A DNA stretch of 64,000 bases, from contig NZ_CP120233.1 of the NCBI RefSeq assembly GCF_030012985.1, positions 4,645,001 to 4,709,000 on the forward strand, given 5' to 3'. Origin of the DNA: Microbulbifer sp. VAAF005. Its GTDB lineage: Bacteria; Pseudomonadota; Gammaproteobacteria; Pseudomonadales; Cellvibrionaceae. The first letter of the stretch is position 1, and every line of letters begins with the position of its first letter. The position numbers and the translations under genes were made by a program. This document shows positions 1 to 64,000 of the stretch, piece after piece. The notes under the pieces were generated by a model. It did no database searches, was not told where the DNA came from, and saw only the letters and a program-made list of their open reading frames with translations.

Positions 1-2
1 GG

Positions 3-317
3 CCCTCTTCTGAGAAGACCTTGGTAGATACCATCCCCGATCAGCAGGAATCTGACCCAGCAGAGCTTTTACAGGACAGGGACCTTTTTGACAGCATCAA
101 CCGCTGGTTGGGAGAGTTACCTGACAAGCAGTGTGAAGTGGTCTCTAGGCGGTTTGGTTTGCGCGGTTTTGAAGCGAGCACCCTGGAAGAAGTAGGGCGT
201 GAAATCGGTCTCACCAGGGAGCGGGTCAGGCAGATACAGGTGGATGCACTGAAACGTTTAAGAGAGGTTATGGAGAAGCAGGGGCTCGACGGGCATTCAC
301 TATTTGGTAATTTGTAG
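3..317 (+). CDS. rpoS: RNA polymerase sigma factor RpoS, C-terminal part (5' end outside the window)
   Basis: Only the last 104 codons are present; the frame is open to the left edge. The protein is the stationary-phase and general-stress sigma factor, which directs core RNA polymerase. Visible is region 4, with the RRFGLRG segment and the recognition helix-turn-helix (TLEEVGREIGLTRERVRQIQ), then a short C-terminal tail as in pseudomonad RpoS. The gene ends in TAG and is followed at once by a hairpin terminator. In Pseudomonas, rpoS lies convergent to mutS-fdxA; here those genes are about 39 kb away. Distinction from RpoD rests on the RpoS-like tail and the mutS/fdxA synteny. Confidence 0.9.
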   Translation, partial: PSSEKTLVDTIPDQQESDPAELLQDRDLFDSINRWLGELPDKQCEVVSRRFGLRGFEASTLEEVGREIGLTRERVRQIQVDALKRLREVMEKQGLDGHSLFGNL

Positions 318-332
318 CCTCTTCTCCTTTAT

Positions 333-371
333 AAAACCCCACCGCCGATTTCTGGCTGTGGGGTTTTTTAT
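333..371 (+). terminator. rpoS terminator
   Basis: A stem of AACCCCA pairing with TGTGGGGTT, with a 16-17 nt loop, is followed by a run of six T. It lies between rpoS and the convergent ydbL and may serve both directions. Confidence 0.75.
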
Positions 372-409
372 CGCGTCTACATGCTGAGCGGAAGTCTTCG
401 GGCTACGAG

Positions 410-736
410 TTACTTCCTGACCCAGCGTCCCAGGTTGTCCTGGTAGTATTCTCCAGGTGATAAGCGTGCTTCCAACTTTTCAGCGGCGCGTGTTGCCACC
501 TGGGCTATATCAATTTTATTGCGTTCAGCGATTCGAGCGTAAGCAGCTTTTCGCTTGGCATTCACTTCTTTGACCAGTTTTTCCAGTTCTGGTGAGCTGG
601 CATCTACTATAGCGATGTATCCGCTATTGGCTTCACCAACCAGGCCCTTACTTTTGGCTTCATTTAGGGAAATTGCCATTGCAGGCAGGGCGATTAATAA
701 GCTCAGTGCCAAAAAGGCTTTCATTAATGTCTTCAT
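410..736 (-). CDS. ydbL: YdbL family periplasmic protein (DUF1318)
   Basis: A 108-residue protein with a signal peptide (MKTLMKAFLALSLLIALPAMA). The mature part begins with LNEAKSKGLVGE and contains the conserved GEANSGYIA segment of the DUF1318/YdbL family. The start at 736 is chosen because AAGGAGG lies 5 nt upstream; an upstream in-frame start would read through ynbE. It is the last gene of a ydbH-ynbE-ydbL operon, as in Escherichia coli. There YdbH with YnbE forms an intermembrane phospholipid-transport bridge and YdbL modulates it. The role here is inferred from that synteny. Confidence 0.85.
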   Translation of the reverse strand: MKTLMKAFLALSLLIALPAMAISLNEAKSKGLVGEANSGYIAIVDASSPELEKLVKEVNAKRKAAYARIAERNKIDIAQVATRAAEKLEARLSPGEYYQDNLGRWVRK

Positions 737-746
737 ATTTGCCTCC

Positions 747-941
747 TTAGAAAATCCCTTCCTTGTCTTCAAACAGGTTGTCCAGGTCCTTGTCGACCTT
801 GACCCGAATTTCATGCTCAATTTTCACATTCAGGTTTACTGTAATTGGCTCACTGGGAGCCTTTACCGCTACAGTAGGTGTACACCCTGTAGCAACCATA
901 GCGTATAGCAGCCCCATAGGAATCAGTCGGCTGGCTTTCAT
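747..941 (-). CDS. ynbE: YnbE family outer-membrane lipoprotein
   Basis: A 64-residue lipoprotein with a lipobox (VATGC) at the end of a short signal peptide, then a short mature segment with the PITVNLNVKIEHEI strand typical of YnbE. A GAGG-type ribosome-binding site precedes the ATG. In E. coli YnbE multimerises to pair with the C-terminal end of YdbH and completes a hydrophobic bridge to the outer membrane. It sits 10 nt before ydbL and 181 nt after ydbH, all on the minus strand. Confidence 0.85.
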   Translation of the reverse strand: MKASRLIPMGLLYAMVATGCTPTVAVKAPSEPITVNLNVKIEHEIRVKVDKDLDNLFEDKEGIF

Positions 942-1122
942 CTGACACTCCTCACAGTACCTCTTTGGTACCCTTTTACTTTTTGTACCTAGCCCGTGTT
1001 ACCTGCCTGGTTCAGCAGGTGAGTTGGATGCCGGCAGACCCAAGTATTTTATTGAGTCAACCTTAACCGGTAATGAACCAAGCAGGCTTCTACATACCAA
1101 TAAAGGCTACTTCACTCCTGAC

Positions 1123-4112
1123 CTATTGGTCCAGCTGCTTTTCCAGGGTTTCAGTCAAATCACGACTGGCTTGCAATGAGCGCAACATGTCTGGGATATT
1201 GTTTTCAAGGTTCAGGTTGATCACCAGGTCTCGATCAGAATCGATAGCCTCACTTCGACCAACCAGCTTTAGCTGTAGTTGGAGATCTCCGCTGGCTGGA
1301 TAGTCTATGCTGCCTTCCAGTGTTTGAAACTCATAATCTTCCAGTGCATTGGCTATCAACTTAAGTTGTGGGTTGCTTGCCAGCATCTGCGGAGAAAAGG
1401 CTCCGTAGTAGCGCAAGCGTCCGCCTGGAGCTTCACCCTGAAGGTGGCCGGCTTCCACAGTGATACCCTCAGGCCCCGTTACAATGGGGATTTCCAAGTT
1501 AATTAGCCCGCTGGCCTCAAAGTTCTCTGAGTCCGTCTCCTGTGCTAAAGCCTCTAGAGAAATACCTTGTGCATGTACAATGCTTTTTCGAGTCTCTTCC
1601 GCGAGACTCCAAATAAGGGCTGATGAAGTAACCTTGCCTTGCAAAAAATCAGCAGAAAAATTATGCAATGTAATATCTTTCTGTTTATCCAGTTGCAGTG
1701 ATAACTGGACATTTTTCACTGGTAAGCCCGCGTTAATAGATTCTATCGATAGTGGGTATGGTGTAGGTGTGATCCAGTGCCCATCTTCGTTTTCTACTTT
1801 TAGATCTCCACTGATTCCGGTGGCAAAACTATCTTTATAGGTTGCTGCAATATCGTCCAATGAAACATGGATACTATCTTTGGACTGGGAGGGCAAAGAC
1901 ACAGAACCACCGGCAGAAAGTCTGCCGGAGACGATATTGAGGGGAAGGCCCTGGATCGTATCGTTTAGAGAGCGATCCGTACTAAAGGTAACTTCAGGAA
2001 CGGAAAATTCAACTCCACCTGAGGATTTTGATAAGTCGTAAGAGCCGCTTAAATCAATTTCAATTGCACCTGCTTTAATTTGACTATGACTTGTTAGCTT
2101 ATTTTGTTGCAGGGATAGCTTGCCTTTGGCTGAAGAATTAACCTTGTACTTTTCCGGTGTCTCAATCTCTAAATTGTTACTATTAAATTCACTGTCCAGC
2201 GCTGTAGCACCATTTTTGATGGTAACAATACTATCAAGAAAATTGAGGTCTCCAGAAAGGGAAAATTGCTCGGTGTTGATAATTCCAAACTGACTGCTTA
2301 TTTCTGGGAGAGTACAGATTGTAGGCTCTGTTACTTCGCAGTGTACTGTTGGTATATCTAAGTTTACCCTGTCAGCCGCCAATGTTTTGGTTGCTATTTT
2401 TTCTCCAGATACTTTAATGCTCTCTAGCGTGAATTTTTGACCTTTAAGATTGCTTTCAATCTTTGCCTTGGCAGTTGAACTCAAATTAGTAACTGCTAAT
2501 TCTCTGGATCGCTCATAAAGTTGGGGTATTTTTGTCTTTAGGTCAAAGTTACAGGCACTGATGTCAGAGAAGTGACATTGTATGTCGCTAGCGGTTAACT
2601 GTACTGTCGAGTCCCCATTGGAGCCTTGTATCGTTGCAGTTAGAGATCCTTGTTCGACCTTAATATCTCTTTGGTTGGGATTGGTCAGGTCACCTGTAAT
2701 GGAGATAAGATCTTTAATGCTTGCCTGTATCTTGCTCTGATGTAATCCAGTAGTAATTAAAGGCGAGTTTTTTCCTGATGTGGAAGCTGAAATATCCAAT
2801 TGAATAGTTTGGTTTGGCATCAATTCTAATTGAAAGCTATTTACTTCTGGAGAGTTAATATTGTTAAGCGAACTCAGTTGAAGTTTACTCTTAAATGCCA
2901 CATCTCCATTAACACTATCTATAGGTAGTGCTGGCAAGTGCCTGAGATATAGGGGGAATTAACTATAGTATTTGCACTTGTTAGATGAAAAGTACCTTCG
3001 ATATCTAATTCGGGAGATGTCGCCGATGTGCTCGAGCTAAAGTCCGCACTTAATAGCGGGGTATTGGTGTTTTTATCAGTACCTAAAGCTATATCAAGCT
3101 CGCAACTCCCCTTGATATGTCGAGGTTTAAATGGAAATAGTGATTCAAGTGTTATTTTTATTGGATTACTTATAGATAATTGGGCTTCTATATTGGAGTT
3201 TAGTTGAGCGTATGGGATTGTGGCCTTTAGATCATTGCCATTAAGTTGAATGTCAATTTCTCGGTAGCTTGAAATGGATAGCAGATTGTCTGGCAAGCTA
3301 ATTGCGGTGGTAGCTATAATTTTGCCTGATACTGTCGGCTTAGTTGTGGAGCTAGCTTTAGGTTCAAATATCTCTATCAGTGGGGCTATAGATTCCAGCT
3401 CTGATACAAGTTCATTGTTTAAAATCCATGTGTCAGTTTCTAGTTTAGCAATAGTTATATCAGCTTCAGACAGAATCTTTGAGTTGTTAGTTAGTATTCT
3501 GGGTTTTAGTTTGATTTCTGACAAACCTAAAAAAGCCTCAAAATATAAATTAAGCTCGCCAAACTGGGGGTGTTTAAGGGGAGTTTCGGCATGAATTTTT
3601 GTGCTGTCGCGAGCTATATTTAGTGGGCCGCCAATCAATTGGCCATCGAGTACTATTTGCTTAACGGATATCTTGCCTGGCAAAAAGCGGGTTAGACTTT
3701 GGCTTAGGGCACTTAACGATAATGTATTACTTGTCTTGACATTATTTTCCGGGAGCTGCTCGTCGATATGGGCTTTGGTAACGATATCTTCAGCTTCCAT
3801 GCTCCTAGTTAGCTTTTCTATTGATAGTTCAATTTTTTGAGTGTTATCTCGGTCATAAATAATATGGAAAGGATAGACAATTTTTACTCCCTCAAGGAGG
3901 ATAATGCTATTTACACTGGACTTTAGGCGAACTTCCTGGATCGAAACTTCTTTAAAACCCAGTCGTAGTCCTGTCAGCTCCTGAATAACTACCTCTCCTG
4001 AGAAAATATTGATTAGCTGAGAGGCAACGATATCCTTTTTCCACCAGCTAGCTGCTATGAGGGCAGCTAAAAAACAAGATAGAGTTATGATGGAGATACG
4101 GAGTTTACGCAC
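1123..4112 (-). CDS. ydbH: YdbH family AsmA-like intermembrane transport protein, split by a frameshift near 2919-2960
   Basis: Two overlapping minus-strand frames together give about 1000 residues, near the size of YdbH (879 in E. coli). The upstream frame (4112 to 2919) starts with a short cytoplasmic end and a membrane anchor (residues 5-25), followed by beta-rich sequence. The downstream frame (2937 to 1123) continues the same low-complexity beta-strand pattern and has no ATG or ribosome-binding site near its start. One extra base in the C5 run around 2953-2957, or nearby, would join them into one protein. I read this as one gene with a sequence error or recent lesion. It heads the ydbH-ynbE-ydbL operon for envelope phospholipid transport. 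Confidence 0.75.
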
Positions 4113-4629
4113 ACTGAACCTCGGAATTCCCGCAAGAGATTAGCTCAAACTTAAATCTATTATTCGTTACGAAAGGGCGAAGTAGGAGTACTTTACTTCC
4201 TTACTTCTACCTTATGACGAGTTTACCAGATTGGATAATTATACTGGCTGCAATTTCTCACCATGTTGGTCAGTATCTACTGTGCTGTGGGGCGGGGCAG
4301 ACAGTAAGTGCTTTATATGGGTAGATAATCGACTACCAATTAATAGTTTTCACCTATTTAGGTGATCTTGCTGATAGTTTTTGGTTTCTCCACCGCTATT
4401 GCCGCCATGTCTGTGGAGGCAGACGTGCCAAGAGTGCCGGTGGGCAAGGCTGCAAGGGCAAGTATTAATCTAACTTATCTATGCGTGGCACCAATCGCGC
4501 TGGGAAGCTATAGTCCGGTTTTTAACTTGGGTGATAAATAGTATTAGCCCGGGTAACGATATTGTTGGTCCAATTAATCGAATTCATACTGCCCCGGAAG
4601 GGCATAGAATGACTGAAGGTGTTTCAATA
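4113..4629. other. Divergent intergenic region between ydbH and pepN
   Basis: 517 bp with no credible gene. It must hold the promoters for the leftward ydbH operon and rightward pepN. An in-frame extension of pepN upstream to 4531 exists but does not resemble a PepN N-terminus. I could not assign a -35/-10 pair or a regulator site with confidence. Confidence 0.4.
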
Positions 4630-7260
4630 ATGAAAGATAGCCAGCCAAAGACCATTTACCTGAAAGACTATCAAGTACCAGATTACCTGGTGGATGCTAC
4701 TGATTTACATTTTGAGCTGGAACCCAAGGCAACTTTGGTCAAATCTCGTTTGAATATTCGCAGAAATCCGAAAGCGGGCACAGGGCTGCCGCCTTTAGTG
4801 CTGGATGGCGTCGAGCTGGAATTACTTTCGGTTTCTTTGGATGGAGTTTTGTTGTCTACATCTGATTATCAGGTTCTACCTGAGGGCCTGTCTATCCCTG
4901 TAGAGAAACCAGAATTTCTGCTGGAAATCCGCAATCGGATAAATCCGGAGGAAAACACATCTCTAGAGGGATTATATCTCTCTAATGGTATGTATTGCAC
5001 TCAATGTGAAGCTGAAGGATTTAGAAAAATTACTTTCTATCCTGACCGGCCGGATGTTATGTCCAAATTTACCACCACCATCGTCGCGCCGATGGACCAC
5101 CCAGTACTACTTTCAAATGGCAATGAAGTTGAAAGGGGTAGATATGAAGATGGTCGTCAGTTTGTAACTTGGGAAGATCCATTCACCAAGCCGGCTTACT
5201 TATTTGCGTTGGTAGGCGGGGACTTGGAGCATGTGGAAGATAGCTTCACAACAGCCTCTGGTAGAAAGGTTAAGTTACAGATCTTTACGGAAGCGAAAAA
5301 TATTGGGAAGTGTGATCATGCTATGCGCTCACTTAAAAATGCGATGCGTTGGGATGAGGAAAATTACGGAAAGGAATATGACCTAGACATCTTTATGATT
5401 GTTGCTGTTGATCATTTCAATATGGGGGCTATGGAAAACAAAGGATTGAATATTTTCAATTCGGCCTGTGTGCTCGCTAGCCCAGAAACAGCAACGGATT
5501 CAGCTTTTCAGCGGATTGAGTCTATTGTAGGACATGAGTATTTTCACAACTGGTCCGGCAATCGGGTTACTTGCCGGGATTGGTTTCAGTTGAGTCTGAA
5601 GGAGGGTTTTACCGTATTTCGTGATGCGGAGTTCTCTGCTGACCTTAATTCCCGAGCGGTTAAGCGTATTGAAGATGTATCCCTTTTGCGTACTACCCAG
5701 TTTGCTGAAGATGCCGGCCCTATGGCCCATCCTATCAGGCCAGATTCTTATATAGAAATTTCAAATTTTTACACTCTGACAATTTATGAAAAGGGTGCGG
5801 AAGTTGTACGGATGATTCATACCCTCTTAGGTGCAGAAGGATTCCGCAAAGGAAGTGACTTGTACTTTCAGAGGCATGATGGCAGCGCGGTAACCTGTGA
5901 AGATTTCGTCAAGGCGATGGAAGATGCTAACAAGGTTGAACTGAAGCAATTCCGCAACTGGTACAGCCAAGCAGGCACGCCGATACTTGATGTGACAGAT
6001 AGCTTTAATGAAACTGATGGCACTTATAGGCTAACTATTCGCCAGTCTTGCCCTTCATCGCCAGGTCAGGAAGAGAAGTTACCTTTCCACTTACCAATAA
6101 GAATTGGATTGCTGGGGGCTGATGGCGCAGAGCTTGTACTCAATGAGCAGGGTGATACTGAAACTGTTTTACAGTTAACAGAAGATGAGCAATCTTTTGA
6201 GTTTTCCGGACTTGCGGAGAAGCCTTTACCCTCATTGCTGCGAGGCTTCTCCGCTCCAGTAAAAATAAGGTACAACTATAGTAATGAGCAGCTTCAATTT
6301 TTAATGAGGAAGGATAAGGACACGTTTAACCGCTGGGATGCAAGTCAGCGCCTAGCATTAAATGCTTTGTGTGAGCTTCAGGTGGCTTTTCGTAAAGGTG
6401 AGGAACTACAGGTACAACCAAGTTTAATTAGTGCTTTTAAAGAGGTTTTACAGGATGTTGATCTCGATCTAGCGCTGGTTGCAGAGATCTTGCAGTTGCC
6501 CAGCGAGCAGTTTATCGCTGAAGAGTCATCATCTATTGATGCGGAAGCAATAATTGTTGCGAGGGAATTTGTTAGGAAGGTAATTGCAGGTGAATTATTT
6601 GATGAATTTCGCACGCGCTATCTAGAATTGAATACGACTAAGCCCTATAGCCCGAATGCGTTAGATATTGCGCAAAGACGACTTAAAAATACCTGTTTAT
6701 CCTATATGTGCATAACAGAAACTGAGGAGGCGTTAAATATAGCCCAGGTTCAGTTTGAGAGCGCTAGTAATATGACAGATAGTGCGGCGGCTCTCGCTGT
6801 TATTATTAATCATGCACCGGAAGATCGAGCCAGGGCGTTGATTGAGCAATTTTATGAGCGCTGGAAAACCGATACTCAAGCCGTAGAACTATGGCTGAGT
6901 CAGCAGAGTTGTAGTCCCAAGCGCGGTACATTGGAAAATATTCGTGCATTTATGGATCACCCTGCTTTTGAAATGAAAAACCCCAATAAAGTAAGGTCTG
7001 TAATAGGTGGTTTTGCTAATCGTAATTTTAAGCAATTCCATAAGAGCGATGGTAGCGGGTTTGAGTTTGTTGCCGATCAGGTTCTGGCCTTGGACAAGCT
7101 AAATCCACAAATTTCAGCAAGACTGGTTATACCGATCACACGTTGGAAAAAATACTCTGGTAGCCTGGGTGAGAAGATGAAAGTTGCCCTGCAAAGGATT
7201 GCTGATTCGGGAGACCTATCTAAGGATTTGTTTGAGGTAGTCAGCAAAAGCTTGATTTAA
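4630..7260 (+). CDS. pepN: Aminopeptidase N (M1 family zinc metallopeptidase)
   Basis: 876 residues, close to E. coli PepN (870). It removes N-terminal amino acids from peptides in the cytoplasm. The exopeptidase motif GAMEN is at about residue 265 and the zinc motif HEYFHNW (HExxH) at about residue 300, with the third ligand Glu downstream in the KEGFTVFRD segment. The C-terminal DUF3458-type ARM domain is complete. The ATG at 4630 is chosen because the protein then begins like other PepN proteins (LKDYQVPDYLVDATDLHFEL) and GAAGGTG lies about 10 nt upstream. Monocistronic, ending at a terminator. Confidence 0.95.
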   Translation: MKDSQPKTIYLKDYQVPDYLVDATDLHFELEPKATLVKSRLNIRRNPKAGTGLPPLVLDGVELELLSVSLDGVLLSTSDYQVLPEGLSIPVEKPEFLLEIRNRINPEENTSLEGLYLSNGMYCTQCEAEGFRKITFYPDRPDVMSKFTTTIVAPMDHPVLLSNGNEVERGRYEDGRQFVTWEDPFTKPAYLFALVGGDLEHVEDSFTTASGRKVKLQIFTEAKNIGKCDHAMRSLKNAMRWDEENYGKEYDLDIFMIVAVDHFNMGAMENKGLNIFNSACVLASPETATDSAFQRIESIVGHEYFHNWSGNRVTCRDWFQLSLKEGFTVFRDAEFSADLNSRAVKRIEDVSLLRTTQFAEDAGPMAHPIRPDSYIEISNFYTLTIYEKGAEVVRMIHTLLGAEGFRKGSDLYFQRHDGSAVTCEDFVKAMEDANKVELKQFRNWYSQAGTPILDVTDSFNETDGTYRLTIRQSCPSSPGQEEKLPFHLPIRIGLLGADGAELVLNEQGDTETVLQLTEDEQSFEFSGLAEKPLPSLLRGFSAPVKIRYNYSNEQLQFLMRKDKDTFNRWDASQRLALNALCELQVAFRKGEELQVQPSLISAFKEVLQDVDLDLALVAEILQLPSEQFIAEESSSIDAEAIIVAREFVRKVIAGELFDEFRTRYLELNTTKPYSPNALDIAQRRLKNTCLSYMCITETEEALNIAQVQFESASNMTDSAAALAVIINHAPEDRARALIEQFYERWKTDTQAVELWLSQQSCSPKRGTLENIRAFMDHPAFEMKNPNKVRSVIGGFANRNFKQFHKSDGSGFEFVADQVLALDKLNPQISARLVIPITRWKKYSGSLGEKMKVALQRIADSGDLSKDLFEVVSKSLI

Positions 7261-7273
7261 AATAAATGCCCGC

Positions 7274-7304
7274 TTGGGGTATGCTGGACATACCCCATTT
7301 TCTT
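7274..7304 (+). terminator. Bidirectional terminator between pepN and the histidine phosphatase gene
   Basis: Perfect 8-bp stem GGGGTATG/CATACCCC with a 5-nt loop (7276-7296), followed by ATTTTCTT on the plus strand, between convergent genes. Confidence 0.75.
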
Positions 7305-7851
7305 ATAGAATTTTGTTATCTTTTTCTTCGCCTAGCTGGACTAAATGTAGCTTGTTTCCATCATTTTTTAGCTCAGTGATTGAAGTGTAATCGGGCCTAA
7401 ACTGTTGTACTTTTTGGTGGTTTCGGATATGTGCAACAACTGAATTGATGACCATAAAATGGCAGAAGATAAAGGTGTCCTCTGAAAGACTTTCCAAATA
7501 CCTGATTATTCCATCGCGCCAATCTTTTTGTTCTCTGTCACAGGGGTCCCACTCTCCAGTAAGTAATGTTCGTAACCAGGTTAGGCGTTGAGCTTTGGGT
7601 ATTTCCTCTGGTGTAGGTATTTCCGTCAGTGCATTTTCAATTACAACCTCTATATCCCAAACTTCGGCCAAGGGCTTTGCTGTTTGCTGTGCTCTGAGTT
7701 TGGGACTGCTTATTAATTGAACTTTCTCGAGTGTGGAAAGTTTTAGGGCTAGCTCTTCTGCCTGCTTGTAACCTTCGTCTGTGAGTATTGGATCGGGGAT
7801 GTGCTCCCCTTTCGCTGCTTCTCCATGCCTGATTAAAAAAATTCTTGCCAT
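7303..7851 (-). CDS. Histidine phosphatase family protein
   Basis: 182 residues beginning IFLIRHGEA, the phosphohistidine motif (LIRHG) of the histidine phosphatase (phosphoglycerate-mutase-like) superfamily. The second arginine region (SSPKLRAQQTA) follows, and a late histidine lies in IFCHFMVIN. SixA-type phosphohistidine phosphatases and small-molecule phosphatases share this layout, and the sequence does not decide between them. It ends at the shared terminator with pepN and begins 10 nt after the esterase gene, so the two are probably cotranscribed. Confidence 0.8.
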   Translation of the reverse strand: MARIFLIRHGEAAKGEHIPDPILTDEGYKQAEELALKLSTLEKVQLISSPKLRAQQTAKPLAEVWDIEVVIENALTEIPTPEEIPKAQRLTWLRTLLTGEWDPCDREQKDWRDGIIRYLESLSEDTFIFCHFMVINSVVAHIRNHQKVQQFRPDYTSITELKNDGNKLHLVQLGEEKDNKIL

Positions 7852-7861
7852 CTATGCCAAC

Positions 7862-9421
7862 CTAAAGATAACCATTCAACCTATCGTCGGGTATATGTTG
7901 CCATAAACTGAGAAGCTCTGGTGAGTTAAACGCCCTGGCTGAGGGATGATTGCCAAATCGCTTACTGTGTTTTCCTGAAAACTCTGGCCAATCATTGCCG
8001 GGTTTCCCTGTTTCAGCAAAATTCAGCCAAGCTTGTTGCATTGATGCACTTAATAAATGGGGGTTTTCTTCAGCACCATATAGTGTTTTCAAGGACTGAT
8101 CGCTATGGGTTCCAAATACATAGCCAAGCTCAACGGCGTGACAAGCCCCCAGTAAAGGCTGTGCAGCGAGAGGTTGCGCAAAGTGATAGTGATAGTTTTC
8201 CCCCTGATGGTTTTGTAGGTGTCTCAGCCCAGGCAAGGTGAATACCATATCAGTGAGCAAGAGGTTCCAGGCTCGGCTCCATTCTGGCCAGGGGTTGTCT
8301 GTCATTTTTTTTGCTAGTTGATAGTAATGCCTGAGTAAGGGCTTTAATTCGGACTCTGGAATAAGCCATTCCAAGTGAGTACATATTTGCCGGTAGTCCA
8401 TGTTAAAGCTTTCAGGGTTTATAGCACTGAAAAGATTCCATTCCTCCAAATTGTTCCCTAACAAAAGGGATGTTTGGTGTGTCGGGGAGAGTTTTTTTCC
8501 AGGGGAAAAAAGGTCTCTGTCTGCGACAGGTTTAAATGGCAGTTGCCCCCATTTTGCTGTCATAGACGTGTCAGAGAGTATTGCTTTTTGGGTTTGCAGA
8601 AGAAGTTTGGTTGGACAATTTTTTAGTGAGATGCCACCAGAGATTTTCTCAAATTTATGAATGAAAGTCTTACCAACATGGTTAGCGCTTTGCTGGGAGT
8701 GAGAGGCTCTTGGGTGCCCACTTTGGACAATAGCACGCCGTATAAGACCTTTACATTGTGGAGTTTCAAGTAAGGAGGCAATACTCATTGCCCCGGCTGA
8801 TTCGCCAAAAAGAGTGATATTTTTTGGATCTCCGCCAAATGCTGAGATATTTTTCCGAACCCATTGTAGGGCGGCTATTTGATCTAAAAGCCCTTCATTG
8901 CCGGTTGATGGTATATCACTAATATCCTTTAGACGCAGAAATCCCAGTGCGCCTAATCGGTAGTTTATAGTGACAACAATTGTCCGACCGCTAGCTGCCA
9001 AGTATTTACCATTGTAAATTTCTTGGCATCCTGATCCCATGTAAAAAGAGCCGCCATGAACCCAAAACATCACTGGCAGCTTTTTTCCTTGCGACATTGC
9101 GGGAGAGAATACATTCAAATAGAGGCATTCCTCTCTTTCAGGAAGATTCCCATTTTGATCTCGAACTTCCATTAAGGTGGATGAGTTTTGCGCAGCTGGT
9201 GATCCAAAACTATGTGCTTGGAAAGGGTTTTTCCAGCGGTCCAACTCTTGCGGCGGTAACCAACGTAAATTTCCCACAGGAGGGAGGGCGTAGGGGATAC
9301 CCAAGAATTTATATACGCCAGTTTCCTCATCTGTAGTTCCGATGATTGGCCCGGCAGGCGTATCAACAACAGGTGTAGGTTTTTTGTTTAAGTGCCTGCC
9401 AATTTCCGGGTCTGTAGTCAT
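7862..9421 (-). CDS. Type B carboxylesterase (alpha/beta hydrolase)
   Basis: 519 residues of the carboxylesterase/cholinesterase family, which hydrolyses carboxylic esters. The nucleophile elbow GESAGAMS is at about residue 205, the N-terminal motif DTPAGPIIGTTDE and FLGIPYALPPVG are typical, and the oxyanion segment WVHGGSFYMGSG is present. The acid and histidine (GACHAVELGYVFG) are visible near the C-terminus. The ATG at 9421 is preceded by AGGAAG at a good distance, so the upstream in-frame extension to 9577 is not used. No signal peptide is seen. Substrate unknown. Confidence 0.88.
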   Translation of the reverse strand: MTTDPEIGRHLNKKPTPVVDTPAGPIIGTTDEETGVYKFLGIPYALPPVGNLRWLPPQELDRWKNPFQAHSFGSPAAQNSSTLMEVRDQNGNLPEREECLYLNVFSPAMSQGKKLPVMFWVHGGSFYMGSGCQEIYNGKYLAASGRTIVVTINYRLGALGFLRLKDISDIPSTGNEGLLDQIAALQWVRKNISAFGGDPKNITLFGESAGAMSIASLLETPQCKGLIRRAIVQSGHPRASHSQQSANHVGKTFIHKFEKISGGISLKNCPTKLLLQTQKAILSDTSMTAKWGQLPFKPVADRDLFSPGKKLSPTHQTSLLLGNNLEEWNLFSAINPESFNMDYRQICTHLEWLIPESELKPLLRHYYQLAKKMTDNPWPEWSRAWNLLLTDMVFTLPGLRHLQNHQGENYHYHFAQPLAAQPLLGACHAVELGYVFGTHSDQSLKTLYGAEENPHLLSASMQQAWLNFAETGKPGNDWPEFSGKHSKRFGNHPSARAFNSPELLSLWQHIPDDRLNGYL

Positions 9422-9694
9422 TTGTAACTTCCTAATCTTGCTGAAGTTAGCACGAAAACCGTTTTTCTCCTGCCGCTGCCTAACTCCTCCTTGAAAAGGT
9501 TTTGAATTACGTCCATACAAAAGTAGTGCGCGTAAAAACGTACTGGCGTAATTGTTTTTATGGAGGGAAATTAGCAAGGCGATGTATTAGTGAATCTAGT
9601 CACGGATGGGCTCAAAGTGGGGTATTTTCCGTCTTTAAGCTCAGGCCATGAACTGTGTATTTAGGAAGTTGCACCGTTTGAAGTTGGTGAGAGC

Positions 9695-12600
9695 ATGATT
9701 GCGAAAATCTTTGACAAATCCACGGGCTCTATCGATGAGCGATCACTGGAGGGGCTATCATTGTCCTCTCCTGGTCTAGTCGAAATGCCCGCAGATCCAG
9801 AGGATATTGCGTCTTTTGAAAAAGACGGAGTAGACCTTGTAATTGTTTTAAAGTCTGGTCAGGTCATTATCATTTCAGGGTTCTACCTGTTGGATGAAGA
9901 TGGCGACCATAGTGAGCTGGTGCTAACTGGGGCAGAAGAGCCCCTTATGTTAGCTTCTAATGGAGATTTAATTTCTGCCTTTGCGGCGGCTGGTGGTGCA
10001 TCGTATCCTGCACCAGCTCCAGCTAGCCCTGGTTTCTCTTGGTGGATTCCTGCATTAATTGCCCTTGGAGTTGTTGTTATTGCTATTGCGGCTAATGATG
10101 ACGATGACAATGATGGCGATCGCTTCTTTATCCCCGATTCTGATGCAGATGCCGACTCGGACTCGGACTCCGACTCTGATAGCGACTCGGATTCTGACTC
10201 TGACAGTGACTCGGATTCTGACTCCGACTCTGACAGCGATTCGGATTCTGACTCTGACAGTGACTCGGATTCTGACTCTGACAGTGACTCGGATTCCGAC
10301 TCTGACAGTGACTCGGATTCTGACTCTGACAGTGACTCGGATTCCGACTCTGACAGTGACTCGGATTCTGACTCCGACTCTGACAGCGATTCGGATTCTG
10401 ACTCTGACAGTGACTCGGATTCTGACTCCGACTCTGACAGTGATTCGGATTCTGACTCTGACAGTGACTCGGATTCCGACTCTGACAGTGACTCGGATTC
10501 TGACTCTGACAGTGATTCGGATTCTGACTCCGACAGTGACTCGGATTCCGACTCTGACAGTGATTCGGATTCTGACTCCGACTCTGACAGCGATTCGGAT
10601 TCTGACTCTGACAGTGACTCGGATTCTGACTCCGACTCTGACAGTGATTCGGATTCTGACTCCGACTCTGACAGTGACTCGGATTCCGACTCCGACTCTG
10701 ACAGTGATTCGGACTCTGACTCCGACTCTGACAGTGATTCGGATTCTGACTCCGACTCCGACTCTGACAGTGACTCGGATTCCGACTCCGACTCTGACAG
10801 CGACTCGGATTCCGACTCTGACAGTGATTCGGATTCTGACTCCGACTCCGACTCTGACAGTGACTCGGATTCTGACTCCGACTCTGACAGCGATTCGGAT
10901 TCTGACTCTGACAGTGACTCGGATTCTGACTCCGACTCTGACAGCGACTCGGATTCCGACTCTGACAGTGATTCGGATTCTGACTCCGACTCCGACTCTG
11001 ACAGTGACTCGGATTCTGACTCCGACTCTGACAGTGATTCGGATTCTGACTCCGACTCTGACAGTGATTCGGATTCTGACTCCGACTCTGACAGTGATTC
11101 GGATTCTGACTCCGACTCTGACAGTGACTCGGATTCTGACTCCGACTCTGACAGCGATTCGGATTCTGACTCTGACAGTGATTCGGATTCTGACTCCGAC
11201 TCCGACTCCGACTCTGACAGTGACTCGGATTCTGACTCCGACTCTGACAGCGATTCGGATTCTGACTCTGACAGTGACTCGGATTCTGACTCCGACTCTG
11301 ACAGTGATTCGGATTCTGACTCTGACAGTGACTCGGATTCTGACTCCGACTCTGACAGCGACTCGGATTCCGACTCTGACAGTGATTCGGATTCTGACTC
11401 CGACTCCGACTCCGACTCCGACTCCGACTCCGACTCTGACAGTGATTCGGATTCTGACTCCGACTCTGACAGTGATTCGGATTCTGACTCCGACTCTGAC
11501 AGTGACTCGGATTCTGACTCCGACTCTGACAGTGACTCGGATTCTGACTCCGACTCTGACAGCGATTCGGATTCTGACTCTGACAGTGACTCGGATTCTG
11601 ACTCCGACTCTGACAGTGACTCGGATTCTGACTCCGACTCTGACAGTGATTCGGATTCTGACTCTGACAGTGACTCGGATTCTGACTCCGACTCTGACAG
11701 TGACTCGGATTCTGACTCCGACTCTGACAGTGATTCGGATTCTGACTCCGACTCTGACAGCGATTCGGATTCTGACTCTGACAGTGACTCGGATTCTGAC
11801 TCCGACTCCGACAGTGATTCGGATTCTGACTCCGACTCTGACAGTGATTCGGATTCTGACTCTGACAGTGACTCGGATTCTGACTCTGACAGTGACTCGG
11901 ATTCTGACTCCGACTCTGACAGTGATTCAGATTCTGACTCTGACAGTGACTCGGATTCTGACTCCGACTCTGACAGCGATTCGGATTCTGACTCTGACAG
12001 CGACTCCGATGCAGATGTTGATATTGACATAAATATCGATATTGACATCGATATTGATATCGACATCGGTACCATCATCATCAATATTGGAACTGGTTCC
12101 AATGACGCTGATGCTCTGGATTACGGGCTCTCTTCTACGCCAGAGACTGGAGTAGAAATGGTGGATGATGATTCTGGTACGGAGATGGATTCGCTATCTA
12201 TCCCAGATTCTGACTCTGACAGTGATTCGGATTCTGACAGTGATTCGGATTCTGACAGTGACTCGGATTCTGACAGTGATTCCGATTCTGACAGTGACTC
12301 GGATTCCGACTCCGACTCTGATAGTGATTCGGACTCTGACAGCGATTCGGATTCTGACAGTGACTCGGATTCTGACAGTGACTCGGATTCCGACTCCGAC
12401 TCTGACAGTGATTCGGACTCTGACAGTGACTCGGATTCCGACTCCGACTCCGACTCTGATTCCGACTCCGACTCTGACAGTGATTCGGATTCTGACAGTG
12501 ACTCGGATTCCGACTCCGACAGTGATTCGGACTCCGATGCAGATGTTGATATTGATATAAATATCGATATTGATATCGACATCGATATCAACATTGACAC

Positions 12601-13192
12601 CATCATCATCAACATTGGAGCGGATTCTAATGAATCTGATGCTCTGGATTATGGGCCGACCTCTGCGCCTGAGACTGGAGCAGATATGTTGGGCGATGAT
12701 TCGGACGCTGATGCTGATTCGGACGCTGATGCTGATGCTGATGCTGATGCTGATGCTGATGCTGATGCTGATTCGGACGCTGACGCTGACGCTGATTCGG
12801 ACTCTGATGCCGATGCTGACTCCAGCATTGACATAGATATCAATATCGACATTGACATCTCAATTGATATCGATATTGACACTATCATCATCAATATTGG
12901 AACAGATGGTGGCGTCGGATACGAAGGTATCCTGGATATTGGTGCCGCTGCAGAGACGGATATCGATATGCTGGATAGCGGTTCCGACTTGAGTCTTGAT
13001 GACCTATTAGAATCTGCGAGCAGTGATGCTCAAATATTCGATCCTGTTGGAGATGAGGTCGGCATAGATGCCAGCCAAATTCCTAGTGAGGCAATAGGTG
13101 ATATTGAGGCGCTGGCGGCAACTGATAATGCAGTAGCGTTTGATGATCCTGTCGGAGATATGTGGCAACAAAATGGCTTGAGTGACACTTAG
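9695..13192 (+). CDS. Giant Ser-Asp repeat surface adhesin with BapA-type N-terminal module
   Basis: 1165 residues. Residues 1-95 match the BapA prefix-like/LapA retention-module pattern, with [20 protein letters not shown] then DHSELVLTG. An AAAG motif at residues 97-100 resembles the site cut by LapG in LapA-type adhesins. A Pro/Ala linker and a hydrophobic segment (115-133) follow. Then come about 310 SD dipeptides (149-772) and two further modules with Asp-Ile strands. The C-terminal 80 residues include SLDDLLESA, a plausible type I secretion signal. No RTX nonapeptides are seen. The gene precedes a terminator and then the type I secretion operon, its likely exporter. Function as a biofilm or surface adhesin is inferred. 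Confidence 0.8.
10139..12007 (+). repeat. Ser-Asp coding repeat, block 1 (about 310 dipeptides)
   Basis: About 1.86 kb built from 6-nt units coding Ser-Asp. Codon choice shows higher-order units of 24 and 30 nt that end in an AGT or AGC serine codon (for example a unit starting GACTCGGATTCTGACTC). Every unit is a multiple of six bases, so gains or losses keep the frame. This length is at risk of collapse in assembly. Confidence 0.95.
12008..12093 (+). repeat. Asp-Ile module 1 of the adhesin
   Basis: Codes for [18 protein letters not shown] and then a GTIIINIG turn. The same module follows each of the three acidic repeat blocks (also 12536-12620 and 12824-12900), each time followed by a short acidic linker; the first two linkers share DALDYG and PETG. 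The alternation of Asp and Ile suggests an edge beta strand. Confidence 0.85.
12207..12535 (+). repeat. Ser-Asp coding repeat, block 2 (about 54 dipeptides)
   Basis: A shorter block of the same 6-nt repeat. It uses 18-nt and 24-nt higher-order units ending in AGT or AGC, followed by the second Asp-Ile module. Confidence 0.95.
12536..12620 (+). repeat. Asp-Ile module 2 of the adhesin
   Basis: Second copy of the [14 protein letters not shown]...TIIINIG module, with different synonymous codons and one Gly-to-Asp change relative to module 1. Confidence 0.85.
12703..12823 (+). repeat. Asp-Ala/Asp-Ser coding repeat, block 3
   Basis: A third acidic block where most serines are replaced by alanine (GCTGAT units), followed by the third Asp-Ile module at 12824-12900. 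Confidence 0.9.
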
Positions 13193-13220
13193 ATCTGAAA
13201 GCTAAACATTAACTTAATTA

Positions 13221-13245
13221 CCGGGCCGTAAGGCCCGGTTTTTTT
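13221..13245 (+). terminator. Terminator after the adhesin gene
   Basis: Perfect stem CCGGGCC/GGCCCGG with a GTAA loop, then seven T. It separates the adhesin from the secretion genes, which therefore need their own promoter in 13246-13318 or partial read-through. Confidence 0.92.
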
Positions 13246-13318
13246 GGCTAGACTTTTGTAGCCACTCTTCAAACCGAGTCGTTAAAAGAGTGTTTTACCT
13301 CCCAGTAATTACTGATAA

Positions 13319-14758
13319 GTGAATATAGTGGAAGTGTTTAAACAACTATGGAAAATACCATTTGCAGTTTTTTTGGTATTTTGGGCGCTCGTTGTGGACG
13401 CCGATATTTTTAGTTCATCTCCCTCTGCTGAAGTAATTAGCCCAAGTAATATGGACATAGAGGCTAATAGCTCATTAAAGAAAATGTCTTTTCGGGAGTA
13501 TGAGGAAGGAATTAAGCGAATGGAACTCAACATGCTTGAGGTGGTACATCAAGCGGTTGGGTGGCACCCATTGATCGCAGAAGCCATTGGTAATCTCTAC
13601 CAACAGAGGCAGGGTGTTCGAGCTGCACGGTCTGGCTACTTTCCCCAACTGAGTGCTGGCATTGTAGCGGGGCAGGATTCCGAATATAAAAATGAGGGGG
13701 ATGGGCATGCGTTCCAAGTGAATATCTCTCAAATGGTTTACGATTTTGGCAAAGTGTCTAGTAATGTTGATTTTGCCAAGGCTGGAGTACAACGATCTCA
13801 AGCAGAAGTTCTTCAGTCCATTGATGAGGTTGCAAGGAGGACTGCACGAGCAGCCATTGAAGTGCAGCGTTATCAGTCATTGCTAATAACATCTGATGCG
13901 CAAGTGCAAGGCGTATCTGCTATTGCCCAGCTTGTACAAATTCGAAAAGAACGCGGGGTTAGTTCCCGTTCCGATGTTTTACAGGCCCAGTCTAGAGTCG
14001 ATGCTGCACAAGCATCAAAACAACAAGTAGAGGCTTTGCTGCGTCGATGGCGTAGCACATTGCAAAATCTAACCGGCTTCGAATCTCCATTTCGGGTTGC
14101 TATGTATGTTCCTGAGGATGTGGCTCAAGCTTGTGATGTTGTGTCGTTTGATTTGTCGTCAGTGCCTGATGTACTTATTGCTGAGGCATCTCGGGCTGAG
14201 GCTGAGGCACAGTTAAAGTCAGCAAAGGCCAATACATGGCCCACACTTACACTCGATGGCAATGTAAATCAGTATTTAGATCAAAACTATGTCGATGCCA
14301 ATGCGCTTGATGATAATGAAAAAGCTATTTTCTTTAATGTTTCGATGCCTTTATACCAGGGAGGAAAGATATCTGCAGGAAGAGAGGGAGCCAGTTATGC
14401 CCTTTCATCGGCCGATGCTGCCAGAGACTCGGCACAGTTATCAGTAACCCAAAAGTATCGTGAAGCACAGGAAGAAGCAGAGGGTTTAATGCGCAGCTTG
14501 AGTGCCCTCAGTGCCAGGGAAAGCGCAATAGCTGAAACGAGGGACTTATACAAACAGCAATATGCCACTCTCGGAACGCGGACCCTAATTGACTTGTTAA
14601 ATTCCGAACAAGAGCTTCACCTTGCTCGCCAGGAAAAAAATAATACAATCTTTGATTTGCATCTTCTTAAAATAGATTGTCTTCACAGCCGTGGCGGTTT
14701 GCGGGAAGCTTTCAAGCTTGATGGAACTGAAATTCAGGGTGTGGAGGTGTTGCCTTGA
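13319..14758 (+). CDS. TolC family outer-membrane channel of a type I secretion system
   Basis: 479 residues of the outer membrane efflux protein family. The export tunnel is built from repeated long helices; the pattern MVYDFGKVSSNVDFAKAGV and, in the second half, VSMPLYQGGKISAGREGASYAL is diagnostic (AggA/LapE-like). The N-terminus has a signal-peptide-like stretch (KIPFAVFLVFWALVVDA). The start is a GTG at 13319; other GTG codons at 13328 and 13334 are possible. The stop overlaps the TTG start of the ABC exporter, so translation is coupled. Confidence 0.88.
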   Translation: MNIVEVFKQLWKIPFAVFLVFWALVVDADIFSSSPSAEVISPSNMDIEANSSLKKMSFREYEEGIKRMELNMLEVVHQAVGWHPLIAEAIGNLYQQRQGVRAARSGYFPQLSAGIVAGQDSEYKNEGDGHAFQVNISQMVYDFGKVSSNVDFAKAGVQRSQAEVLQSIDEVARRTARAAIEVQRYQSLLITSDAQVQGVSAIAQLVQIRKERGVSSRSDVLQAQSRVDAAQASKQQVEALLRRWRSTLQNLTGFESPFRVAMYVPEDVAQACDVVSFDLSSVPDVLIAEASRAEAEAQLKSAKANTWPTLTLDGNVNQYLDQNYVDANALDDNEKAIFFNVSMPLYQGGKISAGREGASYALSSADAARDSAQLSVTQKYREAQEEAEGLMRSLSALSARESAIAETRDLYKQQYATLGTRTLIDLLNSEQELHLARQEKNNTIFDLHLLKIDCLHSRGGLREAFKLDGTEIQGVEVLP

Positions 14759-16953
14759 GTGAGAGTCAGATAGAAAATTCTGATGGTGGCAAAAGTTCAT
14801 CTGTTAATTCAGAAAACACTTCTGCTGACTTCGCTCCCTGGTGTGAAGCAATCATTTCCATTGCAAGGCATTATCGAATTGATTGTTCTTCTGAGAGAGT
14901 GCGAATAGCTGGAAACTGGGGAGGCTGTACTTCTACTGAAAGTGTTGTTCGGCAGATGGCTCGGCAGGCTGGGCTTAGCGTAAAATTTTGCCCCTTCAGT
15001 GAATCTGTAATCAATTCCTGGCGCATGCCGCTGGTCGCTCAGATGGTGGACGGTCAGTTAGTTGTTATAGACTCCGTCGCTAAAGAAAATCAGTTAAGTG
15101 TTATCTACTGTGGAGATCAAGGATTAAAGAGCACGGTCCCTCTGGATGAGTTAAGAAATAGTATTCTAAGCTTGGCAGTATTTCGCCCCAGACGGACGGC
15201 AACTGACTCTCGTGTAGATGACTATGTCAAGGCTGGAGATCAGCACTGGTTTCGTAGAATTGTCCTTCGGGATTTAAAGCCTTATTTCCATGTAATGATC
15301 GCTACAACAATTGCTAATTCTTTAGCTTTGGCTGGAATTGTTTTCTCGAAACAAGTTTATGACAGGGTGATACCTGCCGAGTCTTTTCCAACTCTTTATG
15401 TGCTTTTTAGCGGTGTTGTTGTTGCGATAATTTTTGATTTCATTATGCGAACTATGCGGGTTAGGGTAACAGACTTACTGGGAAAGCGGGCTGATATTCG
15501 CATGTCGGACTTGGTCTTTGGCCATGCTATTCGAGTTAAAGATCAAGCAAGACCAAAGTCAACCGGTACATTTATATCGCAAATTCGTGATCTTGAACGA
15601 ATAAGAGAGCTATTTACGTCTTCCACAGTTTTAGCTCTCGCAGATTTACCCTTCTTTATTCTTTTTCTATTTGTTATGTGGTGGGTTGCTGGGAGTTTGG
15701 CACTGATACCACTGGTTGCGGTATTTATGTTGATTATTCCGGGACTACTTCTTCAGCCTAAACTCGCGAAGCTATCAAAGGAATCAATTAAAGAAGGGGC
15801 GTTGCGTAATGCGATGTTGATTGAGACAGTTCAAGGGCTGGAAGATATAAAAGCCATGCAGGCAGAACAGCGCTTTCAGGGACAGTGGAACCATTTCAAT
15901 GCTATTACCGCAGAGTCGAGTCTAAAACTTCGTTATATTGTTGGAGTATTGCTGAGCTGGACTCACAATGTGCAGTCGTCAGTTTTTGCTGTAGTTGTAT
16001 TGTTCGGGGCGCCAATGGTAATGGCCGGTGATATGACAACAGGAGCACTGGTTGCAGCTTCTATTCTTGGGTCACGGATGATGTCGCCAATGGCAAATAT
16101 CACTCAGGTATTAAGCCGTTGGCAGCAAGCTCGGTTTGCAATGAAGGGAATTGATCAAATTATGCAGCTACCGGTAGATAACCCGGAAGATGAAAAGAAA
16201 GTACAGAAGTCTGCTATTCAGGGAAACTACCATTTTAAGCAGGCGGTCTATTACTATGGTGATGAATCATCTGAGCCTGCTTTAGTTATTCCCGAGTTGA
16301 AGATTCAACAAGGGGAAAGAGTTGCCATTTTAGGCCGAAATGGCTCAGGCAAGTCAACTTTATTACATGCCTTGTCAGGGTATATTGAGCCAACCCGTGG
16401 TCAATTGCGGTTGGATGATGTAAGTCTGACACATATTGATCCTGCAGACGTTAGGCGAGATGTTTCCCTTCTCAGCCAAAAGACAGGCTTATTTCACGGT
16501 ACTATCTATGAGAACCTGGTCTTAGGTGCTCCTTATGCCAGTGATGAAGAAATTATTTTTGCATTAGAGATGAGCGGTGCTAAGTCCTTTGTCAGTAAGC
16601 TTTCGAAAGGTTTAGGCTGTATGATTCAAGAGGGTGGTTATGGATTGTCTGGAGGGCAAAAACAATCCCTGTTGCTTGCTAGGATTCTACTGCGCCAACC
16701 GAATGTACTTTTACTAGATGAACCTACCTCTGCATTAGATGAAGCTACTGAGAAGCAATTTATCCAAGCATTATCAGAGTGGAGTGCCGAGAGGACAGTC
16801 GTAATTGCAACTCATAGAACCAGCATTCTCAGCTTTGCAGAGCGAATACTTGTATTGGATAGTGGGCGAGTTGCACTTGATGAGCCAAAAGAAAAAGCAC
16901 TGTCTATTTTGTCCAGACCAAAAGGTGCAAAAAAGGGTGAAAAAGTTTCCTAG
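14755..16953 (+). CDS. Type I secretion ABC exporter with inactive C39-like domain (LapB/HlyB type)
   Basis: 732 residues. Residues about 20-140 form a C39-peptidase-like domain, which in HlyB/LapB proteins is proteolytically inactive. About 170-450 is the transmembrane region and 480-732 the ATPase. Walker A (GRNGSGKST) is near residue 527, the signature LSGGQKQ near 631, and Walker B plus D-loop (LLLDEPTSALDE) near 650-662. The start is TTG overlapping the upstream TGA, with GGAGGT 6 nt before it. It should energise export of the SD-repeat adhesin straight across both membranes; the substrate link is by neighbourhood. Confidence 0.9.
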   Translation: MSESQIENSDGGKSSSVNSENTSADFAPWCEAIISIARHYRIDCSSERVRIAGNWGGCTSTESVVRQMARQAGLSVKFCPFSESVINSWRMPLVAQMVDGQLVVIDSVAKENQLSVIYCGDQGLKSTVPLDELRNSILSLAVFRPRRTATDSRVDDYVKAGDQHWFRRIVLRDLKPYFHVMIATTIANSLALAGIVFSKQVYDRVIPAESFPTLYVLFSGVVVAIIFDFIMRTMRVRVTDLLGKRADIRMSDLVFGHAIRVKDQARPKSTGTFISQIRDLERIRELFTSSTVLALADLPFFILFLFVMWWVAGSLALIPLVAVFMLIIPGLLLQPKLAKLSKESIKEGALRNAMLIETVQGLEDIKAMQAEQRFQGQWNHFNAITAESSLKLRYIVGVLLSWTHNVQSSVFAVVVLFGAPMVMAGDMTTGALVAASILGSRMMSPMANITQVLSRWQQARFAMKGIDQIMQLPVDNPEDEKKVQKSAIQGNYHFKQAVYYYGDESSEPALVIPELKIQQGERVAILGRNGSGKSTLLHALSGYIEPTRGQLRLDDVSLTHIDPADVRRDVSLLSQKTGLFHGTIYENLVLGAPYASDEEIIFALEMSGAKSFVSKLSKGLGCMIQEGGYGLSGGQKQSLLLARILLRQPNVLLLDEPTSALDEATEKQFIQALSEWSAERTVVIATHRTSILSFAERILVLDSGRVALDEPKEKALSILSRPKGAKKGEKVS

Positions 16954-16975
16954 ATAATAGATTGGAGTAGGTACG

Positions 16976-18232
16976 ATGTCATTTCCTGGTGATTCTGATT
17001 TGATATCAAATCAGCGGCGAGAGCCAAAACGTGTTGCTCTCCTTGATATTGATTCTCAGAATGATGAAAAACAGTATGGGGATGATGTTGATGATGCGTC
17101 TTTAGTACGTTCTGGAAGAATAGTTTGGATGTTTTTTCTTTTACTTGCCGCATTAGGTACCTGGTCATATCTTGCCAAGGTTGATGAAGTCTCCTCTGGT
17201 AGTGGTAAGGTAGTTCCCACCTCACGTTCTCAGGTTATTCAGTCTCTGGAAGGCGGAATACTTGCAGAGCTAAAAGTTTCTGAGGGCGATATCGTAGAGC
17301 AAGGCGAAGTATTGGCCCAGCTAGATCCTACAAAGTTACGTTCAAATGTAGAAGAAATATCGGCTCGTTATAGGGCTGCATTGGCTAGTGTTGCACGCCT
17401 GAGTGCAGAGGTGAATAAGACACATTTAAAATTTCCAGAAGAGCTTGCCCAGCATGGTGAGTTAATTGCAAAAGAGAAAAAATTATTCGACACGCGGCAA
17501 AGTGGACTGGCTGAATCTTTGAAGGGGTCAAAAGAAACCTTAAAACTGGTCAATAAAGAGTTGTCAATAACGAGCTCATTAGTTGATTCTGGTGCCGCCA
17601 GCAGCGTTGATCTTTTACGTTTGCAGAGACAAAAATCAGAACTGGAAACAAAGATCCATGAAATTCGGTCTATGTATATGGTGAAAGCTCGCGAGGAGTT
17701 AGCTAACTTTAGTGCTGAAGTTGAGGCCCTCTCTTCCGTAATGGAGGGCCGATCCGATTCACTAACTAGGCTTACCCATAAATCTCCAGTAAGGGGAATC
17801 GTTAAAGCAATTGAAGTGACCACAATTGGTGGTGTTATACCTCCGAACGGTAAGATTATGGAGATAGTACCACTTGATGACCAGCTTCTAATTGAAGCTA
17901 AAATTTCTCCAAGGGATGTCGCATTTATTCGACCGGGTCAGGCAGCAAAAGTAAAAATAACTGCTTATGATTATGCCATCTATGGAGGTTTGGATGGTGA
18001 AGTGACAACCATATCTCCTGATACAATTCAGGATGAACTTGTACCGGGGGAGTATTACTACAAGGTCTTTATTCTTACCAAATCTGACTCTCTGGTTAAT
18101 AAAATCGGCACTAAATTTTCAATCGTTCCAGGTATGATTGCAACAGTGGATATTAAAACTGGATCAAAAACTATTTTTGACTATTTGATGAAACCAATTA
18201 ATAAGGCAAATGAAGCTCTTCGGGAGAGATAG
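16976..18232 (+). CDS. HlyD family type I secretion periplasmic adaptor
   Basis: 418 residues. A cytoplasmic N-terminus is followed by one membrane segment (about residues 44-64). A split lipoyl domain (SSGSGKVVPTSRSQVIQSLEGG and later VRGIVKAIEVTTIGGVI) flanks a long coiled coil, and a C-terminal beta domain follows. This is the LapC/HlyD membrane-fusion pattern that bridges the ABC exporter and the TolC channel. ATG at 16976 with GGAGTAGG upstream; 22 nt after the exporter gene. Confidence 0.92.
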   Translation: MSFPGDSDLISNQRREPKRVALLDIDSQNDEKQYGDDVDDASLVRSGRIVWMFFLLLAALGTWSYLAKVDEVSSGSGKVVPTSRSQVIQSLEGGILAELKVSEGDIVEQGEVLAQLDPTKLRSNVEEISARYRAALASVARLSAEVNKTHLKFPEELAQHGELIAKEKKLFDTRQSGLAESLKGSKETLKLVNKELSITSSLVDSGAASSVDLLRLQRQKSELETKIHEIRSMYMVKAREELANFSAEVEALSSVMEGRSDSLTRLTHKSPVRGIVKAIEVTTIGGVIPPNGKIMEIVPLDDQLLIEAKISPRDVAFIRPGQAAKVKITAYDYAIYGGLDGEVTTISPDTIQDELVPGEYYYKVFILTKSDSLVNKIGTKFSIVPGMIATVDIKTGSKTIFDYLMKPINKANEALRER

Positions 18233-18245
18233 TGGTATATTTCTA

Positions 18246-19157
18246 ATGCTTAAAACAAGAATATTTGCTTCTGTGCTTTCTTTTTTTATTGGATTGTTCG
18301 GCTGTTCTTCCTTAGTGCAGGCTAATTCACGTCCGGTTACCCTCTCTGCTCAAATAACAATACAGAATACTTCAGGACAGGATGCTATAGGATATATTCA
18401 AAGATTGTCTATCCCTGTGGAGCATGGTTTGCAGCAGTCCTTAAAGGAGGTTAGGTATGATTACTCTGAGGGGCTTACTTATAGAAAGCATAAGAAGGGT
18501 GACTCCAAATACTTGGAATTTACGCTGGATATCCCTGCTGGTGCAACAGTTACCAGAAGAATTGATTTTGATTTAATACTATCGTCTTATAATTATGCTC
18601 AGATACCTCGGGGACGTGAGCCCTTTCCCGATAAAAGGTATCTACAGTCGTCGAAGTATATTGAATCTGACTCTTTGCCAATTAAGAAGTTATCTTTAGA
18701 GATACAGAATACTTTTATGGATGAAGAGGGCCGTTTGCGAGCAGCTTTCTTGATGCCGCAAGCAATGATTGAATATAAAATTCAACCAACAAAGGGAGCT
18801 TTGGCTGGGCTTGAATCGCGCGAGGGGGATTGTACTGAGTATGCTTCACTTTTTGTTGCGCTTGCACGATCAATGGGGTATCCGGCACGGACAACTTCTG
18901 AATTTCTATTTACAAAAAGAAAAATTTTTAAACAGCCTAACCATCATGCAGCTGAAGTTTATACTAACGGTCGCTGGATCCCAGTTGATCCTAATTTGGC
19001 GCAGGAAGGCCGTTTTGGCTATGGTTTTGGTAAGGGAAAAATCAGTAAAATTACCCTAACTAGAGATTTTACCTGGGTCTGGTCAAATTTATGGCCAAAG
19101 AGCTTTAAAGGCAATATAGACAAAACCAAGGTATCTATAGAATGGAGCATAAGGTAG
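18246..19157 (+). CDS. Transglutaminase-fold lipoprotein linked to the type I secretion operon
   Basis: 303 residues. The N-terminus is a lipoprotein signal with lipobox LFGC. Residues 190-250 are a transglutaminase-core domain with an apparently complete triad: Cys196 in EGDCTEYA, His233 or 234 in NHHAAEVY, Asp248 in PVDPN. The start at 18246 is chosen because it gives this signal peptide; no strong ribosome-binding site is seen, and an in-frame ATG at 18210 would overlap the adaptor gene. It lies 14 nt after the adaptor gene, so it belongs to the operon. LapG, which releases LapA-type adhesins, is also a transglutaminase-fold cysteine protease, but this core looks like the generic transglutaminase family. 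Protease, cross-linker or amidase are all possible. Confidence 0.8.
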   Translation: MLKTRIFASVLSFFIGLFGCSSLVQANSRPVTLSAQITIQNTSGQDAIGYIQRLSIPVEHGLQQSLKEVRYDYSEGLTYRKHKKGDSKYLEFTLDIPAGATVTRRIDFDLILSSYNYAQIPRGREPFPDKRYLQSSKYIESDSLPIKKLSLEIQNTFMDEEGRLRAAFLMPQAMIEYKIQPTKGALAGLESREGDCTEYASLFVALARSMGYPARTTSEFLFTKRKIFKQPNHHAAEVYTNGRWIPVDPNLAQEGRFGYGFGKGKISKITLTRDFTWVWSNLWPKSFKGNIDKTKVSIEWSIR

Positions 19158-19284
19158 TTTCTTGCGAGGGTGCCTCTTTATAGTCCTGAATGTTTTTTAA
19201 GCATGATGTCGAGACATTTCAAAATTATTTAGAGTCTCCTTAAAGCTTTAAAGGGGGCTGGCAGCCTTGGTATAAGTTCTGTTC

Positions 19285-22200
19285 TCACTCTATTTCAATT
19301 GCTTCCCCCATTTTCTGTAGCTTATCCAGCAAGGAGGGAATATTGCCAAAATCAGAATCTCTTCTGGACCCTTTTAAGAGAACAAGGTCAGAATTTTGTA
19401 AAAACTCAGCCAGGTAAGTAACCAGAGGTGGAGCTTCAGAGAAGTGAGGGCCGAGTATTTCAGCTGGCAGAACTGCCCGGAGATAATTCATTTCATCCCC
19501 ATGGGTGACTACCCAGTTAACTTTACTGTCCAGAAGTGGACCAGCCAAGCTTTCATGTAGTTCCTTTGCTTTTTCACCCAGGTGGACGATGCGACCTAAA
19601 ACGGCTATTTTACGTCCACCTTTATGGGGGGCCGCCTCAGCAAATACTGAGAATGCGTTGAGCATTGAGCTGACGGTTGCATTCCAGCTATCATCTATCA
19701 AGCTGATAGATTTATCGTGTATTTTGATATCAGCGCGTTGCAGGCGCCCCTCGTCTAGGCTAATTTCCTGAAGTCGCATCGCTGCTTCATCAAGGTCTCT
19801 GTCCAATGCATAAATTGCACAGATTGAAACGATAGCATTGTGTAACATCCCTATACTTGGGGCTGGTACCCGGAGCTCAAGTTCTCGTTTTGGAAACTTC
19901 AATTGTACCCAGCTACCACTCTCTTCATTTCGTACTCGAAGAACTTGTACCTCTGCATTTGAACTTTCGCCAAAGATAATGACTCTTTTCGCATGTTTTT
20001 TAGCTTTTTCCAGAATGTACTCAAAGCACTTGAGGTGTTCCCCAATAATTGCAATAGATGCCCCTGTTAAACCATCAAAAATACGCGATTTCCATTTTGC
20101 AGTATCTTCGACACTTTTTACCAAGTGACTAGTTTGAGACATACCAATTTCTGTAATTAAAGAGATAGTAGGTTTTACTTGTCTAGTTATCGGTCCTCGT
20201 TTTACCCAAAGTGCACTTTGTGCAACTTCAATAACTGCAACTTCATGATCTTGATTAAGGCTGGCCATCATGGAGGGAGCCCCTACGCGAGAATTATAGT
20301 TTCCAATGCTGGAAAGAATTTTTTCTCTTGGGCCTAACATTTGGGTAATCATTTTCAAAGTTGTGGATTTACCTGCGGTTCCGGTGATAGCTATTACTTC
20401 ACCGTGAAATCGATCTCTTGCAGCAAGTCCAAGCTCAATGATTACCTTGAGAGGATCATCCACTAAGAGTAAAGGGAAACCATCCGGAAGGCCTGAAACT
20501 GGTTTTGCTACAATTGCTCCGGCAATTTTGTGGGCGAATGAGGGTAATTTTTTGTGATAATCCCATAACTTTGTAGGCTGTTTAGAGCTGCGCTCGTGAT
20601 ATGTTCTATCTAATTTGGTATGAGCAACGAATAGTATTGGATCAAGTGATTCTTCGATAAAGCTGCTTCCTGAAATTACACTGCGTACGAACCATCCTTT
20701 TGGAGGTGGAGTAATCCACTTTCCCCCAGATAAGGCCTCAAGCTGCTCTGCATCCCAAGTTTGTCCAGGGTGATGCTGAAATACAATTGGAGGAAATTTG
20801 GTGTTGTATACGGGAATTTTTGGCCTTGTTGGCAGTGTTTTATTTGCTACGTTGAATTGCGTAATCATCCCCCCAACTAAAACTGGCTTAATCTGTGACT
20901 CATTTGAAATCAGCCCAACTAGAAGCTGTAGATGAATAGGCTCAATTTCACTTTTTGCCGGTGCGCGTAATCCATAGAGGTCACGATAGATAATTCCTGG
21001 TTGCCATTTTGTGGTGGGTACTTGCCAATCACATGGGTCATGATCCATGGATTTTCCCCAATAAGGCATCGTTGTTTTCTTTATTGGCATAGCGCGGAAA
21101 TCGAGCCGATAGTCTTCCTCAACTTTTTGATCTGTAGTCCAAAATGATTCGACCCATAAAATTTGTCTTGATTTGATCTCTCTTGGATAGAATCTGACAC
21201 CTAGTAGTTGTAGAGGGCCACATTGAATAGGTGGAATGCGGGCGTCGATAGGTACAGCTTCAACGTGCCAATTAGATTTTAGCGGGCGAGGTTCATTGAT
21301 TGTCGTACGGTTATATTGAGTCTTGTATAAATGAGGTAGCTTGCGACTTTTTCGTGGGGGAGGTGATAGTAAAACAGACCCACTGAAATCCTCGTTAATA
21401 GCTAGCTTGGTATCTAAATCTGCACACATTTTGGCGAATCGTTCTGTAAGTTCTTTAGCCTTTTCACCGCTCAGTTGTTTACTAAATCCAAAGCCTACTC
21501 CTACCGGAGCGAAAGTTATTTTCTCGACACCCCTTTCACTAAGGTGCAATCGAAATATTCCACTGTCTGCAAGGTTTCGGCGAACGGCATCAAATAAGAG
21601 GTCTCCGGCATCGTGAATTATTGGCCTGTTTTGATAGACTTCAATACCCTGAAGGTTGTGCGCACTTGTGCCTAGGATGCCGTCAGCTCCAGCATCAACA
21701 ATGGCATGGCCTATGGCTATTTCATCTTCGCTGGGGGCTGGTTCCCTGTTTTTCCCCCAGTGCACGGCTACCAGCACTACATTTGCTTTTTTTCTCGCTG
21801 CTGTAATTCTTGGTAATAATGTGTCATACCACAGACTTGGCATTGTGAGTGGTAGGTGGGCACAGCCGGCTATAGTAGGGCCGGCGGCAAAATGGGGTTG
21901 GGTTGCATCGATAGAGAAAATTGCCACGTTTAGTGAACCTGCGGGCCTATAAACTGGTGTGAGGGCCTCTTCTATATTGGCGCCAGACCCACAATGGCCT
22001 ATACCAGTTGAATCAATCCAATGCCTTTGCTCGAGTAGAGCTTCAGGTCCGTAATCACCGCTGTGATTATTTGCAGTCGTTACTACATCTATACCCGCTT
22101 CTATCAGTACTGACAGCATCTCTGGGCGGGCCCGGTAATAGTAAGGTGAAGCTTCCCCTTTTTCAGCACCTTGTTCACCTTCAGTACCTACGACACATTC

Positions 22201-24054
22201 CAGGTTTATAACACTGATATCTGCATTCTTTAGTGCTGAGATGGTTCCAAGTACCTTTTCAACACCAAATTGTGCTGTCCGATAATGCTGTCTCCGGGAT
22301 AGATTGACATCGCCGCCCCAAGCTAACACCGGGAGTATATCTTGGGGTTGTAATGGCGGCTGATTTTCACTTTCAAGAGAATATTTCTCGTTTTTTTTAG
22401 TCATTTTTTGGGGTTTTAGTAGGAGTTTACGGTAAGCCACAAAGCCCGATAAGTAGTGTTCAACGTCATCGATACGCACTCTGAATGCGTGATGCCTAAT
22501 AAAATAGCTGCCTACAATTTTGGCTGGATTTTGAAAGAACATTGCAAATTCTGGCCAAAAGTAGCCATTCAGGAGATACATGGCACGCTTATGTAGTGCA
22601 CGATAGAAGTGTTCTAGATCGACTTGTTCGAGTAGATACTGGTATTCTGGGGACTCCTGTAGCCGACAGACCATTTTTTCAGCAGCCATCATTAGCTCAA
22701 GTAGAGTTGGAAATGTAGTAATCCTGTGTTCTACAAAGTCTAAGTGGCTGGAAAAGTTTCGAATACCGAATTGATAGTACTTTTCCTCAGGGCGGTATAG
22801 AGTCAGCTCATTTACGCAATAACTCAGCCAATGATCATGGGCTCTCCAATGGTTTGCCTGAATAAAGTATTCAAACGCTTTTTCTACTATGGTTAACCAT
22901 CGAGAATCTTTACTAAACCCGTAAAGGCGCATTAGGCCAAATGCGGCTTCGCCGTCGTAATAGATGATGCGGTGCTTGTCTTTCACATCCAAGCAGGGAT
23001 ATTCAAGTACATGAAAGAACTGACCGGTTTCGGAGTCCTGCATGAACTCGATACCCGTTGCCAGTTGCTTCATTAGTTCCGCATATTTCTGGGTATCCTC
23101 TACTTCGGAGAATTTTACAAGTGCCAATAGGGAAACAGCATTGCCGCCAAGCTTGATTTCCGAGTTTTCCTCCACAAGAAAAGCAGCTTCATCACCAGAG
23201 GGGAGGACAGCTGTTTTTATTAGCTCTGTGGTTAGATGGGTTAATGATCGCAATATGGCTTTTTCTAGTTCTTCTTCCCGCGTCACCTCCCATGCCTCAA
23301 TCATGGCGTAGGTACTACTTGCATGACGGAGGTTGTTGTAGGCCTGGATCTTTTTATCAAAGCAGGCATGCCAGCCATAGTGGAACCTTCCATTAGGTTT
23401 TACTTGTGTGCTCAGATAGCGGCTACCGCTTTCAATTAAATCGGTGACATTTTCAACGTCTAATTCATTGGTAATCCGGCGGCCAGCATTTAGACCTGGT
23501 CCATACAGATATACCGGTTCTTGATTCAACTCGCAAAAAATACCCAGCGTTGACAGAATAACAGCCGTGTTATTTTCTGAAAAATCGATCTCTGTTTGAG
23601 GTCCAAAACGTTTTTTGGCATAAGCAAGAAAATTATTCTCATTGATAATGACGTGTTTGACCTGATTGCCGCCATAGAGCATGGCATTGGCATTAAGTTC
23701 TTGCTCAAGAAATGCGATTTGACAATTTTCATCAAGGGCTAAGCCAAAACGGAAATAGGATCGCTTGGTTTCTGCAAGCACTTCTTCCAGGCCTGCGATG
23801 GTCATTATGCTTTTTCTAGTTACCCAGTCGACCCTCAACCAACAGGGCTTCATCTTGTTGGATTTGGTGGCTTTTTGTATGGATGTTGCAAGTTTCTGCC
23901 ACACATCCTTAAAACTATTTGCAGTCGCGTGCCGGACAATTGCACGTTGTTTAGCATCGCTAACTGAGAAGAAGATGGTGTATGGGGGACGTAGCCTAGT
24001 CAAAGCCTGCTCAACCTGAGCACGCACTTGAACGAGCATGTTGGATAGGGACAT
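19285..24054 (-). CDS. Giant fusion: helical domain, CapA-like metallophosphatase domain, Mur ligase
   Basis: 1589 residues, no signal peptide. Residues 1-200 are unassigned. About 200-540 look all-alpha with paired helices, like an alpha/alpha toroid. About 575-870 match the CapA/PGA_cap family (GGDVNLSR, NLECVV, ANNHSGDYG, VHWGKN, DAGDLLFDA). About 920-1080 may be a beta domain. About 1100-1589 are a MurF-like ligase with the ATP loop GTAGKSTT at 1223-1230, IGNYNSRVGAP and DDSWNATVSSM. CapB (Mur-ligase-like) and CapA are separate proteins in poly-gamma-glutamate synthesis; here both activities are in one chain. Making or modifying an acidic amide-linked polymer is an inference. It is convergent with the secretion operon and stands alone. 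Confidence 0.75.
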   Translation of the reverse strand: MSLSNMLVQVRAQVEQALTRLRPPYTIFFSVSDAKQRAIVRHATANSFKDVWQKLATSIQKATKSNKMKPCWLRVDWVTRKSIMTIAGLEEVLAETKRSYFRFGLALDENCQIAFLEQELNANAMLYGGNQVKHVIINENNFLAYAKKRFGPQTEIDFSENNTAVILSTLGIFCELNQEPVYLYGPGLNAGRRITNELDVENVTDLIESGSRYLSTQVKPNGRFHYGWHACFDKKIQAYNNLRHASSTYAMIEAWEVTREEELEKAILRSLTHLTTELIKTAVLPSGDEAAFLVEENSEIKLGGNAVSLLALVKFSEVEDTQKYAELMKQLATGIEFMQDSETGQFFHVLEYPCLDVKDKHRIIYYDGEAAFGLMRLYGFSKDSRWLTIVEKAFEYFIQANHWRAHDHWLSYCVNELTLYRPEEKYYQFGIRNFSSHLDFVEHRITTFPTLLELMMAAEKMVCRLQESPEYQYLLEQVDLEHFYRALHKRAMYLLNGYFWPEFAMFFQNPAKIVGSYFIRHHAFRVRIDDVEHYLSGFVAYRKLLLKPQKMTKKNEKYSLESENQPPLQPQDILPVLAWGGDVNLSRRQHYRTAQFGVEKVLGTISALKNADISVINLECVVGTEGEQGAEKGEASPYYYRARPEMLSVLIEAGIDVVTTANNHSGDYGPEALLEQRHWIDSTGIGHCGSGANIEEALTPVYRPAGSLNVAIFSIDATQPHFAAGPTIAGCAHLPLTMPSLWYDTLLPRITAARKKANVVLVAVHWGKNREPAPSEDEIAIGHAIVDAGADGILGTSAHNLQGIEVYQNRPIIHDAGDLLFDAVRRNLADSGIFRLHLSERGVEKITFAPVGVGFGFSKQLSGEKAKELTERFAKMCADLDTKLAINEDFSGSVLLSPPPRKSRKLPHLYKTQYNRTTINEPRPLKSNWHVEAVPIDARIPPIQCGPLQLLGVRFYPREIKSRQILWVESFWTTDQKVEEDYRLDFRAMPIKKTTMPYWGKSMDHDPCDWQVPTTKWQPGIIYRDLYGLRAPAKSEIEPIHLQLLVGLISNESQIKPVLVGGMITQFNVANKTLPTRPKIPVYNTKFPPIVFQHHPGQTWDAEQLEALSGGKWITPPPKGWFVRSVISGSSFIEESLDPILFVAHTKLDRTYHERSSKQPTKLWDYHKKLPSFAHKIAGAIVAKPVSGLPDGFPLLLVDDPLKVIIELGLAARDRFHGEVIAITGTAGKSTTLKMITQMLGPREKILSSIGNYNSRVGAPSMMASLNQDHEVAVIEVAQSALWVKRGPITRQVKPTISLITEIGMSQTSHLVKSVEDTAKWKSRIFDGLTGASIAIIGEHLKCFEYILEKAKKHAKRVIIFGESSNAEVQVLRVRNEESGSWVQLKFPKRELELRVPAPSIGMLHNAIVSICAIYALDRDLDEAAMRLQEISLDEGRLQRADIKIHDKSISLIDDSWNATVSSMLNAFSVFAEAAPHKGGRKIAVLGRIVHLGEKAKELHESLAGPLLDSKVNWVVTHGDEMNYLRAVLPAEILGPHFSEAPPLVTYLAEFLQNSDLVLLKGSRRDSDFGNIPSLLDKLQKMGEAIEIE

Positions 24055-24691
24055 GTCGCGACTTATCTCTCTATTAAAAAAGCGTGGCAGTATTTTTTCT
24101 GCTGGTTGGCTCGGGTGCTTTTCCTGAACGAGTATAGACGGGGAGGAAGATTCTGCTTTTAGTAGTTTGTGCTGGGGTGATGGTGTGGCAAATATTTTTT
24201 TGTTTTATCTGTCAATGTGGGTTTTCAAAACAAATCTTGTCGGATAGTATTGGGTAACCGTATTCAGAATGATTGTTGTGCAACTCACTCAGATTATTCT
24301 CTATTAACCTGTAATTAACAGTTTGGGTTAATACCAAGGTTTAGCCGTTGGGCAGGAGCATTTTCTGCCAAGAAGGAAACCCGGGATCTTATCATCTCGG
24401 GTTTTTTTGTCGGTAAATAAAGGTTGTTTGTCTCAAATTCATCTTGCTTACTGAAACTCTTCTTTGTCTGCCTCTTATTTTACTGAGGTAGGCTGCTTGC
24501 CCTCCTCCGAAAGAAGGGTACCTTGGCCGAATAGTGAAAGAACCTTCCGGGTTTGTATTTGTACCAATGTCTTGCGGGCACTCGCCGAGTGGCCTTAGCG
24601 CCATTCTTTTATCTGGAACCAGCCAACTTAAACCATACAGGACAGGTGCCTCTATCGATTTGTTGGCAGTGAATCTATTGGAGTAGTAACC
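24055..24691. other. Intergenic region with an orphan terminator and possible small RNA
   Basis: 637 bp without a credible protein gene; a 70-codon minus-strand frame at 24392-24604 has no ribosome-binding site and low-complexity composition. A strong plus-strand terminator lies at 24377-24408 although no gene ends upstream on that strand. The preceding bases contain a hairpin (GGCAG/CTGCC) and two GGA triplets, which would suit a small RNA. This is weak evidence. Confidence 0.3.
24377..24408 (+). terminator. Orphan intrinsic terminator
   Basis: Stem AAACCCGGGAT/ATCTCGGGTTT with one mismatch and a CTTATC loop, followed by a run of T. No plus-strand gene lies between it and the divergent start of the fusion gene at 24054. 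Confidence 0.7.
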
Positions 24692-25957
24692 ATGAATGGG
24701 AAGTGGTGGAGAAGCTTGAGGAGCTTCCCTCCGTTAGTTTGGATTATTTTAATTGGCAGTTTTTTTAGCCGTGGAACTTATTTTATGGTCTGGCCTTTCC
24801 TGGCCATCCTTCTATTTGAAAAGTTTCACCTCGGCGCGGCTGAAATTGGTTTGATCTTGAGTGCATCTGCCGTTGGTGCTGCTGTGTTGGGCTTCTTTAC
24901 CGGTGCGCTATCGGATCGCTATGGGCGTCGCAATATGCTATTGCTTGGCTGTATTGTGAGTATTTTTTCCTTTGCCTTGTTGGCTGTGACGCAAACCTTG
25001 TCAGGATTTATCTGTGCGATGACTCTGTGTGCTATCGGTCGCGCGGTGTGGGAGCCGCCGGCGAGTGCGCTGATAGGCGACTTAATTGACGATCAAGCCA
25101 GCCGTGAATTGGCGCTGCAATTCCGCTACTTCCTGATTAATGTGGGGGCCGCGCTGGGGCCGATTGTGGGTGTCTGGGCTGGTTTGAGTGCGCAGCAATC
25201 CACTTTTGGGCTCACCTCTCTTAGCTACTTATTCTTGGCCCTGGCCTTTGTTTGGGGTTTTGCCAGAACCGAGAGCGGACGTTTAGCAAGTAAGCAAAGG
25301 GATGCGGGCGTATCTCTGGGAAATACGCTCTCGGTATTGCGCCGTGATCAGGTATTTCTGGTGGTGATTATTGCGAATATTTTAACGCTGTTTATCTACG
25401 CGCATATGGATTCAAGCTTGGTGCAATACCTCACCCGCGCTGAAGCGCCGGGATTGGTAGAGCTGATATCCAGCATGATCTTTGTTAATGCGTCGACGAT
25501 AGTATTACTGCAGTTTCCCATTATGAAGTTAATGGGGCCGCTGGCCATTAACACCCGTATTGTGATTGGGTTGGGTATTTTGTCGATCTCCCAGATTTGG
25601 TATGCCCTAAATCCGGTAGATTGGTTTTGGGGTTGGCTCGGAGCGACTTTTATTTTGAGTCTGGCTGAGGCAATTTTGTTTCCAACCATGAGCATTCAAA
25701 TTGACCGGCTGGCACCATCCCATTTACGCGGTACCTATTTTGGGGCCTCTTCCTTTTATGCCATTGGCTGGTCGATGGCGCCATTAATTGGTGGAGTGAT
25801 TATTCAATGGTGGAGTGGCCCGGCCTTATACGGCTTGTTAGTGGCGTTATGTGGAGTTGTGTTCGTGCTCTATCGCCTTACCGAGTATCTGTCTCGCCCT
25901 GAGTGGCCTGAGCCTGAGGGAACGGTAGTCGCGGATCGAGTTGCCAATGCGTCCTAG
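24692..25957 (+). CDS. MFS transporter (MdtH-like drug efflux type)
   Basis: 421 residues with about 12 hydrophobic segments. The MFS signature between helices 2 and 3 is present as GALSDRYGRRNMLLLG, and the N-terminus (PPLVWIILIGSFFSRGTYFMVWPFLAILL) resembles the MdtH group of drug/proton antiporters. ATG at 24692 with GGAG at -12. Ends just before a strong bidirectional terminator. Substrate unknown. Confidence 0.88.
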   Translation: MNGKWWRSLRSFPPLVWIILIGSFFSRGTYFMVWPFLAILLFEKFHLGAAEIGLILSASAVGAAVLGFFTGALSDRYGRRNMLLLGCIVSIFSFALLAVTQTLSGFICAMTLCAIGRAVWEPPASALIGDLIDDQASRELALQFRYFLINVGAALGPIVGVWAGLSAQQSTFGLTSLSYLFLALAFVWGFARTESGRLASKQRDAGVSLGNTLSVLRRDQVFLVVIIANILTLFIYAHMDSSLVQYLTRAEAPGLVELISSMIFVNASTIVLLQFPIMKLMGPLAINTRIVIGLGILSISQIWYALNPVDWFWGWLGATFILSLAEAILFPTMSIQIDRLAPSHLRGTYFGASSFYAIGWSMAPLIGGVIIQWWSGPALYGLLVALCGVVFVLYRLTEYLSRPEWPEPEGTVVADRVANAS

Positions 25958-25983
25958 CACGGGATACAGAACTTAAGGGCAAA

Positions 25984-26021
25984 AAAATACCCCCGCCAAC
26001 TCTGGTCGACGGGGGTATTTT
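25984..26021 (+). terminator. Bidirectional terminator between the MFS gene and fadH
   Basis: Perfect 11-bp stem AAAATACCCCC/GGGGGTATTTT with a 16-nt loop and T or A runs on both sides, placed between convergent genes. Confidence 0.93.
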
Positions 26022-26041
26022 ATTTTGTGACCGCTGGGAGA

Positions 26042-28102
<2,061 letters not shown>

Positions 28103-28303
28103 TTAGGGTTCATTTATGTATATGCAAAAAGGTGCATATCGTTGCCCAGCAGGATAACAAGACGGCCCACTGTGAAACAGTGACTTAACCGGTCGAATTC
28201 AGTGATCAATTACGGGCCCTTTTTAACCTTTATGCGTCCCATTCTCATCTATAAATAAAGTGTTTTTTAAGGGGTCCCTGTCTCGCCGTATACAGAGCCT
28301 CCC

Positions 28304-29197
28304 TTACTCCTCTACCAAGCTCACCAACTTGTTTCGCAGCCATTGATTGGCGGGATCGTCATGTTGGTTTTTATGCCACAGTAGGTGCCAGTCCATTTGT
28401 GGTATCTGAAACGGAAGCTCAAACAATCGGGCTGAATACTGTCGCGCCAGGCTGGCGGGGACTGTCAGTGCCAGGTCGGTTCTCAATACCACTAACGGCG
28501 CGACCCGGTAGTGCTGGACCCTCAATTTCACATTGCGACGGCGCCCTAACTTGTTCAGGGCGATATCTTCCAGGCCAGGACCGCTCCGACGGCTGGAGAC
28601 ATGGATATGTTCCAGCTTCAGGTATTGCTCCAGGGTAAGGCTGGCGGAATCCGCCAAGGGGTGATCCTGGCGCAACATACACAGGTAGCGATCGTTCATC
28701 AGTCGCTGTTGTTTTATGTGTGGGGAAGTGGGTACGGGAACATCCAGGGCAAAGTCCAGGGTGTTGGCGGCCAGTTCCTTGACCAGCTGCTCCCGTGGGA
28801 CCTGGAAAGACTCGACAGTAATACCTGGGGCCTCCTGCTCCAGCACTTCCAGCAACCTGGGTAAAAGGAAAGTCTCCGCCATATCGTTCATGGAGAGCCG
28901 CAAGGTTTTTCTGGCTTCCTGTGGCACAAAATGACGCTGCTCGCTAAGGCTTGCCCCCAGTAGAGAAAGAGCTTCCTGGACCTTCGGCATAATGCCCTCA
29001 GTCAGTGGCGTCGGTGCCATACCGGTGGGGCTGCGAGTGAATAGTGGGTCGTCTAACGTACGGCGAAGTCGCGCGAGAGCATTACTGACAGCCGGCTGGG
29101 TGATATGCAGTTGCTCAGCGGCACGAGTCAGGTTTCGGGTTGTGTATATCGCCTCCAGCACGGGAAAGAGGTTCATGTCGATTCGCTGTAATTGCAT
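28304..29197 (-). CDS. LysR family transcriptional regulator
   Basis: 297 residues. The N-terminal winged helix-turn-helix (FPVLEAIYTTRNLTRAAEQLHITQPAVSNALARLRRTL) is followed by a LysR substrate-binding domain. The ATG at 29197 (MQLQRIDMNLF) is preferred because GGTGG lies just upstream; the ATG at 29221 has no ribosome-binding site. It is divergent from the acyl-CoA operon starting at 29306 and probably controls it, as is usual for LysR genes. Confidence 0.88.
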   Translation of the reverse strand: MQLQRIDMNLFPVLEAIYTTRNLTRAAEQLHITQPAVSNALARLRRTLDDPLFTRSPTGMAPTPLTEGIMPKVQEALSLLGASLSEQRHFVPQEARKTLRLSMNDMAETFLLPRLLEVLEQEAPGITVESFQVPREQLVKELAANTLDFALDVPVPTSPHIKQQRLMNDRYLCMLRQDHPLADSASLTLEQYLKLEHIHVSSRRSGPGLEDIALNKLGRRRNVKLRVQHYRVAPLVVLRTDLALTVPASLARQYSARLFELPFQIPQMDWHLLWHKNQHDDPANQWLRNKLVSLVEE

Positions 29198-29305
29198 TGC
29201 TGCCACCGTCATCACTCTCATGAATGATTCAATATTCGCATAATAAACTTTGATGATTCAAATGCTGGAGATAGGGTTGGGGAGATCAAAAGGGGAGGGA
29301 AATAG
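29198..29305. promoter_or_regulatory. Divergent promoter region of the LysR gene and the acyl-CoA operon
   Basis: Contains an 11-bp palindrome TGAATGATTCA at 29221-29231 and a related TTGATGATTCAA at 29250-29261, about 29 bp apart. This is the arrangement expected for LysR recognition and activation sites. Inferred from position and symmetry only. Confidence 0.4.
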
Positions 29306-29980
29306 GTGGCTGAATTTATTCTGGTACGTCACGGACAGGCTTCATTTGGGGCCGATGACTATGACAATCTCTCCGATACCGGCTGGCAACAGTCGCGCTG
29401 GCTGGGTGAATACTGGCGGGATAAGGGTATTCGTTTCGACCGGTTGCTGTGTGGCAACCTAACCCGGCACCGGCAAACTTTGGACGGCATTTGCGAGGGG
29501 CTGGAACTCCCCGGTGAAAATACCCGCAGTGTACTCCCCCAGCTTAATGAATTTGATTTTCTAGCGGTTGCCAAGCATTACAGCGAGCTATACCCGGATC
29601 GGGCACCGGGAGCAGGTGCCAGTCGCGCCGATTTTTATCGATTCCTGAAGAAGGGGATGCTGGCTTGGGCCGCCGGTGAGATCAGTCCACCGGAAACCTG
29701 GTCGCATTTTGAAGCCAGAATCGCAGATGCACTTAAAAACATTTGCGATAGCCCCAAAGGCAGCCGAACCCTGGTTGTTAGTTCGGGCGGTGCCATTGCC
29801 ATGATGTTGACGCAAATATTGGGCGGCTCAATTTCCACCGTCGCCAATCTCAATATGCAAATCCAAAACACAGCCGTTAGCCGTTTATTTTTCAGTGCAG
29901 AAAATATCAGTCTGCACAGTTTCAATCATGTGCCGCACCTGGATCGGGATGGGCGTCACGAATATATCACTTACAGTTGA
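29306..29980 (+). CDS. Histidine phosphatase family protein
   Basis: 224 residues with the [10 protein letters not shown] motif of the histidine phosphatase superfamily near the N-terminus and a late conserved segment ([14 protein letters not shown]) where the family usually has a histidine. GTG start at 29306 preceded by AGGGGAGGG. First gene of the six-gene operon. In this context it may remove phosphate from a metabolite handled by the kinase encoded two genes later; that is inference. Confidence 0.82.
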
Positions 29981-29994
29981 TTGGGCAGGTAACG

Positions 29995-31227
29995 ATGGAA
30001 TTTGAATACTCAGACAAGGTAAAAGGACTGCTGGAACGCCTGCAAAATTTTATGCAGGAGTATATCTATCCCGCCGAAGCGATATTTATGCAGCAGTTGC
30101 AGGAGGATCGCTGGGGAGAGCCGGCGATTTTGGCAGAATTAAAGATTAAAGCCCGGGAAGCGGAACTCTGGAATCTGTTTTTACCGGATTCCCGTTACGG
30201 TGCCGGGCTCAATAACCTGGAGTATGCACCCCTGGCTGAGGAAATGGGGAAAGTACTTTTTGCATCGGAGGTATTTAACTGTAATGCCCCGGATACCGGC
30301 AATATGGAAGTTTTGGCTCAATACGGTTCTGAGGCCCAGCGGGAACAATGGTTAACCCCGCTTTTGGATGGAAAAATTCGCTCTGCCTTTGCTATGACCG
30401 AACCCCGGGTTGCCTCCTCCGATGCCACTAATATCGAAACGTCGATTATCCGCGATGGCGACAGTTACGTTATTAACGGTCACAAGTTTTATATCAGTGG
30501 CCTGATGAATAAACGCTGTAAAGTGATGATCGTGATGGGTAAGACCGACCCGGAAAATCCCAATCGTCACCAGCAGCAATCGCAAATCCTGGTACCCACC
30601 GATACGCCTGGAGTCAAAATAGTTCGCCCGATGACGGTATTCGGTTATGACGATGCACCGGAAGGGCATGCAGAGGTGATTTTTGAAAATGTCCGGGTGC
30701 CCGCAAGCCATTTAATTCTTGGAGAGGGGCGCGGTTTTGAAATTGCCCAGGGACGTTTGGGGCCGGGCAGGATACACCACTGTATGCGGTTAATTGGCCA
30801 GGCTCAAAGAGCGCTGGAAATGATGTCGGCACGCGCGGAGCAGCGCATTGTCTTTGGCCGCCCGATGAGCAAGCAGGGATCGGTGCGTGAAGATATTGCC
30901 AAATCCGCCTGCGAAATTGAGCAGGCACGCCTGCTGACTCTGAAGGCCGCTGCGCAAATGGATCGGTTGGGTAATAAGGCGGCCAAAGATTTAATCGCAA
31001 TGATAAAAATTGTCGCGCCACAGATGGCTTGTAAGGTGATAGATCGCGCCATACAGATTCACGGCGCCGCGGGATTGGGGCAGGATTACAGCCTCGCCCA
31101 TCACTATGCCTATGCTCGGACTATCCGTCTGGCGGATGGTCCCGATCAAGTCCATATGATGCAGTTGGGCAGAAACCTGGCTGCTCACTATGCCGCCGCG
31201 GAAAATCATGGAGGACTCAGTGACTGA
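29995..31227 (+). CDS. Acyl-CoA dehydrogenase family protein (ACAD10/11-like)
   Basis: 410 residues, a full-length FAD acyl-CoA dehydrogenase. The FAD segment [19 protein letters not shown], the beta domain and the C-terminal helix bundle ([35 protein letters not shown]) are all present. The ATG at 29995 has AGGT upstream and gives the usual N-terminus. Its stop overlaps the next gene, a kinase of the APH family. This pair corresponds to the two halves of the animal ACAD10/ACAD11 proteins and to LvaC/LvaA of Pseudomonas putida. Confidence 0.92.
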
Positions 31228-32272
31228 GACGGTAAACAATTTGCGCAGCTCTGTGGAAGAGCTGCCTGTTGAGCGACTGCAAGAATATTTGTCCGGCAAA
31301 GTCGACGGTTTCAATGGGCCTGTAACGGTCACCAAATTTCCCGGTGGCCAGTCTAACCCCACGTTCAAGTTGCAGACCCCGGCGCGATCTTATGTTTTGC
31401 GGCGCCAACCTCCGGGCAAGTTATTGAAATCTGCCCATGCCGTAGATCGGGAGTACCGGGTAATGTCGGCACTCGCCGATACTAAGGTGCCGGTGCCCAA
31501 GGTATTGCACCTCTGTGAGGACCGGGACCTGATCGGTTCTATGTTTTATTTAATGGAATATTGTGAGGGCCGGATATTCTGGAATGCAGCACTGCCGGAA
31601 GTTGACGCCGAGCAGCGCAGCGCTATGTGCGATGAAATGAATCGTGTACTGGCGGCTATGCACAGTTTGGATATTAATGCCGTAGGCCTTTCGGATTACG
31701 GCCGACCTGGTAATTATTTCCAGCGGCAACTGGACCGCTGGAGCACTCAATATCGAGCCTCTGAGCTGGAGCCCATTGCCGCAATGGATGAGTTGATGGC
31801 CTGGTTGGGTGACGTTTTACCGGATGATGATGGGCGTATCGCGTTGGTGCACGGTGATTACCGGCTCGATAATATGATTTTCCATCCTCAGGAGCCCAAG
31901 GTCATAGCGCTTTTGGATTGGGAACTTTCCACACTGGGACATCCCTATGCCGACCTCGCTTACCAGTGTATGCAAATGCGAATGCCCGCTGGCAAAGATA
32001 AAATGTCCGGCCTATTAGGCTTGGATATAAAGGCCTTGGGCATCCCCTCCGAAAAAGAGTATGTGGCCAAATACTGCCAGCGAATGGGTATTGATGGGAT
32101 TGATAATTGGCCGTTTTATCTGGCTTTTAGCTTCTTTCGCCTGGCAGCGATTGTTCAGGGGGTGGTAAAGCGTGCAAAAGACGGCAATGCCTCCAATAAA
32201 AATGCGGCAAAACTGGGAGCCCTGGTGGAACCCCTCGCACAAGCTGCATTGGATATCGCTGCTAACGGTTAA
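31208..32272 (+). CDS. APH-type phosphotransferase (ACAD10/LvaA-like kinase)
   Basis: 354 residues of the aminoglycoside phosphotransferase superfamily. The ATP loop region ([15 protein letters not shown]), catalytic loop [15 protein letters not shown] (HGDxxxxN) and metal-binding [19 protein letters not shown] are clear. The start at 31208 overlaps the dehydrogenase stop by 20 nt, indicating coupled translation. In this setting such kinases phosphorylate a 4-hydroxyacyl-CoA rather than an antibiotic. Confidence 0.9.
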
Positions 32273-32296
32273 CTTCTGAAATTATAAGGATAAGAA

Positions 32297-33073
32297 ATGG
32301 CAAAGAATATTTTTGATCTCTCGGGAAAAATTGCCTTAGTGACAGGTGCCAGTCGGGGTATTGGTGAGGCCATCGCAAAACTTTTGGCTGAGCAGGGTGC
32401 CCATGTTTTGGTTTCCAGCAGAAAGATTGAAGGGTGTCAGGCCGTAGCTGATGCCATTGTGGATGCCGGTGGCTGTGCCGATGCGATCCCCTGTCATATT
32501 GGCAATATGGATAATATCCAGCAGGTTATTGGCGATATTCGCGAGCGATTTGGTCGCTTGGATATTTTAGTCAACAATGCGGCAACCAACCCTTATTTTG
32601 GGCATATTCTTGATACTGATCTAGCGGCCTTCGAAAAGACGGTAGAGGTCAATATACGCGGTTATTTCTTTATGTCGGTAGAAGCTGGCAAATTGATGCG
32701 AGAGCAGGGTGGTGGCGTTATTGTAAATACCGCCTCAGTGAATGCCTTGCAACCGGGTGTAGGGCAGGGTATTTATTCAATCACCAAGGCGGCGGTAGTC
32801 AATATGACCAAAGCGTTTGCCAAGGAGTGTGCGCAATTTAATATCCGGGTGAATGCTTTACTACCAGGGCTTACAAAAACCAAATTCGCCGGGGCATTGT
32901 TTTCCCACGAGGATATTTATAAAACTGCAGTTGGCCATATTCCCATGCACCGCCATGCGGAGCCGGAAGAGATGGCGGGTACAGTTTTGTACTTGGTCTC
33001 CGACGCTTCCAGTTATACGACTGGAGAATGTGTCGTTGTGGATGGTGGTTTGACTTCTTGTGGGGGGATTTAA
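32297..33073 (+). CDS. SDR family NAD(P)-dependent oxidoreductase
   Basis: 258 residues, classical short-chain dehydrogenase. Cofactor motif GASRGIGEA, NNAAT, catalytic Ser in NTASVN, and YSITK (Tyr-x-x-x-Lys) are in order. AAGGATAAG ribosome-binding site. Fourth gene of the operon and 2 nt before a second SDR. The likely step is oxidation of a hydroxyacyl-CoA to a ketoacyl-CoA. Confidence 0.9.
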   Translation: MAKNIFDLSGKIALVTGASRGIGEAIAKLLAEQGAHVLVSSRKIEGCQAVADAIVDAGGCADAIPCHIGNMDNIQQVIGDIRERFGRLDILVNNAATNPYFGHILDTDLAAFEKTVEVNIRGYFFMSVEAGKLMREQGGGVIVNTASVNALQPGVGQGIYSITKAAVVNMTKAFAKECAQFNIRVNALLPGLTKTKFAGALFSHEDIYKTAVGHIPMHRHAEPEEMAGTVLYLVSDASSYTTGECVVVDGGLTSCGGI

Positions 33074-33075
33074 CC

Positions 33076-33852
33076 ATGCATGATCCAATTCTCGATTTTA
33101 GCGATAAAGTCGCATTGATTACCGGCGCTGCCAGTGGATTTGGAAAATTACTAGCAGAGGAACTTGGTTCTCGGGGTGCTCGTTTGGTATTGGGAGATAT
33201 CAATGAAGAGGCTTTGATGCAGTTGGCGGACAAACTGGGAAGCCAAAATATTGCTGTGCGCGCCCAGCACTGTGATGTTTCCCAAGAGTCTGATTGCGCT
33301 GCTTTGGCGCAATTGGCTCAGTCAGAATTTGGACAGCTGGATATCGCTGTTAACAATGCTGGAATCGCGCCTCCAATGATGTCTCTCAAGCAGACAGAAG
33401 AGGCCATGATGGACCTTCAGTACAACGTTAACCTAAAGGGTGTTTTCCTGGGGCTTAAACACCAATTGCCCCTATTGAAGATGACCAGCGGAGCTGTACT
33501 GAATGTTTCCTCTATGGCGGGGCTGGGCGGCGCTCCCAAGATTGCCTCTTACGCAGCGGCAAAACATGGTGTGATCGGCCTGACCAAAACGGCAGCGATG
33601 GAAAACGCCAAGTACGGTATCCGTGTAAACGCAATTTGCCCCTTCTATTGCCTCACCCCGATGGTTACCGATATTGCAACTGAAGATGCCAGCCCTGAAC
33701 AAGTTCAAGCGTTTCTCGCTGAGGGATGCCCGATGAAACGCCTGGGCAAGCCGGAAGAAGTCGTAGCGGCCATGTTGATGCTGGTTTCCCCAAAAATGAC
33801 TTACATTACCGGGCAGGCACTGGCAGTAGATGGCGGCCTCTCGGCCTATTGA
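33076..33852 (+). CDS. SDR family oxidoreductase, second of the operon
   Basis: 258 residues with GAASGFGKLL, NNAGI, catalytic Ser in NVSSM and YAAAKHG. The ATG at 33076 follows GGGGGGATTT and lies 2 nt after the upstream stop, so the two SDRs are tightly coupled. They are clearly divergent from each other, suggesting different substrates or stereochemistry rather than a recent duplication. Confidence 0.9.
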   Translation: MHDPILDFSDKVALITGAASGFGKLLAEELGSRGARLVLGDINEEALMQLADKLGSQNIAVRAQHCDVSQESDCAALAQLAQSEFGQLDIAVNNAGIAPPMMSLKQTEEAMMDLQYNVNLKGVFLGLKHQLPLLKMTSGAVLNVSSMAGLGGAPKIASYAAAKHGVIGLTKTAAMENAKYGIRVNAICPFYCLTPMVTDIATEDASPEQVQAFLAEGCPMKRLGKPEEVVAAMLMLVSPKMTYITGQALAVDGGLSAY

Positions 33853-33901
33853 GGTTGGGAGTCGCTGAGAAAGCGAATAGAGAATCGAAAAGGAGCCTTC
33901 G

Positions 33902-34360
33902 ATGCCTGTAGAAATTTCACCTGATAGCCTCGGCTATTACATTGGTTTTGAAACAGAGCCCACAGATTGGTTTGAAATTGACCAGCAGAGAGTTGATAGC
34001 TTTGCTGAGTGCACCTTGGATCGACAGTTTATTCATGTAGACCCAGAGGCCGCGGCGAAAACGCCTTTTGGGGGAACGGTTGCCCATGGTTTTCTATCAC
34101 TGTCACTGCTGCCTTATTTTGTAGGGGCTCTACAGATAACGGTTACAGGTGCTTATATGGGGGTGAATTATGGTTTGGATAAAGTCCGCTTTATCAACCC
34201 GGTAAAGACCGGTAGCCGGGTGCGCGTATTTGGGAAAATACTGGATATTATGGAGAAAAAAGAGTCCCACTATCAAATTAAGCTGATGGTAACAATGGAA
34301 ATAGAGGGCGAGGCGAAGCCAGCTTTAGTTGCAGAGTGGATTTTCCTACAGATTACCTAG
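33902..34360 (+). CDS. MaoC family (R)-specific enoyl-CoA hydratase
   Basis: 152 residues, single hot-dog domain. The hydratase-2 motif is visible: FIHVDPEAAAKTPFGGTVAHGFLSLSL, with the Asp and His used in hydration. AAAAGGAGC precedes the ATG. Last gene of the acyl-CoA operon; adds water to a 2-enoyl-CoA. Confidence 0.9.
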   Translation: MPVEISPDSLGYYIGFETEPTDWFEIDQQRVDSFAECTLDRQFIHVDPEAAAKTPFGGTVAHGFLSLSLLPYFVGALQITVTGAYMGVNYGLDKVRFINPVKTGSRVRVFGKILDIMEKKESHYQIKLMVTMEIEGEAKPALVAEWIFLQIT

Positions 34361-34449
34361 TGGGATCAGTATCAGGCCGGACCACCATGTTTCTAAGTCG
34401 CAGAGGAAAGTGGTGGTTTCGATCTGTTTGAGAGTTGTTTAAGGCGAGT

Positions 34450-34977
34450 TTACAAAAATGTTTCTTGTTGTTTAAGGGTGTTGAGACCCATGCGAACAAT
34501 GTTCAAGTGAGAAGCGGGAATACCTTTTTTGTAGTACTCACCAGTAAAGTCAAACTGTTGGACTTCGATAAATGGTGAGAATAGGGTGCATCCCCAATAG
34601 GGGTTTATACCCCACCAGCCATATTTTCCAGCGGTTCTGGGGTTTCTTTGAAAGAAGTTGTAAGCCCTTTTGATATTGTCATATTTGAGTTTGAATTTTC
34701 TTTTGTCATTGATGCTGTGGGCATCAAATATCACCAGGCATTGTATAGAGATGCCTTGCCGGCCAAGTGCATTGGCGATTTTTATTGCAGCATTTCCCCC
34801 TCTGCTGTAGCCAAACAATATCGCTGCTTTTTTGCGCGAAATCCCATTTTTAAGGTGACGGTAAATAGTTAGCTTTCGTGTGTGGGAAAATATCCGCCCT
34901 TGAAGTTGGTTGATTACCGACTTTAGTACCGGATTTTCTCCGGCAGAAGGACCGCCGGCACCGTAGATGCCCACCAC
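34450..34977 (-). CDS. Alpha/beta-hydrolase-like protein with GYSRGG elbow, 5' end uncertain
   Basis: 175 residues as read from a GTG at 34977. The segment AAILFGYSRGGNAAIKIANAL is a nucleophile elbow (GxSxG) typical of lipase-like hydrolases, and VIFDAH could supply the acid. No ribosome-binding site precedes the GTG. The frame is open a further 26 codons upstream and those residues (QFEFSLPIQSQLSHYTVVGIYG) look like a genuine strand, but no usual start codon exists before the TAG that ends the previous gene in the same frame. Either a rare start, read-through or a lost 5' end. Specific family not recognised. Confidence 0.55.
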   Translation of the reverse strand: MVGIYGAGGPSAGENPVLKSVINQLQGRIFSHTRKLTIYRHLKNGISRKKAAILFGYSRGGNAAIKIANALGRQGISIQCLVIFDAHSINDKRKFKLKYDNIKRAYNFFQRNPRTAGKYGWWGINPYWGCTLFSPFIEVQQFDFTGEYYKKGIPASHLNIVRMGLNTLKQQETFL

Positions 34978-35052
34978 AGTGTAGTGGCTAAGTTGAGACT
35001 GTATAGGGAGTGAGAATTCGAACTGGCCGCTTGAACTTGATATCAGTTGTTT

Positions 35053-35517
35053 CTAGCTCCTTGAAGCCGTGCTCGATAAAATCCGGCAGTGACGCTTAGC
35101 ACTTTTACGTAGTTCATCGGGTAGGGATTCTTCACTTCCATCCTGCTGTTCTGCCCGCCAATAGTGGCACAAGGCAATATACTCGCCACTATTTACCTGA
35201 TTGCGTAGTGCGAGCCAGGGATCTGGCGCTGGGGTAACTGCCATCACAGTTTCTTTCCAATCCCTTAACGCCGGCTCGTACAAATGCTGCTCGGTGGAAT
35301 TTGCCTTGTGAGTGAAGGCACCTAGGTGTTGGGCTGGATGAAGAAGCAATAGCAAGGCGGTTACCAAGCTACAACTTACTGTTGCACGAGAGAGTAGATG
35401 ATTGACGTTTACTTTCGGCTTATAGGTTTGGGCTGTTTTATATAGATCGTCATCCAGCTGCTGCGGGGAAGTCAACGTCTCGGCTTCTTTAAAATATTGA
35501 TTTTCCCAATTGCTCAT
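35053..35517 (-). CDS. Single-pass membrane protein downstream of an ECF-like sigma gene (possible anti-sigma)
   Basis: 154 residues: about 45 cytoplasmic residues, one hydrophobic stretch (SCSLVTALLLLLH, about residues 49-61) and about 90 residues outside. No zinc anti-sigma motif (HxxxCxxC) is visible. The position 13 nt after the sigma gene, on the same strand, suggests a regulator of that sigma factor. Ends in TAG, in frame with the hydrolase gene that follows. Confidence 0.55.
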   Translation of the reverse strand: MSNWENQYFKEAETLTSPQQLDDDLYKTAQTYKPKVNVNHLLSRATVSCSLVTALLLLLHPAQHLGAFTHKANSTEQHLYEPALRDWKETVMAVTPAPDPWLALRNQVNSGEYIALCHYWRAEQQDGSEESLPDELRKSAKRHCRILSSTASRS

Positions 35518-35530
35518 AGCATTAACTCGA

Positions 35531-36058
35531 TTACTCTTCGATAACTTCTACTTGCCAAGGTCTTCTCTCCGAACCGTATATCGCTTCGTCCAGTGCGGTT
35601 CGGGCGCGATGATATAGGGTGCGGCATTTATTGAGAGAGAGCTGCTCGATGTCAGCCACTGTTGCCAGTGGCAGCTTGCATTCCATATGCAGTAATAAAA
35701 CATTGCGCAATTGAGAAGGTAAATTTTGAATCGCTGCGAGAATTCTATTCTGCTGGGGAGACTCATGCGCGGATTTCTTCGAACTGGAAAATTCCTCAAG
35801 CTTGAGCAATTTATTGACTTGGATGTAAAGCCAACTTTTAAGCAGGCGCCCGTGCAGTTCTGGTGGATTTTCCAAAAGACCACGCCAGAGTTTTTGCAAG
35901 AGTAAAGTGGTTGAAGATGGCGCCATTTGCATACAGTAGCGATACAGGGAATCTTTATGGCGGCCGTAGAGTTGACGGAACACAGCAGGTTTGCGCGACT
36001 CCTTGTAGTATTGGAATAGCGCCTCGTCAGATAGCTGGCGTAACTCTTTGAGAGACAA
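35531..36058 (-). CDS. ECF-like RNA polymerase sigma factor
   Basis: 175 residues. Region 2 is recognisable (ALFQYYKESRKPAVFRQLYGRHKDSLYRYCMQM) and region 4 is a helix-turn-helix (LPSQLRNVLLLHMECKLPLATVADIEQLSLNKCRTLYHRARTAL). A TTG start at 36058 is chosen because GGAGG lies 9 nt before it; the upstream GTG at 36100 has none. Cotranscribed with a membrane protein and a hydrolase, which may be its regulator and a target. Confidence 0.75.
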   Translation of the reverse strand: MSLKELRQLSDEALFQYYKESRKPAVFRQLYGRHKDSLYRYCMQMAPSSTTLLLQKLWRGLLENPPELHGRLLKSWLYIQVNKLLKLEEFSSSKKSAHESPQQNRILAAIQNLPSQLRNVLLLHMECKLPLATVADIEQLSLNKCRTLYHRARTALDEAIYGSERRPWQVEVIEE

Positions 36059-36331
36059 TGTCTTGAGCCTCCGTACGCAAATTATCCCGCCTCGAACCAC
36101 TGGCCGAGTATTGGTTTATGCGGCGTCAATAAAGAAGATTGTAGTATGGTTCTGCGTCGCAATTATTCTCTGGCCAGTACTTATAATTTCAGCCGATGTC
36201 ACGGTACGACAGATACGAATCTTCGGGCTTGCGAAGTATAGTTGCCCCTGGTTTGAGAGGTGGTTGCTCGGGTAAGGGCCAACGCCAGATTTATCAATAA
36301 GTGATGATGCGCCTAATTAAGCCATCAAGCG

Positions 36332-37408
36332 TCAAAAAGAGGCTTGCTCCGGCAAGGGTAGTGGCAATTGAACAGGGCCTTGCCCCGCCCGGAGGTCTGT
36401 GAGTCGCAGGCCTACCCCAAGAAGGCGGATGGGAGCAGGGCGTTTTTCTCGACACTCCTGCAGTAGCTGGCGGAATTCAGAAATACGCCCGGCACGGCTG
36501 CTGCGCTCGTGGGTGCTGGTAGTAAAATCTGCGTACTTTACTTTAACGGTGGCGCCATTTACTTCGTAACGATCGCCGAGTTTTTCCAGGCGCTCCAGCA
36601 GACGCATATACAGCTCTGTCAGCTGTTCCAGCCATTCGTCAAAACTGAATAAGTCTTCGCGAAAGGTGCGCTCGACACTAACACTCTTGCGGGAGCCATC
36701 GCCGCTTACCGGGCGATCGTCAACACCACGGCAAAGGTCGTAAAGGCGGCGGCCAAATTTGCCAAACTTCTTACTCAGTTCAACTTGTGAAAAATTGCGT
36801 AAATCCGCGCAAGTGCGAATGCCTTGTCGATGCATTTTCTCTGCGGTTACCCGTCCCACGCCGTGAATTTTGTTGATAGGCAGGCGCAAAACAAATTGAT
36901 CGACCTCGCTCGGCGTAATGACTGTCAATCCGTCAGGCTTCTGCCAATCACTGGCAATTTTGGCGAGGAATTTATTCGGGGCCACCCCGGCAGAAATAGT
37001 GATACCCAGGGTATCGTGCACCCGTTGCCGGATTTCCTCAGCGATCAGGGTGGCACTGCCGTGGCAGCGGCCACTGTCGGTGACATCCAGGAAGGCTTCG
37101 TCCAGGGATAGGGGCTCAATATCATCGCAGTAGTCGAGAAATATCTCCCGTATCTGCCCGCTGACCTCCCGGTACTTAGCCATGTTGCCGGGTACTACAA
37201 TCAAATCAGGGCACAGTTTCTTGGCCTGGGCGGTAGGCATTGCGGAGCGAACCCCATAGCTGCGGGCTTCATAGTTGCAGGTAGAGATCACCCCGCGCCG
37301 GTCGCTACTGCCTCCAACGGCCAAAGGGCGTCCACGGAGATTGGGATCGTCACGCATTTCGACCGAAGCGTAGAAGCAGTCACAATCACAGTGGATAATC
37401 TTTCTCAT
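36332..37408 (-). CDS. dinB: DNA polymerase IV (Y family)
   Basis: 358 residues, as in E. coli DinB (351). Performs error-prone translesion synthesis. Palm motifs HCDCDCFYASVEMRD and EPLSLDEAFLDVT carry the metal-binding acids, and the little-finger domain follows. The ATG at 37408 gives the standard N-terminus (MRKIIHCD); an upstream in-frame extension to 37624 overlaps the divergent CMD gene and is not used. The C-terminus QLPLP resembles a beta-clamp-binding peptide. Confidence 0.95.
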   Translation of the reverse strand: MRKIIHCDCDCFYASVEMRDDPNLRGRPLAVGGSSDRRGVISTCNYEARSYGVRSAMPTAQAKKLCPDLIVVPGNMAKYREVSGQIREIFLDYCDDIEPLSLDEAFLDVTDSGRCHGSATLIAEEIRQRVHDTLGITISAGVAPNKFLAKIASDWQKPDGLTVITPSEVDQFVLRLPINKIHGVGRVTAEKMHRQGIRTCADLRNFSQVELSKKFGKFGRRLYDLCRGVDDRPVSGDGSRKSVSVERTFREDLFSFDEWLEQLTELYMRLLERLEKLGDRYEVNGATVKVKYADFTTSTHERSSRAGRISEFRQLLQECREKRPAPIRLLGVGLRLTDLRAGQGPVQLPLPLPEQASF

Positions 37409-37490
37409 GCTGTGATTATATACAGTGTTATGTCGTGCCAGAAAGTAATTTATGCCACTTGGACACCCGGCGATGACAGGTAGGTGAATA

Positions 37491-38031
37491 ATGAGCAGTA
37501 TTCCGTTGGTCGAGCACCCAGCTTCCGATGATGTAGCCAGGGTTTTTGCTGAGATTGATGACGAGCTGGGGGATCCCCAGTCTGTTCCGTGTCTACGCCC
37601 AACACCCGGGATTACTTGAGGCAAACTGGTACAAGTTTAAGACGGTGATGATTCACGGCTGTTTGTCGGCGCAGCTGAAAGAAGCCATTGGCCTGGCAGT
37701 CTCAGCCGATAACCACTGTGACTATGGCATTTACCATCACAGTATGTCTCTGCAAATGCTTGGGGTGGAAACGGATGAAGTGATGCGAATTCGCACTGAC
37801 CCCAAGCATGTGCACTTTTCTGAAAAAGAGCACGCCCTGTTTGACTTGGCGCGCAATGCCAACAGCGCCCCTGATGACCATCGCGAGCACCTGATCGCCG
37901 CTGCGCGAAAGCTCGGTGCCGGTGATGATGAGATTCTTGAGGCGTTGGGCGTAATGGAGATGGTACTGGGGGCCAATCACATTGCTGAAGTGCTCAGCCT
38001 GGCGCCGACCCGAGTGCCTCACAAGAAGTAA
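37491..38031 (+). CDS. Carboxymuconolactone decarboxylase/AhpD-like protein, frameshifted at 37568-37572
   Basis: Starting at ATG 37491 the frame reads MSSIPLVEHPASDDVARVF and EIDDELG, then leaves phase in a G5 run. The +1 frame continues IPSLFRVYAQHPGLLEANW to the stop at 38031. With one G fewer the product is about 180 residues and matches CMD/AhpD-like alpha-helical proteins. The usual CxxC is reduced to one Cys (NHCDYGIYHH), so peroxidase activity is doubtful. Divergent from dinB. Likely a sequence error. Confidence 0.75.
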
Positions 38032-38056
38032 TAACAGGCGCCCTTGGGCGGCTGTT

Positions 38057-38215
38057 CTACTTGGGTCTGCCGAAAATCAGTGCCAGCACAAACATCACAA
38101 GGAAAATAAAGAAGAGAATCTTGGCTATTTCAGTTGCGGTCGAAGCGATGCCACTAAAGCCAAAGAAGGCGGCGATCAGCGCAATAACCAGGAAGGTGAC
38201 AGCCCAGCGCAACAT
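38057..38215 (-). CDS. DUF1328/YtjA family small membrane protein
   Basis: 52 residues with two hydrophobic helices, beginning [20 protein letters not shown] and continuing [18 protein letters not shown], ending GRPK. This is the DUF1328 (YtjA) family of small inner-membrane proteins found across Proteobacteria. A GGGAGCC ribosome-binding site lies upstream of the ATG. Function unknown. Confidence 0.93.
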
Positions 38216-38260
38216 AAGAGGCTCCCAATAGAGTGGAGGGAGCCTTGGGCTCCCGTTCCG

Positions 38261-38956
38261 CTAATTGATAGAGTCCCGCTCCACAGGTTCCAAATGGTCG
38301 CCTGCTTTCATCAGGGTTAGTTGCTCCAGTGTGGCAAACTGGAAGCCCTTTTGCCTGAGTTGCGCAGTAATGAGGGGCAGGGCCTCCATTACCTGATGGT
38401 GCTGACCATACATGGGATGCAACAGAACCACACTTCCGTCTTTTGCCTTTTGGGATATATAGTCAGCTGCGACTTGAGCGCCGCCTGCTTGCAGTTGCTC
38501 AGTAGGATCGATATCCCAGTGAGCAATCTTGAACTGGTGATCACTTAAAAGCGTGCCCAGCTCGTCAGACATCTTTCCGTGAGGAGGGAGAAACATGGGC
38601 TTGCTGGTATAGCCATTACTTTGTAGTAGCCGACAGGTTTTTTTAATCTCTTCCTTGGCACTGCTCAAAGGCATCTGGGAAAGGTTTGTGTGTGAGTAAC
38701 CATGGTTACCTAACTGATGTCCAGCCTGAATGATTGCCTGGGTCTGCTCCGGGTACCTTTCCATTTCCTGCCCTGTAGGGAAAAAAGTGGCGGTCACTTC
38801 CAAAGACTCGAGCCGCTTTAACAGTGGCTCGGTTTTGTCGGGGGAGGGCCCCTCATCAAAAATAAGCGCTACCCATTTATCCTTGCCGGTAATTGCCTGG
38901 GCACAGATTGAAAATACAAAAAGCCAAATGCAAATAGCATTAATTATTATTTTCAT
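38261..38956 (-). CDS. Secreted polysaccharide deacetylase (NodB domain) with altered metal motif
   Basis: 231 residues with a signal peptide (MKIIINAICIWLFVFSICAQA). NodB motifs in order: motif 1 is IFDEGPSP, where the usual metal-binding second Asp of TFDDGP is Glu; motif 2 is NHGYSH (H-x3-H); motif 3 PPHGKMS, where most members have an Arg; motif 4 HWDIDPTEQ; motif 5 LLHPMY, where His replaces nothing but the flank differs. It probably acts on cell-wall or surface polysaccharide in the periplasm, possibly with reduced or changed activity. Ends at 38261, 45 nt from the DUF1328 gene. Confidence 0.85.
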   Translation of the reverse strand: MKIIINAICIWLFVFSICAQAITGKDKWVALIFDEGPSPDKTEPLLKRLESLEVTATFFPTGQEMERYPEQTQAIIQAGHQLGNHGYSHTNLSQMPLSSAKEEIKKTCRLLQSNGYTSKPMFLPPHGKMSDELGTLLSDHQFKIAHWDIDPTEQLQAGGAQVAADYISQKAKDGSVVLLHPMYGQHHQVMEALPLITAQLRQKGFQFATLEQLTLMKAGDHLEPVERDSIN

Positions 38957-38981
38957 TTTTTAGGGTTTCCACAGATAGAAA

Positions 38982-39009
38982 AAAAGCCGTCAATGACGGC
39001 TTTTTTCTT
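38982..39009 (-). terminator. Terminator of fdxA
   Basis: Compact hairpin GCCGTC/GACGGC with A run on one side and T run on the other (bidirectional form), immediately after fdxA on the minus strand. Confidence 0.85.
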
Positions 39010-39018
39010 TGAACTTGT

Positions 39019-39342
39019 TTAGCGCTCCAGCTGGTCCAGCTTGCCCTTCTTGCCGTCCCACTCCTCGGCATCGGGTAATGGGTCTTTCTTCTCAGTAATA
39101 TTGGGCCATACCTCGGCGAGTTCTGCGTTCAACTCGATAAATTCCTGCTGATCGTCCGGAACCTCATCCTCAGAGAAAATCGCGTTGGCGGGGCACTCCG
39201 GCTCACACAGGGCGCAGTCGATACACTCGTCTGGGTGAATTACCAGGAAATTGGGGCCTTCGTAAAAACAGTCTACCGGGCAAACCTCTACACAGTCGGT
39301 GTATTTACACTTAATGCAGTTTTCCCCAATTACGAATGTCAT
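39019..39342 (-). CDS. fdxA: 7Fe ferredoxin FdxA
   Basis: 107 residues. Cys pattern [18 protein letters not shown] binds the [3Fe-4S]/[4Fe-4S] pair together with [12 protein letters not shown], and the long C-terminal tail ([21 protein letters not shown]) is typical of the Azotobacter-type FdxA. ATG at 39342 preceded by GAGGGACA. The mutS-fdxA order on one strand is the same as in Pseudomonas. Confidence 0.95.
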
Positions 39343-39457
39343 GTTTGTCCCTCGATAGTGCCACTGAATTCTTCGTGCAGCGGATTTTATCAATTACTGG
39401 CGCGAATTGTAGTGGCTTTTCAGTCGATTTAGTTCACTGTTTATAACAGGATGAATT

Positions 39458-39475
39458 GGGCGACCAGGGTCGCCC
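39458..39475 (-). terminator. Hairpin after mutS
   Basis: Perfect stem GGGCGACC/GGTCGCCC with a 2-nt AG centre, just past the mutS stop. The minus-strand T tract is weak, so this may be a partial terminator that lets mutS transcripts reach fdxA. Confidence 0.5.
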
Positions 39476-39481
39476 GGTCTT

Positions 39482-42132
39482 TTACTTCAGTAACTTGCGT
39501 AACGAATAGAGCGCTTCCAGTGCCTGGCGTGGCGTCAAATCGTCCGGATCAAGCTCCTCAAGGGCATCCACGGCCGGGTGGCTTGGGCTGCCAAACAGAT
39601 CTACCTGCTGGGGGGAACCAGGGCCCGCGGCCATTGGCACAGTGGCTTCTTCCGGCTCCTGTTTGGGGGCCGGTGCAGGCGTAGCAATAGGAGCTGGCAC
39701 ATCTACCGACTGGGCGCCGGCTTCCAATGCTGCCAAGCGCGCGCGGGCCTCGGTCAATACATCACTGGGGATGCCGGCCAGTTTGGCCACCTGCAACCCG
39801 TAACTTTTAGAGGCGGGCCCTTCCTGGATGCGGTGCAGGAAGACAATTCCCTCGCCGTGCTCGGTGGCATCCAAGTGGATGTTGGCGGCCTCAGAGCATT
39901 GGCTGGGCAGGTCAGTCAGTTCAAAGTAATGGGTGGCGAACAGTGTAAAGGCGCGCACTTCCCCTGCCAGGTAGTGGGCACAGGCCCAGGCCAAGGACAG
40001 GCCGTCGTAAGTGCTGGTACCACGGCCAATCTCATCCATCAGTACCAAGCTGTGCTCGGTGGCATTGCGCAGGATATTGGCGGTCTCGGTCATTTCCACC
40101 ATAAAGGTGGAGCGGCCACCGGCCAGGTCATCGGCACTGCCGATGCGAGTGAAGATACGATCGAGCAAGCCGATCTGGGCACTGTCGGCGGGTACGTAAC
40201 TGCCACAGTGGGCCAACAGGGCAATCAATGCTGTCTGGCGCATATAGGTAGATTTACCGCCCATGTTTGGACCGGTAATCACCAACATGCGGCGGTCGTC
40301 GTGCAACTCAATATCGTTGGCCACAAAGGGCTCGTCCAATACCTGCTCCACCACCGGGTGGCGCCCGCCGGTAATATGCAGGCCCGGCTCAGTGCCCAGT
40401 TCTGGGCGGCACAGGCGCAAATCGTCAGCGCGCTCGGCCAAGCATGCCAGCACGTCTAATTCGGAGATACCTGCTGCGGCGGCTTGGAGCTCTGCCAGGG
40501 ACTCATTCAACTGATTGATCAGCTCTTCGTACAATGCCTTTTCACGAGCTAGCGCGCGGCTCTTGGCGGAGAGCGCCTTGTCTTCAAACTCTTTTAGCTC
40601 GGGCGTGATAAAGCGCTCTGCATTTTTCAGAGTCTGGCGGCGAATGTATTCAGCTGGCGCCTTATCGCTTTGCCCGCGACTGATTTCAATAAAGTAGCCG
40701 TGCACCCGGTTGTAACCCACCTTAAGGGTGGGAATACCGGTGCGCTCTTTTTCCCGCTGCTCCAGTTGCACCAGGTAATCGCCGGCGTTTTCACTGATAG
40801 CGCGCAGCTCGTCCAGTTCTTCGTCGTAGCCGGTAGCAATAACGCCACCGTCGCGAATTACTACCGGAGGGTTTTCAATAATGGCATCTTGCAGCAGCTC
40901 TACGGTTTCTGGCCACTCGCCGATCTGGCTGCACAATTCATTCAATAAAGTTGCGTCAGATTCCGCTAACTGTTGCTGGATTTCCGGGAATTGAGCTAGG
41001 GACTGGCCCAGGCGAGCCAAATCGCGAGGACGTGCAGAGCGCAGTGCCAAACGGCCCAGGATTCGCTCCATATCGCCCACAGGTTTGAGGGCATCACGCA
41101 GAGGCTCAAAGCCATAATCAGCAATTAATGCTGCGATAGCATCCTGGCGGTTGCGCAAGGTGGTTAGCTGGCGCAAGGGGTTGTTAAACCAGCGGCGCAG
41201 CAAGCGGCTACCCATAGCGGTTTTACAGCTATCGAAGACCGACAATAGGGTATTGTCATCGCCACCGTTCAGGTTCAGGTCAATCTCCAGATTGCGGCGG
41301 CTGGCACCATCCAAGGCGACTGTCTCATCACCACTTTCCGTCAGCAGGCCGCGAATATGGGGCAGCTCGGTACGCTGGGTGTCCCGTGCGTATTGCAGCA
41401 GGCAGCCGGCAGCGATCACAGCACCGTGCATATGGCTACAACCAAAGGCCTCCAAGTTCATGGTGCCGAATTGCTGGTTGAGCAGACGCAAAGCACTCTC
41501 AAGTTCGAACTCCCAAGGTGCGCGGCGGCGCACGCCCGCGCGGCGCTCGATTTCTGCCGGCAGGCTAAGGTCTTCCGGCGCAAGCAGTTCAGCGGGATTG
41601 TGGCGCTGCACCTGCTCGGCGAGAGCTTCCAGAGTATCTGTTTCCTGAACCACAAAACGACCGGTTGCCAGGTCCAGCAGTGCCAGGCCAAATACATCGC
41701 CCAAGTGTGAAATAGCAGCCAGGAGGTTATCGCGGCGATCGTTGAGAAGTGCCTCGTCGGTGACCGTGCCCGGAGTAACAATACGTACTACCTGGCGCTC
41801 AACCGGCCCCTTGCTAGTGGCGGGATCACCGATTTGTTCACAGATGGCAACGGACACACCAGCTTTAATCAGCCGCGCCAAGTAGCCCTCAGCTGCATGG
41901 TAGGGAATACCGGCCATGGGGATAGGTTCCCCCCGGACTTGCCACGGGCAGTAAGGGTGACATCCAACAGCTCAGCCGCCTTCTTGGCATCATCAAAGAA
42001 CAGCTCGTAAAAGTCCCCCATGCGGTAGAACACCAGCTCTTGGGGGTGCTGGGCCTTGATGCGCATGTATTGCTGCATCATGGGGGTGTGTTCGGGTTTC
42101 GCGGCCTTGGTCTTGTTTGCGGTTTTTGGCAT
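39482..42132 (-). CDS. mutS: DNA mismatch repair protein MutS, frameshifted at a G run (41929-41934)
   Basis: From ATG 42132 the frame gives the MutS mismatch-binding domain start ([30 protein letters not shown], with the Phe-x-Glu motif) and leaves phase after GKSGG. The other frame carries on with [16 protein letters not shown] to the end at 39482. One more G in the six-G run restores a protein of about 880 residues (E. coli 853). The ATPase is intact: Walker [14 protein letters not shown], then [14 protein letters not shown]. The C-terminal end holds the tetramer helix region. A true lesion would make a mutator; an error is more likely given four similar cases nearby. Confidence 0.9.
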
Positions 42133-42931
42133 TTTTTCTAAGAAAATCAGTAAGTTACAAAAGTGTTTGCAAACCCCAAGAGCCCCGCAGGAGTGGCGGC
42201 CGGCTCAGATTGGGGTAGGGGGCAGGTTTCCTCGGGGGCTTAATAAGCAGAAGCGTTCGATCAAATAATGAACGGCAAGCCCAAACCTGATGTTCTTGAA
42301 GCATGCAATCGGGATAGATCTGAACAGAAAGGTCCAGGCCAAAGTTCGAAGGGCTTCTTTATAGGAGGCGCAGAATAGCAGAGTGGGGGGCAAACCACTA
42401 TGGATAGCTTATCAACTGCAAGTGGAATGGCCAGCAGCGACCCGGTGATTTTATGAGAGCGTTGTAGGGAAGCGGGACGTTTTCGTCTTTGAGGTAAGGA
42501 CCGTCACTTTTCTTTGCTCTAAAGAGTCTGCTGCTGATCTCAATAAAAAAGATTCCTGACTCAGTAAGGTCGAGTACTAAGCAAGCCAACTCTTTACGCG
42601 GTAGCGCACCCCTCCAGATGGGACATGTGTGCATAGTAGGCTGATGAAATACAGTACTGCTAACTAAGTCCTGCTTCACATATCAGAATTCAAAAGACGC
42701 TGCTCCTATTTCTGGGGAAAATTCTATAACTTGTTGATTTTTAAAGGATGTGAAAAATGATATAAAGCAGGGAGAGCGCGGAATTATAAAGACGCTGCTT
42801 TATATCTACTTGTTTCGTTTCGTGCCACTCAATGTATTTTTTTGATTTTATTGGGTTTTTAAGCAGGCTTTGATTGAGGACAGTAGAATTATAGAGAAGG
42901 GTGATATGTAGACGCTGCTTTTGAATTAACT
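42133..42931. other. Left flank of the cassette array, no integrase seen
   Basis: About 800 bp between mutS and the first cassette. No integron integrase or remnant motif is recognisable on either strand; a 93-codon minus-strand frame at 42398-42679 has no family resemblance. Three copies of AGACGCTGCT (42695, 42790, 42910) lie here, the last 13 bp before the first recombination point. The right half is AT-rich. Confidence 0.45.
42695..42919 (+). repeat. Three direct repeats of AGACGCTGCT left of the first cassette
   Basis: Copies at 42695-42704, 42790-42799 and 42910-42919, spaced 95 and 120 bp. Bases around them are partly shared (AATTNNAAAGACGCTGCT). attI sites of integrons carry direct repeats bound by IntI near the crossover point, so this could be an attI remnant; inference only. 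Confidence 0.4.
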
Positions 42932-43300
42932 GTTATTGTGGCGGTCATTTTTTAGGTAGTTTGAAGTTGCTGCAAGCACCAATCTCTTCCTGAGCACATT
43001 TCTCCAGAGAGTTTTCCTGCAAGTTGGCACCGCAGTTCCGTTCAAGTGCCTTCGTTTTAAGTCAACAAGTTCTGCAAGTTAGCTGCCGCATTGTGGAGTG
43101 CCAATCAGATAGATAAGTGGTGGAGAAAGTATGGTATTTTTCCCTGTAAATATATCGGGCAGTGGCCAGCCAAAAGTGGCTGGCAGAGAGCAAGAAGGTT
43201 GTTCAGTATGCGCCAGCTATAACCAGGCCAGGCAAGATCGCCCAGCCGGTGGCTGGGCTGGACAGCCTACGCTTCGCTTCGGCTGCCCTTGCTGGCAACG
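42932..43300 (+). other. Integron cassette 1, ORF-less type
   Basis: 368 bp from GTTATTG (42932) to the next GTT (43300). No convincing coding sequence: the only frame (62 codons from 43131) runs through the attC site. Closely related to cassettes 6 and 7, with scattered substitutions. A hairpin GCCAGCC/GGCTGGC lies at 43165-43184. Similar to cassette 8 only in the 3' third. Confidence 0.7.
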
Positions 43301-43306
43301 TTATAG
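43217..43306 (+). other. attC site 1
   Basis: R'' CTATAAC and R' GTTATAG flank imperfectly complementary arms (CAGGCCAGGCAAG against CTTGCTGGCAAC), length 90. R'' first and R' last means the cassettes read rightward. Confidence 0.85.
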
Positions 43307-43315
43307 GGCTAGAAA

Positions 43316-43603
43316 TTGAGCCAAATTCACAAAGACCAAAAATTAAGTGTATATCTGTGGAAATTCATGGTTTGTCTTTTTGTCTCAAGCTTGATTCCCA
43401 TGGCATATGTACTTTGGCCAGTTTCACCAGGGTTAAAGGGAAATTGGTTTGGTGTTGCTGTGGTTTCAGCAGTTTGTTCAGCATTATTGACTGCGGCTTT
43501 ACCGGTAAATAACGCTCGTTACTATGTCCCAAGTAGTGTTGTGGTGGGCGTGTTATTTTATGGGATAATTCAGGGTTACTTATTATACAATGGGGCCCCA
43601 TAA
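43316..43603 (+). CDS. Cassette 2: small membrane protein of unknown function
   Basis: 95 residues from a TTG at 43316, 16 bp after the recombination point; a later start inside is possible. Three hydrophobic stretches (FMVCLFVSSLIPMAYVLW, GVAVVSAVCSALLTAAL, VVVGVLFYGIIQGYLL). Not recognised as a known family. Its stop lies in attC site 2, the normal layout for a cassette gene. Confidence 0.6.
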   Translation: MSQIHKDQKLSVYLWKFMVCLFVSSLIPMAYVLWPVSPGLKGNWFGVAVVSAVCSALLTAALPVNNARYYVPSSVVVGVLFYGIIQGYLLYNGAP

Positions 43604-43708
43604 CTAGGCCAAGCAGGCTCGCCCAGCCCCTGTGGGGCTAGGCTGGACAGCCTACGCGGCGCGCTTCGCACGCAAACGCTCCGGCCGCCCCTGTTGGCAA
43701 CGTTATGC
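43598..43708 (+). other. attC site 2
   Basis: R'' CCATAAC and R' GTTATGC; arms TAGGCCAAGCAGG and CCTGTTGGCAAC pair. 111 bp, with an extra GC-rich central hairpin. Confidence 0.85.
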
Positions 43709-43738
43709 ATCTATACCGATAAGTGAGTAATCTCAAAA

Positions 43739-44161
43739 ATGTCGATGGAATTGTTTATCTTTCTTGCTTTGGATGTTCCGTTGGAAACAAACAATCTAAA
43801 TGAAGTGGCGAAGAATCTAGAGCCACGAGTCGTCTATGAAGAAAACGTTAATCTCGAAAAGCATAGCGGATTCTTGCCAGTAACCTTGAGAGGAAGTAAA
43901 TCTGGTGTGGAAACGTACAGTATTGACTATTCAAGTCTAGAAAATTATCTACCAAAAAATGAGAGTTTAAGCTCCTCAAACACAAAGGTTTTGCAGCTGC
44001 GCTGGGGTAGTAGTCCAGAGGAGAGCGTCGTTGCATTCTATACTGCTTCATTGCTCTCAACTCACTTCAATGGTGTGGTTTTTGATCCTATGAGTGGTGT
44101 GTATCTAAATGAAAACCAGGTGCGCCAGGCGCTATCGACCTTCAGCGAAGGCCCGGAGTAA
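43739..44161 (+). CDS. Cassette 3: hypothetical protein
   Basis: 140 residues, mildly acidic, no signal peptide or membrane segment. ATG at 43739, 37 bp after the recombination point. A stretch VLQLRWGSSPEESVVAFYTASLLSTHFNGVVFDPMSG suggests a mixed alpha/beta fold. Family not recognised. It ends just before the attC site that was hit by the first IS110-type element. Confidence 0.6.
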   Translation: MSMELFIFLALDVPLETNNLNEVAKNLEPRVVYEENVNLEKHSGFLPVTLRGSKSGVETYSIDYSSLENYLPKNESLSSSNTKVLQLRWGSSPEESVVAFYTASLLSTHFNGVVFDPMSGVYLNENQVRQALSTFSEGPE

Positions 44162-44201
44162 CGCCATGCATAACAAGTGACTATGGTTACTCGTCAAGTT
44201 T

Positions 44202-45371
<1,170 letters not shown>

Positions 45372-45487
45372 CAGCGGCAGAGCGACAGCCAAAGCTACGC
45401 ACATTTTGTGTTACTCGCTGGCGCTCAAACATTAACACAAAATGCGCTCCGCGCTGGCTGCGCCTGCGCTGGGCGTTAAGCGATCCC

Positions 45488-45883
45488 ATGAAAGAAATTA
45501 CGTTTGAAACTGATGTTTTCAATCTTACTGAAGAGAAGGATAACTTTATCAATCCTTGCTGCTTTGGCGAAGATGCTGCTGACTGGTTTAAACCTCAAAT
45601 GGAATCAGCCGGCATTGAGGTTCTTGATACCTACCAGGAGGATTGGGGCTGGGAAATCAGCTGTTCTTTCAAAGGTAATAAATACTTTATAGGCCTTGGT
45701 GGCACACCAGAGACTGAGGGTAAGAATAATGGTGAGTGGCGTGTTATGGTCACAAAGCCTCGCTCTATTGTCCAGGTGCTTACGGGAAAAAATAAGCTTT
45801 CAGACGAAGAATCAATATTAGGTGTTTTGTCTGGAATCATTACAAAAGCGGGGTTTAGTAATGTGTCCACCTGTAGCGCTTAA
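45488..45883 (+). CDS. Cassette 4: hypothetical protein
   Basis: 131 residues, acidic, soluble. ATG at 45488 only 13 bp after the recombination point, with no clear ribosome-binding site. Contains GWEISCSFKGNKYFIGLGG and SDEESILGVLSGIITKAGF. Family not recognised. Its TAA lies within the R'' box of attC site 4. Confidence 0.65.
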   Translation: MKEITFETDVFNLTEEKDNFINPCCFGEDAADWFKPQMESAGIEVLDTYQEDWGWEISCSFKGNKYFIGLGGTPETEGKNNGEWRVMVTKPRSIVQVLTGKNKLSDEESILGVLSGIITKAGFSNVSTCSA

Positions 45884-45967
45884 CAAGGGCCAGCACAATC
45901 GCCAAATGCGAAAAACGCATTTGGCTGGACTCGCGAAAAGCGCTCGCCTGTGTGGCCGGCGTTAAGT
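45878..45967 (+). other. attC site 4
   Basis: R'' GCTTAAC and R' GTTAAGT; arms AAGGGCCAGCAC and GTGTGGCCGGC pair. 90 bp with an inner AAATGCG/CGCATTT hairpin. Confidence 0.88.
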
Positions 45968-45976
45968 GATACAGGC

Positions 45977-46258
45977 ATGAAAAGTTTTTTATTAATCTTA
46001 ATGTTCGTACCGTCAATTCTATTGGCTCAAGACAGATATAAATGTGCCGATTTTATAGATACTGAGAAAAAGGCGATTAGCTGTGCTATGTGGCATTCTA
46101 GAGTTATCTCTGAACTTTCGATAAGCGGATACAAATTTAAGGCTATTGAGACCGAGGGCAATTGGACTGTTGAGCATACTAATTTAGACCCAAGTGGCTC
46201 CACCTATATTGTGTCCATAAATCACAATGGTGAACTAATTGAACTTAATAGCAAGTAA
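45977..46258 (+). CDS. Cassette 5: small secreted protein
   Basis: 93 residues with a signal peptide (MKSFLLILMFVPSILLAQ). The mature part has two Cys (KCADF and ISCAMWH) that could form a disulfide in the periplasm. ATG 15 bp after the recombination point. Family not recognised. Confidence 0.65.
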   Translation: MKSFLLILMFVPSILLAQDRYKCADFIDTEKKAISCAMWHSRVISELSISGYKFKAIETEGNWTVEHTNLDPSGSTYIVSINHNGELIELNSK

Positions 46259-46261
46259 ATC

Positions 46262-46339
46262 ACTTAACCAGTGCAGGCAAAATCGCCCTCAATCGGGCTG
46301 GACGTCGCTGACGCTCCGCCTTTGCTGCAAGCGTTATTG
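46262..46339 (+). other. attC site 5
   Basis: R'' ACTTAAC and R' GTTATTG; arms CAGTGCAGGCAAA and TTTGCTGCAAGC pair. 78 bp. Confidence 0.85.
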
Positions 46340-47069
46340 TGGCGGTCATTTTTTAGGTGGTTTGAAGTTGCTGCAAGCACCAATCTCTTCCTGAGCACAT
46401 TTCTTCAGAGAGTTTTCCTGCAAGTTGGCACCGCAGTTCCGTTCAAGTGCCTTCGTTTAAAGCCAACAAGTTCTGCAAGCTAGCTGCAGCATTGTAGAGT
46501 GCCAGTCAGTTAGTTAACCGGTGGGGAAAGTATGGTATTTTTCCAAGTAAATTTATCGGGCAGTGGCCAGCCAACGTTGGCTGGCAAAGAGCAAGTAGGT
46601 TGTTCTGTGCGCGCCAGCTATAACCAGGCCAGGCAAGATCGCCCAGCCGGAGGCTGGGCTGGACAGCCTACGCTCCGCTTCGGCTGCCCTTGCTGGCAAC
46701 GTTATTGTGGCGGTCATTTTTTAGGTGGTTTGAAGTTGCTGCAAGCACCAATCTCTTCCTGAGCACATTTCTTCAGAGAGTTTTCCTGCAAGTTGGCACC
46801 GCAGTTCCGTTCAAGTGCCTTCGTTTAAAGCCAACAAGTTCTGCAAGCTAGCTGCAGCATTGTAGAGTGCCAGTCAGTTAGTTAACCGGTGGGGAAAGTA
46901 TGGTATTTTTCCAAGTAAATTTATCGGGCAGTGGCCAGCCAACGTTGGCTGGCAAAGAGCAAGTAGGTTGTTCTGTGCGCGCCAGCTATAACCAGGCCAG
47001 GCAAGATCGCCCAGCCGGAGGCTGGGCTGGACAGCCTACGCTCCGCTTCGGCTGCCCTTGCTGGCAACG
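46334..47069 (+). repeat. Cassettes 6 and 7: identical 368-bp cassettes in tandem
   Basis: 46334-46701 and 46702-47069 look identical base for base. Each begins TTATTGTGGCGG and ends at attC. No believable gene: the only sizeable frame (from 46532 or 46900) reads through attC into the next cassette. A perfect 20-bp palindrome (GCCAGCCAACGTTGGCTGGC) lies at 46566-46585 and 46934-46953. Identity implies a recent duplication or re-insertion. Confidence 0.85.
46618..46707 (+). other. attC site 6
   Basis: R'' CTATAAC, R' GTTATTG, arms as in attC site 1. 90 bp. Confidence 0.87.
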
Positions 47070-47075
47070 TTATTG
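46986..47075 (+). other. attC site 7
   Basis: Identical copy of attC site 6, offset 368 bp. Confidence 0.87.
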
Positions 47076-47443
47076 TGGCGGTCGGTTTTATTGATTTTTC
47101 GTGGTAACTGAAGGTTTCGTGCCACTAAATAGCATCTGGTATTGAGCAATTTTGCTGATTGCTATTCAGGCAGTTTCGCTCCAAGAGTGTTCGCTCGGGT
47201 GTTGTAAAAAGAGGCAGTCCGCTGCAATTTCGCGGATTGCCAGTAAGATAGGAATTGGTTAGGGAAAGTGCGGTATTCTTCCCTCGTAAATATTGGGCAG
47301 CGGCCAGCCAAACTATGGCTGGCAAAGTGCTAGTAGTCGGTCCCGAGCGCGCCAGCCATAACCAGGCTAGGCAAGCTCGCCCAACCCCTTCGGGGCTGGG
47401 CTGGACAGCCTACGCTCTGCTTCGGCTGCCCTTGCTGGCAACG
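47070..47443 (+). other. Integron cassette 8, divergent ORF-less type
   Basis: 374 bp. Shares only its first 15 bases and about 110 bp before attC with cassettes 1, 6 and 7. The shared part keeps the GTATTYTTCCC...GTAAAT box and the hairpin GCCAGCCA/TGGCTGGC (47303-47323) with a different loop. Reading frames are not conserved between the types, which argues for an RNA or DNA function. Confidence 0.65.
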
Positions 47444-47449
47444 TTAACT
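47357..47449 (+). other. attC site 8
   Basis: R'' CCATAAC, R' GTTAACT, arms CAGGCTAGGCAAG and CTTGCTGGCAAC. 93 bp. Confidence 0.87.
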
Positions 47450-47461
47450 GTTGTACGCACT

Positions 47462-47776
47462 ATGAGACTTTTTACTGATTTTTATACAAAGGTTGCACTT
47501 AAGCTTTATCCATTCCGGTGGTTATTAGTTGTGTCCTTTTTTCTTCCTTTTATAGGTTGGTCTCCTGTCTCGACGGCATTGCTGGTAATGCTGTGGGTGT
47601 GGACCAATTTAGGGCTGTTTATTGTTTTAACTTATGGGCCTATAAACCATTTTGAGGGTTCTATTATATGGAGTGATGGGTGGCGGCCTATAGCTTGGAT
47701 TTTCCTAATCCCCATCCTACTGGGAGCCTTGGCTGCAACAGTTCTAATTCCATATGTTCTTGTACACATTAGTTAA
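47462..47776 (+). CDS. Cassette 9: small membrane protein
   Basis: 104 residues from ATG 47462, 19 bp after the recombination point. Three hydrophobic stretches (WLLVVSFFLPFIGW, TALLVMLWVWTNLGLFIVL, WIFLIPILLGALAATVLIPYVL). Family not recognised. The longer in-frame reading from 47255 runs backwards through attC and is not used. Confidence 0.62.
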   Translation: MRLFTDFYTKVALKLYPFRWLLVVSFFLPFIGWSPVSTALLVMLWVWTNLGLFIVLTYGPINHFEGSIIWSDGWRPIAWIFLIPILLGALAATVLIPYVLVHIS

Positions 47777-47854
47777 CAAACCGCAGCAGGCGCTCCCGTT
47801 GGTCGCTGGGACAGCCAAAACGCTGCGCTTATTTGTCCGCCCCTGTGCGGGGCG

Positions 47855-49328
47855 CTAAGTTTTATACACAAGTTTTTCCGGTTTTATTATGTAAATCAAT
47901 AAGTTACAGTTTGACCTGGCATGAATTACAGATTTGATTGGATAATTATGCAGGACTGGGTCATGGAGGAAGTAAAAAATCAGGTTATGGGTGATACACG
48001 TTTGAATAAGCGCTTGTCCAATATTCTTAGTAGTTTAAGTTCAGATCCAAAGAATAGCATTCCCTGTGCAAACAAAACTTGGGCAGAAACGTTTGCAGCT
48101 TATCGCTTTATCGAAAATGATAAAGTCAATTTTGATTCTATTATGAGCGGCCATAAATCGGCAACTCTTGAGAGAATCAAGGCGCAGCCCGTTGTTCTTA
48201 TCCCTCAAGATACCACCTTTCTAAATTTTGCCACTGACTTAGAAAGTAAAGAGATGGGAACACTTAGGCGGAAAGAGACCAATCAGCAACTCTTGCACAC
48301 CTCCATCGCTATAACGCCATCAAGAGTTAACTTGGGTGTTGTTGAGGGTAGTATGTGGCAGAGAGACAAGGAATCAAGCTCTAATTCCCGTTATACCAAG
48401 TCGATAAAGAATAAGGAGAGTCGACGCTGGCTAGACCATTACGAAACGGCTTGTCAGATACAGGAGCGTTGCCCTGAAAGTACAATTGTGAGTATTGCTG
48501 ATAGAGAGGGTGATATTCATGAGTGGTTTCAACTGGCTGAAGATCAAAGTGAACAGCGGCGGGCGAGCTATATCGTTCGAGCTAAGGCCAATCGCACTTT
48601 AGAGCTCGATGGAGAAGAAACGGTTTTGCTTTGGGATCATACGAATGAGCAGAAATCTGTTGGTCTATACACGGTAGATATTCCCAAACGGAATGGTGAA
48701 TCTGGAAGAAAAGCCAAAGTCAGTGTATCCACTACTGAGATACGGCTACTTGGGAAAGGAAAATCTAAACGACCACTTTCTCTCTATGCTGTATTGGCTA
48801 AAGAATTAAACCCACCAGAGGGTGAAAAAGGCATTGAGTGGATGCTGTTAACTGATCTTCCAGTTGAAGACTTTAAGCAGGCAAGGGTCATCATTGAGTG
48901 GTATCGAAGCCGGTGGGAAATTGAAACCTATTTTCGGGTGGTGAAAGGCGGATGCCAGATAGAAAGTAACCGTTTTAGAACAGAGCAGCGCATGTTGAAC
49001 TGCATTGCGATCTATATGATTATTGGATGGCGGCTACATTCGATAACTACGCATGCACGAAGAGTTCCTGACGCACCGTGTACAAGTGCCTACTCTGAAA
49101 AAGAATGGCGTATGATATGGATGATGCGAGATAAAACTACTCCACCAAATGAACCCCCAAGCATGAGGGAGATAACCCGTATGTTGGCAGGTTTAGGAGG
49201 TTTTTTGGGGCGTAAAGGGGATGGCGAGCCAGGAGTTAAAACCGTTTGGCAGGGATACACCAAGCTACTTCATTATATAGAGGCAGCAGAAACTCTAAAT
49301 GGACTTAAATAATGTGTATAAAACACAG
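47855..49328 (+). mobile_element. IS4-family insertion sequence
   Basis: 1474 bp. Inverted repeats CTAAGTTTTATACACA (left) and TGTGTATAAAACACAG (right), 14 of 16 matching. Flanked by an 8-bp direct repeat GCGGGGCG (47847-47854 and 49329-49336). Inserted in the R' box of attC site 9, in the same orientation as the cassettes. Confidence 0.9.
47921..49312 (+). CDS. IS4 family transposase (Tn5-like)
   Basis: 463 residues. N-terminal DNA-binding domain (GDTRLNKRLSNILSSL ... CANKTWAETFAAYRFIEND) typical of Tn5/IS4 transposases. DDE residues: Asp in LIPQDTTFLNF, Asp in SIADREGDIHEWF, and Glu in the YREK signature YRSRWEIETYFRVVK (Y-2-R-3-E-6-K). A dimerisation domain follows. Apparently intact. Start at 47921; ATG 47948 (MQDWVMEEV) is an alternative. 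Confidence 0.93.
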   Translation: MNYRFDWIIMQDWVMEEVKNQVMGDTRLNKRLSNILSSLSSDPKNSIPCANKTWAETFAAYRFIENDKVNFDSIMSGHKSATLERIKAQPVVLIPQDTTFLNFATDLESKEMGTLRRKETNQQLLHTSIAITPSRVNLGVVEGSMWQRDKESSSNSRYTKSIKNKESRRWLDHYETACQIQERCPESTIVSIADREGDIHEWFQLAEDQSEQRRASYIVRAKANRTLELDGEETVLLWDHTNEQKSVGLYTVDIPKRNGESGRKAKVSVSTTEIRLLGKGKSKRPLSLYAVLAKELNPPEGEKGIEWMLLTDLPVEDFKQARVIIEWYRSRWEIETYFRVVKGGCQIESNRFRTEQRMLNCIAIYMIIGWRLHSITTHARRVPDAPCTSAYSEKEWRMIWMMRDKTTPPNEPPSMREITRMLAGLGGFLGRKGDGEPGVKTVWQGYTKLLHYIEAAETLNGLK

Positions 49329-49348
49329 GCGGGGCGTTATGCATCACC

Positions 49349-49759
49349 ATGATTAAAGATATCGAGATTAAAAAATTACCACCTGAGATAAAAGTGTGTG
49401 GTATGGCAATTAAACCTGTTCGCGGAGTAACCGAAGAGGGAAAAACTATATATGAAAAAGATGTGCAGATTGAGCTAAAAAACATAGGAGGAAAAGCTCT
49501 ATCCTTTGTTGACTGCAATCTTTCTTACTATGATGCTCAGGGCGAGTTTATAGGGTGTGATTCAGATGGAAGTCTTTCATTAGTTAAGCCAAATGAAAGT
49601 GTATTTGTTTCTATCCCTATGCTTAGCCCAAGTAATACTTCTAAAAAACTCTTAGAAGTTAGTATTCAAACTGCAGAAGGTATTTTTAGTAAGTATATTT
49701 CATGGGTTTTTCTAACAGGTGCGTTAGTATTTTTGGTTTATCAAAATTATTCAGCTTAA
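49349..49759 (+). CDS. Cassette 10: tail-anchored protein with a beta-sandwich-like domain
   Basis: 136 residues. Residues 10-110 look like an FxLYD/DUF-type beta sandwich (VQIELKNIGGKALSFVDCNLSYYDAQGEFIG), and a C-terminal hydrophobic helix (WVFLTGALVFLVY) could anchor it. ATG 13 bp after the recombination point. Specific family not established. Confidence 0.6.
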   Translation: MIKDIEIKKLPPEIKVCGMAIKPVRGVTEEGKTIYEKDVQIELKNIGGKALSFVDCNLSYYDAQGEFIGCDSDGSLSLVKPNESVFVSIPMLSPSNTSKKLLEVSIQTAEGIFSKYISWVFLTGALVFLVYQNYSA

Positions 49760-49762
49760 TAT

Positions 49763-49876
49763 ACATAACAAGGCGTTCAAATTCGTTCTGCATCGTTGGT
49801 GCTCCACCGGACACAAAAAGCCATGGCATATTTCACTTTGCCACAACTTTTTGTGCCGTTTAGCTTGGCGTTAAGT
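49763..49876 (+). other. attC site 10
   Basis: R'' ACATAAC, R' GTTAAGT; inner arms GGACACAAAAAG and CTTTTTGTGCC pair. 114 bp. Same subfamily as attC site 13. Confidence 0.85.
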
Positions 49877-49879
49877 TTT

Positions 49880-50386
49880 TTGAGAGGTCGTTCCATTAAA
49901 ACAAATAATCTTGAAATTCATAGAGCAGAGCCTGCAGTAATTGAGTTGAATGGCTTCCTCAATGCATTAAGGTGTGTGATCGGCTGTCCGAAAAGGATAT
50001 TTAGTGCAACACTTGCCGAAAAGAATACTGGTTTAAACTCTATTGTCGAAGACACAATAAAAAGTATTGGTGAGTTTGGAAAACTCATAGAACAAAGACA
50101 ATCTGATTACAAAACTACTTATCAATTATTCATCGATCATATTTATAAGAAAATATCGGATACCAAAACTAGGGCTTTGGATAATTTAGATTGGAATCTA
50201 ATTGAGTATTATGGTCTTATCTCAACATCAGACCAAGAAGATGGCCCTTGGAATAGATTTATTAGTCAAGAACATACGATTTTAAGATTTCTTGATGATG
50301 ACGGTGATGAGTACATTTTATTCTTTGTAGAATTTAGTGATTTTGTAGTGGTAACTCAATTGGGGTTAGCATGGAACGAGAAATAA
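49880..50386 (+). CDS. Cassette 11: hypothetical protein, start uncertain
   Basis: About 168 residues from a TTG at 49880, 10 bp after the recombination point. The frame is also open leftwards through attC, which is ignored. Mostly helical in the first half, then NRFISQEHTILRFLDDDGDEYILFFVEFSDFVVVTQLG at the C-terminus, probably a small sheet. Family not recognised. Confidence 0.55.
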   Translation: MRGRSIKTNNLEIHRAEPAVIELNGFLNALRCVIGCPKRIFSATLAEKNTGLNSIVEDTIKSIGEFGKLIEQRQSDYKTTYQLFIDHIYKKISDTKTRALDNLDWNLIEYYGLISTSDQEDGPWNRFISQEHTILRFLDDDGDEYILFFVEFSDFVVVTQLGLAWNEK

Positions 50387-50491
50387 ACATAACCAGGGCA
50401 TGCACCCGACCTCCGGCAATTTGCACCTTTTTTGCGGTAGAGCTGCAAAAAAGCCTCCAATTACCTCCGGCTGGTGATGCAGGCGTTAAAA
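50387..50491 (+). other. attC site 11
   Basis: R'' ACATAAC, R' GTTAAAA (last base off consensus); arms CAGGGCATGCACC and GGTGATGCAGGC pair. 105 bp. Confidence 0.82.
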
Positions 50492-50493
50492 CT

Positions 50494-50946
50494 ATGAGTA
50501 AGTCTTACCTCAATCTATCTATCCTAGGTGTGGCGTTGCTTTTTATGGTAATTTTCTTGGCATACTCTGAGCTTGAAAAAAGTCACGAAATTGTCAGCTA
50601 CGTGAGCCGCCCGGATATTGCGCAAAGATATGCGCTGAAATCGGCGAGGGATGACTTTCAGAAAAATAGAGTTGGCTTTATCTGGGTCTTTGAAATTGAC
50701 GGTGTGTTAACTGTCTATGGTTTAGATGAAAAACAAGTTTCAAAGATTGCCAAAGTATTCGTTCAAGATAGATACTGGAGTTTACGGTGCTGTAGTGTTT
50801 TAGGAGAATACAAGTATCCGGATGATATCATTACTGGCGACGAACCATCTGAATTTGGTTTGATAGTCGGGGCGTATATCAGAAACCCCTATTTTGTAAC
50901 TCTATACAACCGGGAAATGGCAAGGCTCCTGGGCGTAGAGTTTTAA
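50494..50946 (+). CDS. Cassette 12: membrane-anchored hypothetical protein
   Basis: 150 residues from ATG 50494, 8 bp after the recombination point. An N-terminal hydrophobic helix (LNLSILGVALLFMVIFLAY) is followed by a soluble mixed domain with FIWVFEIDGVLTVYGLDEKQV. Family not recognised. Stop lies in the R'' box of attC site 12. Confidence 0.62.
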   Translation: MSKSYLNLSILGVALLFMVIFLAYSELEKSHEIVSYVSRPDIAQRYALKSARDDFQKNRVGFIWVFEIDGVLTVYGLDEKQVSKIAKVFVQDRYWSLRCCSVLGEYKYPDDIITGDEPSEFGLIVGAYIRNPYFVTLYNREMARLLGVEF

Positions 50947-51078
50947 CAAAGCAAGGCAGTTCGTTCCGGCCCTGGGGGCCTCCACCGGACATCTTACTTT
51001 GTGTACTTTATGCGCAGTTCGCCACGCTCACTATTTGCGCATTAAGCACACAAAGTAAGCTGCCTCTGCTCGCGGCGT

Positions 51079-52916
51079 GTGTGCCAGGCATGGCATTTAA
51101 CTAGAGAGGTGAAAGTCCTCTTACCAGGTATTCGTGGAGCCGAAGGTTAGCGAAAGGGCAAAGTTAATATCGCGAGGTATTGGCTGGAGGAAGCCCAACG
51201 CAAATTCACGGGGTGATGAACAAGAACTGGATATGAGGTGTGACGTAGGTGGAGCCAGTGGGCACGTGACCATAAAGCTCTCCATCCACAATTGGCCTAC
51301 GTTTTATAAATCCAGCATCTACGTGAAGAAAGTTAAATGTCTTACCCTGGGAGGTCTATGGGTTGTTAATGGAGTAACTGAAAACTGAGAGATTGGTTTT
51401 GACCGATCCATAGAAGTCAGCAGAAGGCATAGTAGGTAGATTTCGTGCTACTGAAGGCCTGAACAATTCTGGACAGTATTATTAATGCAGAGCTTGATGA
51501 CTGCATCTGACAAGTAACTTAGTTACCAGAGAAAAAATTTTTTTTCTGGGTGAACATCAAACTGGAAACTTAATCATACATTGTCCAATTTCCCATCTCT
51601 TTTAATGCAGCGAATTCTAGATAGGAATAATCTGTTTCGAGCATTACAACAAGTTTCTCGTAACCAGGGTGCACCAGGTCTCGATGGTATGACGGTAAAA
51701 CAGTTGCCGGAACATCTTAAGCAGACCTGGATTGCTACCCGACAAAAGGTGCTAAGTGGTAGCTATCGCCCTCAACCGGTGAAACGCGTCTTTATACCAA
51801 AAGGCAATGGAGGCCTGCGTCCATTGGGTATACCAACGGTGCAAGATAGATTGATCCAGCAAGCTATCGCACAGATACTCAGTGAGCAATGGGAGCTGAA
51901 GTTTCATGCTCTTAGTTTTGGTTTTAGACCAAATCGATCGGCACACCAGGCGATTAGACAGGTCCAAAACTTTGTCCGGCAAGGAAAGCGCTGGACGATC
52001 GATATGGACTTGAAATCCTTCTTTGATGAAGTGAATCATGACAAGCTCATGCTAACACTGAAGCAAAGCGGAATACCGGCTGGTGTGCTGGGGTTGATAA
52101 ACCGATACCTAAAAGCGCCAACGGTAGTCGATGGCAAGGTAATAGCTACAATAAAAGGCGTCCCGCAAGGTGGGCCGTTATCTCCGCTTCTAGCGAATAT
52201 TGTGCTTAATGAACTGGACTGGGAGCTGCACAAGCGGCAACTCAGTTTTGTACGATATGCCGATGATTTTCAAATACTGGTGGGAAGTCGTCGGTCTGCA
52301 GAGCGGATAAAAGTAAGCCTTACGCACTTCATCAAATGTAAGCTGAAGCTCACAGTAAATACTGAGAAGAGTGCAGAGGATCACTTCTGGAAGCGGAGCT
52401 TTCTAGGATTTAGATTGCTGAAGAAGGATGCCCGGATAAAGGTATCAGAATCATCGATTAATAAATTGAAGGCAAAGATCAGAATGGTCACCCGCCGAAC
52501 ACGAGGCCGCAAGTTTACTCAGATCATAGAAGAGTTAAAGAAGTCCCTGCTTGGTTGGAAAGCGTACTTTGACATCAGTGAAGTACTGAGCCCTCTGAAA
52601 GATCTGGACAAGTGGATAAGGCGGAAGTTGCGATGTTATTTATGGAAGCAATGGGGACGTAGTGGTTACCGCAGATTAAGAAGGCTGGGCGTTGATCGTT
52701 TTTTAGCGTGGAACACGGCCAAATCAGCGCATGGACCATGGAGGCTAAGCAAAAGTCCTGCCCTTTACAGAGCATTGCCAAATAGATACTTTAGGAACTT
52801 GGGGCTGCCGGAATTGGCAGATAGGAAGGGGAATAGAATTGAACCGCCATGGTACGTGACCCGTATGCCTGGTGGTGTGGGAGGAGGGGCATCGTGAGGT
52901 GCCTCCCTATCCCGAT
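51079..52916 (+). mobile_element. Group II intron 1 (IIC-attC type), sense to cassettes
   Basis: 1838 bp, from GTGTGCCAGGC to CTATCCCGAT. Domain I start with GGTGAAAGTCC, domain V near 52839-52876 (ACCGCC...GGTGGT) and domain VI stem GGGAGG...CCTCCC just before the 3' end. It encodes an intact reverse transcriptase. Boundaries are inferred from restoring the attC R' box and may be off by one base. Confidence 0.85.
51581..52897 (+). CDS. Group II intron reverse transcriptase/maturase (intron 1)
   Basis: 438 residues from a TTG, or 430 from ATG 51605 (MQRILDRNNLFRALQQV), which fits the family better. RT motifs: GAPGLDGMTV, RPLGIPTVQDRLIQQAIAQIL, FGFRPNRSAHQAI, GVPQGGPLSPLLANIVLNELD and catalytic FVRYADDFQIL. 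The maturase (GIIM) domain follows; no HNH endonuclease is seen, as in class C introns. The C-terminal codons overlap domain V. Confidence 0.93.
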   Translation: MSNFPSLLMQRILDRNNLFRALQQVSRNQGAPGLDGMTVKQLPEHLKQTWIATRQKVLSGSYRPQPVKRVFIPKGNGGLRPLGIPTVQDRLIQQAIAQILSEQWELKFHALSFGFRPNRSAHQAIRQVQNFVRQGKRWTIDMDLKSFFDEVNHDKLMLTLKQSGIPAGVLGLINRYLKAPTVVDGKVIATIKGVPQGGPLSPLLANIVLNELDWELHKRQLSFVRYADDFQILVGSRRSAERIKVSLTHFIKCKLKLTVNTEKSAEDHFWKRSFLGFRLLKKDARIKVSESSINKLKAKIRMVTRRTRGRKFTQIIEELKKSLLGWKAYFDISEVLSPLKDLDKWIRRKLRCYLWKQWGRSGYRRLRRLGVDRFLAWNTAKSAHGPWRLSKSPALYRALPNRYFRNLGLPELADRKGNRIEPPWYVTRMPGGVGGGAS

Positions 52917-52939
52917 TATGTTCTCACAAGAATTTAAGT

Positions 52940-53251
52940 ATGGATGAAATCGTTTGGCTTAAGAGGATTGAGCCTTTTAAATACACGAGCAAACCATTCC
53001 ACTATAAAAAGTCGAATTGGTGCAATATTCAAAAACGTCAATTCCGCTCATATATTGTTCGCATATCAATGAGAGAGCGTCGTAGCTACCCAGGACCAGT
53101 TCGTAGTTACTGGCGCCAATTACGATTTGAGGCCATAAAATATTTCGAGTCTAAGTGGGGTGAAGTGCCTCAGGCTATTCGGGGTAGGCATGTTCCACCA
53201 AACTCCGTACTATTTAAATCAGAAGGTTGGTCGCAATGGGCAAGATCTTAG
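52940..53251 (+). CDS. Cassette 13: small basic hypothetical protein
   Basis: 103 residues, rich in Lys/Arg and aromatic residues (SYIVRISMRERRSYPGPVRSYWRQLRFEAIKYF). No membrane segment. Could bind nucleic acid, but no fold is recognised. Begins 23 bp after intron 1 and its TAG lies directly before the R'' box of attC site 13. Confidence 0.6.
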   Translation: MDEIVWLKRIEPFKYTSKPFHYKKSNWCNIQKRQFRSYIVRISMRERRSYPGPVRSYWRQLRFEAIKYFESKWGEVPQAIRGRHVPPNSVLFKSEGWSQWARS

Positions 53252-53257
53252 ACATAA

Positions 53258-55164
53258 ATCGGGTAGCCGGTAGTTTCTAGCTACCGGCCCCCACACCACC
53301 CATCGTGCGGGTCCGCAATGGGCGGTTCCCTATCCGTAATGAATCTCTACCCAACGATCTCGCAATGAAATCAACCCCATCTCTTCGAAGAACTCATTAT
53401 TGAGCGCAATATGAATACCCTCAGTTTTTGCGCTTCGCCAGTAACTTTTACCGGACGAGCCGCAGGTAACTGACAGCGATTCACTCACACCCATACGCAG
53501 TAAATTTCGAACTTTCGTTCTCACTCTGCGCCAATTCTTCCAATAGCTCATTCTTAATCGCCGTCGTATCCAGCAGTCTAGATCTATACATTTTTGATAG
53601 CCTTGCGCTATCCCAAAATAGTTGATCCAACCACGGAGGTATACGGTAAGTTCTTTCAGCTTCTTTTCCATAGAGATACCACGAGATCGCCCTGTAATCT
53701 GGCGGACGCAGTATTTAAATTGGAGCAGGGACTTATCATGCCAGACAAGCTTTGCCCCCCGAAAAGAGAAGCCTAGGAACTTACAACGGCTGACAGGAAC
53801 CACTTGGCTTTTAGTATCGTTAACTTTGAGCTTAAGCTTGCGCTCAACAAAGCGTTTAATACTCGCCATAACCCGTTCACCCGCGCGTTTAGAGGAAACC
53901 ACAATCACAAAATCGTCCGCATAGCGGACGAAATTGTGTCGGCGTTTTTTCCAGCTCTTTGTCGAGCAGGTCGAGTACAATATTGGACAGCAGCGGCGAT
54001 AAAGGGCCACCTTGTGGCACCCCCTCATGACAGGCTTTCCAGCATCCATCTTTTACACTTCCTGCACGCAAGTAGCTTGCGATCAGTTTGAGTAAGCGCT
54101 TATCGCTGATTCTTTGGCCAAGTAAATTCATGAGGAAATCATGATTTACCCGGTCGAAGAATTTAGATAAATCGACATCCACTGCTATTCGTTTCCCTCC
54201 CTCGATATACTTTCGCAGCTTTTTCACCGCATGATGCTGCGATCGCTTTGGGCGGAACCCATAGCTGAACTCCGAAAAGGTTTTATCGAATCTGGGACCG
54301 ATGATTTGGGCGATAGCCTACTGAATAACACGATCAAAGATCGTAGGTATCCCGAGACCACGCTGGCCACCATCTGGCTTGCGAATGTAGACGCGCCTGA
54401 CGGGAAGCGGCTGGTAATGACCCTGTCGAATGGTCTCGATGAGGTCGTCGCCAACTGCCTTGAAGTGCTGCACAAAATTATCGACAGTAATCCCGTCAAT
54501 GCCTGCGGCACCTTTGTTGCTTCGCACGTGTTTCCATGCAGCATTAAGATTTTCTTTGCTGAGGATGGCTTCAAGCAGATTTTCATTTGAGTTGAGTGTC
54601 ATGGCAGTGCGCTACGGCAATTTTATATCCGGCTGGCAACATATCAGTAGGCTAGCCCTGTCTTTTAACTCGTGGAGTTTGGGTTCAGGCCTTCACCGCA
54701 TCCAAGGTATTAATCTTGGTATTAGGCTACTATGCCGTCGGCTGACTTCTGTTTAATCACCTTGATCATTACTGACCAAGGCGCCGCTGTGTTCCACCAA
54801 TTTTGTTTACCCCCGCGATGGTGGGGCCTACTTATGAGTCAGCGGCCACGCTGACAGCTTTACAGCAGCAGGTTGAACAGATCTCCCCAGATAAAAACGT
54901 GAACTTTCACTACACAACTGCATCATTTACTCTACCCGTTAGATCATATGGCTTCGGTGTTCTTGGCCACCTCGCCTCCAGGCTAAGCCTTATATGATGT
55001 TTCTGTTCGTCAGCTCGTAGTTTTGCTAGCGGCTTCCTCCCCACAAAACCTCACGGTGTTGCAGTTGCCATTCGCTAGTAGTTAGCATTTAATGGAATCC
55101 ATTAAACGGTGATCTTCCTACAGGGGACTTTCACCCCATTAGTTCACGCCCATGCTGGGCGTAC
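53258..55164 (-). mobile_element. Group II intron 2 (attC type), antisense to cassettes
   Basis: 1907 bp. On the minus strand it begins GTACGCCCAGCATGGGC with GGTGAAAGTCCCC downstream and ends CTACCCGAT. Domain V is at about 53289-53325 (ACCGCCCA...TGGGTGGT) and domain VI has a GCCGGTAG/CTACCGGC stem. Excision exactly restores the R'' box. The 5' GTACG departs from the usual GTGYG. Confidence 0.88.
53330..54602 (-). pseudogene. Group II intron reverse transcriptase (intron 2), broken by one TAG and one frameshift
   Basis: Reads from ATG 54602 (NLLEAILSKENLNAAWKHVRSNKGAAGIDGITV). A TAG at 54318-54320 replaces the second Gln of DRVIQQAIAQII. The frame continues through FSYGFRPKRSQHHAVKKL and EGVPQGGPLSPLLSNIVL, then shifts in a six-T run (plus strand 53945-53950) and resumes NFVRYADDFVIVV to the end. 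Intact, it would be about 420 residues. The intron would then depend on another reverse transcriptase to move. Confidence 0.88.
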
Positions 55165-55290
55165 CAAGGCGCTCAAATACGTTCCGGCCCGTTGGGCCTC
55201 CACCGGACACAAAAGGCCGTGGCTCGTTTCACTCTGCCACAACCTTTTGTGCCGTTTAGCTTGGCGTTATGTGAGCAGGAAATAGAGCAT

Positions 55291-55638
55291 ATGGACATCG
55301 CGATACAAATGATTGATCAAGCTTGGCAATTACTTGTGCGTATTCCATTTTGGTTGTTGTTGTCCACACCATTGATAATCGCTCTCTACTTTTATGCAAA
55401 GAAAATCAGAAGCGTGCAGTGGAATATGGCAATAAAACTGTTGCTTTTTGTTCCACTTTCGGCCGTCTTACTTGCTCCAATGCCGGTTGGCATGTTCATA
55501 GCACTCGTGCCTAATGGTTTTTTGCTCTTTAGTGGCCTTGAGTACTACAGTAGGGTTTTTGCCTGGTGTGTTTCATCCATACTCGTATCAATGATAGTTT
55601 GTTACTTCGTAGGCAAGAAATACCTGAGACCCACATAA
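55291..55638 (+). CDS. Cassette 14: small membrane protein
   Basis: 115 residues from ATG 55291 (AGCAGGAAATAG upstream), 24 bp after the recombination point. Three to four hydrophobic stretches (PFWLLLSTPLIIALYFYA, LLLFVPLSAVLLAPMPVGMFIALV, FAWCVSSILVSMIVCYFVG). Family not recognised. Confidence 0.65.
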   Translation: MDIAIQMIDQAWQLLVRIPFWLLLSTPLIIALYFYAKKIRSVQWNMAIKLLLFVPLSAVLLAPMPVGMFIALVPNGFLLFSGLEYYSRVFAWCVSSILVSMIVCYFVGKKYLRPT

Positions 55639-55666
55639 CAAGTGACTATGGTTGCTCGTCAAGTTT

Positions 55667-56836
<1,170 letters not shown>

Positions 56837-56924
56837 CCGCAGAAATCGCTCCCTTTGGTCGCTGGGACAGCCAAAACGCTACGCTTATTTGTCTGCCCTT
56901 GTGCGGGGCGTAAAAGGTACGTCA

Positions 56925-57428
56925 ATGATTAGAGCGATTCTCGTAATAGTTTCCCTAATCATAATATCGGGTTGTGTTGGTTTGGCTATTGGTACTTACG
57001 GGAAAAAAGAGTGGGCCAGAACAGAATTCAGTCTAGGGAATGAGAGAAATCAATTCTCTTTCGAAAAGAGAGATTCGCCTTACTCAGACCTTGAAATTAT
57101 TGAACGTTGGGGAGATCCTGATTCTGTAGATCTGTTTGAGTATTGTAAGGTGCTTATTTATAAAGACGGAACATCATGGGCTGGTGCAGGAGCATTTGTT
57201 GGCGTAGTGCCAGTTCCGCTCGCGGTACCAACTGGAACGTATAAGAATCGCTTTTATCTTCGTAACAATGCAGCTGTTGGCTTAATTCAAGAGTACGGAG
57301 AAATAGATCGTGCTGTTGGCTATACATGTGGTAGCAATGAGTGCGTGGCTAGCGCTGGAGAAAAGGTAAATGAGTCTGAGCTTGATACTAAAGTGGCAGT
57401 AACACAATGGTGTGCCAAGTCCCTTTAA
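56925..57428 (+). CDS. Cassette 15: lipoprotein
   Basis: 167 residues with a lipoprotein signal (RAILVIVSLIIISGC, lipobox ISGC). The mature region has DLEIIERWGDPDSVDLFEYCKVLIYKDG, which resembles the small alpha/beta SmpA/OmlA-like lipoprotein fold, and a Gly-rich hydrophobic part (AGAGAFVGVVPVPLAVPTG). Two or more Cys near the C-terminus. Family not firmly assigned. Confidence 0.65.
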   Translation: MIRAILVIVSLIIISGCVGLAIGTYGKKEWARTEFSLGNERNQFSFEKRDSPYSDLEIIERWGDPDSVDLFEYCKVLIYKDGTSWAGAGAFVGVVPVPLAVPTGTYKNRFYLRNNAAVGLIQEYGEIDRAVGYTCGSNECVASAGEKVNESELDTKVAVTQWCAKSL

Positions 57429-57511
57429 CAAACGTAGGTAGTATGTTTTCGGGCCTGCGCGGGATGCCCAGCGCTGTGCACATATTGTGCGCGTTGCTGT
57501 GTGCGTTATTT
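57423..57511 (+). other. attC site 15
   Basis: R'' CTTTAAC, R' GTTATTT (last bases off consensus). 89 bp with a GTGCACATATTGTGCGC inner hairpin. Arms pair less well than in other sites. Confidence 0.65.
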
Positions 57512-57530
57512 GTCACTTTAGGAGCTATCC

Positions 57531-58259
57531 ATGATTTCTGAAGATTTCTCCGAAAGGATTGAGAGCTTTGATGAATGCTTAAGCCTGAAGCTCTCAGAAG
57601 TCGACAATATACAAGGTGGAGATTCACTCCTTTACCGAAAAATTCTTTATGTTTCATTTTTAGACTCACTGGCAGCGTGCGTTTATCCAAATTCAGGAAA
57701 CAAGGTTAGGTTTACTGGACTTATCGATCGATTTTCTCATTAGCCTGATCGGGATAGGCTTTGTATCGTACACATCGCAAGGTTTTGTTCACTAAACTTC
57801 GAGCTTTAGCCAGGAAGGCTCAGGCATGAGTCACTCATAATGTTAAAAGAGTGGCAAAATGACTTAGACTACACAGGAATAGTTAGAGGCGAGAAAAACC
57901 CAACTTATAGCGATTTTAAGAAAATATGGCCAAAAAGAGCTAGCGAAAGTGGGCTGCCTTATCAGCTTTCCGATTTTAAATTAGTAAATCTGCTGTATCG
58001 GTTGAGAAATGTATTGGTTTATTAGTTCCAGTCTCCCGGCCGGGAATTAGGTCCCATATTGCCAGATTAGCATTTTTTCCAGTTGTTCAAAACTATTGAT
58101 GGAAATCATAAGCTAATTCCTTTGCATTTTGAGTTAGTATATTCATCAGAGTTTTTAAGTGATCTATGTGGAAAAATCTTAAGGAATGTTGTTGCATATC
58201 TTAGGGAAAGCAATATAAATCCTTTCCCGAATCATTATTCAGGTGACTACTGGCTGTAG
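57531..58259 (+). pseudogene. Cassette 16: 242-codon frame interrupted only by four TAG codons
   Basis: ATG 57531 has AGGAG at a good distance. The frame stays open to TAG 58257-58259 except for TAG at 57741, 57807, 58023 and 58068; no TAA, TGA or frameshift occurs. The pieces read as one soluble protein (DECLSLKLSEVDNIQGGDSL, KIWPKRASESGLPYQLSDF, LCGKILRNVVAYLRESNINPFPNHYSGDYW). I recall similar hypothetical proteins from integron cassettes with Trp after the SH residues and Glu after VHE-like positions, so single-base changes of several codons would explain the stops. Probably a decayed gene; all-amber decay is odd. Confidence 0.7.
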
Positions 58260-58268
58260 TATCTAAAC

Positions 58269-58361
58269 AAATAACAAGCAGTGGCGGTCGGACCCAGTTT
58301 TCGCTCCTGTCTCGCTGAAACCTTCTCTCATTGAGTAGACGCTTGTCTACTCAATGGCGTA
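58269..58361 (+). other. Degenerate last attC (site 16) and right end of the array
   Basis: R''-like AAATAAC at 58269-58275. No clean R' follows: GGCGTAAG at 58356-58363 lacks a T. The bases GTGGCGGTCGG at 58281-58291 match the start of cassette 8, so the site may be a fusion or deletion product. Confidence 0.45.
58330..58355 (+). terminator. Strong hairpin at the right array border
   Basis: Perfect 11-bp stem ATTGAGTAGAC/GTCTACTCAAT with a GCTT loop. Followed by GGCGTAAG and seven A, not T, so on the plus strand it is not a standard terminator; it would end leftward transcription poorly as well. Function open. Confidence 0.4.
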
Positions 58362-58453
58362 AGAAAAAAATAAATCAAGGCTAATAATTTTTTGGTGTTA
58401 AGCATTTGCAGTATTTTGCTAGAATAGGTAGGTACCCTTGTTAAGGATAAAAG

Positions 58454-59176
58454 ATGAAATATGGAATGCTGATAGCCCTGGTCGGGGTTGTTACTATATC
58501 GGGCTACTTTATACTTGAATCAAATCAAGAGAGTAGAAATTCAGATTTTGATAGAGAGGTACGCAAACCTCGCGACTTCAGTGAACAGAAGAATACCTTG
58601 TCTAAAGGGGATAATCGTAAGATAACAAATGAAGAAGCGGGTCAATTAATAGTAATGGAAGAGGCTGGGATTGGAAAATCCGTTGATGAGGGCGAAGTGA
58701 TGCCCCCAACTTTTGTCGATCGGCAGGAAGACGAGCACTCTCATGATAATGGCCATGATAGTGGTATAAAGTATTTGCTGACCATTAATAATGATATTAA
58801 TGGTGAGTATACGCCTACAAACCCAGATTTCAGTCGTCACGGAACCCCCATTTCTATCAATGAAGAAAGCATTCGAAGCCTTAGAAAAAATGAACTACTA
58901 AATTTTCCTCTCGATAAAAACCGTACTCTTTTGGTCGAAAGTGTCGATAAGAAAAACAGTGGCGCCGTCAATGTCCGATTTTCAGTTGCGAATGAAGACA
59001 ATATTTATCGAGGCTTTATTACTGTTGGCAATAAAGCTACCTTTGGCCGTATCATTACTCCGGAGGGAGGGTATGAGTTAGAGGTTGTTGATGGTAAGGG
59101 GTGGATTGTTAATACAAGTTATATTGATGACAAAATGCCAGAAGATGGTATCGATTACGTGGCACCAAGAAATTAA
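58454..59176 (+). CDS. Separately encoded prodomain-like protein of the downstream metalloprotease
   Basis: 240 residues with an N-terminal signal or anchor (MLIALVGVVTISGYFIL). A charged, low-complexity region with EDEHSHDNGHDSG is followed by a C-terminal domain: SGAVNVRFSVANEDNIYRGF, then ITPEGGYELEVVDGKGWIV. This last part resembles the prodomain of secreted M12/M72-type metalloproteases, where it normally precedes the catalytic domain in one chain. The gene lies 23 nt before the protease gene, so an intramolecular-chaperone or inhibitor role in trans is plausible. ATG 58454 with AAGGATAAA upstream. Confidence 0.6.
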   Translation: MKYGMLIALVGVVTISGYFILESNQESRNSDFDREVRKPRDFSEQKNTLSKGDNRKITNEEAGQLIVMEEAGIGKSVDEGEVMPPTFVDRQEDEHSHDNGHDSGIKYLLTINNDINGEYTPTNPDFSRHGTPISINEESIRSLRKNELLNFPLDKNRTLLVESVDKKNSGAVNVRFSVANEDNIYRGFITVGNKATFGRIITPEGGYELEVVDGKGWIVNTSYIDDKMPEDGIDYVAPRN

Positions 59177-59199
59177 AAAATTATAATGGAGTAAAGTAT

Positions 59200-60370
59200 A
59201 TGAATAATAAAGTATGGTTAATTTGTCTTCTTGTTTTAGGTTTCTTTTGGGAGGAGTGTAGTGCTGACGAGGTCACAGTATTAGTTTTATATACAGAGGC
59301 AGCACAAAGCTCGGTTGCAGGAGGGGCTATTGAAGATAAGATAGATAGCTATATAGAAGCAAGTAATGATACTTATCGTGCTAGCGGTATTGACATTACT
59401 CTTTCCTTGGCAAGTGCACAGCTTATTACCAATGTTGACGATACGAGTACGAATAATACGCAAAACTATAGTTATGAAGATGCGCTAGATGACCTGACAG
59501 GTGGTTTGAGCCCCTTTCATAATGTCCCAAATTTGCGTAATACTTATGGTGCTGATTTTGTTGTTTTGTTGCGCGATACGGACAATGATTGGGGGGTACG
59601 GATGGATTGATAATGATGGCGGCAGGAGTGATCTCGCATACAGTATCGTTCGCATCAAGAATCCAATGGAAACATTTACTCATGAAATTGGTCACAATAT
59701 GGGGCTGGCTCATTCTCGCCGCCAGGTGGCAGACGGTGGTGTTCCTGGAATAGAAATATACGCCGCAGGCCATGGTCTGGATAGAAATTATCCGTCGGAG
59801 TTTGGTTTTGTGACGGTGATGGCATACGGGTCTGCTTTTAATGGCGCACCAAGGTTGGCACTTATGTCAAATCCTTCTATAAACTGTGATTCTGGTACTA
59901 GTGTTAGCCCATGCGGAATTATTGAGACAGATCCCGATGATGGGGCTAATAGCTCGAAAGTCCTCAATGCTAGAAAATCTATATATAGGAATTATCGTCT
60001 TGCCCCTACCGTAGCATCAATATCATTTAATGATTCTAATCTATTATCTTGTTTGACCTTTTCACAATTTACTCTTATCCCGGTCTTTACATATCTGAAT
60101 TGTGCAAACTTTAACATTGAATCTCTGGCTGGTTTAGAGGGTCTTACAGGCTTGACCTATGTAAACATACAAGATAACAATATCTACAGCTTGCAGCCAT
60201 TGCTTGAATTGCCCAATCTTCAAACTGCTGTAGTTTCCGGAAATGATAATGCAATTTGTTCACAGCTAACTCTTCTTGAAGAAAAACTTGGAGCAAGTAA
60301 TGTGATACGATCTGATGGATGTTTTCCATTGGCGGCAGTGCTCGTTTCTATAAACACTTTGTTGCTTTAA
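59200..60370 (+). CDS. Secreted zinc metalloprotease (reprolysin/M72-like) with C-terminal leucine-rich repeats, frameshifted at 59591-59596
   Basis: From ATG 59200: signal peptide (VWLICLLVLGFFWEECSA), then EVTVLVLYTEAA and DFVVLLRDTDNDWG. The frame is lost in a G6 run; one G fewer continues YGWIDNDGGRSDLAYSIV in the frame ending at 60370. The zinc motif is THEIGHNMGLAHSR (HExxHxxGxxH) with a Met-turn candidate in VTVMAYGS. Residues about 290-385 hold two or three leucine-rich repeats (LAGLEGLTGLTYVNIQDNNI, LQPLLELPNLQTAVVSGND). Total about 389 residues. An extracellular endopeptidase. Confidence 0.8.
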
Positions 60371-60880
60371 ATCTTGCAGGAGATTGTAAGGGTGGCGTGT
60401 ATGGTGCTGCAGTTTCATTGTGGCACTATAATAAATACATATACATATATTTTATGTGCAGATTTTTCTGCTTCTATTTCATAAATTAGAAGGTCTTATT
60501 TTTACGCAATAAATACAATCTCTTAATGTTGCTGGCAGGTCAATTTATAACTCAATAAATGGCTCATTTGGTGGTCATATATACCGTCCAGTTATTGATT
60601 AAGTTTTCGGGGGATTCGCTAAAATTTGACTCTGTATGTTTTTTACTTTATTAGATTTTGTGCGTTTATAGTGACCCACTAATCCCGAGTGCCAGTTCAG
60701 GTCTAATTGGGAAGTGGATAGGTATTTCTTAGAAGAGAGGTTCTTTTATACGCTATAAATGGAGAAGCATTTAAGTGCTTCTCCATTTTAATAAAATATT
60801 ATTGGTTTGCTCAAAAAATTTTCACGCAATAATATTCTGGTATTCAAGATTGTTTAGTTTGTTGATTTATAACATAGGGC
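60371..60880. other. AT-rich intergenic region with a terminator
   Basis: 510 bp, no credible gene. Contains ACATATACATATATTTTATG near 60437 and the hairpin listed next. Nothing else is recognised. Confidence 0.5.
60757..60792. terminator. Bidirectional terminator between the protease and TauD-like genes
   Basis: Perfect 13-bp stem AAATGGAGAAGCA/TGCTTCTCCATTT with a TTTAAG loop, between convergent genes, with short T and A runs outside. Confidence 0.8.
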
Positions 60881-61816
60881 TTATTCAATCCATACTCTAG
60901 TATAGACCCGTTTCTGTTCTGGAGTATCAATAAACCCATCCCGATCATGTAGGACTTTGGTGTTGTCAACAAACACCATGTCTCCAGTGCCCATATAGAA
61001 GCTTAATGTATTTTCGGCGCTGTTCAGTTCGTTGTCTAATATATCTAGAGCTTCGACTACTTCTTGTGATAAAGGCTTGTTCACGCGCTGATGGCCTTTC
61101 TCAATCCAGTACCGCATATAACGAATGCTGAGCTTTTCGTTTGAATATTCGAAAATAGGAAAACAGTTCTCAAGTATGTTTTTTATGTTTTTGTCACTGC
61201 CTGGAGTAACTAAATCTCTAATATAATTGTTGTACAGGATCTCCAGTTTTTGTGGAGCAGTTTTCCGTAAGTTTTCATGAACTTGAGCCGCAGAAACGAT
61301 TTTCGATTTTCCACCCTCAATTGCTGGAGTAAGACAGCATAATCCAAGTATCTTTGGTTGTACGGTACGTTGTGAGCTATCAGTATGAACGCTAGTGGGT
61401 GCATTTGTCTGAGATACAGGAATAGCTTCGCTAGTGTAGTCTTTTCCTGTGTCGAGAATCCCATAAAGCCGACCATAAGTATCTATAGTATTGCCCATTG
61501 CCAGGCTAAGCTTTAGGAATAGTAGGTTAAGCGTTGGCTTACTTAATGATTCCTCGCCCTGTATCCATGCCACACCACTACCATGCTCTATTTCATATTT
61601 TATCTGGTTGGCAAGCTGGTCGAACTCAGGTGTGGCAACTGATTCTTGGGTCAGGTTATCAATCGGGCTGTTTTGTTGTTTGGCCCAGCTCTCCAAAGCC
61701 TCGACTTCAGATTTCCAGTTTGAAGGCCACAGAAACTTCCAGTTGGAAGTTGCGGTCATATCATTAGCAGTCCAGGCTTGAGCTTGAACTACTTCACTTG
61801 GGGCTAAGTTAGTCAT
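60881..61816 (-). CDS. TauD/TfdA family Fe(II)/2-oxoglutarate dioxygenase-like protein
   Basis: 311 residues. The facial-triad motif is seen as VHTDSS (HxD) near residue 150 and a distal His in VFVDNTKVLHDRDGF near 295, followed by the Arg in KRVYTRVWIE that binds 2-oxoglutarate. SyrP/TauD-type enzymes hydroxylate or desaturate small molecules, often in natural-product clusters. It overlaps the preceding methyltransferase gene by 8 nt, so the two are cotranscribed and likely act on one metabolite. Substrate unknown. Confidence 0.82.
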   Translation of the reverse strand: MTNLAPSEVVQAQAWTANDMTATSNWKFLWPSNWKSEVEALESWAKQQNSPIDNLTQESVATPEFDQLANQIKYEIEHGSGVAWIQGEESLSKPTLNLLFLKLSLAMGNTIDTYGRLYGILDTGKDYTSEAIPVSQTNAPTSVHTDSSQRTVQPKILGLCCLTPAIEGGKSKIVSAAQVHENLRKTAPQKLEILYNNYIRDLVTPGSDKNIKNILENCFPIFEYSNEKLSIRYMRYWIEKGHQRVNKPLSQEVVEALDILDNELNSAENTLSFYMGTGDMVFVDNTKVLHDRDGFIDTPEQKRVYTRVWIE

Positions 61817-62579
61817 TTACTTGCACCTTAAATAATACGTGTAGTGGATAGCCGGCTAGTGGTGAGAAAAAATCTGGATCTAGGTCGAGGTGCTCTTGAG
61901 TCACTGAAAGTTCTTGAACAGTTGGTAGGGATCTAAAGCCAGCTTGTGTGAGAGCTTCAAAATAGTGTGAAAAATTTTTATGCACGCATCGCACTGAAAC
62001 TGGTTTTCCATCTCTGCGCCATATTTTTCCTTCAAATGTTTGATCTATACCATCTAGATAAGTCATGTTGCCGTGTTGAAAGTAGAACGGAGGAACTTCT
62101 TCCCTCATGAACGGAAGGCAAGGGTGAGGCACCGTAAAAATAAAGGTACCCCCTTTGTTTAGTAGATTCTTGACCTTGCTTATCACTTTTGTCATTTCTT
62201 CTATGGTTAGATAGTTGAAAAGAAATACAGCGATAGCATGGTCAAATTTATCTCTAGGGAATTCTGTAAATGTAACGGCATTTCCAACTGCATATTCTGC
62301 TTTCGTCAAATTTCCAGCAGAAGCTGTTTCCTTTGCCTGGGAAATCATCTCTGAGGAAGAGTCAACACCAAAGATTGAACCTGCTCCCTTATCGAGCAGC
62401 ATCCTGGATACATAGCCTTCACCGCAGCCCATATCCAATATGTTTTTCCCGGAGATATCTCCGATTGCTTCCAAAACTTTGGGGCGAGCGGTGAAATCAC
62501 TGAGTAGGATTTTCTCAGAGCGGTTCCAGCTGTGAGCTTGTTTGTTATAGATGGTTTCAGTTGATAGTGGTAAGTTCAT
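61809..62579 (-). CDS. Class I SAM-dependent methyltransferase
   Basis: 256 residues. SAM-binding motif I NILDMGCGEGYVSRML, motif II VDSSSEM, and DHAIAVFLFNYLTIEEM with LLNKGGTFIFTVPHP as motifs IV-VI. The ATG at 62579 has GGAG 9 nt upstream and is preferred over the TTG at 62597. First gene of a two-gene operon with the TauD-like oxygenase. Substrate unknown. Confidence 0.87.
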   Translation of the reverse strand: MNLPLSTETIYNKQAHSWNRSEKILLSDFTARPKVLEAIGDISGKNILDMGCGEGYVSRMLLDKGAGSIFGVDSSSEMISQAKETASAGNLTKAEYAVGNAVTFTEFPRDKFDHAIAVFLFNYLTIEEMTKVISKVKNLLNKGGTFIFTVPHPCLPFMREEVPPFYFQHGNMTYLDGIDQTFEGKIWRRDGKPVSVRCVHKNFSHYFEALTQAGFRSLPTVQELSVTQEHLDLDPDFFSPLAGYPLHVLFKVQVND

Positions 62580-63249
62580 CCCGAACTGCTCCTTCAATTT
62601 TAGGGATAAAGTATGCTATGCAGTGGTGTGTGTATTGGTGTTTACTACATGGCTGGTGAAATTTTAGGTATTTGCGGCTTTAATTATTTAAGTTTAATTG
62701 CTGTTTTGATAAGGCTAGCATTTTAAATATATAAAATTAGTCGTTTCCAGGAAGTCCATTTGGTAGTTTTTTGTATTCTGCAGCTTATTTTGGGTGGGCA
62801 TGCTGGCAGTTTTTTATTGTTTGGTTTTGTTGCTTAGTTGAGTATGCAAAGCTGGAGGAGGAGCGTCAAGGTCTTTTCTTTGAGATGGAATATTCATAAT
62901 TTACATTTTATTTATATTTTTCATGCCGGCTCAGGTTAGCAGTACTTTTGTTTTTAGAGTTGACATATGTCAAATAAAACTTATTTTTTGGGGTTGAATT
63001 TAATGGATTAAATTCGCTTTAAGATGCTGTTTGGGTAGGGGGAATGTAATCAGAAGTATGTTTTAGCTTGTAGTATTCAATTCTCTTAGGTTGGCTTGCT
63101 GTGCTTGATTAACGGCGCCTCTAGTTCCCCATATTCTTGGCGTCTCGATACTTAGAATAATTTTTTAGGATATCTTTTCCTTGGCTAGTCTGATGTTATT
63201 GTACTTTTGATTTTCTGGCGTCTAGGCATCTCGTTAAGCGTGATTTGAT
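62580..63249. other. AT-rich intergenic region
   Basis: 670 bp between divergent genes. Low-GC, with TTTAAATATATAAAATTAG near 62723 and several T-rich stretches. No gene, RNA or repeat could be identified. It must carry both promoters. Confidence 0.5.
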
Positions 63250-64000
63250 ATGAGAGCAACCGCGATTGATTCGGTCGTTTTTTGCGATATTTTTAGTACA
63301 TCAGCAATGCGTAAAGTTTTCTCGGATGAACAACGCGTGCAGTACTATCTCGATGTTGAAGCGGCGCTGGCCAAAGTACAGGCGGGGCTAAATATAATCC
63401 CTGCAGAGGCTGCAGAGGACATTACTCAACACTGTGATGCCAAGCAGGTAGATTTTGTAAAGCTTAAGGAGCAAACGGAGCTGATTGGTTACCCGGTGCT
63501 GGGTGTTGTAGAGCAGCTAGTGGCACTGTGTAGTCGAGATTTAGGGCAGTGGTGTCATTGGGGGGCTACTACTCAAGATATTACGGATACGGCAACCGTC
63601 TTACAGATTAGGGCGGCGCTTGAAATTGTTGAGACGGAGGTCAATGCAATCGCAGATGCTTTAGCAAGCCTGGCCAAGCGTTTCAGGGATACGCCTATGG
63701 TTGGGCGCAGCAATCTTCAACAAGCGGTACCTATAACGTTCGGCTACAAGGCGGCAGTTTGGTTGGCTGGTATTCATCGCCATCAAACGCGCTTAAGAGA
63801 GATAAAGTCTAGGGCGTTTGTAGGGGAATTTGGTGGTGCGGCGGGTAATCTTTCTTCCCTGGGGCATCAGGGGCTAGAAGTTCAAAGAGGAATTATGCAG
63901 GAACTCGATCTCGGAGTCCCTTGTATCGCCTGGCATACGATGAGAGATCGCGTTACCGAAGTGGCTTGTCTATTGGGGCTGATTACTGGCACCTTGGGAA
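63250..64000 (+). CDS. Fumarase/aspartase-superfamily protein, PcaB/PurB-like (3' end outside the window)
   Basis: 250 codons are visible, open to the right edge. The N-terminus (RKVFSDEQRVQYYLDVEAALAKVQ) and CHWGATTQDITDTATVLQI, with TPMVGRSNLQQAVPITFGYKAAVWL, match 3-carboxy-cis,cis-muconate cycloisomerase (PcaB) and related adenylosuccinate-lyase-like enzymes. The signature loop near residue 280 lies outside, so the exact activity is open. ATG 63250; a second ATG at 63307 is possible. Confidence 0.8.
   Translation, partial: MRATAIDSVVFCDIFSTSAMRKVFSDEQRVQYYLDVEAALAKVQAGLNIIPAEAAEDITQHCDAKQVDFVKLKEQTELIGYPVLGVVEQLVALCSRDLGQWCHWGATTQDITDTATVLQIRAALEIVETEVNAIADALASLAKRFRDTPMVGRSNLQQAVPITFGYKAAVWLAGIHRHQTRLREIKSRAFVGEFGGAAGNLSSLGHQGLEVQRGIMQELDLGVPCIAWHTMRDRVTEVACLLGLITGTLG

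Follow-up and report, generated by a model that had tools for sequence, protein, structure and literature searches.

An Asp-dipeptide-repeat adhesin with its own type I exporter

The DNA analysed here (the window) is a 64,000-nucleotide stretch of the Microbulbifer sp. VAAF005 genome. It encodes a serine-aspartate (SD) repeat adhesin, the three components of a type I secretion system (T1SS), a transglutaminase-fold protein (TG) and a large fusion protein (Table 1). The first-pass annotation had described a 1165-residue SD-repeat protein with a BapA-type N-terminus beside a complete type I exporter, and both descriptions were borne out: the N-terminal profile match and the SD runs were confirmed, and the outer membrane factor, the LssB-type ABC protein and the HlyD adaptor were all identified. 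With BapA_N over the cut-off and a complete T1SS, the protein is classed as a T1SS BapA_N adhesin, and it is probably retained at the cell surface via the module formed by BapA_N and the hydrophobic segment. A stem-loop between the adhesin and OMF genes suggests that adhesin and exporter may be separate transcripts, the frequency of such terminator-like pattern matches being not above that in shuffled sequence.

Table 1. Features of the adhesin locus in the window.
Feature	Coordinates	Strand	Basis
SD (Asp-dipeptide) repeat adhesin, 1165 aa	9695..13192	+	ORF, PF22783 match, repeat count
BapA_N (PF22783) module, adhesin residues 4-91	9704..9967	+	66.5 bits, cut-off 27
AAAG motif, adhesin residues 97-100, ahead of hydrophobic stretch	9983..9994	+	sequence
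Hydrophobic segment, adhesin residues 116-133, before the repeats; Asp-rich sequence after	10040..10093	+	read from sequence
First uninterrupted SD run, adhesin residues 155-772	10157..12010	+	repeat count
Second uninterrupted SD run, adhesin residues 839-948	12209..12538	+	repeat count
Terminator-like stem-loop (13220-13239) and T tract, 3' of adhesin gene	13220..13246	+	pattern match only
TolC-family outer membrane factor (OMF)	13319..14758	+	TIGR01844 over cut-off
LssB-type T1SS permease/ATPase (ABC)	14755..16953	+	TIGR03375, 789.9 bits, cut-off 693.1
HlyD-family adaptor	16976..18232	+	TIGR01843 over cut-off
TG, 303 aa, Cys196-His234-Asp248	18246..19157	+	PF01841 match, alignment
Fusion, 1589 aa: GtfC-family barrel, CapA and MurF-like ligase	19285..24054	-	profile matches, structure comparison
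Fusion N-terminal domain (NDOM), GtfC family; (alpha/alpha)6 barrel at residues 196-552	22375..24054	-	sequence and structure comparison
PGA_cap (CapA) domain, fusion residues 577-822	21589..22326	-	187.9 bits, cut-off 27
Mur ligase middle and C-terminal domains, fusion residues 1223-1564, P-loop GTAGKST at 1225	19363..20388	-	profile matches

TG belongs to the Transglut_core superfamily (PF01841) both by profile (63.9 bits, cut-off 23; no other profile family matched) and by fold. The Cys-His-Asp core recognised in the first pass was confirmed: 52 of the 54 aligned sequences retain all three residues, and the surrounding motifs are kept in all 20 Microbulbifer orthologs. For the start codon 18246 is preferred, with 18210 as the alternative. 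Of the two profiles singled out for comparison, PF01841 matched over its cut-off and PF06035 did not, the complete VAAF005 genome giving no PF06035 match at E <= 0.001 while one control genome matched. The closest solved structure is 3isr, not LapG. TG had also been taken for a lipoprotein, which did not hold up. Cys20 lies outside the four commonest residues of its column in the 54-row alignment, and Ala-X-Ala-like signal peptidase I sites were seen by eye in the VAAF005 protein and several homologs; judged from these sequences, TG is probably a soluble periplasmic protein with a Sec signal peptide. By eye, one homolog from Microvirga has RTX-like repeats and lacks an obvious signal peptide, a combination that suggests action outside the cell.

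The fusion gene is the next gene after TG; the two are convergent and do not form one operon in VAAF005. This most telling neighbour lies one gene beyond the segment first delimited (9695..19157).

TG tracks the fusion among adhesin-bearing Microbulbifer genomes

A TG ortholog (E <= 4.5e-78) was found in 20 of 48 Microbulbifer genomes; the linkage counts given here are raw, without correction for relatedness. A BapA_N protein was present in all 20 TG genomes, compared with 8 of the 28 that lack TG, and a near-full-length GtfC-CapA-Mur fusion in all 20 compared with 3 of 28. Among the 28 genomes with BapA_N over the cut-off, TG occurred in 20 of the 21 that have the fusion and in none of the 7 without it (kinship uncorrected). 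The three genomes with a fusion and no TG are G016, G009 and G045, the latter two having no BapA_N match over the cut-off. The seven fusion-less adhesin genomes retain parts of the fusion, either GtfC with CapA or GtfC with Mur, so some modification may proceed without TG. TG adjoins hlyD in 19 of its 20 genomes, and on the exporter tree its presence requires at least five changes. The proposal that TG is a dedicated enzyme of a distinct family had been made together with two tests set beforehand, and since both the co-occurrence with BapA_N and the conservation of the triad hold, it proved right.

A second ligase-like gene follows the same pattern. An ATP-grasp-acylphosphatase protein (E < 1e-100) was found in 17 of the 20 TG genomes and in 1 of the 28 other Microbulbifer genomes. 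Its gene stands directly after TG in 14 of these 17; in the other three, at 36-39% identity, it lies elsewhere (more than 1 Mb off in two, on another contig in one). VAAF005, G021 and G023 have no homolog of this partner at E <= 1e-30 genome-wide. For the ATP-grasp member of locus L077 the nearest NCBIfam model was cyanophycin synthetase, a partial match of 246.5 bits that falls below the cut-off of 877, and the full ATP-grasp plus Mur architecture of that enzyme was not found over the NCBIfam cut-off. The gene of about 660-700 codons that follows TG in relatives had been considered as a candidate LapD, which was rejected, as the four members tested are all ATP-grasp plus acylphosphatase proteins.

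These linkages bear on the reading in which TG serves the adhesin as a general processing protease, or anchors it to peptidoglycan, and acts on its C-terminal end, its linker or the cell wall instead of on amidated repeats. Such a role leaves the tracking of the CapA-Mur and ATP-grasp genes unexplained, and we consider it fairly unlikely.

The AAAG motif and the Lap-type systems

The LapA/LapG/LapD and DvhA/DvhG/DvhD systems resemble the present locus: in each, a type I-secreted adhesin bears an N-terminal module, and the exporter genes are accompanied by one for a periplasmic enzyme of transglutaminase fold. LapG shares the Cys-His-Asp triad with TG. In LapG substrates, a DP is followed by [T/A/P]AAG (PMC13090378). 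The AAAG that had been noted ahead of the hydrophobic stretch is indeed present in the VAAF005 adhesin, but as a conserved cleavage site it failed, since of 22 adhesin N-termini from Microbulbifer genomes with TG only 2 have it at the same position (97). Within residues 76-150, [TA]AAG occurred in 5 of these 22, and the looser [TAP]AA[GVS] in 6 of 22, compared with 3 of 13 N-termini from genomes without TG. No Asp-Pro stands just ahead of the VAAF005 AAAG, the sole DP in residues 1-130 being at 34. Hydrophobic segments similar to that of VAAF005 were seen by eye in other adhesin N-termini.

A Lap-type release switch, in which periplasmic TG would cut the adhesin after its N-terminal module and free it from the surface, was the initial hypothesis. 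It lost support through motif conservation, family profile and phyletic tracking: unlike the Lap and Dvh systems, the locus lacks a conserved [T/A/P]AAG after DP, TG belongs to PF01841 and not PF06035, and the presence of TG among adhesin genomes goes with that of the CapA-Mur fusion and the ATP-grasp gene. Further points against it are that adhesin and exporter occur without TG in 8 of the 28 BapA_N-over-cut-off genomes, that three TG genomes (G019, G023 and G046) also have a PF06035 match over the cut-off, and that one TG homolog carries RTX-like repeats. We regard release of this type as decidedly unlikely. PF16448 (LapD) had no match in the VAAF005 genome, nor in the control genomes.

The adhesin composition speaks to a further alternative, classical Gln-Lys cross-linking of the adhesin itself by TG. 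After residue 150 the VAAF005 adhesin has no Lys and 4 Gln, and the 15 complete adhesins from TG genomes that were counted have 0 to 10 Lys there; because Lys is this scarce or absent, we rate such cross-linking very improbable.

GtfC-family genes beside Asp-rich repeat proteins in other bacteria

NDOM is 36-38% identical to four staphylococcal GtfC-family proteins, including 38% over 523 aa to the product of the S. haemolyticus gene following pls, which itself is 69% identical to its S. epidermidis homolog, the same figure as published for GtfC. By this sequence comparison, made via the pls-following gene, NDOM belongs to the GtfC family. A sugar-epimerase-like fold is predicted for the barrel. 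A PDB sequence search with the GtfC-like domain gave no match; its structural-match table has no glycosyltransferase row, which does not argue against a glycosyltransferase fold. In staphylococci, GtfC-family genes come after pls, sdrF and an SdrD-B-like gene.

Outside Microbulbifer, an Asp-rich repeat ORF was found at 17 of 29 GtfC-family loci, compared with 1 of 51 other loci and none of 10 same-genome stretches. At the remaining 12 of the 29 none was detected, and for the loci drawn from the genome sample the proportion was only 5 of 14. GtfC-family loci near Asp-repeat proteins span Gram-positive and Gram-negative bacteria of several phyla and classes. In the most Asp-rich 60 residues of the 17 ORFs the leading dipeptide was DA in 12, SD in 4 and DG in 1; Asp is the constant residue of these repeats.

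TG homologs showed a similar association at some loci. In Gallionella, a CapA-Mur gene is followed after a 2-nt gap by TG, beside an SD-repeat protein with RTX-like repeats. In Microvirga, TG follows a GtfC-Mur-Mur-S11-CapA fusion; that contig also encodes ABC and HlyD components, a (DA)n protein and another TG, the one with RTX-like repeats. GtfC-CapA-Mur occurs without TG at L219 (which also has ATP-grasp genes), L223 and L225. In the stretches examined, some of them short, the surroundings of the TG homologs L117-L120 (MAGs of Planctomycetota, Verrucomicrobiota, Lentisphaerae and Spirochaetes) and of the beta-proteobacterial L115 contained neither a CapA-Mur gene nor a repeat protein nor an exporter set, and these five count as misses for the TG linkage. 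A class-wide search of 369 genomes gave TG at E <= 1e-20 in five, the best beyond the VAAF005 genome at 1.2e-29. Plasmid matches were weak (4 records, none reaching 80% coverage).

CapA and Mur domains are components of poly-glutamate synthesis, and the fusion, or the barrel alone, stays at the locus in adhesin-less genomes. Both points favour a reading in which what TG and the ligases produce or trim is a capsule resembling poly-gamma-glutamate, with the adhesin left untouched, the shared locus being a chromosomal hot spot. This reading is unlikely in our view, as GtfC-family genes adjoin Asp-repeat surface proteins across several phyla and classes; nor was a membrane polymerase subunit such as PgsC noticed in passing.

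Proposed function of the locus

Directly established here are the gene content, the folds, the conservation of motifs and the genetic linkage. They are consistent with a locus that makes, exports and modifies an Asp-dipeptide-repeat adhesin, TG acting after export on amide bonds made by the ligases, a proposal to which we give slightly less than an even chance. The fusion would join amino acids or peptides in amide linkage to the repeats, or to a sugar or polymer that the repeats carry, Asp side chains being the simplest acceptor since Asp is constant; in most TG-bearing relatives the cyanophycin-synthetase-like ATP-grasp protein would assist. The adhesin would exit through the LssB-type T1SS, and Sec-exported TG would encounter it outside the cytoplasm, working on amide bonds by Cys acyl transfer in cross-linking, anchoring or trimming. 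We infer the repeats as substrate in Gram-negatives, the ligase chemistry and the direction of the TG reaction. Counting against the modification proposal, VAAF005 lacks the ATP-grasp partner, its fusion and TG genes are convergent, and fusions without TG exist; TG is also linked to BapA_N itself and to the hlyD neighbourhood. With 3isr titled only 'putative cysteine protease', ordinary hydrolysis of peptides by TG is possible as well.

Three other known systems share parts of this arrangement. Like cyanophycin synthetase, whose ATP-grasp and Mur-ligase domains form amides on poly-Asp, 17 of the 20 TG genomes combine ATP-grasp and Mur-ligase partners with an Asp-rich candidate substrate; in contrast, the domains lie on separate proteins, the chain is ribosome-made, the protein is exported, and VAAF005 has no ATP-grasp part. 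Poly-gamma-glutamate synthesis (PgsB/CapB, PgsA/CapA) likewise uses Mur-ligase and CapA domains, whereas here these domains and a GtfC barrel make up one polypeptide, encoded next to a repeat adhesin, and neither PgsC nor gamma-glutamyltransferase was noticed in passing. The staphylococcal Pls-GtfC/GtfD and Sdr-SdgA/SdgB systems have an Asp-dipeptide-repeat surface protein beside a GtfC-family gene, whereas in VAAF005 the GtfC domain shares one polypeptide with CapA and a Mur ligase, the adhesin leaves through a T1SS, TG is added, and no glycosyltransferase gene was noticed next to the GtfC gene. In staphylococci, gtfC adjoins pls, gtfC and gtfD mutants show altered glycosylation of the Pls SD repeats (PMC5230774), and two predicted glycosyltransferase genes lie upstream of sesJ (PMC4850167). 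GtfC, the only relative with experimental tests, was studied for sugar on Ser, not for amide on Asp.

A literature search, with subscription journals mostly outside its scope, found among the listed titles and abstract starts no mention of genes for Mur ligases, CapA or ATP-grasp proteins next to Asp-repeat adhesins, and no paper joining ATP-grasp, acylphosphatase and Mur ligase, serine-aspartate repeat, type I secretion and marine, or SD repeat and Mur ligase. Iyer and colleagues reportedly surveyed the gene neighbourhoods of amidoligases in 2009, and that work may overlap parts of the present findings.

More broadly, ribosome-made poly(Asp-X) surface proteins might form the backbone of a surface polymer akin to peptidoglycan or cyanophycin, in which Mur and ATP-grasp enzymes would attach amino acids or short peptides to Asp side chains (or to sugars on them), CapA and the epimerase-like GtfC barrel would set the stereochemistry, and exported TG would cross-link or trim the side chains; this generalisation is speculative and fairly unlikely. 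As surface proteins, SD-repeat adhesins attract major interest, and the modification known from their repeats is glycosylation of serine. The GtfC family, which is behind one such change, is here predicted to have an epimerase-like barrel and is joined or adjacent to peptide-ligase domains. If the repeats do bear amide-linked residues, their function would need rethinking, and a marine bacterium would offer the test case.

Results

The Ser-Asp (SD)-repeat protein with its BapA_N module (the adhesin), the TolC-type (OMF), ABC and HlyD parts of its type I exporter (T1SS) and the transglutaminase-fold protein (TG) were all found where the first-pass annotation had placed them, on the single 5.40 Mb contig of this Microbulbifer genome. 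SD runs occupy adhesin residues 155-772 and 839-948, and for TG the start at 18246 was preferred. The window also holds an ORF that resembles an IS110-type transposase (a sequence reading, no profile). The description of TG as a lipoprotein was not borne out, since its lipobox is not conserved and Cys20 falls outside the four commonest residues of its alignment column; from a signal read by eye only, a soluble, Sec-exported periplasmic protein is the better reading.

Coordinates of the features discussed
Feature	Sequence	Position (strand)	Content
Adhesin	window	9695-13192 (+)	1165 aa, BapA_N, SD repeats
TG	window	18246-19157 (+)	transglutaminase fold (PF01841)
Fusion	window	19285-24054 (-)	N-terminal domain without Pfam match, CapA (PF09587), MurF-like ligase; convergent with TG
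CapA domain of fusion	window	21589-22326	
Cassette site	window	19285-24054	flanks 4531-9577 and 24692-29221
IS110-like ORF	window	44202-45188	
OMF ORF of G011	L203	1-1909	
Oxygenase gene	L072	13109-13885	2OG-Fe(II) oxygenase (PF13759)
258-aa ORF	L081	13234-14010	
Microvirga fusion	L116	2742-9725	2327 aa
Second Microvirga TG	L121	9971-11350	
S. epidermidis GtfC-family gene	L247	7854-9488	annotated hypothetical

TG had been proposed to work as a variant of the Lap release switch, cutting the adhesin at AAAG (residues 97-100). After identical rows were dropped, [TA]AAG was present within residues 76-150 in 5/22 adhesin N-termini of TG genomes, at residue 97 only in the window adhesin and its near relative G029, and in none of 13 N-termini from TG-less genomes; the looser [TAP]AA[GVS] occurred in 6/22 with TG versus 3/13 without. 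PMC13090378 describes a DP preceding [T/A/P]AAG in LapG substrates, and the only DP in residues 1-130 of the window adhesin is at 34. With AAAG unconserved and no DP just ahead of it, the main mechanistic clue for a LapG-like cut site falls away. The Lap-switch reading of TG was not upheld, as this site is not conserved and lacks the preceding DP, while its assignment as a dedicated enzyme of a distinct family stood. A cut site elsewhere in the adhesin may nevertheless exist.

TG orthologs (E <= 4.5e-78) were detected in 20 of 48 Microbulbifer genomes (23/48 for any match at E <= 0.001), all among the 28 with BapA_N above the cut-off. TG immediately follows hlyD in 19 of the 20 TG genomes; the exception is G041, where the two are separated by a CapA-Mur gene and a GtfC-family gene. 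Eight genomes have adhesin and exporter and lack TG (G005, G006, G007, G010, G012, G016, G020 and G027), with the G020 adhesin and exporter on two separate contigs that each end in repeats. On a tree of 29 Microbulbifer exporters TG required five changes, a number as low in 9 of 500 shuffles, so TG is clustered yet does not form one clade; its presence differs between the sister exporters of G041 and G020. In several relatives the adhesin-exporter cassette occupies one chromosomal site, with pepN-sixA-carboxylesterase on one side and an MFS or dienoyl-reductase-like gene on the other; a GtfC-like barrel protein alone was found there in G031, G038, G040 and G044. The OMF ORF of G011 begins inside a run of N, masking any repeat gene upstream. 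The window adhesin is unusual within the genus: of the 15 complete sequences from TG genomes it alone is Ser-rich past residue 150 (38% Ser), and the others have 2-5% Ser and 22-38% Ala.

The GtfC-CapA-Mur fusion, counted when a single match began at query residue 1-3 and reached residue 1443 or beyond, was present in 23/48 genomes: all 20 with TG, plus G016, G045 (ending at 1443) and G009 (ending at 1453 and carrying two in-frame stops). Of the 28 genomes with BapA_N, TG was present in 20/21 with the fusion versus 0/7 without (nominal Fisher p 7e-6, shared descent uncorrected), and those seven keep parts of the set as GtfC-CapA, GtfC with Mur, or GtfC with CapA-ATP-grasp. The window CapA domain also matches MslH, a lasso-peptide C-terminal Trp epimerase (NF038314, 76 bits, cut-off 700), hinting at a possible epimerase role.

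In 14 of the 20 TG genomes the next gene after TG encodes an ATP-grasp-acylphosphatase, its domains profile-tested in three of these and in G016; the closest NCBIfam family is cyanophycin synthetase (one member tested). At E < 1e-100 it was found in 17/20 TG genomes versus 1/28 others. The genes of G029 and G030 (>1 Mb from TG) and G043 (separate contig) may be paralogs, because they are remote from TG and show 36-39% identity. No match at E <= 1e-30 was obtained in TG genomes G000 (the window's own), G021 and G023, and TG-less G011 and G032 gave weak matches (~1e-37). In some relatives an oxygenase gene follows the ATP-grasp gene, as at L072; at L081 a 258-aa ORF in that position is a candidate counterpart.

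From a scan across bacteria and archaea 80 loci were kept. In seven of those outside Microbulbifer (L114-L120) the match to TG starts no later than about residue 28 and runs to its end, and the system is visible in two. In Gallionella a CapA-Mur gene precedes TG by 2 nt, and the pair adjoins both an SD-repeat protein with RTX-like repeats (by eye) and a protein weakly resembling the GtfC-like domain (E 5e-8). In Microvirga, TG follows a fusion of GtfC-like, two Mur ligase, S11 D-Ala-D-Ala carboxypeptidase and CapA domains, on a contig that also encodes a (DA)n protein, ABC, HlyD and a second TG. The latter has RTX-like repeats at its C-terminus and lacks an obvious signal peptide (by eye), which suggests that it may itself be a type I secretion substrate. 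None of these features was seen at L115 and L117-L120, within stretches of which some are short.

Outside Microbulbifer, 29 GtfC-family loci were assembled: 15 from plasmids, picked for variety out of 54 records, and 14 from 12 genomes in a sample of 398. An Asp-repeat ORF (Asp content of 30% or more across 60 residues) was present at 17/29, some loci being short contigs (plasmid 12/15, genome sample 5/14). Controls, all 10 kb or longer, gave 1/51 for other scan loci, which centre on other transglutaminase-fold genes and are often archaeal, and 0/10 for stretches from the same genomes. The leading dipeptide of the most Asp-rich 60 residues was DA in 12 ORFs, SD in four and DG in one; by sequence, the constant residue is Asp, not Ser. 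In one S. epidermidis record a GtfC-family protein is encoded directly 3' of sdrF.

Discussion

Activation of carboxylates for amide formation is the established chemistry of Mur and ATP-grasp ligases, and an Asp-repeat chain presents hundreds of carboxylates. The acyl donor of a transglutaminase-fold enzyme has to be amide-like, and Asp repeats provide none before they are amidated; TG downstream of the ligases is therefore a coherent order, with ligases acting in the cytoplasm, export by the T1SS, and TG acting outside. The parts list and its linkage are observed; the repeats as substrate, the identity of the changed residue, and joining versus cutting by TG are what we infer. The larger finding is that Asp-repeat adhesins are tied to the GtfC barrel family and to peptide-ligase domains.
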